This document shows positions 1 through 28,813 of a stretch of 28,813 bases of DNA, piece by piece (the first letter of the stretch is position 1; each line of letters starts with the position of its first letter). The notes beneath the pieces are model-generated. The model saw nothing but the letters and a program-made list of their open reading frames with translations, was not told the origin of the DNA and made no database searches. Source of the stretch: a virus; the IMG/VR virus record IMGVR_UViG_3300009506_000146, positions 1 to 28,813 of that record. The stretch is one strand, 5' to 3'. The position numbers and the translations under genes were made by a program.

Positions 1-6
1 GGTAGC

Positions 7-192
7 ATGAATAGTCAAAGTGTAGTATTGATTGCAATAGTTTACTTCTTTATGGGGTTGGTTTTAATGATATGTTTTTGTGATGCCAATAGACCTCACT
101 CACACTTATCTGAAAAGGTAATGTCTTGGATAGGAGCAATACTATATTTGATATGTGGATGTTTTATTATTGAAAAGCTTTTTAATGTTTAG
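7..192 (+). CDS. Small two-helix membrane protein, unknown function
   Basis: A 61-residue protein with two hydrophobic segments, at about residues 5-24 (VVLIAIVYFFMGLVLMICF) and 40-57 (WIGAILYLICGCFIIE), joined by a short polar stretch (DANRPHSHLSEK). This predicts a double-spanning inner-membrane protein. The window begins only six bases before the ATG, so neither promoter nor ribosome site can be judged. No family is recognised. Small holin-like or superinfection-type phage membrane proteins look like this, but nothing in the sequence assigns such a role. Confidence 0.6.
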   Translation: MNSQSVVLIAIVYFFMGLVLMICFCDANRPHSHLSEKVMSWIGAILYLICGCFIIEKLFNV

Positions 193-415
193 TCCACGCG
201 GGCATATTTATCTATAAATAAACTAATTCCCCATTTTCTAACTAAGTGTAAATACAATGTAAATACATCCATGCTAGATATAGCTCTCATATACGTCTAC
301 TACCTGCTCTTTGCCCTGTATTGCGGGGCCTCTATTTAGGTCTCATTCAAGTACTAATTAAGATAACTCAAATATGGGCTAAATTAGGCCAAATATGGCC
401 TAAATTCGAATAAAT
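193..415. other. AT-rich intergenic region with tandem and phased repeats
   Basis: No gene is supported here. It holds two tandem 11-base copies of TGTAAATACA(A/T) at 247-268, a weak GC hairpin (GCCC...GGGGC) near 309-331, and at 370-418 five AAAT-type blocks starting every 10-11 bases. Confidence 0.55.
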
Positions 416-418
416 ATG
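370..418. repeat. Helically phased AAATATGG-like repeats
   Basis: AAATATGG (370), AAATTAGG (381), AAATATGG (391), AAATTCG (402) and AAATATG (412) start 11, 10, 11 and 10 bases apart, which is one DNA helical turn. The last copy contains the start codon of the 416 gene. The pattern suits curved DNA or a row of protein sites on one face. Confidence 0.6.
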
Positions 419-520
419 AGTATGTTTATGTGGTATGTTATAGCTATAATTCTGTGTATTGGAGCGTGGGTATTATGGTATGCGTTGTCTACTCGCGAGG
501 ATAAAGATGATGATTATTAA
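416..520 (+). CDS. 34-residue single-span membrane microprotein
   Basis: The protein begins MSMFMWYVIAII, has one hydrophobic helix at about residues 4-24, and ends in an acidic tail (STREDKDDDY). It starts in the context GAATAAATATG, without a Shine-Dalgarno site, and its TAA stop is followed after two bases by the ATG of the next gene (TAA-CT-ATG), suggesting coupled translation. It resembles the other tiny membrane peptides of this window (7417-7488, 8642-8710, 19945-20016) in size and design, not clearly in sequence. Confidence 0.5.
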   Translation: MSMFMWYVIAIILCIGAWVLWYALSTREDKDDDY

Positions 521-522
521 CT

Positions 523-708
523 ATGTATCATGATGACAAAGATAAGGCTTATCTTAAAGCTTACTTTGAGGAGTGCATTAAGAAAGGCCACAAGCTATTT
601 GAATGGGGCGGCATGACTTACTGCAATGTATGTGGCGGGGCCACAAATATCATATCTAAGCGCGACCTTCAATTAAGCAAATCTAATAACCCTACTTCTA
701 GCAAATAA
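523..708 (+). CDS. Small protein with one CxxC motif
   Basis: A 61-residue charged soluble protein (MYHDDKDKAYLKAYFEECIKK) with a single CNVCGG motif at residues 34-39, preceded by another Cys at 18. One CxxC pair could be half of a zinc site completed by a partner or dimer, or a redox pair. The ATG lies two bases after the stop of the upstream microprotein, so translation is probably by reinitiation. Unknown function. Confidence 0.55.
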   Translation: MYHDDKDKAYLKAYFEECIKKGHKLFEWGGMTYCNVCGGATNIISKRDLQLSKSNNPTSSK

Positions 709-937
709 TTCAAATCCTTAGCAAAATCGAAAAAACGGGTGTATCGGCGCTATAGGGAAATACAACACCCCATACTTAGCACAAATAAAAGCTTTGCTTA
801 TAACCTAGCTCAAATATGAACACATATCTGCGAAATATAGTGTATCATAGAGATAGATAGAAAGCCTTGTTTTGGCGCTTTTTTGCTAAATAATGGGTTT
901 TTTACTTAATTAATCATGTATTTACTTACTTATTGAT
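709..937. other. Intergenic region, weak terminator-like hairpins
   Basis: No gene seen. A GGGTGT...ACACCC stem lies near 737-770, and a weak stem followed by six T residues (AAAGCC...GGCGCTTTTTT) at 862-886 could end transcription of the upstream genes. Confidence 0.4.
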
Positions 938-1129
938 ATGTTTGACTCCAAGTATAGCGCCCTTCACAAAGAGGTCTACTGGCGCAGATTTGACGAACTG
1001 GATACAGTAATAACAAGAAGAATTATGGAGGACCCAGCTTGCGAGGAAGCTGTACTTCTTAACAAACGGGTGCAGGCTGAGGTCGAAGCACGACTACAAG
1101 AAGACCAAATAAGCGCACTACAAGCTTGA
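938..1129 (+). CDS. Small charged helical protein, unknown
   Basis: A 63-residue protein rich in Arg and Glu (for example RRFDELDTVITRRIMEDP), predicted mainly helical and soluble. No motif or family is recognised. The start has no Shine-Dalgarno site and no clear promoter. The TGA stop overlaps the TTGACT that serves as the -35 box for the next gene. Confidence 0.5.
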   Translation: MFDSKYSALHKEVYWRRFDELDTVITRRIMEDPACEEAVLLNKRVQAEVEARLQEDQISALQA

Positions 1130-1154
1130 CTTCATTCCAAAAGTCGGTTATTAT
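1126..1154 (+). promoter_or_regulatory. Sigma70-type promoter before 1171 gene
   Basis: TTGACT (1126-1131), 17 bases, TATTAT (1149-1154). The predicted mRNA leader is about 10 bases. Confidence 0.5.
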
Positions 1155-1170
1155 TGACAATAAGCGGATT

Positions 1171-1377
1171 ATGTCAACTCGATGTAAACAAAAGGTAGCT
1201 TTTCCAAAGCCCGCCAAATATTGGATGCGCTACCAGCGACGGGATGGTCAAGAGAAGATGTATCTGGTCTCAAATCCTATCGAGGCCACCCCTGACACAG
1301 TTACAGTGTATGCATTTGGTTCAGGCGTCCGCTCTTTCATAAAGGATAGAATCCGTAGATTTAGCAGGGTTTGCTAA
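1171..1377 (+). CDS. Small basic protein, unknown
   Basis: A 68-residue basic protein starting MSTRCKQKVAFPKPAKYW, with a strongly basic C-terminus (KDRIRRFSRVC), which suggests nucleic-acid contact. A longer reading from TTG at 1126 is rejected because that TTG is the first half of the -35 box; ATG 1171 is the first usable start after the predicted transcription start. A strong terminator follows at 1399. Confidence 0.5.
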   Translation: MSTRCKQKVAFPKPAKYWMRYQRRDGQEKMYLVSNPIEATPDTVTVYAFGSGVRSFIKDRIRRFSRVC

Positions 1378-1398
1378 ATAAGCGGCTTTATTCTCTTG

Positions 1399-1433
1399 CG
1401 CGGGGCTTTACTCCTTTCTCCCCGCGTTTTTTT
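1399..1433 (+). terminator. Intrinsic terminator
   Basis: Perfect 7-bp stem CGCGGGG / CCCCGCG with a 14-base loop followed by seven T residues. Confidence 0.85.
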
Positions 1434-1483
1434 GCTGTACTGGTTTTAATTGCACCAACTACAATATTAACCAATATTTATTG

Positions 1484-1512
1484 TTGACCTCCCGCCAAAA
1501 CTTTGTTATAGT
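1484..1512 (+). promoter_or_regulatory. Promoter for a leaderless mRNA (1519 gene)
   Basis: TTGACC (1484-1489), 17 bases, TATAGT (1507-1512), then six bases to the ATG, so +1 should coincide with the start codon. Confidence 0.8.
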
Positions 1513-1518
1513 AATTCC

Positions 1519-1953
1519 ATGAACAAAGATTGGCGCTACGTTTCGATTGAATTCTCTAACGATAAGGATGGGCTATTCGCTGGGCTACTTTTAGCAAGAC
1601 TACTTAACGTTCGTTTGGGGCAGCGAGACTTCGAAGTCCTCATGGAGTATCCAGACCGACGTTCGGAAGGCTACGTTGTTGCTGCTACTGTAGTTAAGCA
1701 GTGCAACGAGGAAAGAACCTCCGACGTACATATATATTACAAGGGGGAACTTAAACAGCACCAAATTCTTTCTTTGGAAGAGTTGTTAAATGCTGACGCG
1801 CTTGGCCATGAAGAGCCGATTATGGTTGAACTGAATAAAGAGCACCGAGCCGTGGTTACGAAAGAGGGCGTACAGGTCGGCTGCCAGAGGTTCACATTTG
1901 ATGCAATTAAAAAGCTGGCCGATGCTGTGGGGCGCAAGGAAAGCGAAAAATAA
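1519..1953 (+). CDS. Hypothetical phage protein (144 aa), leaderless
   Basis: A 144-residue soluble protein of mixed alpha/beta character (MNKDWRYVSIEFSNDKDGLF), ending in Lys/Glu. The first half includes a basic stretch LARLLNVRLGQRDF; no catalytic motif is recognised. The start is fixed by a sigma70-type promoter whose -10 box ends six bases before the ATG. It is the first gene of a run with 1971 and 2210, which follow without their own promoters. Confidence 0.65.
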   Translation: MNKDWRYVSIEFSNDKDGLFAGLLLARLLNVRLGQRDFEVLMEYPDRRSEGYVVAATVVKQCNEERTSDVHIYYKGELKQHQILSLEELLNADALGHEEPIMVELNKEHRAVVTKEGVQVGCQRFTFDAIKKLADAVGRKESEK

Positions 1954-1970
1954 CAATACCAAATAAAGCC

Positions 1971-2207
1971 ATGAAAGTAAAGCATAAGAGATATGAGTTA
2001 GTAAACTCTAAACCTGTGCTGGGTACCAGTCATCTACTGAGTATCTTTTATGACCATCAGGATAAGTACTTTGATGTATTTTGGCATCAGGGCGACCTGA
2101 TTGGAAATAGACCTCTTTATAGCGATAGAGATATCGACGAGGTATATGGGTTTCGCCACGCTTTTAAGGCTGGCTTCGAGGCCGCGCAGCAACCAGATAT
2201 AGTTTGA
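1971..2207 (+). CDS. Small protein of a tandem paralogue pair (copy 1)
   Basis: A 78-residue protein. Its middle and end (KYFDVFWHQGDLIG... HAFKAGFEA) match the next gene (TYSVYWFTGEEMG... HAFRDGYEA), so the two are divergent paralogues made by tandem duplication. It starts 17 bases after the upstream stop in the context CCAAATAAAGCCATG, with no Shine-Dalgarno site. Its TGA stop lies two bases before the next ATG. Unknown function. Confidence 0.6.
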   Translation: MKVKHKRYELVNSKPVLGTSHLLSIFYDHQDKYFDVFWHQGDLIGNRPLYSDRDIDEVYGFRHAFKAGFEAAQQPDIV

Positions 2208-2209
2208 AT

Positions 2210-2431
2210 ATGAAAATAGCAACTTCAAATATGGAGTTAATTGTCTCTGCTGACGTCAAAGGCACGGCCTTCAAACTGGGCGTGTTCTATAATAGTAATA
2301 GCTCCACCTATTCTGTTTACTGGTTTACTGGAGAAGAAATGGGCGAGGATTACCTGAGCATTTACTTCAAGCCAGAACTGGCAATTGCCTATCTACATGC
2401 TTTTAGAGACGGCTACGAGGCCCCTCGATAA
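2210..2431 (+). CDS. Small protein of a tandem paralogue pair (copy 2)
   Basis: A 73-residue protein starting MKIATSNMELIV. It shares the pattern YxVYW...G...HAFRDGYEA with the 1971 gene. A start two codons earlier at TTG (2204) overlaps the previous stop; the ATG two bases after that TGA (TGA-AT-ATG) is preferred and suggests termination-reinitiation. A new promoter follows directly for 2483. Confidence 0.6.
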   Translation: MKIATSNMELIVSADVKGTAFKLGVFYNSNSSTYSVYWFTGEEMGEDYLSIYFKPELAIAYLHAFRDGYEAPR

Positions 2432-2447
2432 AAAAGCATATTTATTG

Positions 2448-2476
2448 TTGACCTCCTTCCAAAAGTGTGCTAGGAT
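2448..2476 (+). promoter_or_regulatory. Promoter for a leaderless mRNA (2483 gene)
   Basis: TTGACC (2448-2453), 17 bases, TAGGAT (2471-2476), six bases, ATG. Nearly the same sequence as the 1484 promoter around the -35 box (TTATTGTTGACCTCC). Confidence 0.8.
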
Positions 2477-2482
2477 TGTGTT

Positions 2483-2749
2483 ATGAGCAGAACAAAAGGT
2501 GCAACATCAAATGTTTGGGTCTCCTTGAAGAGGCTCAATGAAATTTTTAACGAGGACGCCCAGATTCTAATTGCTCGGCGTTTCGCAAATCAGAATGGGT
2601 TAACTGGTAAAGCTATTTATGCTACCGATGACAACATTACTGCGGCTGGCAATCAGCCCGCTATCGAAGAGGTATGCTCCATTCAGGAAGTGGTAGAGGA
2701 TGAACCCGACCATAGTTTGGGTGAGCAAGGTGTAGACTCTATAACTTAA
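2483..2749 (+). CDS. Hypothetical protein (88 aa), leaderless
   Basis: An 88-residue protein: a basic N-terminal half (MSRTKGATSNVWVSLKRLNEIF) and an acidic C-terminal tail (EVVEDEPDHSLGEQGVDSIT). No family recognised. The promoter places the transcription start on the ATG. The next gene, the RuvB-like ATPase, has its own promoter, so this is a single-gene unit. Confidence 0.6.
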   Translation: MSRTKGATSNVWVSLKRLNEIFNEDAQILIARRFANQNGLTGKAIYATDDNITAAGNQPAIEEVCSIQEVVEDEPDHSLGEQGVDSIT

Positions 2750-2807
2750 CACCATATTTATTAATATCTATTTAAGTAGTTACAACCCAGTTACTTGAAG
2801 ATAGTTG

Positions 2808-2836
2808 TTGACAATTTTCTAAAAAAGGCATAGACT
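2808..2836 (+). promoter_or_regulatory. Promoter deciding the start of the RuvB-like gene
   Basis: TTGACA (2808-2813), 17 bases, TAGACT (2831-2836). The upstream ATG at 2838 would lie before +1; the ATG at 2844 is seven bases after the -10 box and fits a leaderless start. Confidence 0.75.
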
Positions 2837-2843
2837 TATGAGT

Positions 2844-3797
2844 ATGAAATGGGACGAATTAATTGGACAGGAGCGGGCCAAGAGTAAACTCGACTTTCAT
2901 TTCCAAGCGGCAAAGGCGGGGGAGGCGTTGCCTTCGTTTATGCTGTGCGGGCCTCGTGGTTTTGGCAAGACTTGTATTGGCGAAGCGTTTGGGCTGCGCA
3001 TCAAAGAAATGACTGGTGGAGTTAAAAGGTCCTATACCCTGAACTGTGCCAGCGTGCGCAACCTGAAACAGTTTTGGAATAGTATTGTTATGCGGGTTAT
3101 CAACGACAGGGATGTCACTATCCTTTTTGATGAGGCAAGCGAATTGCCAGAGGATGTGACCATGGCGTTGCTTACTATGATTAATCCCAACCCAGAGAAT
3201 CGTAACACTTTTGTTTACGATGACCAAACGCTTGACGTTGACCTGAAGAGGCAAACGTTCCTGTTCGCCACAACTGAACCACATAAAATCTTTCATGCAC
3301 TCATGAACAGGTGCCGAAGGATTGACCTTGAAGAGTATAGTTATTCTGATTTAAACACTATTCTTAAAAGGAATGCGCGAACGATTACGTTTGGCGACGA
3401 CGTGTTGCAACGGGTGTCTCCTACCTTGCGCGGTAATGCGCGACAGGCGGTCATGATGGCGCAAGACATCAAAACCTATCTCGCGCCATTGCACAGGCGT
3501 AATTTTACCATGAAGGATTGGGATGCCCTTGCGAAGAAGCTGGATATTCTCCCCTTGGGTGTGAATCGGCTCGAATTGCAGGTTATGCGCGTGCTGGAAG
3601 CTAAGCACGATTGCAGCCTGACTCGCATTGCTGCGACTCTAGGCATGACCCCTGCGGCTGTCCAGAAGGATTTGGAGCTTTACCTCCAGAAACAAGGGCT
3701 GATGGAGATTACTACCAACGGGCGCAATCTCACTCCAGAGGGCGCGGCTTACCTGAAAGCCCTCAAGGAAATACCTGAAGTAAACAAAAAAAAGTAA
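2844..3797 (+). CDS. RuvB-like AAA+ ATPase (Holliday junction helicase motor)
   Basis: A 317-residue AAA+ protein, close to RuvB size. Visible motifs: N-terminal DELIGQERAK as in RuvB, Walker A GPRGFGKT (36-43), Walker B ILFDEAS (93-99), sensor 1 ATTE (142-145), a likely Arg finger in MNRCRRI (about 156), sensor 2 RGNARQA (196-202), and a C-terminal winged-helix part ending GRNLTPEGAAYL, like the GR-LT end of RuvB. RuvB drives branch migration of Holliday junctions with RuvA. No RuvA or RuvC is seen here, so it may use host partners or serve phage recombination or replication alone. A clamp-loader-like role is the main alternative. The start at 2844 is chosen from the promoter. Confidence 0.8.
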   Translation: MKWDELIGQERAKSKLDFHFQAAKAGEALPSFMLCGPRGFGKTCIGEAFGLRIKEMTGGVKRSYTLNCASVRNLKQFWNSIVMRVINDRDVTILFDEASELPEDVTMALLTMINPNPENRNTFVYDDQTLDVDLKRQTFLFATTEPHKIFHALMNRCRRIDLEEYSYSDLNTILKRNARTITFGDDVLQRVSPTLRGNARQAVMMAQDIKTYLAPLHRRNFTMKDWDALAKKLDILPLGVNRLELQVMRVLEAKHDCSLTRIAATLGMTPAAVQKDLELYLQKQGLMEITTNGRNLTPEGAAYLKALKEIPEVNKKK

Positions 3798-3799
3798 AT

Positions 3800-3934
3800 A
3801 TGAAAACCTACATTGTTTATACTGGAAATGGAGACCCAGTGGGTTTTGTTAAAGCTGGTTCTCATAATGCCGCCGAAAAGAAGGCTAAAAAGAAGTATGG
3901 AGAACAAGCTATAGTGGCATACACTGAAGTATAA
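3800..3934 (+). CDS. 44-residue basic small protein
   Basis: A short protein starting MKTYIVYTGNGDPVGFVKAG, with a Lys-rich helix (AAEKKAKKKYGEQ) in the middle. The ATG lies two bases after the stop of the RuvB-like gene (TAA-AT-ATG) with no Shine-Dalgarno site, so it is probably translated by reinitiation and might act with that ATPase. Unknown function. Confidence 0.5.
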   Translation: MKTYIVYTGNGDPVGFVKAGSHNAAEKKAKKKYGEQAIVAYTEV

Positions 3935-3953
3935 CCTTTAACTAAAGGTAGTT

Positions 3954-4277
3954 ATGACAAAACGACAAATCAAAAATAGGTCTGAGCACCTTTGTCTGGG
4001 CCTGCGCGTGCTGTTCACTAATATGGCACCCGACAACCAACGGGAAGCTGTGAAGGTCAAAATAGACTACATCAAGGGACCAGTATGGGTCTACGCTATC
4101 GAGTTTCCTAAGACCGAGCCTGTAAACTGTATGGAAATCGGGCGAGAAATTGAGAAAATTTTTCCTGAGGCACGCGTTACTGCCACCTATGTAGCCGTTA
4201 AGCAGGCATGTATTCACTTTATAATTAAGTGGTTAGGGAAGCGAGAACAGTTAATGGTTGTTATCGAACTTAATTGA
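3954..4277 (+). CDS. Hypothetical protein (107 aa)
   Basis: A 107-residue protein starting MTKRQIKNRSEHLCLGLRVLF, mixed alpha/beta, with no recognised motif. It has a good Shine-Dalgarno site (AAAGG, five bases before ATG), as expected for an internal operon gene in a genome whose first genes are leaderless. It probably belongs to the RuvB-like transcription unit. The following promoter lies just after its stop. Confidence 0.6.
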   Translation: MTKRQIKNRSEHLCLGLRVLFTNMAPDNQREAVKVKIDYIKGPVWVYAIEFPKTEPVNCMEIGREIEKIFPEARVTATYVAVKQACIHFIIKWLGKREQLMVVIELN

Positions 4278-4286
4278 AGGATTCCC

Positions 4287-4315
4287 TTGACACTTTTATA
4301 AAAAAATAGTAAGAT
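4287..4315 (+). promoter_or_regulatory. Promoter of the 4364 gene, with leader
   Basis: TTGACA (4287-4292), 17 bases, TAAGAT (4310-4315). Here the mRNA has a leader of about 40 bases with a Shine-Dalgarno site before ATG 4364. Confidence 0.75.
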
Positions 4316-4363
4316 GGTATACGTTGATAGATGAACATTCAACCAAACAACGAAAGGAAAAAT

Positions 4364-4768
4364 ATGTTGAGTTCTGAAACACTCCGTAGGGCGGCTGAGC
4401 TTACCGATGAAATCGAAGCTCGCCAGAACGAATTGAACCAGCTTCTGGCTGGCCAAATTCAAGTTGACCAAACTTCTACCGTGGTTCGCACCACAAAGGG
4501 GCACAAACGCGTGCTCTCCCCTGAAGCTTTGGAAAAGATTCGCGCTGCCCAGCGGCGACGCTGGAAGAGGGTGCGCAAGGAGAAGGCTGATGCCAAGGCG
4601 GCTATCGCCGCGACTCAGGCCCCCGCGCCTGCGCCTGCTCCCGCGCCTGCGATTGTAGCTCAGCCCGTGGCGACGCCCGCACCTGCTGCTGCTCCTGTGC
4701 GTTCCAACGCACAGCCTGCGACGCCCGCGCCAGCTACAGACAAGAAGGTCCTTGTAGGCGCTGCCTAA
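4364..4768 (+). CDS. Basic-motif protein with Ala/Pro-rich tail
   Basis: A 134-residue protein in three parts: an N-terminal helix (MLSSETLRRAAELTDEIEAR), a strongly basic motif RVLSPEALEKIRAAQRRRW (about 49-67), and an Ala/Pro-rich low-complexity tail ending KKVLVGAA. The LSPEA-KI-AAQ-RRW pattern recurs in small putative DNA-binding proteins; the tail is probably disordered. An earlier in-frame ATG (4331) is rejected in favour of ATG 4364, which has the site AAAGGA five bases upstream. Expressed alone between a good promoter and a strong terminator, so possibly abundant. DNA binding is inferred. Confidence 0.65.
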   Translation: MLSSETLRRAAELTDEIEARQNELNQLLAGQIQVDQTSTVVRTTKGHKRVLSPEALEKIRAAQRRRWKRVRKEKADAKAAIAATQAPAPAPAPAPAIVAQPVATPAPAAAPVRSNAQPATPAPATDKKVLVGAA

Positions 4769-4782
4769 TACGAGGGCCAAAT

Positions 4783-4812
4783 AAAGGCGGGGGGTTCGCC
4801 TCCCGCCTTTTT
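4783..4812 (+). terminator. Intrinsic terminator
   Basis: AAAGGCGGG / CCCGCCTTT, a 9-bp stem with T residues, after the 4364 gene. Confidence 0.85.
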
Positions 4813-4848
4813 AATCCATATGCATTAAATAACAACCCCAAATAAAAT

Positions 4849-5151
4849 ATGAGCCAAGCCAAATATAGATTCATTCTCGGTTACATCATCTTCCCCACTA
4901 TTCTTACTGCCATTATCAGGTTGTGCGGTGCCCCTATGCCTTTTTGGTGCATCTTCCTGCCCTCGATAGTTATGGTTGGCCTGAGGGTTATATACCTTCT
5001 TGGTCTAACTTACATGTTCTTCATGTGGCTAGGTCGCCACCCAGAAGCTCTATCCCTTCGTCACGCCCGCCATTCAAATAAGGAGGACGAAATAAGCGAG
5101 GAGGTAGACGAACCTGAGTTAAATAAGGCCGACCTAAATAAGTCCCCCTGA
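4849..5151 (+). CDS. Small membrane protein with acidic tail
   Basis: A 100-residue protein with hydrophobic segments at about residues 8-26 (ILGYIIFPTILTAIIRLCG) and 30-63 (possibly one long or two helices), then a charged cytoplasmic-type tail with LNKADLNKSP at the end. It starts in the context CCAAATAAAATATG with no Shine-Dalgarno site; no promoter is clear. The AAATAAG repeats of the gene end continue beyond the stop codon. Unknown function. Confidence 0.6.
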   Translation: MSQAKYRFILGYIIFPTILTAIIRLCGAPMPFWCIFLPSIVMVGLRVIYLLGLTYMFFMWLGRHPEALSLRHARHSNKEDEISEEVDEPELNKADLNKSP

Positions 5152-5174
5152 AATAAGCAGTTTAACTAAATAAG
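5076..5174 (+). repeat. AAATAAG iterons, period about 15 bp
   Basis: AAATAAG begins at 5076, 5090, 5121, 5136, 5151 and 5168: steps of 14, 31 (two periods), 15, 15 and 17. The array crosses the stop codon at 5149-5151, so it is not only a peptide repeat. Confidence 0.6.
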
Positions 5175-5196
5175 TAGTTTAATCCCAGTTACTTTC

Positions 5197-5272
5197 ATAA
5201 GTGGCTGGGATTCAACGGGTTACAAAAGCGCGGAGCACGCTTACACAACCTGTTGATTACCAACAATTTACA
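5197..5272 (+). repeat. Quadripartite intergenic element, copy 1
   Basis: Four degenerate half-sites (ATAAGTGGCTGG, TCAACGGGTTAC, a right-hand one ending GTTGA, and CAACAATTTAC) around the centre GCGCGGAGCACGC. It lies between the membrane gene and the DUF932 promoter. Confidence 0.7.
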
Positions 5273-5278
5273 AAGCGG

Positions 5279-5312
5279 GCCGCACCTATTATTGGGCGGC
5301 ATTTTTATTTTT
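5279..5312 (+). terminator. Probable terminator
   Basis: GCCGC / GCGGC stem followed by ATTTTTATTTTT. Confidence 0.55.
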
Positions 5313-5331
5313 AATTATTGCAAGAAACCCA

Positions 5332-5360
5332 TTGACAATTTTACAAAAACCAATTAAACT
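5332..5360 (+). promoter_or_regulatory. Promoter of the DUF932 gene, with leader
   Basis: TTGACA (5332-5337), 17 bases, TAAACT (5355-5360); leader of about 40 bases containing GAAAGAG just before the ATG. Confidence 0.75.
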
Positions 5361-5405
5361 GTTTTTAGTGAGAGCAATTAAGCCCTCACCTAAACCGAAA
5401 GAGCT

Positions 5406-6329
5406 ATGCCAAAGAAAGCAAGTCAGAGTGATGATTGGAACTTTACTGTAGTTCCTCAACGGTTGCACTTACCAAACGGTAAACCAACCAGAGTGTTCGC
5501 TAACGTGCGAACAGACACCGAACAGGTGCTGGGAACGATTTCTGAAACGGGTTACGGCCTTGTTCAGAACTTCGATTTCGTCAACACCATTCGAACGGCG
5601 CTGGCCTCATTGGGGCTGGTGGATTACAGGGAAAACGTTCTTGTAACTAACGAAGGTCGCCGCCTGTATGCCACCTATGACTTCGATACCCGTATTAAGA
5701 AGTTATCCAAGGTGGGAGACCAAGTCGGCCTTGTCCTGCGGTTTGCCACTTCCTTTGATGGCACAGTGGCAGCCTTGGGCGAACTGCGCGGGAAGATACT
5801 GCGATGCCTGAATGGCATGTGCATGGAGAAAGGTAAGTTCTCGCTCCATCAACGACACACCCGCAAAATCAACCTCGACTTCGTCCAGAAGGTGACTGCT
5901 GCTGCGGTCAACGATTTTGACCGTGCATTGAGCGTATTCGACGCTTTAGCTGGTGTTGCTATTACGGACGAGCAGGGTGTGAATATCCTCAAGCGTATCA
6001 AGCTGTCGGAGGCTGTGCGTGAGAAGATTCAGATTATCTGGATTCAGCCTAACTTCGCTGAGTCTCGCCAGCGGACCCTTTATACGCTGTACGATGCTGC
6101 TACAGAGCATCTGCGCGATTTGGAAGGTAGCCGCTTCGAGCAGGCTAGCAACTTGAACAGACTTATCCTCAGGTCCATCGTGCGGGGGTTGGACAGTGAG
6201 AGGCTGGCAGAAATGGTTCTGCCCCTGCCACCTAAGGAGGACAAGACTGTAATTGTGTCTGGCGAGGTACCTACTCAGCCTCAGGACCAGACACCCGCGC
6301 CTCCTGCGGACACTACACCTACAGCGTAA
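5406..6329 (+). CDS. DUF932 family phage/plasmid protein
   Basis: A 307-residue protein matching the DUF932 (phage/plasmid-like, TIGR03299-type) pattern: an early segment with LGTISETGYGLVQNFDFV, a central RFATSFDGTVA (SxDGS/T-A motif), then LRCLNGMCM followed by LHQRHTRKI, as in the family's C-NGM...H region. The last 30 residues are a Pro/Thr/Gln-rich disordered tail. The family is common in phages and plasmids and its biochemical role is not established. It is a single-gene unit with its own promoter, a leader with a purine-rich ribosome site, and a hairpin after it. Confidence 0.85.
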   Translation: MPKKASQSDDWNFTVVPQRLHLPNGKPTRVFANVRTDTEQVLGTISETGYGLVQNFDFVNTIRTALASLGLVDYRENVLVTNEGRRLYATYDFDTRIKKLSKVGDQVGLVLRFATSFDGTVAALGELRGKILRCLNGMCMEKGKFSLHQRHTRKINLDFVQKVTAAAVNDFDRALSVFDALAGVAITDEQGVNILKRIKLSEAVREKIQIIWIQPNFAESRQRTLYTLYDAATEHLRDLEGSRFEQASNLNRLILRSIVRGLDSERLAEMVLPLPPKEDKTVIVSGEVPTQPQDQTPAPPADTTPTA

Positions 6330-6340
6330 GTACAATTATC

Positions 6341-6362
6341 GGGGGCTTCTTCGGAAGCCCCT
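6341..6362 (+). terminator. Terminator-like hairpin with TTCG loop
   Basis: GGGGCTTC-TTCG-GAAGCCCC, an 8-bp stem closed by a UUCG tetraloop, right after DUF932; the T tail is weak (TGATTCTT). Confidence 0.65.
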
Positions 6363-6367
6363 GATTC

Positions 6368-6426
6368 TTAATTACTTGCGATTCCGCGCAGCGCACTTTT
6401 GTAACCCATTGATTCACAGGCGTTTA
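6368..6426 (+). repeat. Quadripartite intergenic element, copy 2
   Basis: Half-sites TTAATTACTTGC, GTAACCCATTGA and CACAGGCGTTTA around the centre CCGCGCAGCGCAC; the first half-site is missing. Confidence 0.65.
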
Positions 6427-6445
6427 AAAATGTTACATTTTCTGT

Positions 6446-6475
6446 TTGACACCTAATCATATCTATGGTTAATTA
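6446..6475 (+). promoter_or_regulatory. Possible promoter before the 6484 reading frame
   Basis: TTGACA (6446-6451) followed after 17-18 bases by TTAATTA; the start ATG 6484 would be near +1. The -10 box is ambiguous. Confidence 0.4.
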
Positions 6476-6483
6476 TAGGTAGG

Positions 6484-6657
6484 ATGAAGCAAGATAGAGA
6501 GTCGTCTTGGCAAGGAAATTGCTGGAAGGAGTTGACAGCACCAATGAAAAAAGTGGCTTTTTTTCTCTCTTTTTTTATTGACAGTACTAGGGAAAACCCC
6601 TATGCTGGTTCAACTCTCAGAGAAATCTACACAAGGAACTGCCATGCTGAAACTTAA
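6484..6657 (+). CDS. Doubtful 57-residue reading frame (leader peptide?)
   Basis: An open frame starting MKQDRESSWQGNCWKELTAP, placed like the leaderless genes after a TTGACA promoter. It overlaps both the promoter and the first codons of the 6644 gene in another frame and crosses an A6...T7 stretch (6548-6563) that could form a weak hairpin. It may be a leader peptide, or not a gene. Included because the promoter spacing fits. Confidence 0.25.
   Translation: MKQDRESSWQGNCWKELTAPMKKVAFFLSFFIDSTRENPYAGSTLREIYTRNCHAET
6578..6606 (+). promoter_or_regulatory. Promoter of the 6644 gene, with leader
   Basis: TTGACA (6578-6583), 17 bases, TATGCT (6601-6606); about 31 bases of leader with AAGGAA before ATG 6644. 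The TTG of the -35 box opens a longer frame that is rejected as a start. Confidence 0.75.
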
Positions 6658-7189
6658 CGGAGTCGAAATCTACCTCCAGAACGGGGGAACGGTCCTCGGC
6701 GTCTTTTTAAAAGGACCAGATAAAAAGGCAATCGAGGAGCAGTATTTTAGTTTCTACAACCATGAAGCAACAGGAGGGGAGCTTGAATGGTGGAGTGATA
6801 CGTGCGCGTTGTTTTGGATATACTCTAGTGCGCACATATCTGCTGAAGACAAGTTGGTCAATGCCCTGCAAAAGGGTGTGTGGGCCAAACTAATGAACGC
6901 AGGAAGCAAAGGGAGAAACCCTTGGCCAGAATCTTGTATTATAGCAGAGCAGCAATTTGCTGCCATGGAACGCGTGACATGGTTCAAACCCGAAGTGGTT
7001 TGGGACATGTACGACATTGGGGATTCCGTGACTGCCGAAAAGGGCACGGGCAACTTTAATGATGACGTACTTGGTCAAGTGGTGTATCGTGATGGGGTCG
7101 CAAAACTGGAATTCGCAAAAGATGAAGATGAAACAGAAAGCTATAGTGAAGGTCTACAAGTTTCGAGACCTGTTACCACTAGTCATTAA
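6644..7189 (+). CDS. Hypothetical protein (181 aa)
   Basis: A 181-residue protein starting MLKLNGVEIYLQNGGTVLGV, with beta-rich beginnings, a Trp-rich middle (ELEWWSDTCALFW) and an acidic C-terminal third (KDEDETESYSEGL). No family recognised. ATG 6644 is chosen because it follows the predicted transcription start and has AAGGAA at the right distance; the longer frame starts inside the -35 box. The gene at 7122 overlaps its end. Confidence 0.6.
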   Translation: MLKLNGVEIYLQNGGTVLGVFLKGPDKKAIEEQYFSFYNHEATGGELEWWSDTCALFWIYSSAHISAEDKLVNALQKGVWAKLMNAGSKGRNPWPESCIIAEQQFAAMERVTWFKPEVVWDMYDIGDSVTAEKGTGNFNDDVLGQVVYRDGVAKLEFAKDEDETESYSEGLQVSRPVTTSH

Positions 7190-7328
7190 AGACCTGAGGC
7201 GACGCACGGGTGTTACCGTGCCGCGCCAGAACGTTCACTGGGTGAGTGGTTTGGACGGCAACAACGACCCGTTTATTCGTGTTGACATTACGCCCAATCT
7301 TTCCCTTGACAGGAAACCAAAAAGCTGA
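7122..7328 (+). CDS. Small protein overlapping the 6644 gene end
   Basis: About 68 residues, starting MKMKQKAIVKVYKFRDLLPL; a basic N-terminal part (KDLRRRTGVTVPRQN) and a beta-like end (PFIRVDITPNLSLDRK). It shares about 68 bases with the upstream gene in another frame. ATG 7122 or 7128 are both possible starts and neither has a strong Shine-Dalgarno site, so the start is uncertain. Its last codons contain the -35 box of the next promoter (7306). Confidence 0.45.
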   Translation: MKMKQKAIVKVYKFRDLLPLVIKDLRRRTGVTVPRQNVHWVSGLDGNNDPFIRVDITPNLSLDRKPKS

Positions 7329-7334
7329 TAGTAT
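7306..7334 (+). promoter_or_regulatory. Promoter of a short transcript
   Basis: TTGACA (7306-7311), 17 bases, TAGTAT (7329-7334), inside the end of the 7122 gene. A strong terminator follows only 50-80 bases later. Confidence 0.65.
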
Positions 7335-7339
7335 GGCTA

Positions 7340-7419
7340 TGGTGGAGGGAGGACCTTCACTATTTTCATAACTATTAAAGATGACCCCCGTGTATTCGAG
7401 CTAATCACGGGGGTTTTCA
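7340..7419 (+). ncRNA. Candidate 80-base small RNA
   Basis: Runs from the +1 predicted by the 7306 promoter to the terminator at 7384-7418. The RNA carries the purine run GGAGGGAGGACC near its start. The only reading frame is 10 codons from ATG 7339, so a regulatory RNA or a very short leader peptide are the choices. Confidence 0.4.
7384..7418. terminator. Bidirectional terminator
   Basis: ACCCCCGTG / CACGGGGGT, a 9-bp stem with TTTTC on the plus strand. It separates the plus-strand transcript from the convergent minus-strand microgene. Confidence 0.8.
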
Positions 7420-7488
7420 TTTCTCCCGCCCGAACGAAGACACGATATACACGAAGATAACAAGAACAATTAAACTAATGATTAGCAT
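7417..7488 (-). CDS. 23-residue membrane microprotein, leaderless
   Basis: A single hydrophobic helix, MLIISLIVLVIFVYIV, then a short tail SSFGREK. The gene is supported by its promoter: on the minus strand TTGATT, 17 bases, TATGCT, six bases, ATG. It ends at the stem of a bidirectional terminator. It resembles the microproteins at 8642-8710 and 19945-20016 (ML-I start, one helix, basic end). The function could be membrane toxicity, lysis control or partner binding; none is shown. Confidence 0.6.
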   Translation of the reverse strand: MLIISLIVLVIFVYIVSSFGREK

Positions 7489-7494
7489 ACACTT

Positions 7495-7523
7495 AGCATA
7501 CCAGACTTTTTATAAAAAATCAA
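7495..7523 (-). promoter_or_regulatory. Leaderless promoter of the minus-strand microgene
   Basis: Minus strand: TTGATT (7523-7518), 17 bases, TATGCT (7500-7495), six bases, ATG 7488. Its -35 box is two bases from the -35 box of the divergent plus-strand promoter. Confidence 0.7.
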
Positions 7524-7525
7524 GC

Positions 7526-7554
7526 TTGACTCCATAAAAAAAGATAGTTATACT
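7526..7554 (+). promoter_or_regulatory. Promoter for a leaderless mRNA (7561 gene)
   Basis: TTGACT (7526-7531), 17 bases, TATACT (7549-7554), six bases, ATG 7561. Confidence 0.8.
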
Positions 7555-7560
7555 ACTTGC

Positions 7561-7848
7561 ATGAGAATAGCTCGATATCACGGCACCTGTGTTAACTGGA
7601 ATCAGCATGACTTACAGTCTTTGCATGATATGATTGATAGCGCGATTACTATCTCGCGCCAGACGTTCCGCAAGCATGTTGACCACGACGACCTACGACT
7701 GGTAGAACGTCAATTGGGGTACGATGAACATCCCAAGCAAGGTCTTACCATGGCAGGCGACAATTATGTTTCTTATCATCGCTCGACACTTAAGGGACAA
7801 CGCGTGTATTACTTTCGCCAATCAGCCATCGAACACGTCTTCGCATGA
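7561..7848 (+). CDS. Hypothetical protein paired with the glycosylase-like gene
   Basis: A 95-residue basic, His-rich protein starting MRIARYHGTCVNWNQHDLQS, ending YYFRQSAIEHVFA. No family recognised. It is leaderless by promoter position and overlaps the next gene by ATGA, so the two are translationally coupled and may act together in DNA repair or modification (inference). Confidence 0.65.
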   Translation: MRIARYHGTCVNWNQHDLQSLHDMIDSAITISRQTFRKHVDHDDLRLVERQLGYDEHPKQGLTMAGDNYVSYHRSTLKGQRVYYFRQSAIEHVFA

Positions 7849-8417
7849 TTGACCCACATAACATCACCAATTATGACCGCAACATCACTGAGCTACAGGA
7901 GTTCTTAGTGTTTGCTGTGGCTGTGGCGGGCAAGAACTCTGACCATGTTGCGCCTAAGATAAATGCACTATTTAAGGTGCCGCTTTTTGTTGAACTTATT
8001 AACAACTATCCGTGGCTCGAAAACGGGCTGTGGGAGGCGCACATGCACGCCCTCCTTAAACAGCATAAGACGGGCAATTACGGACGCATGATGCGGTTCC
8101 TGAAGGAACTAGCCAAGAGCGAAATAAACCTCGTAGAGTGTCAAATAGACGAGTTGCTGAGCCTTTATGGGGTGGGACCCAAGAGTGCGTGCTTCTTCCT
8201 GCTCCACTCGCGGCCTAAGCAGGATTTAATTGTACTTGATACCCACGTGCGAAAGTTCTTGGCATCGAAGGGATGGAAGCTTTCTGCCATACCAGATAAA
8301 ATAAGGTACTTAAATATAGTAAATAAGGCAATCCAGTTTATCAAGTCCAGTTATCCACAACTCACTCTGGCCGAGGCGGATTTGCAAATCTGGAAAGAAT
8401 TTTCTGGAAGGGCTTGA
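7845..8417 (+). CDS. HhH-GPD DNA glycosylase-like protein (EndoIII family)
   Basis: A 190-residue all-helical protein with the helix-hairpin-helix of the endonuclease III superfamily, LLSLYGVGPKSACFFLL (104-120), followed by VLDTHVRKFL (130-139). The Lys in GVGPKSA (113) and the Asp in LDTHV (132) match the catalytic Lys and Asp of bifunctional HhH-GPD enzymes, which excise damaged or modified bases and cut the abasic site. The C-terminal four-Cys iron-sulfur loop of EndoIII is absent. Substrate unknown: repair of phage DNA, or removal of a modified base. The start overlaps the upstream stop (ATGA). Confidence 0.75.
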   Translation: MIDPHNITNYDRNITELQEFLVFAVAVAGKNSDHVAPKINALFKVPLFVELINNYPWLENGLWEAHMHALLKQHKTGNYGRMMRFLKELAKSEINLVECQIDELLSLYGVGPKSACFFLLHSRPKQDLIVLDTHVRKFLASKGWKLSAIPDKIRYLNIVNKAIQFIKSSYPQLTLAEADLQIWKEFSGRA

Positions 8418-8574
8418 CAAATAACCAAAATATGCCAAAATAAGAGAGTGGCGAGGTTCTTGGTTTCATAGCCTAGCCATATGTGTCATGTAAGGATTAG
8501 AGCAGGGTTTGTGTAATTTCTCCCTGTTCGGGGGGCTTCCAGTTTAACGACTCACTGGAAGCCCTTTTCTTTTA
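8418..8574 (+). other. Long 3' untranslated region or small RNA
   Basis: A TTGACA at 8415-8420 with no convincing -10 box, a GCAGGG...CCCTG stem near 8502-8525, then the strong terminator at 8533. It is either the 3' end of the glycosylase mRNA or a separate RNA. Confidence 0.35.
8533..8573 (+). terminator. Intrinsic terminator
   Basis: GGGCTTCCAG / CTGGAAGCCC, a 10-bp stem followed by TTTTCTTTT. Confidence 0.85.
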
Positions 8575-8631
8575 AGCACTTACGATTTCGCGCAGCACAC
8601 ATTTGCAACGTATTGATAGTCAGGGGCTTGC
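8571..8631 (+). repeat. Quadripartite intergenic element, copy 3
   Basis: Half-sites TTTAAGCACTTAC, GCAACGTATTGA and TCAGGGGCTTGC around TCGCGCAGCACAC. The last half-site forms one arm of the hairpin at 8618-8642 (AGTCAGGGG / CCCC-GACT), a likely terminator for the minus-strand genes. Confidence 0.65.
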
Positions 8632-8641
8632 GCCCCCCGAC

Positions 8642-8710
8642 TTAGTTTTGTTTTCTTGGCCAAATCAAAAAGAGCAGTATAGCGAGCGTTATTAATGCTA
8701 TGAGTAACAT
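8642..8710 (-). CDS. 22-residue membrane microprotein
   Basis: One hydrophobic helix, MLLIALITLAILLFLIW, then PRKQN. The ATG lies two bases after the stop of the upstream Cys-rich gene (TAA-TT-ATG), so it is probably translated by reinitiation. Its start and basic PRK end recall the 19945-20016 microprotein (ML-I...PRK). A terminator hairpin overlaps its stop codon. Confidence 0.5.
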   Translation of the reverse strand: MLLIALITLAILLFLIWPRKQN

Positions 8711-8712
8711 AA

Positions 8713-9369
8713 TTAATGATACTTATAGGTTACTACTGGCGTTGACCTGTGCCAACACTCGCGACATTGGCCGCAGGTATGATTTTGTGAACTTGCGGGG
8801 CAATTCCATTTCTTCTTGCTAACCGCGCCTCCTAGTACTCCTAGCTTTTTCATAAGTCCTTTCGATGGTTTTTGTTCTATGAAGTCCGCAGACAAACGGA
8901 CAACTAAATTGCGTGGATAGGTAAGGCCCAGACGTTTAAACTCGCCCAGTATACTGACCTCATGAGTAGGTAGCCAATGCCTGATGTGCGGCGTCCCTCG
9001 CGCTATCTTACAAATGTTAATCAAATCTTGAAGAGATTGCAAGTCCCCAGAAGCAAACCATCTAAAGTAACCGCTATATTCGAAGTGGTTAAGAACTACA
9101 ATCATAGCATCAGCCCAAAGAGGATGCTTCATAGCTTCTTGCCTTAAGTCAAGATGCTTCTGGATTGTAGGTCTAGCAAAGTTGCCGCGCACAGCATAAC
9201 ATTTGCTGCAAACAGTATTAGGTATCTTGGCCAACTTACGTCCGCGTTTGCATGTGTGCGCAGATATGGAATAGCAATAGCAAGGCATCTTGCTGGCATT
9301 CCCCAAGCTATGTATAATGGTTAGGGCAGTCTCAACATCCATACGCCATAACTTACTATCTTTCCTCAT
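8713..9369 (-). CDS. Cys-rich phage protein, GP88-like
   Basis: A 218-residue protein starting MRKDSKLWRMDVETALTII. Visible pattern: GNASKMPCYCYSISAHTC near residues 24-41, VCSKCYAVRGNFARP (50-64), YFRWFASGDLQSLQDL (about 102-117), TPHIRHWLPTHE, LVVRLSADF, and a C-terminal CGQCRECW. This set is shared by a widespread phage family sometimes listed as Gp88. Its conserved Cys clusters suggest a metal or iron-sulfur site, but no activity is established. An ATG three codons earlier is possible. No clear leaderless promoter is seen upstream; element copy 4 lies there. Confidence 0.6.
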   Translation of the reverse strand: MRKDSKLWRMDVETALTIIHSLGNASKMPCYCYSISAHTCKRGRKLAKIPNTVCSKCYAVRGNFARPTIQKHLDLRQEAMKHPLWADAMIVVLNHFEYSGYFRWFASGDLQSLQDLINICKIARGTPHIRHWLPTHEVSILGEFKRLGLTYPRNLVVRLSADFIEQKPSKGLMKKLGVLGGAVSKKKWNCPASSQNHTCGQCRECWHRSTPVVTYKYH

Positions 9370-9395
9370 GTTATGCAAGAAAAAAGATATCTTTC

Positions 9396-9470
9396 ATAAG
9401 TGACTCATAGACAACGAGTTATAAAAGCGCGCAGCGCACATACGTAACATAAAGAGAGTCAACGACTTAC
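9396..9470 (+). repeat. Quadripartite intergenic element, copy 4
   Basis: ATAAGTGACTCA, ACAACGAGTTAT, centre GCGCGCAGCGCAC, GTAACATAAAGA, TCAACGACTTAC. Confidence 0.7.
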
Positions 9471-9483
9471 GTCGCTGACTCTC
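9454..9483. terminator. Terminator-like hairpin
   Basis: GAGAGTCA / TGACTCTC with an inner CGAC-TTAC-GTCG, directly after the stop of the minus-strand DUF4313 gene. The loop is half-site 4 of the element. Confidence 0.65.
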
Positions 9484-9489
9484 GTGGAC

Positions 9490-9801
9490 CTACACTAACT
9501 TGTAGGCATGGATGTCACTAACAAAACCAGATGATGTCACAGGCGCGTCGACCTGTTCAATGACACCCTGCTCGACTAACTGTTCCAGAAACCCAGTGTT
9601 CTCGCTCCAATGCTTGCCGTACCATGTTCCCTCTGGTAGCAGGGAAGACGCGGGCAGGTTAACTGATAGCGTGCAAAACATTTCCTCAGTTTCGCCGTCC
9701 ATGGCAAACACTGCTGTAGCATTGTTATTCTGGTAATTCGAGGTAACCAGTCTCACCTTGTAGTTTTTGCCCAACATATTGAGGTTGGCAAACTTGTCCA
9801 T
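9490..9801 (-). CDS. DUF4313-like protein
   Basis: A 103-residue protein. The pattern KNYKVRLVTSNYQNNNATAV, then FCTLSVNLP, LPEGTWYGKHW and VTSSGFVSDIHAYKL matches the DUF4313 family of small phage and mobile-element proteins, whose role is unknown. ATG 9801 is chosen over a longer frame because it has a strong site GGGAGGA five bases upstream and follows the upstream stop by one base (TAA-G-ATG). It is the second gene of a two-gene unit with 9803-10063. Confidence 0.7.
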   Translation of the reverse strand: MDKFANLNMLGKNYKVRLVTSNYQNNNATAVFAMDGETEEMFCTLSVNLPASSLLPEGTWYGKHWSENTGFLEQLVEQGVIEQVDAPVTSSGFVSDIHAYKLV

Positions 9802-9802
9802 C

Positions 9803-10063
9803 TTAATCCTCCCTCCAGTTAAAGTAAAAGCGAGGCATGTGCTGGAATTGCAAGCTGCCCTTTTTACCCGTGGCTTTTTCGGTGGCCACAATGTAAGGGG
9901 CCATGAATCCAATCACATCAAAATCCTCACCTAATTGCTTGGTATCCCAAACGCGCCCATGGAGCGCTTCGAGCCGTTGACGTTCAGAAGCTTTGTCGTC
10001 GCTTTGAACCTGTGAATTAATCTCAGCTACTTGCTGCCGTCGAATTTGTTCTGTATCATCCAT
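9803..10063 (-). CDS. Conserved small phage protein, leaderless
   Basis: An 86-residue protein starting MDDTEQIRRQQVAEINSQ: a charged helical N-terminal half and a C-terminal part with FDVIGFMAPYIVATEKATG followed by GSLQFQHMPRFYF. The GF-AP...GSL-F-H-PRFYF pattern recurs in phage hypothetical proteins. The start is fixed by the promoter; the frame extends six codons upstream but only into the -10 box. Confidence 0.65.
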   Translation of the reverse strand: MDDTEQIRRQQVAEINSQVQSDDKASERQRLEALHGRVWDTKQLGEDFDVIGFMAPYIVATEKATGKKGSLQFQHMPRFYFNWRED

Positions 10064-10069
10064 AACATG

Positions 10070-10097
10070 AAGATAGCACAAGATAGTAAGTAGTCAA
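10070..10097 (-). promoter_or_regulatory. Promoter for a leaderless mRNA (10063 gene)
   Basis: Minus strand TTGACT, 16 bases, extended -10 TGC-TATCTT (10075-10070), six bases, ATG 10063. Confidence 0.8.
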
Positions 10098-10122
10098 CAA
10101 AGTTTTTTATTTTTTTTAGCTA

Positions 10123-10151
10123 TTGACATCTTCATAAAAATAGATTATTAT
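10123..10151 (+). promoter_or_regulatory. Promoter for a leaderless mRNA (10160 gene)
   Basis: TTGACA (10123-10128), 17 bases, TATTAT (10146-10151), eight bases, ATG. It is divergent from the 10070 promoter, with 25 bases between the -35 boxes. Confidence 0.75.
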
Positions 10152-10159
10152 ATTCGCAT

Positions 10160-10438
10160 ATGGATGAACAAGCTTTTCTAGTGCAAGCGTTTGGCTATTG
10201 GGGCACGGGTCCCACGCTAAAATCTGCCGCGCACAATTGTCATAGGGCAGGCGCGGGTCGAACGGAGCGCGCCGTGGCTCATTTGGTAATAGGCGACGCG
10301 CACCCCACTATTGTCAATGATGGCATGAACATCGAACTTAAACACGACTCCAAGATTTATAAGCTTGGCGCGGGTTTCAGCATCGGTACCCTAATGAGGT
10401 TGGAAGATGATAACCACCAAAAGATACAGTCAACTTAA
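10160..10438 (+). CDS. Hypothetical protein (92 aa), leaderless
   Basis: A 92-residue protein starting MDEQAFLVQAFGYWGTGPTL, with AHNCHRAGAGRTERAVAHLV in the middle. The Gly-rich and His-rich segments suggest a compact fold, but no family is recognised. First gene of a three-gene run; the next gene overlaps it by 32 bases. Confidence 0.6.
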   Translation: MDEQAFLVQAFGYWGTGPTLKSAAHNCHRAGAGRTERAVAHLVIGDAHPTIVNDGMNIELKHDSKIYKLGAGFSIGTLMRLEDDNHQKIQST

Positions 10439-10832
10439 GCGCAAACTTGCGGCATTCGAAGTTTGGCGCAATGGGCGTAATGGTTACAATATTACGGACG
10501 TGCCCGCCCATCTTCGCGTAAGTAATAGGCAGCGTTCCTCCGTGGAGGTCTATGAATTCGTCCACAGCCCGCCTAAGAAAATGCTGTGTTACGTCAGGCG
10601 CAATCTTGTAGGTCCCGGTGTAGTAGACCGCAGGGTTGAGGTTACCACATGGACTGGGCAGATTATTGGCTATGGCCATCTTGGTCGCATGTATCGGTGT
10701 GGTCGGTCTGATAGATGGCATAATAAGTCTCTCAGGTACCCTATTGAGTTTGATGGTATTAATAACTGTAAATATCGCGGCACGTATTACATGAGTGCTG
10801 GCGACTACGCAAGAGTAAGGAGGGTAAAATGA
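10407..10832 (+). CDS. Hypothetical basic protein (141 aa)
   Basis: A 141-residue very basic protein starting MITTKRYSQLKRKLAAFEVW, rich in Arg, Tyr and Gly, with repeated beta-like stretches (KKMLCYVRRNLVGPGVVDRR, VEVTTWTGQIIGYGHLGR). Nucleic-acid binding is plausible from charge only. It overlaps the upstream gene by 32 bases (a purine-rich GGAAG precedes the ATG) and the next gene by four bases (ATGA). Confidence 0.55.
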   Translation: MITTKRYSQLKRKLAAFEVWRNGRNGYNITDVPAHLRVSNRQRSSVEVYEFVHSPPKKMLCYVRRNLVGPGVVDRRVEVTTWTGQIIGYGHLGRMYRCGRSDRWHNKSLRYPIEFDGINNCKYRGTYYMSAGDYARVRRVK

Positions 10833-11044
10833 ATGATGGTATCCAGATAAAACACGGGCGAGTTGTTGGGCGCGATGGCGAGATTCAAGAAGCGGAAATC
10901 GGTTTCTGCCCTGAGTGCAAGTGCGAGACATTTATCTTAATGAAGATAAAAGGCCACCAGCATATCCAATGCTCGCGCTGTGGTACCATGTATTGCGACG
11001 GTACCTGCCATGTTGACAAAACCAAAGACCTATCGGTCAATTAA
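10829..11044 (+). CDS. Zinc-ribbon small protein
   Basis: A 71-residue protein with CPECKCE (28-34), then CSRCGTMYC (48-56) and CH at 60-61: two CxxC knuckles about 20 residues apart, a zinc-ribbon pattern. Such small ribbons bind nucleic acid or proteins. The start has a perfect site AGGAGG five bases upstream and overlaps the previous stop. A hairpin and element copy 5 follow. Confidence 0.65.
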   Translation: MNDGIQIKHGRVVGRDGEIQEAEIGFCPECKCETFILMKIKGHQHIQCSRCGTMYCDGTCHVDKTKDLSVN

Positions 11045-11047
11045 CCT

Positions 11048-11077
11048 AGCGGCAACACTCCCGAACCTGTTGCCGCT
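11048..11077 (+). terminator. Terminator-like hairpin
   Basis: AGCGGCAAC / GTTGCCGCT, a 9-bp stem without a T run, three bases after the stop. Confidence 0.55.
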
Positions 11078-11136
11078 CAACAACTTACAATTTCGCGCAG
11101 CCCGCTTTCACAAACGCCTCACCACCAAGGGTTTAT
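11077..11136 (+). repeat. Quadripartite intergenic element, copy 5
   Basis: TCAACAACTTAC, centre TCGCGCAGCCCGC, ACAAACGCCTCA, CCAAGGGTTTAT; the first half-site is replaced by the hairpin arm. Confidence 0.65.
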
Positions 11137-11154
11137 ATTTATTTATTTTTATTG

Positions 11155-11183
11155 TTGACAACATAGATTAGTGCGGCTATCTT
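11155..11183 (+). promoter_or_regulatory. Promoter for a leaderless mRNA (11191 gene)
   Basis: TTGACA (11155-11160), 17 bases, TATCTT (11178-11183), seven bases, ATG 11191. Earlier TTG and ATG triplets fall inside or before the expected +1. Confidence 0.75.
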
Positions 11184-11190
11184 GCATGGT

Positions 11191-11562
11191 ATGGAACTTA
11201 AACTTGAAATCAATTCAAAAGCAGTTAAGGATAATCAGCCACTGGCTTATGCTGGCATTATGATTACTCCTAACATTAACGAAAACTATTGGATAATGCG
11301 TGTCAAGGTCAACAAAAAACAAGCCGTGGTTGCTTTCCCTAAGTTTGGTACCATAGGTATTGGCTTTATGATTGAAGCAAGAGACTGGAATACAAACTTG
11401 CCTTGGTGCTGCAACCCGCAAACAATTTATGACCATATCAAGGATAACAAGGGTGGACATGCTTCCCCTGAAGATTGTATTAAAGCTATCAAGATGTTGA
11501 GGCAAGCTATCTCGGACGCCAAACTTGACCCCAAAAACTCTATTGACAACCCCATAAGATAG
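11191..11562 (+). CDS. Hypothetical protein (123 aa), leaderless
   Basis: A 123-residue protein starting MELKLEINSKAVKDNQPLAY, with a beta-rich front (WIMRVKVNKKQAVVAFPKFG) and a helical end (SPEDCIKAIKMLRQAISDAK). No family recognised. The last codons (Ile-Asp-Asn) contain the TTGACA of the next promoter, so the coding end doubles as regulatory DNA. Confidence 0.6.
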   Translation: MELKLEINSKAVKDNQPLAYAGIMITPNINENYWIMRVKVNKKQAVVAFPKFGTIGIGFMIEARDWNTNLPWCCNPQTIYDHIKDNKGGHASPEDCIKAIKMLRQAISDAKLDPKNSIDNPIR

Positions 11563-11570
11563 GATATGTT
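11543..11570 (+). promoter_or_regulatory. Promoter for a leaderless mRNA (11577 gene)
   Basis: TTGACA (11543-11548), 16 bases, TATGTT (11565-11570), six bases, ATG. The -35 box lies in the upstream coding end. Confidence 0.75.
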
Positions 11571-11576
11571 ACTTGT

Positions 11577-12143
11577 ATGAATATGACATCTAGTCAATCG
11601 TGGGCGATATTCTGCTTATCCAAGATAGATGTGCGGAATACTGAAATCGACATCAAAGCGGCTGGCAACCTGATTGAAGCTTTGAAAACAGGCGGCGACA
11701 GTTTCGATGCAGCTATTAAATTGCTTAAAGAAACTCCCGGCGCAATCATCAAGGGCGAAGCAAAACCTAAACAGGATTGGCGCAAGCTCTACACTGAGGC
11801 GCACGATGCTGGTATGATAGCGGGCGCAAAGGCGCTACCTACTCCTATGACCGTCCAGCAGCACGCGTCGCCATTCAACGACAATTCCCCTGTGGTGAAG
11901 GAATGGCACGTGCCCGAGGGTGCCTGTGGTTTCGCTTGGGTCACTATCAGGCCGGGGACTTGTAGCTTTGCTAAATGGCTCAAGAAGAACGACCTTGCCA
12001 GTGTGGCCTATGGTGGCGGGATGCAAGTTTGGGTACACCAGTTTAACCAGTCGGTAGAGCGCAAGGAAGCCTATGCGCACGCGTTTGCCGAAGTGTTGCG
12101 CCTGCATGGTATCAAAGCTTATGCTGGTTCAAGATTGGACTAA
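11577..12143 (+). CDS. Conserved phage protein (188 aa), unknown role
   Basis: A 188-residue protein. The N-terminal third is helical (NLIEALKTGGDSFDAAIKLL). The C-terminal two thirds carry a recurrent phage pattern: AHDAGMIAGAKALPTPMTV, VPEGACGFAWVTIRPG, FAKWLKKND, YGGGMQVWVHQFNQS, KEAYAHAFAEVLR and a final GIKAYAGSRLD. I recognise this pattern from phage hypothetical proteins but know of no function. Leaderless start; likely co-transcribed with 12149. Confidence 0.65.
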   Translation: MNMTSSQSWAIFCLSKIDVRNTEIDIKAAGNLIEALKTGGDSFDAAIKLLKETPGAIIKGEAKPKQDWRKLYTEAHDAGMIAGAKALPTPMTVQQHASPFNDNSPVVKEWHVPEGACGFAWVTIRPGTCSFAKWLKKNDLASVAYGGGMQVWVHQFNQSVERKEAYAHAFAEVLRLHGIKAYAGSRLD

Positions 12144-12148
12144 TTAAA

Positions 12149-12340
12149 ATGACCCCCGAAGCACAATACTTGATTCGACGCGAAGAGTTTGCCAAATTTC
12201 GCGCTTGGTTACATTCTTGCATGTTTATTGGCCATAAGCACGGCGCAAGTAATGCGAAACTACGTAAAGTTTGCCGTGAAGTTTGCAAACACTTAGAGGA
12301 CACATACGCGTGGAAAGTTACTAAAATTACTAGGAAATAA
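12149..12340 (+). CDS. Small basic protein (63 aa)
   Basis: A 63-residue basic helical protein starting MTPEAQYLIRREEFAKFRAW, with KLRKVCREVCKHLEDTYAWK. It starts five bases after the previous stop without a Shine-Dalgarno site. Charge suggests nucleic-acid binding. The probable structured RNA at 12347 begins seven bases after its stop. Confidence 0.55.
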   Translation: MTPEAQYLIRREEFAKFRAWLHSCMFIGHKHGASNAKLRKVCREVCKHLEDTYAWKVTKITRK

Positions 12341-12346
12341 ACTTTT

Positions 12347-12486
12347 GGCCCGTCCAGTGAGTAATCACTAGGGAATAGCAGTCTATAGGGCTAGGTCGTG
12401 TAAATTAACGGCAATAAATACACGGTAACCATGGTGAATACTATAGGCGGAAGTAGCGAAAGCAAAGCTTCTCTTAATGGCGGGCC
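12347..12486 (+). ncRNA. Candidate structured RNA, unknown class (140 bases)
   Basis: The ends pair as an 8-bp closing stem (GGCCCGTC 12347-12354 with GGCGGGCC 12479-12486, one G-U). Inside are an AGTGA-GTAA-TCACT hairpin (12356-12369), ATAG-CAGT-CTAT (12375-12386), a CGTGTA / TACACG stem (12397-12424) and a GAAG...CTTC stem topped by GC-GAAA-GC, a GNRA tetraloop (12450-12471). The sequence ACTTTTT follows, so the closing stem could also act as a terminator. It fills the leader of the 12508 gene: a cis-regulatory RNA or an independent RNA. I cannot match it to a known class. Confidence 0.5.
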
Positions 12487-12507
12487 ACTTTTTAACTAAC
12501 AATAAAT

Positions 12508-12909
12508 ATGAAAATCACATTAACAGGCATTACTCAAAACGAGTTCATCAAACGCGCTTATTTCTTGGCCTATCAGGCGGCGGGGCCAGAACAAGGCATG
12601 GGCGTCTTTCAACGTCGCAATGGTGCGACAGAAGACGAGATATACCATAACGTCTGCACAGGCGGCGATTATCTTTTTGGTGCGGCGGAAGAAGATAAGA
12701 CACAAGGTGAGACAGAGTTTTATGGCGACTACGTCTTTGGCCGCATGCTGAAACTTGGTATGAAGACTTACAAGGGTGATTCTGTTGTCTTCCTAAATGA
12801 TGATTGGAGGGAAGACTATCAGGCTTTCTGTACTAAATATCCTACTCCTAAAGAATTGGCGCAAGCTGTTGTTGATTCTCTGGGCAAGGGGTCATTCATA
12901 GCAACGTAA
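12508..12909 (+). CDS. Hypothetical protein (133 aa)
   Basis: A 133-residue acidic protein starting MKITLTGITQNEFIKRAYFL. The middle has GMGVFQRRNGATEDEIYHNV and GDYVFGRMLKLGMKTYKGD; the end is helical (TPKELAQAVVDSLGKGSF). No family recognised. No Shine-Dalgarno site (ACAATAAATATG). Its leader contains the candidate structured RNA and a T run, so expression may depend on read-through there. Confidence 0.6.
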   Translation: MKITLTGITQNEFIKRAYFLAYQAAGPEQGMGVFQRRNGATEDEIYHNVCTGGDYLFGAAEEDKTQGETEFYGDYVFGRMLKLGMKTYKGDSVVFLNDDWREDYQAFCTKYPTPKELAQAVVDSLGKGSFIAT

Positions 12910-12930
12910 TAAACGCGTAAGTTAGCCAAC

Positions 12931-13005
12931 GCAAGTCGTTGGCTATCAACGCTTTGCAAAAGTGGGCAGCACGCATTCATAACACCATGAGGGGCAGGCA
13001 CTTAG
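12931..13005 (+). repeat. Quadripartite intergenic element, copy 6
   Basis: GCAAGTCGTTGG, CTA, TCAACGCTTTGC, centre GTGGGCAGCACGC, ATAACACCATGA, then GCAGGCACTTAG inside a hairpin. It lies between convergent genes. Confidence 0.7.
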
Positions 13006-13015
13006 CCCGCCCCTC
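12989..13015. terminator. Bidirectional terminator between convergent genes
   Basis: GAGGGGC / GCCCCTC stem, 7 bp, with TTTT a few bases after it on the plus strand. Confidence 0.7.
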
Positions 13016-13031
13016 TGCTCTTTTGGTTTAC

Positions 13032-13481
13032 TTAGTGCTCGCTTGGCAAGTATGCCACGTTGACAATCTTGCCATTTCCCAGTTCGGTAGGACCTACCCA
13101 GATTTTAGCCTCGGGCAGGGTATCGAATGGAAAGTCAGTAGTGGCAATTTCCTGCAAGATAGCAGGGTTGCCGCTATCACGTTCACATAGCGCGTAAGCG
13201 CTTGGGTGTGGCTCCAGATGCATTGCCAACAGGTTTTTAAACCGTGGCGACGCGGCGGGGTCTGTGGGGTAAGGTCGGAGCGTCCAAAACTGCAAGTCCT
13301 TTAGCATGTCATCGTGGCTTGCAATGCCCTGATAACTGCCGATAAGGTCCAGCAGCCAATAGGCATCAGCGTTTTGCACAAGGTGCTTTACCCCGTCTGT
13401 ATAAACCAGCTTTGGGGAGTGTTGGTAATAGTGTTCGGTTCCAGTGAAACCGTCCAATCGAGTTAGAGCTTCTTTATTCAT
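13032..13481 (-). CDS. DUF6876-like protein, leaderless
   Basis: A 149-residue protein. The order LTRLDGFTGTEHYYQH, YTDGVKHLVQNADAYWLLDLI, DLQFWTLRPYP, IATTDFPFDTLPE and a final VAYLPSEH matches the DUF6876 pattern (FTGT-YR, TDG, AYWLLD, TDFP, LPSE). The family occurs in phages and mobile elements and its role is unknown. The promoter places +1 within three bases of the ATG. Confidence 0.7.
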   Translation of the reverse strand: MNKEALTRLDGFTGTEHYYQHSPKLVYTDGVKHLVQNADAYWLLDLIGSYQGIASHDDMLKDLQFWTLRPYPTDPAASPRFKNLLAMHLEPHPSAYALCERDSGNPAILQEIATTDFPFDTLPEAKIWVGPTELGNGKIVNVAYLPSEH

Positions 13482-13490
13482 AGCTACTAT

Positions 13491-13518
13491 ATCTTAACAC
13501 AGGGTTAGAAGTTGTCAA
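13491..13518 (-). promoter_or_regulatory. Near-leaderless promoter of the DUF6876 gene
   Basis: Minus strand TTGACA (13518-13513), 16 bases, TAAGAT (13496-13491), nine bases, ATG 13481. Confidence 0.7.
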
Positions 13519-13721
13519 AGGTTTCTTGCATATTCGCGCACTTTTTTTATGGCCCATTCTTGGCTATAGTCGGTAGTAACTTGAAAGCCCGCCTTAAGCC
13601 ATCCGTCTATCTCATCATTAATCCAGCAGCGGATTGCGGTTTCAGTGTCGTCACCTGTGGCAACTACACGATAAGCAACGTCGCGATAAATACCGTCCAA
13701 CGGATATCTGCCATTTCTCAT
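13515..13721 (-). CDS. Small protein (68 aa), leaderless
   Basis: A 68-residue protein starting MRNGRYPLDGIYRDVAYRVV, ending EWAIKKVREYARNL; two short parts, beta then helix. No family recognised. The promoter of the downstream gene begins inside its last codons (13513-13518), an economy also seen at 7306 and 11543. No terminator separates the two genes. Confidence 0.6.
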   Translation of the reverse strand: MRNGRYPLDGIYRDVAYRVVATGDDTETAIRCWINDEIDGWLKAGFQVTTDYSQEWAIKKVREYARNL

Positions 13722-13727
13722 AATAAC

Positions 13728-13755
13728 ATAATAACATCACCCTAGAGAAAAGCAA
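13728..13755 (-). promoter_or_regulatory. Promoter for a leaderless mRNA (13721 gene)
   Basis: Minus strand TTGCTT (13755-13750), 16 bases, TATTAT (13733-13728), six bases, ATG. Confidence 0.65.
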
Positions 13756-13763
13756 GAAATTTA

Positions 13764-13835
13764 TTCTGTTGATTATCAACGAGTTACAATTGCGCACAGC
13801 ACGCTTTAGTAACTACAACAGACTCAGGCACTTAC
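13764..13835 (+). repeat. Quadripartite intergenic element, copy 7
   Basis: ...CTGTTGA, TTA, TCAACGAGTTAC, centre GCGCACAGCACGC, GTAACTACAACA, GAC, TCAGGCACTTAC. Confidence 0.7.
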
Positions 13836-13848
13836 ACCTGAGTGTTGT
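13815..13848. terminator. Hairpin after the 13852 gene
   Basis: ACAACA-GACTCAGG pairs with CCTGAGT-GTTGT, a long imperfect stem directly after the minus-strand stop; its loop is half-site 4 of copy 7. Confidence 0.6.
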
Positions 13849-13851
13849 ATG

Positions 13852-14463
13852 TCAGATACCGTGGGCCTTATTAAAGTTCTCTGTTACTTGATTCAAGACC
13901 AAGAGACAACTTTGGCAGATTGTGCTAGGTGGCAAGTTCCAACCTAACATATGCCCGCCGCATTTGACGCAGTGAGAACCATCGCAACTATCATCATTAC
14001 ACTGCTTAGTTTCGGCGCGGCATTTGCGGAACTCTTCCTGCAATGTATCCTCTAATTGGTGTCGTAGCACCATGTAATGCGCCTCAATCCATGAAGGGGC
14101 CAGAGGATTAGGCGCTTCATATGCATAACCTTCACGTTCGCACCTTTCAATTTCAGCTTCATTCTCCATAACCTCCTCCAGAGAAGGCTGCTGAATTTCT
14201 TTGAACTCAGTATCATCAATCTCGCGGACCTCGCGCAAAGAATCGATGATGGCCAAGCATTCACTCTGATAGTTCACATTAGGCACGGAGAAACCATCGG
14301 GCGAAGTTGCAAAACCGGGGACGATACGTCCATTACTAAACGTGCGCCCATCCACGGTTTGCGCCACGATTTCAGAGTTAAATACAAACAAGGGTCCATC
14401 TTCACCGCCCACTTGATGCAGCGGGCCTTCCATCACCGTCCACCGTTTAACTTTATGTATCAT
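13852..14463 (-). CDS. Protein with C-terminal zinc-ribbon-like Cys cluster
   Basis: A 203-residue protein. ATG 14463 (MIHKVKRWTVMEG) is chosen from the promoter; a longer frame starts inside the -10 region. The N-terminal half is beta-like (GPLFVFNSEIVAQTVDGRTF), the middle is acidic and helical, and the C-terminal part has CNDDSCDGSHCVKCGGHM and, later, CQSC: a CxxC...CxxC pattern expected to bind zinc. The N-terminal part resembles phage proteins with W-V-GP...V-N, but I cannot assign a family. Confidence 0.6.
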   Translation of the reverse strand: MIHKVKRWTVMEGPLHQVGGEDGPLFVFNSEIVAQTVDGRTFSNGRIVPGFATSPDGFSVPNVNYQSECLAIIDSLREVREIDDTEFKEIQQPSLEEVMENEAEIERCEREGYAYEAPNPLAPSWIEAHYMVLRHQLEDTLQEEFRKCRAETKQCNDDSCDGSHCVKCGGHMLGWNLPPSTICQSCLLVLNQVTENFNKAHGI

Positions 14464-14471
14464 AGGAAAGC

Positions 14472-14500
14472 AAAATAGCATACTTATCAATAAATATCAA
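14472..14500 (-). promoter_or_regulatory. Near-leaderless promoter (14463 gene)
   Basis: Minus strand TTGATA (14500-14495), 17 bases, TGC-TATTTT (14477-14472), eight bases, ATG 14463. Confidence 0.7.
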
Positions 14501-14529
14501 GTGTGATTCTGAAGTTTTTATTCTCTGTT

Positions 14530-14604
14530 GTAAGTCATTGATGGCGAGGCAGTTGGGTTTGTGCGCAGCGCGAATTCATAAACGATTGAAGAGCAAGCAC
14601 TTGC
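14530..14604 (+). repeat. Quadripartite intergenic element, copy 8
   Basis: GTAAGTCATTGA, TGG, CGAGGCAGTTGG, centre GTGCGCAGCGCGA, ATAAACGATTGA, AGA, GCAAGCACTTGC; the last half-site makes a hairpin (GCAC / GTGC). Confidence 0.7.
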
Positions 14605-14622
14605 GTGCCTGCCCAGTTGTGA

Positions 14623-14826
14623 TTAAGTAATGCTTTGCAATCTTGCTCCAGCAAGGCGTTTGATGGCAGCTATCTGCGCGCCTAATGCCTCCATGTTATC
14701 GTTGAGGAACCCAAGATAGGTGTTTTGGCCCTTGTGAAGTTCAGCGGCCAATTCCGCTCTGTGGTTCTCTTCGTTCGAGAACTTATCCAGTAAGTAAATA
14801 AGCTTTTGATAGTCGTCTCTGTTCAT
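14623..14826 (-). CDS. Small helical protein (67 aa), leaderless
   Basis: A 67-residue all-helical protein starting MNRDDYQKLIYLLDKFSNEE, with heptad-like spacing of Leu and Ala (ELAAELHKGQ, MEALGAQIAAIKRLAGARL), which suggests a coiled coil or dimer. No family recognised. Single-gene unit between elements 8 and 9. Confidence 0.6.
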   Translation of the reverse strand: MNRDDYQKLIYLLDKFSNEENHRAELAAELHKGQNTYLGFLNDNMEALGAQIAAIKRLAGARLQSIT

Positions 14827-14832
14827 ATCTCT

Positions 14833-14860
14833 AAGATAGCATATTATGTGAAGTTAGCAA
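14833..14860 (-). promoter_or_regulatory. Promoter for a leaderless mRNA (14826 gene)
   Basis: Minus strand TTGCTA (14860-14855), 16 bases, TGC-TATCTT (14838-14833), six bases, ATG. Confidence 0.7.
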
Positions 14861-14870
14861 CATTTTTATT

Positions 14871-14940
14871 TCGTTGTCTACCAATGACTTAGGAAAGTGT
14901 GCAGAGCACTTATGTAAATCAGTAAAAGGCAGGCACTTGC
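14871..14940 (+). repeat. Quadripartite intergenic element, copy 9
   Basis: TCGTTGTC, CCAATGACTTAG, centre GTGTGCAGAGCAC, GTAAATCAGTAA, GCAGGCACTTGC. Confidence 0.7.
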
Positions 14941-14945
14941 CTGCC
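14928..14945. terminator. Compact hairpin after the 14953 gene
   Basis: GGCAGG-CACTTG-CCTGCC, seven bases after the minus-strand stop. Confidence 0.55.
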
Positions 14946-14952
14946 CGTACTG

Positions 14953-15297
14953 TTATGCGTTCTTGGTTACTGGTTTTTGCGCCGTGTAGTAATGCTTCAG
15001 GAGTTCGAGTCTAGCCGCCTTGTACTCCTTGTTTAACTGCCCAAGTTTTTCGCGCAGGGGGTTTGCGCCTGTCTCTGTTTCAGGGTCTAAGGCAACCCAT
15101 TCGCCAAAGAAGTCATAGGTAGTAGAGTTATCCAGCGTTTTGTTTCTGGATAAGTTGACCCCAATAGGTATCCCACGTTTGCGGGCATCTGGTACGCCAG
15201 CTTTGGTTAGCTGGTCTTTCAGCCAAAATCTCTGCCGCTCAAAGTCAACGTATGCGGCATCCAGTGTAGAGCCACTTGATATGTTAATGAATTTCAT
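14953..15297 (-). CDS. Hypothetical protein (114 aa), near-leaderless
   Basis: A 114-residue basic protein starting MKFINISSGSTLDAAYVDFE; the middle has KAGVPDARKRGIPIGVNLSRN and the end is a Lys-rich helix (REKLGQLNKEYKAARLELLK). No family recognised. ATG 15297 is chosen because it follows the -10 box by nine bases; the frame extends upstream into the promoter. Confidence 0.6.
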   Translation of the reverse strand: MKFINISSGSTLDAAYVDFERQRFWLKDQLTKAGVPDARKRGIPIGVNLSRNKTLDNSTTYDFFGEWVALDPETETGANPLREKLGQLNKEYKAARLELLKHYYTAQKPVTKNA

Positions 15298-15306
15298 AAC
15301 TATCTT

Positions 15307-15334
15307 AAGATAGCACAAGATACTAATATTGCAA
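15307..15334 (-). promoter_or_regulatory. Near-leaderless promoter (15297 gene)
   Basis: Minus strand TTGCAA (15334-15329), 16 bases, TGC-TATCTT (15312-15307), nine bases, ATG. TATCTTAAGATA forms a perfect palindrome across the -10 box. Confidence 0.7.
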
Positions 15335-15354
15335 GAACTTTTTTACATTTTTAT

Positions 15355-15425
15355 TTCGTTGTGTATCAACAACTTAGGAAAGCGCACAGCACGAATTCGT
15401 AAACAGCTATGGGGCAGGCCCTTGT
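15355..15425 (+). repeat. Quadripartite intergenic element, copy 10
   Basis: TTCGTTGTG, TA, TCAACAACTTAG, centre GCGCACAGCACGA, GTAAACAGCTAT, GCAGGCCCTTGT. Confidence 0.7.
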
Positions 15426-15440
15426 GGTTGCCCGCCCCAT
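15409..15440. terminator. Hairpin after the 15471 gene
   Basis: ATGGGGC-GG / CC-GCCCCAT imperfect stem, downstream of the minus-strand gene. Confidence 0.5.
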
Positions 15441-15470
15441 GCCGACTATGACCCTGAACCGAAAATGGAC

Positions 15471-15674
15471 TTACTCAGCCCTGCCAATGATATGACCATT
15501 GGCATAGACCCCGGTAATGAGTCGGCGCTCTTCGACCTCGATAGTAGCATAGGAGCCGTTCTCCTTCACGTACCTCTTGGCCTCACGTAAGGCGCTTTTA
15601 AAACTACCACGCCTTGCGATAACTTCACCAGCAGTTACAACCAAGAACCTGTCATCAGGACTATCAGTGCTCAT
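15471..15674 (-). CDS. Small protein (67 aa), coupled to 15671 gene
   Basis: A 67-residue protein starting MSTDSPDDRFLVVTAGEVIA, with ARRGSFKSALREAKRYVKEN and VEERRLITGVYANGHIIG: an alpha/beta small protein of unknown function. Its ATG overlaps the stop of the upstream gene (ATGA) and has AAAGGA upstream, so translation is coupled and Shine-Dalgarno-assisted. Confidence 0.6.
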   Translation of the reverse strand: MSTDSPDDRFLVVTAGEVIARRGSFKSALREAKRYVKENGSYATIEVEERRLITGVYANGHIIGRAE

Positions 15675-15886
15675 CGTATGATTCCTTTCTCTCTTAAGTG
15701 TTTCACGTATTGGTCATAGACCCGTTGTTTGTTGCCACGAAAACCCATCCGTTTAATCTGGGCATAAGCTGAAGGCCCATGGCATTTCATGCCTTTAAGT
15801 TCCAGCTTGAGCATGAATTTCAATCTAATCAAGCGAAAACCTTCGATTAAGTCAGGTGTATCCGCGACTGTAATTTGAGTTTTCAT
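15671..15886 (-). CDS. Small basic protein (71 aa)
   Basis: A 71-residue basic protein starting MKTQITVADTPDLIEGFRLI, followed by RLKFMLKLELKGMKCHGPSAYAQIKRMGF and a Lys/Arg-rich end. No family recognised, although the basic helices suggest nucleic-acid binding. First gene of a two-gene unit; the leader is about five bases, longer than at the strictly leaderless genes. Confidence 0.6.
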   Translation of the reverse strand: MKTQITVADTPDLIEGFRLIRLKFMLKLELKGMKCHGPSAYAQIKRMGFRGNKQRVYDQYVKHLREKGIIR

Positions 15887-15897
15887 TCTCTGCTAAC

Positions 15898-15925
15898 AAC
15901 ATACCACTTAGTAACTAGAAGTCAA
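15898..15925 (-). promoter_or_regulatory. Promoter of the 15886 gene
   Basis: Minus strand TTGACT (15925-15920), 16 bases, TATGTT (15903-15898), eleven bases, ATG. Confidence 0.65.
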
Positions 15926-15945
15926 CAAAAAGTTTACAATTTTAT

Positions 15946-16016
15946 TTCGTTGATTATCAAGGACTTATGATTGCGGACAGCACGCTTTCATAACCTAAAG
16001 AACGAGAGGCACTTGC
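15946..16016 (+). repeat. Quadripartite intergenic element, copy 11
   Basis: TTCGTTGA, TTA, TCAAGGACTTAT, centre GCGGACAGCACGC, ATAACCTAAAGA, AGAGGCACTTGC. A GAGAGG...CCCCTC-type stem follows to 16034 and probably ends the 16047 transcript. Confidence 0.7.
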
Positions 16017-16046
16017 GCGCCCCTCGCTCTCGACTATGGCACTAAC

Positions 16047-16562
16047 CTAATCCTTTGAGGCCAGTCGACCTTCGAACTTATGGTCCTTGTTGTCGAGGCC
16101 CACGCGCCATTCACCCAAACCCAAAGGTTCGCGAGTGATAGGAGCCACAAAGATGACATTCCGCTCGCCATCATAGACAGCAACCGACAGCACTTCTTCG
16201 CGCTCGCTGTAGTTTGCGATGCCTTGCTTCATGATTTGGTTGACGGTTTCTGTTGGATTCTTCTCCTTGGAAGCGTCTACCTTGGCAAACCATGCCTCAG
16301 TAATGAAGCACACCACAGGGTAAGTCTGCCGTAAGTGGCGCAGGCCCGCCGCCAACAGGTCTTTGTTCTCATAGACCTCCGCAGGTACGACATATGCGTC
16401 CAATTGTGCTCTGCCCTCCTTGTCCTTTATCTCAGGATTGGGCGCGAGACACAGGGGAGTGACCTTGCCCTCATTAAGGTTGAAGTTCTTGGCCGCGCCT
16501 TCGAGTGCAACCGTTGTCAGTTTTTGAGCCGATTCACTTAGAGTTTCGATAATATCTTTCAT
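16047..16562 (-). CDS. Hypothetical protein (171 aa)
   Basis: A 171-residue protein starting MKDIIETLSESAQKLTTVAL. The central part (VPAEVYENKDLLAAGLRHLR, YPVVCFITEAWFAKVD) and the later EEVLSVAVYDGERNVIFVAP with WRVGLDNKDHKFEGR form an alpha/beta domain. I do not recognise the family. A -10-like GGC-TATCTT lies two bases before the ATG but no -35 box fits, so the promoter is unclear. Confidence 0.6.
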   Translation of the reverse strand: MKDIIETLSESAQKLTTVALEGAAKNFNLNEGKVTPLCLAPNPEIKDKEGRAQLDAYVVPAEVYENKDLLAAGLRHLRQTYPVVCFITEAWFAKVDASKEKNPTETVNQIMKQGIANYSEREEVLSVAVYDGERNVIFVAPITREPLGLGEWRVGLDNKDHKFEGRLASKD

Positions 16563-16605
16563 ACAAGATAGCCTAACATACTTCTGATAAAAAACAAGAA
16601 ATTTA

Positions 16606-16677
16606 TTACGTTGATAGTCAACGGTTTAGGACTCCGCGCAGCACGCAAATGTAAGTATAAAAACAACAGGCGCTTAG
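16606..16677 (+). repeat. Quadripartite intergenic element, copy 12
   Basis: TTACGTTGA, TAG, TCAACGGTTTAG, centre CCGCGCAGCACGC, GTAAGTATAAAA, CAGGCGCTTAGG. Confidence 0.7.
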
Positions 16678-16697
16678 GTTCATGACTCCCAAGCGCC
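16669..16697 (-). terminator. Terminator-like hairpin
   Basis: GGCGCTT / AAGCGCC; read on the minus strand it is followed by TGTTGTTTTTA. Confidence 0.65.
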
Positions 16698-16741
16698 CAA
16701 AACAACTAGTAATTTTGGTGTTTTTTAGATTGACCTACGCT

Positions 16742-16849
16742 ACGGAGGCTTTGCTTGCTCCGTCATGTGGTCCTTATTGACCTTTATAAGTCCGCGTAAA
16801 CACCTAAACGCGGCTGATTGAGGTATGCTGTATAGTATCGGCGGCATAC
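16742..16849. ncRNA. Array of four hairpins, possible RNA
   Basis: ACGGAG / CTCCGT (16742-16763), GGTC / GACC (16769-16782), CCGCGT / ACGCGG (16792-16813) and GTATGC / GCATAC (16823-16849) lie in series in 108 bases without a gene. On the minus strand they follow the 16856 stop and precede the terminator at 16669-16697. They are either a structured 3' untranslated region or a separate RNA; no promoter was found. Confidence 0.35.
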
Positions 16850-16855
16850 GCAAAA

Positions 16856-17050
16856 TTATTGTAAAATAGCTGGTATCTTCGACGGTTTTATATCCATCTT
16901 AACTAACGCCAAATGAGCATTGGTATAGTTTTCTTCTGCCATTTGACTGGCGCGGGCATCTGTCAATATTCGATTGCGCCAAGCAAGTTCTATCATTTCT
17001 TTATTAAACTGATAAGTTTGCTGTATCAGGGTTATGTTCCCCGGTATCAT
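16856..17050 (-). CDS. Small helical protein (64 aa), near-leaderless
   Basis: A 64-residue helical protein starting MIPGNITLIQQTYQFNKEMI, continuing LAWRNRILTDARASQMAEEN. ATG 17050 is chosen over a start 13 codons upstream because that longer frame runs through the promoter. No family recognised. Confidence 0.6.
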   Translation of the reverse strand: MIPGNITLIQQTYQFNKEMIELAWRNRILTDARASQMAEENYTNAHLALVKMDIKPSKIPAILQ

Positions 17051-17058
17051 ACGCAATA

Positions 17059-17086
17059 AAGATAGCCTATTACCTAAAGATGTCAA
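17059..17086 (-). promoter_or_regulatory. Near-leaderless promoter (17050 gene)
   Basis: Minus strand TTGACA (17086-17081), 16 bases, GGC-TATCTT (17064-17059), eight bases, ATG. Confidence 0.75.
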
Positions 17087-17126
17087 CATAAATAGTGTTC
17101 TTTTCGATAAAAAGATACATTCTATT

Positions 17127-17198
17127 ATACGTTGATTATCAAGGGTTTACATAAGCGTGCAGCGCGAATTTGCAAAGAGTTGTAGTAGAAGCACTTGC
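17127..17198 (+). repeat. Quadripartite intergenic element, copy 13
   Basis: TACGTTGA, TTA, TCAAGGGTTTAC, centre GCGTGCAGCGCGA, GCAAAGAGTTGT, AGT, AGAAGCACTTGC. Confidence 0.7.
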
Positions 17199-17209
17199 GA
17201 GAGTAGCTG

Positions 17210-17446
17210 TCAATAGTTGTCTGGTATGTCGTAATACCCTTCTTCGCGGGCGTACGCCTCATAACCAGAATCAATGAGGCGGGCATTCCTATGTTCTGCG
17301 CTTTCCCCGCGCTTCTTGGTCTTGGGTATGCCTGTGACACAGGCTTTGCATTTGCCCTCGTGCGCACGCGCATACTTCTTCGAAGTGGAGCGCCCACAAT
17401 CCACGCAGGGTACCAGATACTGAGCAACCCAATGATGAGTCTTCAT
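17210..17446 (-). CDS. Conserved zinc-knuckle phage protein
   Basis: A 78-residue protein: CVDCGRSTSKKYARAHEGKCKAC (14-36), two CxxC pairs 16 residues apart, then NARLIDSGYEAYAREEGYYDIPD at the end. The whole pattern (CxxCGR-TS-KYA-AHEGKCK-C ... IDSG-AYAREEG-YDIPD) recurs in unrelated phages. A structural zinc site is expected; function unknown. The -10 box ends five bases before the ATG. Confidence 0.7.
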   Translation of the reverse strand: MKTHHWVAQYLVPCVDCGRSTSKKYARAHEGKCKACVTGIPKTKKRGESAEHRNARLIDSGYEAYAREEGYYDIPDNY

Positions 17447-17451
17447 GCCTT

Positions 17452-17480
17452 AATATACCATCTTATAAGTAATCTGTCAA
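17452..17480 (-). promoter_or_regulatory. Promoter for a leaderless mRNA (17446 gene)
   Basis: Minus strand TTGACA (17480-17475), 17 bases, TATATT (17457-17452), five bases, ATG. Confidence 0.75.
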
Positions 17481-17489
17481 GTAGTTAGA

Positions 17490-17561
17490 AATCGTTGATT
17501 ATCAACAACTTAGTAAAGTGTGCTGTGCGAAAGTGTAAACCCCTGAGTATCAACAACTTAC
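17490..17561 (+). repeat. Quadripartite intergenic element, copy 14
   Basis: ATCGTTGA, TTA, TCAACAACTTAG, centre GTGTGCTGTGCGA, GTAAACCCCTGA, GTA, TCAACAACTTAC. The centre repeats AAAGTGT directly instead of inverted, as in copy 16. Confidence 0.7.
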
Positions 17562-17588
17562 AACTTAGTGCAGTTCGTCACAAAGTTA

Positions 17589-17617
17589 TTGCATGTTACT
17601 TGCTCTGAGGGTAGGAT
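17589..17617 (+). promoter_or_regulatory. Near-leaderless promoter (17627 gene)
   Basis: TTGCAT (17589-17594), 17 bases, TAGGAT (17612-17617), nine bases, ATG. Confidence 0.65.
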
Positions 17618-17626
17618 TGGGACGTT

Positions 17627-17917
17627 ATGAAGACTATCCTACTTACTGTTATTCACGTAGCTGATAGGCCGTTTCACTACGCTGTTGAGTATCTGCACGG
17701 CACGCGGGTTGTTTGCGTGCTTCGTTCCAAACGCACTACTAAGGTGTTCATTGGTGTGTGTATTACGCTTGTGGGTAGCACTATGGCCACCCACCCTGTA
17801 GCTTTCGTCCCTCACTTCATTTGGGATGCTATAAGCTACACGTTGCATGGCTATGGGGCGTTGCCCATGATTAAGCTGTTTTGTCGCAAGCTGAATCTGG
17901 AGTCCATCGACGAGTAA
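17627..17917 (+). CDS. Small hydrophobic-core protein, paralogue 1
   Basis: A 96-residue protein about 70% identical to the 18590 gene with no gaps. Shared blocks: MKTILLT-IH, IGVCITLVGSTMATHP, PHFIWDAI-YTLHGYGA and NLES at the end. The hydrophobic stretch at 41-62 may enter the membrane; the region before it (VLRSKRTTK) is basic. No family recognised. The gene, its upstream element and its downstream terminator all have counterparts at 18590, so the whole cassette was duplicated. Confidence 0.65.
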   Translation: MKTILLTVIHVADRPFHYAVEYLHGTRVVCVLRSKRTTKVFIGVCITLVGSTMATHPVAFVPHFIWDAISYTLHGYGALPMIKLFCRKLNLESIDE

Positions 17918-17935
17918 GATTCCCATTCAACGCAC

Positions 17936-17964
17936 CCCGTCAAAATATCATTGACGGGATTTTT
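17936..17964 (+). terminator. Terminator, GTCAA...TTGAC type
   Basis: CCCGTCAA / TTGACGGG, 8-bp stem, then ATTTTTA. Confidence 0.75.
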
Positions 17965-17984
17965 AGCGCCCCAACATTACTTCT

Positions 17985-18059
17985 ATAAGTTATTGATTAT
18001 CAATGGTTTACGAATGTGGACAGCACGCTTTTGTAAGTCTTTGATACATAAGGACTTAG
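17985..18059 (+). repeat. Quadripartite intergenic element, copy 15
   Basis: ATAAGTTATTGA, TTA, TCAATGGTTTAC, centre GTGGACAGCACGC, GTAAGTCTTTGA, TAC, ATAAGGACTTAG. Confidence 0.75.
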
Positions 18060-18069
18060 AACTCTGTTG

Positions 18070-18098
18070 TTGACAAGTGATACTATGTAGATTATCCT
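18070..18098 (+). promoter_or_regulatory. Near-leaderless promoter (18108 gene)
   Basis: TTGACA (18070-18075), 17 bases, TATCCT (18093-18098), nine bases, ATG. Confidence 0.7.
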
Positions 18099-18107
18099 AT
18101 ACTTACT

Positions 18108-18374
18108 ATGACAACTTATGTGAGACAGACTCAAGAAATGACAGTGTGCGGACGTCCTATCGATATCGAAGCAGAGTTCGCAGTAACGGGCCATGACATC
18201 GAAGTCTCAGAGGGGCCATTCCCCACTGTGGCAGAGCAGCCCACTATGTGGGCGCTGGAGGAGCTTGTTATTGAGCACTTAGACGCCCTTAAGGTGTTTG
18301 ACCTGAACCGTGTCTATGAAGATGCGGCTGGCCAAGCTATAGACTACGCTACTGACTACTGTCAGGATAGATAA
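18108..18374 (+). CDS. Small acidic protein (88 aa)
   Basis: An 88-residue acidic protein starting MTTYVRQTQEMTVCGRPIDI: a beta-like front (EAEFAVTGHDIEVSEGPFPT) and a helical acidic end (ALEELVIEHLDALKVFDLNR). No family recognised. It sits as a separate unit, with its own promoter, element and terminator, between the two duplicated cassettes. Confidence 0.6.
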   Translation: MTTYVRQTQEMTVCGRPIDIEAEFAVTGHDIEVSEGPFPTVAEQPTMWALEELVIEHLDALKVFDLNRVYEDAAGQAIDYATDYCQDR

Positions 18375-18391
18375 TAACGCAAATACAAACA

Positions 18392-18418
18392 CCCCCGTTA
18401 AAATAACATTGACGGGGG
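18392..18418 (+). terminator. Terminator-like hairpin
   Basis: CCCCCGT / ACGGGGG around TAAAATAACATTG, related in sequence to the hairpins at 17936 and 18897; no T run follows. Confidence 0.6.
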
Positions 18419-18440
18419 AGACCTACCTATAAACACTTAC

Positions 18441-18515
18441 GTAAGTACTTGAGTATCAACAGTTTACGAAAGTGTGCTGTGCGAAAGTGTAAGTCCTTGT
18501 GCTGCAACAACTTAC
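18441..18515 (+). repeat. Quadripartite intergenic element, copy 16
   Basis: GTAAGTACTTGA, GTA, TCAACAGTTTAC, centre GTGTGCTGTGCGA, GTAAGTCCTTGT, GCTG, CAACAACTTAC. Confidence 0.75.
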
Positions 18516-18552
18516 ACGATTACAAAAAAAGTTACTTTTTATAACAAACATG

Positions 18553-18580
18553 TTGACTCTGGGGGTTGACATGTTAGACT
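18553..18580 (+). promoter_or_regulatory. Near-leaderless promoter (18590 gene)
   Basis: TTGACT (18553-18558), 16 bases, TAGACT (18575-18580), nine bases, ATG. A second TTGACA lies in the spacer. Confidence 0.65.
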
Positions 18581-18589
18581 AGGGTTACT

Positions 18590-18880
18590 ATGAAGACTAT
18601 CCTACTTACCTTCATCCACGAGTCTGAAATGCCCATCCATGCCCTTGTCGAGCGCCTTCATCGCACGCGCCTTGTGCGTATAGTGCGCAGCAAACGCGCC
18701 AGCAAGGTCTGTATAGGCGTCTGTATCACCTTGGTAGGTTCTACCATGGCAACCCATCCCATTGCGATGATACCGCATTTTATCTGGGATGCCATTGCTT
18801 ACACCTTGCACGGGTACGGGGCCATCCCTGTCATCAAGATATTCTGCGAGAAATTCAACCTCGAAAGCTTAGACGACTAA
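18590..18880 (+). CDS. Small hydrophobic-core protein, paralogue 2
   Basis: A 96-residue protein, paralogue of the 17627 gene. Conservation is highest in residues 42-57 (IGVCITLVGSTMATHP) and in PHFIWDAI-YTLHGYGA, and lowest in residues 11-31, so the hydrophobic core is under constraint. The codon choices differ (more G/C in third positions here), showing that the duplication is not recent. Function unknown. Confidence 0.65.
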   Translation: MKTILLTFIHESEMPIHALVERLHRTRLVRIVRSKRASKVCIGVCITLVGSTMATHPIAMIPHFIWDAIAYTLHGYGAIPVIKIFCEKFNLESLDD

Positions 18881-18896
18881 ACGCCCGCTTTGCACA

Positions 18897-18925
18897 CCCT
18901 GTCAAAATACATTGACAGGGCTTTT
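18897..18925 (+). terminator. Terminator, GTCAA...TTGAC type
   Basis: CCCTGTCAA / TTGACAGGG, 9-bp stem, then CTTTTC; same design as 17936. Confidence 0.75.
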
Positions 18926-18945
18926 CGTGCCCAGAGGGCGTTTAC

Positions 18946-19020
18946 GTAAGTCGTTGAGTATCAACGGGTTACGTTTGTGTGCTGCACACTTTCGTAAGTA
19001 GTTGAAGGGCAGGCACTTAC
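18946..19020 (+). repeat. Quadripartite intergenic element, copy 17
   Basis: GTAAGTCGTTGA, GTA, TCAACGGGTTAC, centre GTGTGCTGCACAC, GTAAGTAGTTGA, AGGG, CAGGCACTTAC. One of the two most regular copies. Confidence 0.8.
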
Positions 19021-19030
19021 GTGCCCGCCC
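19007..19030. terminator. Hairpin after the 19038 gene
   Basis: GGGC-GGCAC-TTAC-GTGCC-GCCC: a long stem whose 5' arm contains half-site 4 of copy 17. Confidence 0.65.
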
Positions 19031-19037
19031 ATTCTAA

Positions 19038-19250
19038 CTAGTAATTGTGGCCAAAGTAGGCGTCAAGGTCCTGCCCCGTGGGGTCGTCGTCCATTACCCG
19101 ATGCATCCCCCTGATACAGGACTTGCAGAGGGAAGAACGCGAATTACGCGGCAGACGCCTGCCACAACGCGCACAAGGGTATCTGCCCTCAGAATCAGGG
19201 CACTCACCAGCCGCGTGTCCGCAGCATGGCCAATCTTCACAACGTGACAT
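19038..19250 (-). CDS. Double zinc-knuckle small protein
   Basis: A 70-residue protein with two Cys-rich units: RCEDWPCCGHAAGECPDSEG (3-22) and CARCGRRLP...SSLCKSC (26-45). The order RCED-PCCGH...CP...GR-PC-RCG...SS-C--C is recurrent in phages and plasmids; zinc binding is expected and its partner is unknown. It has a strong site AGGAG five bases before the ATG and follows the 19259 gene closely, so it is the second gene of that unit. Confidence 0.7.
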   Translation of the reverse strand: MSRCEDWPCCGHAAGECPDSEGRYPCARCGRRLPRNSRSSLCKSCIRGMHRVMDDDPTGQDLDAYFGHNY

Positions 19251-19258
19251 AGTAACTC

Positions 19259-19687
19259 CTATTCGTAATGGGGTGCGGGTTCATGAGAGTTATCGAGGCT
19301 CCCCATAGTCTCCTCAACAACAATTTCCAACGTGCCGCCATCATCCCACCCCGTGGGAATGTAACCCTCAGGGCAGTTAGCGGGGCAGGGTTCGCTATCC
19401 TCGTCAGGCAGGCTAGCCATCGCACGGGCACGCTGAGGCGCTTCTTGCGCGTTCTGGCGCTCTACCTCCACCTTGGCGCTTTCGAGCCACTGGGAGGCAG
19501 CCTCGTGCGAAAGAAAGGGCTTACTACCCACAAGCTCGCGACGGTCATACCACCAGCCGCCCTCCTCAGGCCCGCCAAAACAGCGGCAATGCCTGTAGAC
19601 AGAAACGAAGGCAGGCTGTGATTGCACGTAATCAGGCTGCGCGGCAACATAGTCCGCGAGCCGTTCCATCAGTTCATGGTTTTGCAT
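19259..19687 (-). CDS. Conserved phage protein (142 aa), near-leaderless
   Basis: A 142-residue protein starting MQNHELMERLADYVAAQPDY. The motif CFGGPEEGGWWYDRRELV (about 36-53) and the C-terminal HYE recur in phage hypothetical proteins: GGPEEGGWWYD is a recognisable signature, function unknown. The central part is a charged helix (AASQWLESAKVEVERQNAQE), the end is acidic. First gene of a two-gene unit with 19038. Confidence 0.65.
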   Translation of the reverse strand: MQNHELMERLADYVAAQPDYVQSQPAFVSVYRHCRCFGGPEEGGWWYDRRELVGSKPFLSHEAASQWLESAKVEVERQNAQEAPQRARAMASLPDEDSEPCPANCPEGYIPTGWDDGGTLEIVVEETMGSLDNSHEPAPHYE

Positions 19688-19696
19688 AGCAAGGCC

Positions 19697-19725
19697 AAGA
19701 TATCACAGGTTCGAATTAATATCAA
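19697..19725 (-). promoter_or_regulatory. Near-leaderless promoter (19687 gene)
   Basis: Minus strand TTGATA (19725-19720), 17 bases, TATCTT (19702-19697), nine bases, ATG. Confidence 0.65.
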
Positions 19726-19789
19726 TAAATATCTTCCCATAATAGGAGTAAATACGCCAAATATCCTGTCGGCCCGTCGCTTGACGTTC

Positions 19790-19864
19790 GTAAGTCGTTG
19801 ACTATCAAGGGGTTATGAAAGTGTGCCCCGCACTTTTGTAAGTCGTTGATAATCAGGCACTTAC
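19790..19864 (+). repeat. Quadripartite intergenic element, copy 18
   Basis: The clearest copy: GTAAGTCGTTGA (19790), CTA, TCAAGGGGTTAT, centre GTGTGCCCCGCAC, GTAAGTCGTTGA (19838), TAA, TCAGGCACTTAC. Half-sites 1 and 3 are identical. Confidence 0.8.
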
Positions 19865-19898
19865 AACTTCGCATGTGAACTTTTCCGTCAAGTAATGA

Positions 19899-19914
19899 GG
19901 GACACGCGTGTCCC
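19899..19914. terminator. Perfect 16-base palindrome, possible terminator
   Basis: GGGACACGCGTGTCCC, 30 bases after the minus-strand microgene at 19945. It has no loop and no T run, so a protein site is also possible. Confidence 0.4.
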
Positions 19915-19944
19915 GCTCACACGTGCCCCCCGGTGACTATGCAA

Positions 19945-20016
19945 CTACTTGCGCGGGAAAGCCTTAGGTAGAATAGCCCACAGCGTCAAGAGTACTATAA
20001 TTGCCATGATTAGCAT
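19945..20016 (-). CDS. 23-residue membrane microprotein
   Basis: One hydrophobic helix, MLIMAIIVLLTLWAILP, then KAFPRK. A purine-rich site (GAAAGG) lies nine bases upstream of the ATG. It shares the ML-I start and PRK end with the 8642-8710 microprotein. No other gene lies in this gap; the 20105 gene is 88 bases upstream on the same strand. Confidence 0.5.
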   Translation of the reverse strand: MLIMAIIVLLTLWAILPKAFPRK

Positions 20017-20104
20017 TGTCTCGCCTTTCTTTCTTGTGGGATTCTTGGCAAAATGAACCATACAAGTACAACGTGAAACCCACTATAAAGAATTAGTAAT
20101 GTTG

Positions 20105-20359
20105 CTAACATAAAGTTTCTCCCCTTATCTTTTCGAGATTATCTGGGGTACAAAGTACAGTTTTTTCCTCAAGTTCAAAAGCCCACAAAAACCTTGACCA
20201 TGCTAACTTTCCAAATCCGCGCATTTTCGTCAAGGTGCTTTTTGCGTACGTCGCATTGTCAATTAGCCATTGTCTCTTGTAACCATGGCTAGATTGTGGG
20301 TTGTAATCTCCCCTTGTCTCGCGCTCTAGAAATGCCTCAATTTCGCTCAATTTTCGCAT
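20105..20359 (-). CDS. Small helical protein (84 aa)
   Basis: An 84-residue protein starting MRKLSEIEAFLERETRGDYN. It contains LTKMRGFGKLAWSRFLWAFE, where MRGFGKLAW looks like part of a helix-hairpin-helix (G-G) DNA-contact motif, though only one is present. ATG 20359 is chosen because it has AAAGG six bases upstream; a frame 12 codons longer starts inside a perfect hairpin. Probably in the 20418 operon, reached by read-through. Confidence 0.55.
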   Translation of the reverse strand: MRKLSEIEAFLERETRGDYNPQSSHGYKRQWLIDNATYAKSTLTKMRGFGKLAWSRFLWAFELEEKTVLCTPDNLEKIRGETLC

Positions 20360-20378
20360 ATGTGGCCTTTTTATTAAT

Positions 20379-20402
20379 GGGGGGTATGTTGCCATACCCC
20401 CC
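20379..20402. terminator. Perfect 10-bp hairpin between two minus-strand genes
   Basis: GGGGGGTATG-TTGC-CATACCCCCC. It has no U run in the minus direction, so it may be an RNA-stabilising or processing stem rather than a full terminator. Confidence 0.55.
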
Positions 20403-20417
20403 GAGGTTAACGGCTAT

Positions 20418-20927
20418 TTAATCCTCAATTGCGGGAGGCAATTCCCCCTCAATGTTGGTTAAGTTGTCCGCATAGGGAAACTTCACTTTCGGAGTTGTGG
20501 CAGGTTTGCCATTACCCTTTGAAAGCCTGCTAGCCTTAATGGCTCGAATTTGTGCAGGTGTTGCTTCAATCCCATCGACGTAGTAAACAAGCTTAGTTGT
20601 CCGACAAGACTTGAGCATAACCTCATTTCTCCCGGTAGCCAGATTAACAAACACACAAGGATTGTCAGTCGCTTGCCTTAGGGGAGTTGTGGAAGGTTGC
20701 CAAGCTGGATTAAGCCTTAGCGCTTCCCTCTGGTACCAGTCCATTGTACAAGCTTGACCTGCTATAACCTGATAAACAGAAACGTGACCCCACAAGGGAT
20801 TCTTATCCTTTCCACGTCCCTTTTTCAGGTTGTGTTGACTCCACCATTCTGGGGTTGGCTGATACGGGAACGAATAGCAACAACCGTTCTTAATGTCTTC
20901 GAGGTTTACTGTTTTTTGCGTTTGCAT
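20418..20927 (-). CDS. Hypothetical protein (169 aa)
   Basis: A 169-residue protein starting MQTQKTVNLEDIKNGCCYSF. Features: PYQPTPEWWSQHNLKKGRGK, WGHVSVYQVIAGQACTMDWY, then TDNPCVFVNLATGRNEVMLK and a basic linker (IKASRLSKGNGKPATTPKVK). A Trp-rich alpha/beta protein without recognised family. ATG 20927 follows a purine-rich region (AAAGGAAAAAGAGA); a longer frame begins in non-coding-like sequence. The promoter is unclear. Confidence 0.6.
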   Translation of the reverse strand: MQTQKTVNLEDIKNGCCYSFPYQPTPEWWSQHNLKKGRGKDKNPLWGHVSVYQVIAGQACTMDWYQREALRLNPAWQPSTTPLRQATDNPCVFVNLATGRNEVMLKSCRTTKLVYYVDGIEATPAQIRAIKASRLSKGNGKPATTPKVKFPYADNLTNIEGELPPAIED

Positions 20928-21280
20928 AGTCTCTTTTTCCTTTCGGTTTTTGTCCTTTACTGGACACAAACAATTTACCAGAAGCTACAAGGTGCGCAAC
21001 AATTATATTTATCGATAGATATGAATTGGCCTAAAAGGTTGTGAGCCAATTACTTATAAAAACTTTTTTGCCTCTGAATGTGGATTGACAAATGAGGTTT
21101 TCCGCTCGAAATGGTGTTGACATGTGCTTTTTGTGGCATGCAATATGCTTCAGATAGCAAGACACGTGCCAGTTTTTGAAAAAATATCTTGCATAAATAT
21201 TCGCGAGGCGCGGGGGGGGCTTCAATTGATAGCGCAGCAGATTTTTCCAAACATACCATAAATACCATACATAACCAACA

Positions 21281-21322
21281 ACCAATATACTCAGAACCAA
21301 TATACTCAATACTCAATACTCA
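21281..21322 (+). repeat. Tandem ATACTCA repeats
   Basis: ACCAATATACTCA at 21281 and 21296, then ATACTCA three times end to end from 21302 to 21322. Confidence 0.65.
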
Positions 21323-21441
21323 ACAACATATATAGACCTATATAGATGAACAAGATATATACCCAGTAACATATAACCTGCTATATCACGAAGTACAACA
21401 GAAATGTTGTAAATCGTGTTTAATAATTAAATATAGAAAAA

Positions 21442-21503
21442 CCTCTGAGGGTCAAAATACGGACGGCCTCCTTTAAATTCAAACACTTTATACAAGAAAC
21501 TCG
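21442..21503. repeat. Duplicated element, copy A
   Basis: TCAAAATACGGACGG (21452-21466) followed after about 18 bases by ACTTTATACAAGAAACTCG; CTTTATAC / GTATAAAG form an inverted repeat here. Confidence 0.65.
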
Positions 21504-21596
21504 TATAAAGGTAAAGTTGCAAGTAAATATTAAAGTTACAAGTTAGCCCCGGCGCGAAAAATCGAAAATATAAATATCTTTAGATATGCGCAAAAC

Positions 21597-21656
21597 CCTT
21601 TAGGCTCAAAATACGGACGGGCCTTTCGTTTTTCAAGACTTTTTATAAGAAATTCG
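21597..21656. repeat. Duplicated element, copy B
   Basis: The identical 15-mer TCAAAATACGGACGG (21606-21620) followed after about 17 bases by ACTTTTTATAAGAAATTCG, 154 bases from copy A. Confidence 0.65.
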
Positions 21657-21699
21657 AGCGTGGAAGCTATTTAAAGTGCGGGGAATGCGTACTATAATG

Positions 21700-21909
21700 C
21701 TACTTTAGCTGGCGGTCAATCCAAGCTTGGATGAACGGGCCATAAACGATAAATACAACAACTAAGGCCACCAGAGCTATTCCTACAGCAAGCAGCACGA
21801 AATTTCTATCATATGCAACAAACCAAGCTATGAAAAGAAGAGCCAGAACTGCTAGGGTCCTTAAAACCGAGAAAATGCCAAGAGCAAGCCGCGCAAGTAA
21901 TTTTTTCAT
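21700..21909 (-). CDS. Two-helix small membrane protein
   Basis: A 69-residue protein: basic N-terminus (MKKLLARLALG), hydrophobic helices at about 10-32 and 38-60 joined by YDRN, and a basic end (DRQLK). Charge pattern and size are holin-like, and the neighbouring adhesin is a late-type gene, but no lysin is seen beside it, so this is inference only. Its ATG overlaps the stop of the 21906 gene (ATGA). Confidence 0.6.
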   Translation of the reverse strand: MKKLLARLALGIFSVLRTLAVLALLFIAWFVAYDRNFVLLAVGIALVALVVVFIVYGPFIQAWIDRQLK

Positions 21910-22103
21910 TTAATACCTTTTTGTTGCAAACCCACTTCAGTTGCCTCCCTTATCCATACGGGCATCTGGTCTGAATTTTGATTGGTCTTATTATTCTGGA
22001 TTTGAGAGTCCATTTCAGCCCGAATGTCCACCAAAAGGTTGGCGGGCAGGTAAGGCGAAATCAACACAAACCCCTGATAGATAAGAGATTGCCGCGTTAA
22101 CAC
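21906..22103 (-). CDS. Small protein (65 aa), leaderless with GTG start
   Basis: A 65-residue protein starting MLTRQSLIYQGFVLISPYLP (GTG read as Met) with a polar helical end (MDSQIQNNKTNQNSDQMPVW). The promoter puts the -10 box exactly six bases before the GTG, so the leaderless arrangement is kept even with a non-ATG start. Two-gene unit with 21700. Unknown function. Confidence 0.6.
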   Translation of the reverse strand: MLTRQSLIYQGFVLISPYLPANLLVDIRAEMDSQIQNNKTNQNSDQMPVWIREATEVGLQQKGIK

Positions 22104-22109
22104 AAGAAA

Positions 22110-22138
22110 ATAGTATCAATTTTTTGGATAATTGTCAA
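22110..22138 (-). promoter_or_regulatory. Promoter for a leaderless mRNA with GTG start
   Basis: Minus strand TTGACA (22138-22133), 17 bases, TACTAT (22115-22110), six bases, GTG 22103. Confidence 0.75.
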
Positions 22139-22139
22139 G

Positions 22140-23792
22140 CTAGACTATTTGATTGGTGCAAATATTCAAGCTCCAGCCGCTTTCAAGAACACCGCTATCG
22201 CCGGGAGAAGCGTCATAGACATAGAGCGACCATGTACCATTAGGACTATACCCCGTAAGACTACTAAGGTAACCGCCGTATGGTAAACTGGGTGCCGGGG
22301 ATGGAAGTTCATATGTAGCCGAGCCATCCGGTTTAAAAATACCGCCGCTAGTACCGTTCCAAGTTGTAGCGGCGTCGTCATCAAATGTCACAATAGCGCC
22401 AGAAACGGAATTAGAACTGCCTCTAAACTTTAAGAATTCACATTTTTGTCCTGAGGGACTAGTTAACAGAAAAACGGTATCGCCGGGATAAGTATGAGTA
22501 AACCCACTTAAGGAAACTACAACTTTGTATGTAGTACCGGTCAAACCACTGATTTCAATAGTCGAAGGATAAGGAATACCAGTAGCGTCATCTTGGATAG
22601 TAATCAAAGAAGAATTACCAAAATCACCAGAATAGTAAGTGACATCGATATTAGCCACGCCGCTAACATGACTGCCATATTTATAAGCGCCCGTCCATTC
22701 AACGCCTGTGCCGCCATTCCAATCTGCCAACCATTGTTCTTCAGTAGGTAACGAATTAAGCCAGAAAGCCATTTCGTCAATTCTCGAATCGGATGGCAAG
22801 TTTTGTCCAAGGAAATCATAAATACTCTTAGCAAAAGTTAGTATTCCTGTAAATCCAGAGCTAATCGTTGCATTATTATCTAGCTTAATAAAGAAGCCAC
22901 TGTTTTGTCTGACACCAAAGATAACGCGATGCCAAGCAAGGTCTGCTGGCCATGCAGTAGCCAAACTAGCCCAAAGAGCGCCACTAGCAAGAATGCCCCT
23001 GAGGAATAAACCGCTATTATAGATGAACCCAGCATCCACGCGCCAATCTGCGCCTGCTGTAACGCTTACTGGGTCAAGAACAATACCACCCGTTAAGTCA
23101 GCCTGTTGTACCCAAAGTCTAACTGCAAAACTACTATCATATATGGGTAATGCACCAGCAAGAGTATCATATTCAACATACTGCCCCAAAGACCAACCAG
23201 AATTGATAACACCACTGGTTATGGAAGCACTATTTGAAGTGTACTTAAACAATTCAATACCCCTCATGACATCTATAGTGTTTTGGTTACTTGCACCTTC
23301 AAAGGGCCACAAGGCATACATCGGCGCTTCAACCCCAGTATTATCTATGTAAGAAAGACCATGAATGGTATAGTTATAAGTATTGTTCCCAGAGACATTC
23401 GAAACACCATAAATAGAATAAGACCAAGTATCTCCAGTGGTCACGCGGCTTAACCCTTCAATCATGTAACCGGTAGCATTAGAAATATCAGCAACACTAT
23501 AGATTGGATTAGTAAAGCGCAAATTTAAGAACGAAATACCAGACGTTATCTCGGTATCCGTCTGATATAGACGACCTCTGGGATACAATTTCTTTTGTTG
23601 GGTAGCGTACGGAACTACATAAACGCGAGTTAGGGTAGTATCATCATGTTGGGTATAGATATTGATACCTGAGCCGGGAAAATATCCAGAAGCAGTGCCG
23701 CTTGCTCCAGAAACAAAATCAGCCTCGGTTTGGCCGGTATACGTTTCATGCAAGCTCCACTCAAAATGCGTTGTTGTGCCGCTGGAATACAT
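22140..23792 (-). CDS. Adhesin or tail-fibre-like protein with LamG and P domains
   Basis: A 550-residue beta-rich protein, poor in Cys and Lys, rich in Ser/Gly/Thr/Tyr. Residues about 1-170 are repetitive beta strands (SGYFPGSGINIYT, ATGYMIEGLSRVTTGDTWSY). About 175-365 looks like a concanavalin A/LamG-like fold (LWPFEG at the start, AWHRVIFGVRQNSGFFIKLD, RIDEMAFWLNSLPTEEQW). About 395-548 resembles a proprotein-convertase P domain, with FLLTSPSGQKCEF and the terminal NGTWSLYVYDASPGDSGVLE. Such domains bind carbohydrate or surface polymers in phage tail proteins. It is placed alone on the minus strand, away from visible tail genes. No signal peptide. Confidence 0.7.
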   Translation of the reverse strand: MYSSGTTTHFEWSLHETYTGQTEADFVSGASGTASGYFPGSGINIYTQHDDTTLTRVYVVPYATQQKKLYPRGRLYQTDTEITSGISFLNLRFTNPIYSVADISNATGYMIEGLSRVTTGDTWSYSIYGVSNVSGNNTYNYTIHGLSYIDNTGVEAPMYALWPFEGASNQNTIDVMRGIELFKYTSNSASITSGVINSGWSLGQYVEYDTLAGALPIYDSSFAVRLWVQQADLTGGIVLDPVSVTAGADWRVDAGFIYNSGLFLRGILASGALWASLATAWPADLAWHRVIFGVRQNSGFFIKLDNNATISSGFTGILTFAKSIYDFLGQNLPSDSRIDEMAFWLNSLPTEEQWLADWNGGTGVEWTGAYKYGSHVSGVANIDVTYYSGDFGNSSLITIQDDATGIPYPSTIEISGLTGTTYKVVVSLSGFTHTYPGDTVFLLTSPSGQKCEFLKFRGSSNSVSGAIVTFDDDAATTWNGTSGGIFKPDGSATYELPSPAPSLPYGGYLSSLTGYSPNGTWSLYVYDASPGDSGVLESGWSLNICTNQIV

Positions 23793-23862
23793 TAACTACG
23801 CATTATATTACACAAAAAACAGTGTAATTTAAGATAGCTACCTACAATAGGTTAGTAGTATA
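23793..23862. promoter_or_regulatory. Divergent late-type promoter region with inverted GTGTAAT
   Basis: ATTACAC (23807-23813) and GTGTAAT (23822-23828) form an inverted pair eight bases apart. On the minus strand GTGTAA-TATAAT ends nine bases before the adhesin ATG. No TTGAC -35 box is present, unlike the early promoters. Confidence 0.5.
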
Positions 23863-24603
23863 ATGAAAAAAGACCATTCTCCGTATATTTATCAACGAGA
23901 TAAACTTAAACAAAAAATCATCATACACGACAAAATCCCTTGGACTCAGAAACAAAGACAATTTCTTGAATTATCCCTCAAAAAGAACATGAGAATAATT
24001 TTTGTCAAAGGACCAGCAGGAACTTCCAAAACTATCATGGCTGTCTACGCCGCCTTAAAGTTACTTAACGAAGGAATCATTACTGATATTATCTACATTC
24101 GTTCCGCCGTTGAAAGTTCGGATGCCAAGATTGGTTATCTTCCCGGCGATGCAGACGAGAAGCTACACTTCTATAACATGCCGTTCATGGACAAGCTGGA
24201 AGAGCTTCTATCCAAGGCAGACATAGATATGCTGGAAAAAGACAAGCGCGTGTCGATGCATCCCGTAAACTTTTCTCGTGGTATGAACTGGAATAAGAAG
24301 GCTATTATCTTTGATGAAGTGCAAAATAGCAGCCGCAAGGAAATCATTACTGTACTAACTAGGTTAGGCGAATATAGTCGTTGTTTTGTTTTAGCCGACC
24401 CATTACAAACAGACCTGCCGACTAACAGAAGCGGGGCCTTTCAAGAAGTAACTGGTTTATTTCAAGGACCGGAAAGTCAAGACATGGGAATTTATACCTT
24501 CGAGTTCGGTATAGGGGATATTGTCAGGTCTAAGCTCGTCCGCTTTTTAGTTTCCCAGTTCGAGAAGCTGAAGCCTTTGAACGGTAACGGGAATGGCCAT
24601 TAA
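23863..24603 (+). CDS. PhoH-like ATPase
   Basis: A 246-residue P-loop NTPase of the PhoH family. Walker A GPAGTSKT (50-57), AVYAALKLLNEG after it, IYIRSAVESSDAKIGYLPGD (PhoH RP-V-AGE-LGFLPGD equivalent), Walker B AIIFDEVQN (147-155), and FVLADPLQTDLP (the GD--Q-DLP motif). PhoH proteins are RNA/DNA-linked ATPases, common in phages, with no settled role. No Shine-Dalgarno site is obvious. It opens the late plus-strand block. Confidence 0.85.
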   Translation: MKKDHSPYIYQRDKLKQKIIIHDKIPWTQKQRQFLELSLKKNMRIIFVKGPAGTSKTIMAVYAALKLLNEGIITDIIYIRSAVESSDAKIGYLPGDADEKLHFYNMPFMDKLEELLSKADIDMLEKDKRVSMHPVNFSRGMNWNKKAIIFDEVQNSSRKEIITVLTRLGEYSRCFVLADPLQTDLPTNRSGAFQEVTGLFQGPESQDMGIYTFEFGIGDIVRSKLVRFLVSQFEKLKPLNGNGNGH

Positions 24604-24892
24604 CGCGCACCAATAAACCCATTTTCTTTAATAAAGTCATGACGCTACTGGCAAATTGGGAAACATTTGTCTCACAACTTTCAAAGAAAAAAGCGTGGGC
24701 CATTTCGTGTATAATTGTTTCAATCATACGGTAATCGCCCTGCCCATTTTCTAACCTAATGAATGCACCGTCTTTATTTGGAGAATCGCAAATTCCAAAA
24801 CAAACTGTCCCATCAGGTTTAACGACTTTTTTTTGTAAAACAACTATATAGGGGGTTCTCTTGTAAGTCTTGAATTTGTGAACAACTTTCAC
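24530..24892 (-). CDS. HExxH putative metallopeptidase
   Basis: A 120-residue protein read from GTG 24892. The motif ETIIHEMAHAFFFES (58-72) is a zinc-peptidase HExxH helix; Glu and Cys residues follow (ESCETNVSQF) that might give the third ligand. The front part has strands (TPYIVVLQKKVV, CFGICDSPN). SprT-like or structural-protein proteases of phages have similar short domains. Its 3' end overlaps the PhoH 3' end by 74 bases on the opposite strand. Small size and unusual position make activity uncertain. Confidence 0.6.
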   Translation of the reverse strand: MKVVHKFKTYKRTPYIVVLQKKVVKPDGTVCFGICDSPNKDGAFIRLENGQGDYRMIETIIHEMAHAFFFESCETNVSQFASSVMTLLKKMGLLVRVNGHSRYRSKASASRTGKLKSGRA

Positions 24893-24900
24893 TTTCTTAG

Positions 24901-24920
24901 TATTACACGTAATATATAGG
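24901..24920. promoter_or_regulatory. Divergent late-type promoter region
   Basis: The near-palindrome ATTACACGTAAT (24902-24913) lies between divergent genes. Minus strand reads GTGTAATACTAAG, plus strand CGTAATATATAGG, both like the 23807-23828 motif. Confidence 0.45.
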
Positions 24921-24935
24921 TGGATAACTCCAAAT

Positions 24936-25313
24936 ATGGATATGAAATATTGTCAAGATTGTGGGTGTAGAAATGAGTTAGACGCAGTTTTTTGTAAGAA
25001 ATGCGGTCACTCATTTGCAAGACTTGCTGTAAGTCATACACCGCCGCCAGAACACCCCAAACAGGACTTTAGTCTTCCCGTCCCGCCACGCAAACGCGGC
25101 CCACTTAAAGCAGCGAGTCCCCCAGCGCCAGAGGTAATGGAAGCTGAAGCGGCAACACAAGATGATGACGAAGGTGATGGAGTGAGTCTAAATTTTGTTC
25201 CACAGGTTCAGTTAGAGGTAGAATCAGTCGAGATAGACGAGGTTAAAAAGGTAACATTCGGCGCTTTAGTGGAGCAAGCGCAAAGGGAGAAAGCCCAAAA
25301 GGGCGCATCTTAA
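24936..25313 (+). CDS. Zinc-ribbon protein with disordered acidic tail
   Basis: A 125-residue protein whose first 27 residues form a classic zinc ribbon: YCQDCGCRNELDAVFCKKCG, two CxxCG knuckles. The rest is Pro-rich, then acidic (AATQDDDEGDGVSLN), then a short helix (VKKVTFGALVEQAQREKAQK). Such a layout suits an adaptor that docks on another protein, possibly RNA polymerase or the neighbouring sigma-like factor (inference from position only). ATG 24942 is an equally possible start. Confidence 0.65.
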   Translation: MDMKYCQDCGCRNELDAVFCKKCGHSFARLAVSHTPPPEHPKQDFSLPVPPRKRGPLKAASPPAPEVMEAEAATQDDDEGDGVSLNFVPQVQLEVESVEIDEVKKVTFGALVEQAQREKAQKGAS

Positions 25314-25316
25314 CCT

Positions 25317-26006
25317 ATGTCTTTATTGAATCACGGGACGACTTTTGAAGAAAATACCGACCTAATTGATACCGAGATAGCTAAACGTAGAAACCTTTGG
25401 AATTTAAGTAGTATCCAATGGATGGATTTCGATGACGTTTCACAAATTATCAGAGTGCATATTTTTGAAAAATGGCATCTCTATAACCCTAAACAACCTC
25501 TAGGACCATGGCTCAACAAAGTTATCTCACACCAAATCAAGAATATCATACGAAATGTTTACGGAAATTACGTACGTCCTTGTTTAAGATGTTGTGCTGC
25601 CGCGCCAGAAAACTTATGTAAAATTTATGGTACACAATGTTCCGAGTGTCCATTGTACTCCGCTTGGGAAAAGAATAAGAAACAAGCCTATGAAGTCAAG
25701 ATGCCTCTTTCCATGGAACACTTCACTAATAATCAAGACATAGGATATCATGATAAGCAGGATATAGATGTAGTTGCCCAAACAATACACGAACATATGC
25801 AAAAGACACTCAAACCAACTGAGTGGACCGTATATAGATTACTCTTTATCGAAGGAATGACAGAAGAAGACGTCGCGCTGAAAATGGGATACAGGACTAC
25901 AGAAGTCGGAAGACGAGCGGGTTATAAACAAATACGCAACATTCGCAAGGCTATCATGACAAAGGTCAAGAAGGCGCTCCAGAATGACGAGATTGATATT
26001 TTATAG
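25317..26006 (+). CDS. Phage sigma-factor-like protein with Cys-rich insert
   Basis: A 229-residue protein. Residues about 37-80 (DFDDVSQIIRVHIFEKWHLY ... WLNKVISHQIKNIIRN) match the region 2 helices of sigma70/ECF factors. About 165-212 (KPTEWTVYRLLFIEGMTEED ... AGYKQIRNIRKAI) matches region 4 with its helix-turn-helix. Between them lies a Cys cluster (Cys 89, 92, 93, 101, 108, 111; RPCLRCC...CKIYGTQCSECP), unusual for a sigma factor and probably a zinc site. Likely role: redirect host RNA polymerase to late promoters; the GTGTAAT motifs nearby are candidates. Start is three bases after the upstream stop. Confidence 0.75.
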   Translation: MSLLNHGTTFEENTDLIDTEIAKRRNLWNLSSIQWMDFDDVSQIIRVHIFEKWHLYNPKQPLGPWLNKVISHQIKNIIRNVYGNYVRPCLRCCAAAPENLCKIYGTQCSECPLYSAWEKNKKQAYEVKMPLSMEHFTNNQDIGYHDKQDIDVVAQTIHEHMQKTLKPTEWTVYRLLFIEGMTEEDVALKMGYRTTEVGRRAGYKQIRNIRKAIMTKVKKALQNDEIDIL

Positions 26007-26008
26007 AT

Positions 26009-27124
26009 ATGAATTGTGATAACCTCACCCTAACCCCAGAACAAGAGCAATTAATCATCAGCGCGTTTAACAATAAAACGGGAAGAGATATACCTTCTAT
26101 TACTGAGTTAGTCCACATAGCTTTTCCAGACCAACCCCTTCTTGACGGACGAAGTCTTCAGGGCCGTATTATTAAGGCTTTGTTGGTTTCTCGGGGGCTT
26201 AGGGCGCAAACTCGTTCCGCGTACGCTCCTGTAGACAAAATAGAACTTACTGACCATCACAAGGAATTTATCAACAGTGTCAAAGGAGATATGACGGCTG
26301 TTGAAATGGCTAAAATCATCTTTGGTAACAACGCACTTACAAATCTCAACATGGAAACTCGTGTGGTGGCCGAATATCTACGTTCTATCCAAAACGAAGA
26401 AGACGTTGCCAGACGAGGTACTGTGGATGTTCCAAGTGATAATTACAAACCACCCAGAAGCATTACGGGGGTTTTACAGAGGGTGGATAAGTTTGTGTTT
26501 AATCATGGCATTCAAAAAGACCAGATGACGGCGCAACAGAAGGCTGGTTTGGAAGCGTTGTTATCTTACCTGAACACTTTTCGATTTGGGCACCAAATCA
26601 ATCTTTACGAAACTCAAACCGCGAGAGACCTCTTTGAAAGTTCTTTTGTCCGTTATACATACGACAAACCAGACCTGACCGAAGAAGAGGTAGACCAGTA
26701 TATCAATGTTTCTCATGACAATGTAGCTATGGCAGCTACGCAAGTTAGGATGGAACGTTTATCTACCATGTTGGATAATACAACATGTGACAATCCAGAT
26801 GAACGAGCGCGAATTTCAATGGGATTAGTAGAATCAATTGGAAAGCTAAGTGTTGAACTTAATCAGGTAGCCAAACGCCAACAAGGCTTATTGGGCGACC
26901 TCAAACAAAAACGTTCAGACAGAATTGCCGCCTTACGTAGCGCCAACGCTTCCATTCTTAACTTAGTTCAGCTATGGAAAGAAGAAAAGAGTCGCAAGAA
27001 ACTTATTGTCTTGGCTGAGGCTCGTCAGAAGGCATTGGAGAATGCCGCTCATGACCTTTCTACTATGGAAGAAATCAAAGCCCGTATCATGGGGATAGAC
27101 ATTGATGAAATCGTGCGCGGATAA
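26009..27124 (+). CDS. Hypothetical protein, possible small terminase subunit
   Basis: A 371-residue mainly helical protein. Residues 1-65 (LTPEQEQLIISAFNNKTGRD ... LDGRSLQGRIIKALLVSRGL) and 78-125 (LTDHHKEFINSVKGDMTAVE ...) look like two helix-turn-helix-type units. The last 130 residues are a long charged coiled coil (SVELNQVAKRQQGLLGDLKQ; EEKSRKKLIVLAEARQKALE). Position just before the nuclease and large terminase, plus N-terminal DNA-binding-like helices and a coiled coil, suit a small terminase; no direct similarity is recognised. The ATG is two bases after the sigma gene stop (TAG-AT-ATG). Confidence 0.5.
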   Translation: MNCDNLTLTPEQEQLIISAFNNKTGRDIPSITELVHIAFPDQPLLDGRSLQGRIIKALLVSRGLRAQTRSAYAPVDKIELTDHHKEFINSVKGDMTAVEMAKIIFGNNALTNLNMETRVVAEYLRSIQNEEDVARRGTVDVPSDNYKPPRSITGVLQRVDKFVFNHGIQKDQMTAQQKAGLEALLSYLNTFRFGHQINLYETQTARDLFESSFVRYTYDKPDLTEEEVDQYINVSHDNVAMAATQVRMERLSTMLDNTTCDNPDERARISMGLVESIGKLSVELNQVAKRQQGLLGDLKQKRSDRIAALRSANASILNLVQLWKEEKSRKKLIVLAEARQKALENAAHDLSTMEEIKARIMGIDIDEIVRG

Positions 27125-28049
27125 TATTCTCTGTCAGGTGTGTAAAAAAACCTTCGAAGATGAAGCAAGACTTCATAAACACTTGAAAAGTCATAAGCTT
27201 CTTATTGCGGAGTACTATCAAACATACTTTCCGCGCTATGACAAATTGGATAGGTCGTTAATTCTCTTTCGCAACAAAGAACAATATCTTACCACGGATT
27301 TTAACTCGCGCCGAAACCTAAGGATTTGGTTGGAGAGGGAGGACGTCAATATTGTCAGGGCCTACTGCCGCAATTTGCTTGAATGTCGCAAAGCTAAAAA
27401 AGCGTTAAAATGGACGCCGACACAAGTTGAATTAAGAACAACCATGTTACCTCCTGTTCAATGGTATCACAAGCTTTTTGGAAATTATTATGCCCTGTGT
27501 GAAGAATTGGGGCTTTCGAACAAGTTCCAGTATGATTCTATATTGGTTATCCCAGATGATAAACCAGAATATACCATCTATGTAGATACCAGAGAACAAA
27601 AACCTCTTACTTTTGTTTCACACCAAACCGCTGTACAGACTTTAAAGATAGGAGATTACGTTTCGAGCAATCAACCGCCAACATGTCAGGTTTGTATCGA
27701 GCGTAAGGCTATGAATGATTTCGTTGGTACGTTATCTGGTGGATACGAAAGATTTTGCAGAGAACTTGATAAGGCTGTTGCAGCCAATTCCTATGTTGTG
27801 GTGTTAGTAGAATCCACATTGAATCAGTGTATGGATTCTGGAGCCAACATCTATCGTCGATTCACCAAAGTGACTCCCGATTACGTGTTTCACAATGTTA
27901 GGGAAACTATACAAAAATATCCAATGGTTCAATTTCTGTTTGTCGATGGTAGAGAAGTAGCGGCGACAATCATAGAGAAAATTTTTGATAGTCACTGTAA
28001 TTATCGACACGTTGACTTACAGTTACTATACGACATACATAAGTTATAG
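27105..28049 (+). CDS. C2H2 zinc finger plus ERCC4-type nuclease
   Basis: A 314-residue protein. Residues 10-30 are a C2H2 finger (Cys10, Cys13, His26, His30). A helical middle follows (about 31-145), then an ERCC4/XPF nuclease domain: YVDTREQKPL (159-168), KIGDY (181-185), CIERKAMNDFVGTL (197-210), with the Asp, Glu-Arg-Lys set needed for metal-dependent cutting of branched DNA. Between a putative small and the large terminase, it may resolve branched DNA before packaging (inference). ATG 27105 overlaps the upstream gene by 20 bases; a TTG one codon earlier is less likely. Confidence 0.75.
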   Translation: MKSCADNILCQVCKKTFEDEARLHKHLKSHKLLIAEYYQTYFPRYDKLDRSLILFRNKEQYLTTDFNSRRNLRIWLEREDVNIVRAYCRNLLECRKAKKALKWTPTQVELRTTMLPPVQWYHKLFGNYYALCEELGLSNKFQYDSILVIPDDKPEYTIYVDTREQKPLTFVSHQTAVQTLKIGDYVSSNQPPTCQVCIERKAMNDFVGTLSGGYERFCRELDKAVAANSYVVVLVESTLNQCMDSGANIYRRFTKVTPDYVFHNVRETIQKYPMVQFLFVDGREVAATIIEKIFDSHCNYRHVDLQLLYDIHKL

Positions 28050-28050
28050 C

Positions 28051-28813
28051 ATGTGGTACTGCCCAGAAAAATATAAAAGACCAAATGTTTACAATGTAAA
28101 CGAGCACTTGAAAACCCTGCGCGGGGAGTTAGATGATAGGGAGGCTCGTATTACATTTATTGACTTCATGCGTTCGAACATTGGTCTGATGGTTTACCTG
28201 ATATCGGGGGTTAAACTAGCACCTTATCAGGAGATTACCCTGAAGGCCCTTTTATCACGACATAGGAGCATGTGCGTATGGGGGCGCGGCTGTTCAAAGA
28301 GCTTCATGTCGGCCATCTTCTGCTTTTGTCAGGCTATCTTGGAACCTCAAAGTAAAATCATGATAGCAGGCCCAACCTTTCGTACCAGCCGTATCATTTT
28401 TGGCTACTTGGAAGATATCGTAAAGAAGCCGGGAGCAGAATTACTCATGCAGGCTTTTGGATGTAACCCATCCAAACGTAATGATATGTTTGAATGGAAG
28501 ATTAATGGGGGATTAATCTGCGCTATTCCACTTAACGGCGAAAAAATCAGAGGTTTTCGCGCCAATGTCATTCTGATTGATGAGTACCTGTTAATGCCAC
28601 AGGATATCATTGAAAATGTGCTCAAACCATTCTTAGCTGCACCTTTGGATATCGAAGACCGTATCAAAATCAGGGAAGAAGAAGACCGACTCATTTCTCA
28701 GGGCTACATGAAAGAGGAACAAAGAGTAGTATTCGAAAATCATTCGAAAATGATAGCTCTTTCTTCAGCCAGTTATACTTTTGAGAACCTACATGCCACA
28801 TTTCAGGATTGGA
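28051..28813 (+). CDS. Terminase large subunit, N-terminal part (cut by window end)
   Basis: The first 254 residues of the packaging motor ATPase. Walker A VWGRGCSKSF (76-85, GRGCSKS), KIMIAGPTFRTSRI (102-115), a conserved GEKIRGFRA (163-171) and Walker B VILIDEY (173-179), in the order expected for phage large terminases. The C-terminal nuclease lies beyond the window. It starts one base after the nuclease stop (TAG-C-ATG), so it belongs to the same operon as the sigma-like and nuclease genes. The open frame runs to the end of the sequence. Confidence 0.85.
   Translation, partial: MWYCPEKYKRPNVYNVNEHLKTLRGELDDREARITFIDFMRSNIGLMVYLISGVKLAPYQEITLKALLSRHRSMCVWGRGCSKSFMSAIFCFCQAILEPQSKIMIAGPTFRTSRIIFGYLEDIVKKPGAELLMQAFGCNPSKRNDMFEWKINGGLICAIPLNGEKIRGFRANVILIDEYLLMPQDIIENVLKPFLAAPLDIEDRIKIREEEDRLISQGYMKEEQRVVFENHSKMIALSSASYTFENLHATFQDW

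Follow-up and report, generated by a model that had tools for sequence, protein, structure and literature searches.

Repeated elements with paired IHF-type dyads lie between the small genes of a phage and often coincide with sites of module exchange in other phages with elements of this type

Here we describe a 76-bp intergenic element that occurs in 18 copies in the window (the whole stretch of DNA analysed, a complete 28.8-kb IMG/VR record of 28,813 nucleotides). It is probably a composite boundary element made of IHF-type dyads and a core, with modules exchanged by recombination between its copies. The repeated element is real, which confirms the observation made in the initial annotation. 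Each copy has a GC-rich core flanked by two 27-bp dyads of the form GTAANNNNTTGA-N3-TCAANNNNTTAC, giving a quadripartite layout in which half-sites alternate in orientation with the core between them. An orientation-aware matrix applied to the window returned 18 copies, the weakest scoring 69 bits and the next best site −10 bits, and nhmmer found 18 sites (E 1e-13 to 1e-20). All 18 copies fall between accepted open reading frames, 13 of them within 12900–20020 (Table 1). Searches for Rfam families and tRNAs gave no match.

Table 1 Element copies, and small genes of the element zone, in the window
Feature	Position	Strand	Remarks
Copy 1	5197..5272	-	nhmmer E 8e-18; orientation by matrix
Copy 2	6353..6428	-	matrix, nhmmer
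Copy 3	8557..8632	-	matrix, nhmmer
Copy 4	9395..9470	+	matrix, nhmmer; outer half-site is 3' arm of strong hairpin after gene 9490
Copy 5	11062..11137	-	matrix, nhmmer
Copy 6	12930..13005	+	matrix, nhmmer; convergent genes either side; hairpin AGGGGCGGGC-TAAGT-GCCTGCCCCT overlaps outer half-site
Copy 7	13760..13835	+	matrix, nhmmer
Copy 8	14529..14604	+	matrix, nhmmer
Copy 9	14865..14940	+	matrix, nhmmer; minus-strand terminator 14947-14930 overlaps copy
Copy 10	15350..15425	+	matrix, nhmmer
Copy 11	15941..16016	+	matrix, nhmmer
Copy 12	16602..16677	+	matrix, nhmmer
Copy 13	17123..17198	+	matrix, nhmmer
Copy 14	17486..17561	+	matrix, nhmmer; upstream of duplicated gene A
Copy 15	17984..18059	+	matrix, nhmmer
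Copy 16	18440..18515	+	matrix, nhmmer; upstream of duplicated gene A'
Copy 17 (best copy)	18945..19020	+	nhmmer E 1e-20
Copy 18	19789..19864	+	matrix, nhmmer; near-symmetric, scoring on both strands
Small gene, DUF6876 family	13032..13481	-	own promoter TTGACA-16-TAAGAT
Small gene	13852..14463	-	flanking elements 13760, 14529
Small gene	14623..14826	-	flanking elements 14529, 14865
Small gene	14953..15300	-	flanking elements 14865, 15350
Two-gene unit	15471..15886	-	flanking elements 15350, 15941; one protein matches phrog_19182
Small gene	16047..16562	-	flanking elements 15941, 16602
Small gene	16856..17050	-	flanking elements 16602, 17123
Small gene, apparently leaderless	17210..17446	-	promoter TTGACA-17-TATATT 5 nt before ATG
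Small gene A	17627..17917	+	71% identity to 18590-18880; terminator 17936-17958
Small gene	18108..18374	+	promoter TTGACA-17-TATCCT 9 nt before ATG
Small gene A' (duplicate of A)	18590..18880	+	terminator 18897-18920
Two-gene unit	19038..19687	-	flanking elements 18945, 19789

The initial annotation read many gaps as terminator hairpin, element, promoter and leaderless gene. Most of the flagged gaps show the first three in that order and some genes look leaderless; the complete pattern fits a fair share of the gaps, not every one. In 14 of the 17 gaps the 70 nt past the stop codon have an unusually stable fold (z ≤ −2.0 relative to mononucleotide shuffles). Terminator and element overlap in many minus-strand gaps, where the hairpin takes its 3' arm from the outermost half-site itself. 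The pattern TTGAnn-N16/17-TAnnnT lies 5–9 nt ahead of the start codon of the genes starting at 17446, 18108, 18590, 13481 and 19687, which, from their sequence, look leaderless or nearly so; at other genes of the element zone the promoter match is weak or absent. The gene ending at 16856 was given a new start, the ATG at 17050, as TTGACA-16-TATCTT (17086-17059) directly precedes this codon. The 76-bp repeat stops short of the −35 box, and its distance to the promoter varies. Generic scans of the window were barely over chance, both for terminators (10 versus 6.7) and for promoters (14 versus 11.4). The description of the genes as self-contained cassettes has exceptions, as convergent genes flank the gaps at 12930 and 18945, and the stretches 15471-15886 and 19038-19687 are two-gene units. 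Both genes of the latter unit have orthologs in L008, where they adjoin a different element. Similarity between A and A' spans element, gene and terminator, and this cassette duplication is the only rearrangement seen within the window itself.

The half-sites match the IHF consensus WATCAANNNNTTR (taken from PMC4585315). Among 495 dyads without a match to the search pattern, position frequencies agree with this consensus at its fixed positions, the weakest being the A before TCAA (about 53%). AA and TT steps follow each other at 9 bp, the distance that separates the kinks made by DNABII proteins (PMC3969353). These features suggest that a host protein of the HU/IHF family is the partner that most likely binds and bends the dyads. 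A phage-encoded HU/IHF was rejected as the candidate, with such a gene in 0 of 33 phage records.

The element would be a composite intergenic boundary between the small transcription modules of an accessory zone; in it, two outer dyads enclose a lineage-specific GC-rich core. On one side the element would abut or overlap the hairpin that terminates the preceding gene and on the other the promoter of the next, which would make each module self-sufficient. All copies in a genome have this near-palindromic sequence in common, so any two could recombine: exchange between copies in the same sense would delete, add or move a module and leave one chimeric element, and exchange between copies in opposite sense would invert the module. 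General homologous recombination of phage or host probably supplies the enzymes. A RecA-family gene is present in 6 of the 7 records over 100 kb.

A DNA search with the window found no match in INPHARED, and viral contigs yielded no relatives of it, either by the exact pattern of its own element or by protein queries with the RuvB-like protein, the gene A pair and ERCC4. As no close relative of the window was found, gain and loss were followed in other phages that share the dyad. We found 329 paired elements across 98 viral loci, with core and spacing (38–62) specific to lineages; a reversed-pattern control gave 35 single matches and 0 pairs. A 69-nt model element had no match in 50,697 phage records, and, as far as searched, phages with this element type have no cultured member. 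The initial annotation had cast the elements as possible joints at which genes are gained, lost or flipped, with alignment of related phages as the check. In alignments of element-sharing phages, all with an element related, not identical, to that of the window, breakpoints lie in elements well above expectation; the records compared are metagenome contigs in which misassembly at repeats is possible, though the copies differ.

In the clade with the spacing of the window (48), six related phages were compared. Their indels give 27 unique clean joints, of which 13 fall inside elements, against an expectation of 2.75 that 0 of 20,000 rotations raised to the observed level, and 14 outside. An ArdC-like gene (g13) is present in five of the phages and absent from G003, where a single element stands as a fusion of those on its left and right, and a further gene (g31) shows both presence/absence and relocation. 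Gene order in this clade is mostly conserved, with no flips, and same-strand adjacency shows no element effect (P = 0.44).

Such clustering could also arise if the element were purely regulatory or architectural (an operator, insulator or nucleoid-protein site) and did not promote recombination, the breakpoints reflecting tolerant intergenic DNA and selection for one intact element after an indel. This is an unlikely reading, though one with evidence behind it: single dyads occur in bacterial chromosomes, all sizeable gaps of the clade with spacing 41/42 carry elements, and half-sites are strongly conserved with arms that do not covary, as protein sites would be. However, even when non-coding joints of the 48 clade are taken alone, 11 of 15 lie in elements against 5.4 expected (P = 0.003; as pairwise comparisons share ancestry, the P values given here are all too small). 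Moreover, deletions leave chimeric elements, and these products are in-register chimeras of the flanking elements, which simple tolerance does not predict.

The evidence for recombination between copies, our preferred reading, extends to the other lineages. Outside the 48 clade, 20 of 39 joints lie in elements (4.3 expected), with both ends in elements in 16 cases, and the remaining 19 lie outside. In the 41/42 clade element-bounded modules are reordered, and gene adjacency is kept in 8 of 34 cases with an element between and in 49 of 67 without (P = 2e-6), a comparison in which element and gap are inseparable because every gap of at least 60 bp carries an element. One gene of this clade, family 8, is inverted, and in three comparisons its homology stops at both ends where an element has its outer edge; it is the sole strong flip, with the plus orientation in G009 alone. 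Synteny in the 58-spacing clade reveals a gene that was replaced between elements, and no inversion is evident there. Gain, loss and relocation at elements are therefore supported in the element-sharing phages, by enriched breakpoints, chimeric products and changed module order, whereas module flipping is supported in the 41/42 clade only. We infer that the window behaves like these phages.

Where within the element exchange takes place bears on whether a dedicated enzyme is involved. In chimeric elements of the 48 clade most loci place the best crossover inside the core (21 nt), and several place it at the exact core centre (position 38 of 75). The core centre is the crossover point in one chimeric element of the 41 clade, too. 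Together with the lineage-specific cores, as specificity determinants would be, this would fit a site-specific recombinase that acts at the core and uses the dyads as accessory sites for bending, in an integron-like system of phage cassettes, an explanation that we consider very unlikely. The informative independent events number about five, several of them from one locus, and in other clades many of the splits carry no information or fall elsewhere than in the core. The cores are hardly more palindromic than shuffled sequence (0.60 versus 0.56), and homologous recombination could likewise begin in the shared GC-rich core. No tyrosine integrase (PF00589) was detected in 31 mostly incomplete records; all control genomes were positive. 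An integron-independent cassette system spread over many uncultured phage lineages, in which a dedicated recombinase would exchange and invert modules by cutting the centre of a lineage-specific GC core and paired IHF-type bends would serve as assembly platform, is likewise quite doubtful.

The array is not an integron, and the initial annotation was right that integrase and attC consensus are lacking. True integron cassettes, whose attC sites recombine in folded, single-stranded form, would account for cassette-like modules and a quasi-palindromic element between genes, a likeness that the array shares with integrons, in which interchangeable genes are separated by such a site. However, half-site frequencies give GTAA..TTGA / TCAA..TTAC, and the element ends are GTAA..TTAC rather than RYYYAAC..GTTRRRY. 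The arms show none of the covariation expected of a folded attC (0.51–0.57 observed, 0.54–0.60 under the null), which also led us to reject an RNA-structure reading of the element. Finally, unlike integron cassettes, the modules own their promoters and stand in either orientation. With the integrase search, this makes the integron explanation scarcely credible.

The element provides a mark in the sequence by which zones of gene shuffling in these phages can be recognised. As these zones hold small unknown genes and at least one anti-restriction homolog (ArdC), elements may point to places in which to search for counter-defence genes. The pairing of universal dyads with lineage-specific cores makes both the binding protein and the choice between general and site-specific recombination testable.

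Several known repeats resemble the element in part. RIB/BIME-1 of Escherichia coli (Boccard and Prentki 1993, via PMC2817692) are intergenic repeats that lie where transcription units have their 3' ends and that unite palindromes with IHF binding; there the IHF site lies between two REP palindromes, whereas the phage element has IHF-type dyads around a GC core. Cluster K mycobacteriophages have SAS/ESAS, compared here by description, which occur upstream of genes across the phage and carry imperfect inverted repeats of 17 bp with a spacer of variable length, but ESAS track the families of genes they precede and are placed at the start codon, and shuffling is not the finding there (PMC3203893). 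In the tailed virus HGTV-1, a TATA-like box with an inverted repeat stands ahead of most left-half ORFs, a repeated upstream motif proposed to act in gene regulation and shuffling (PMC3950731). It was rejected as the same element, as the first 50 kb of HGTV-1 hold 0 paired dyads of the type described here and two isolated weak matches. The closest known system is that of the PeSLs (promoter early stem-loops), mobile regulatory cassettes of T4-type phages (Arbiol 2010; Comeau 2014; as described in PMC4503421 and PMC3950731); a T4-type capsid gene (Gp23) occurs in 1 of our 31 records. As portrayed there, PeSLs are a repeated composite of transcription signals amid small accessory genes, credited with shuffling between related phages. 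In the window, likewise, stable hairpins mark 14 of the 17 gaps and a subset of genes is preceded by promoters, and shuffling breakpoints fall in the motif in the element-sharing phages, not in the window. Set against that account of PeSLs, the repeat here is a quadripartite IHF-type element with the promoter outside the conserved repeat, and in one clade a module has been inverted as well.

The window covers the whole of an IMG/VR virus record (28,813 bases) and contains 18 copies of a 76-bp intergenic element, separated from background by a very clear gap; 13 of them lie between positions 12900 and 20020. The consensus, TgTAAGTCGTTGATTATCAACGGGTTACGAAAGTGtGCAGCGCGCATTCGTAAGTcgTTGAG.GgCAGGCACTTAC, consists of a core flanked by four half-sites whose orientations alternate, each pair of half-sites forming a dyad. 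The orientation of the element matches that of transcription in most gaps (exceptions are listed in the table), which is weak evidence because the element is nearly symmetric. For 14 of the 17 genes flanking elements, a stable RNA fold lies 3′ of the stop codon (z ≤ −2.0 relative to mononucleotide shuffles), and the 3′ arm of the hairpin is often the outer half-site of an element. Several start codons are preceded at 5–9 nt by good promoters; generic scans for promoters and for terminators both gave counts just slightly above shuffled expectation. One cassette is duplicated: the two genes are 71% identical, and similarity extends through the upstream elements and downstream terminators of both. 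The left part of the window also carries repeated promoter-like blocks, positioned upstream of genes and without the element. Elsewhere in the window, an ERCC4-type nuclease matches, among phage records, haloarchaeal tailed viruses only, and a 550-residue protein with a proprotein-convertase P-domain adjoins a PhoH gene.

Coordinates of features in the window and in the compared contigs
Record	Position	Feature
Window	1464–1508, 2428–2472, 2791–2825, 4270–4304, 5315–5349	Promoter-like blocks (TTGACC/TTGACA)
Window	5406, 8713, 19038, 19259	Genes with orthologs between L008 element copies
Window	17627–17917 / 18590–18880	Genes of the duplicated cassette
Window	17984, 18440	Element orientation not matching transcription
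Window	22140–23792	P-domain protein
Window	27102–28049	ERCC4-type nuclease
L008 (IMGVR_UViG_3300033996_000957)	8096–19023	About 15 intergenic copies of a different dyad element
G001	9316/9478	Paired full elements
G003	17934/18093	Paired full elements
G019	28957/29117	Paired full elements

Direct searches of INPHARED DNA, and of viral contigs with the element pattern and protein queries, returned no close relative of the window. Alignment of GP88 yielded 80 viral loci, 5 of which have recognisable elements or an analogous one; in three loci (L021, L052 and L055) the outer half-sites are kept and the core is different. A scan with the dyad pattern matched at least 120 stretches. Among the matches listed, 99 of 120 contain at least one dyad pair and 78 of 120 at least two, compared with 35 stretches, all single dyads and none with pairs, for the reversed-pattern control. 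The distance between the two dyads is lineage-specific. Cores are GC-rich (mean 78%, versus 38% in dyads). Their similarity is higher within a locus (0.69) than from one locus to another (0.54), and their palindromy scarcely exceeds that of shuffled cores. Lone dyads also occur between genes in the genomes of Fibrobacter, Akkermansia, Treponema and other bacteria, where the reversed-pattern control gave zero counts; these bacterial dyads (L208–L248) are flanked by convergent gene pairs more often than by divergent ones. The viral contig L008 carries another dyad element (GAGAGTTGC..core TTCGGGGTGCCCAA..GCAACTCTC). Orthologs of four window genes sit between its copies, and the same cassettes therefore use another element.

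The initial annotation had proposed that element copies are the joints at which small gene cassettes are gained, lost or flipped. In phages sharing the element type, gain and loss are supported, and so is relocation. In the clade with a dyad spacing of 48 (six contigs, about 73–87% nucleotide identity), gene order is mostly conserved, and 13 of 27 unique clean indel joints fall in elements, compared with 2.75 expected, in comparisons between phages that share ancestry. Five of these phages carry the ArdC-like gene g13. G003 lacks it, and the single element at the site there is a left–right chimera. A second gene, g31, has elements on both sides in two phages and occupies a different place in a third; others lack it. 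Across other lineages, 20 of 39 joints are in elements (4.3 expected), 16 of them with both ends in elements; all records are metagenome contigs, for which misassembly at repeats is conceivable. The 48-spacing clade also contains full elements that occur as pairs at a distance of 159–162 bp, for example in G001, G003 and G019. Most of these pairs enclose no convincing gene, and they may be cassettes that are empty or joints of a second type. Dyads without a partner (half elements) lie immediately upstream of minus-strand genes in the same clade.

Reordering is seen in the clade with a spacing of 41/42 (G009, G014, G008, G015 and G025), in which inter-element modules are rearranged between fixed anchor genes. 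Where an element separates the genes, adjacency is retained in 8 of 34 comparisons, versus 49 of 67 where none does, in a clade in which nearly all larger gaps hold elements. The proposed flipping holds in part. Gene family 8 (51–84% protein identity) has the forward orientation in G009 alone and is reversed in G014, G008 and G015. The homologous stretch that is inverted is bounded on both sides by the outer edges of elements; a reversed pair in G008 (3/1) is a weaker case, with 35–57% identity over short proteins. These two cases support flipping in this one clade; the six contigs of the 48-spacing clade display no inversion. Because the window has no close relative, we can only infer shuffling of its own cassettes.

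In chimeras of the 48-spacing clade, the best crossover lies within the core at most loci, and at the core centre for several, on the basis of roughly five events that are independent of one another; in other clades the split is frequently uninformative. The pattern is a hint of site-specific exchange. No tyrosine integrase was found in 31 records. Six of the seven records longer than 100 kb carry a RecA-family gene, so the economical explanation for module exchange is general homologous recombination. A folded single strand as the working form is countered by the element arms, among which no covariation was found. The half-sites fit WATCAANNNNTTR, a consensus quoted from PMC4585315, with a central A/T in 83%. 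Within each dyad, 9 bp separate the AA step from the TT step, which is also the distance between the kinks that DNABII proteins introduce (PMC3969353). Since none of the 33 phage records searched has an HU/IHF gene, the dyads would be bound by a host protein, probably of the HU/IHF family. The closest known system is the promoter early stem-loop (PeSL) cassettes of T4-type phages, whose features we take as given in two citing papers (PMC4503421 and PMC3950731).
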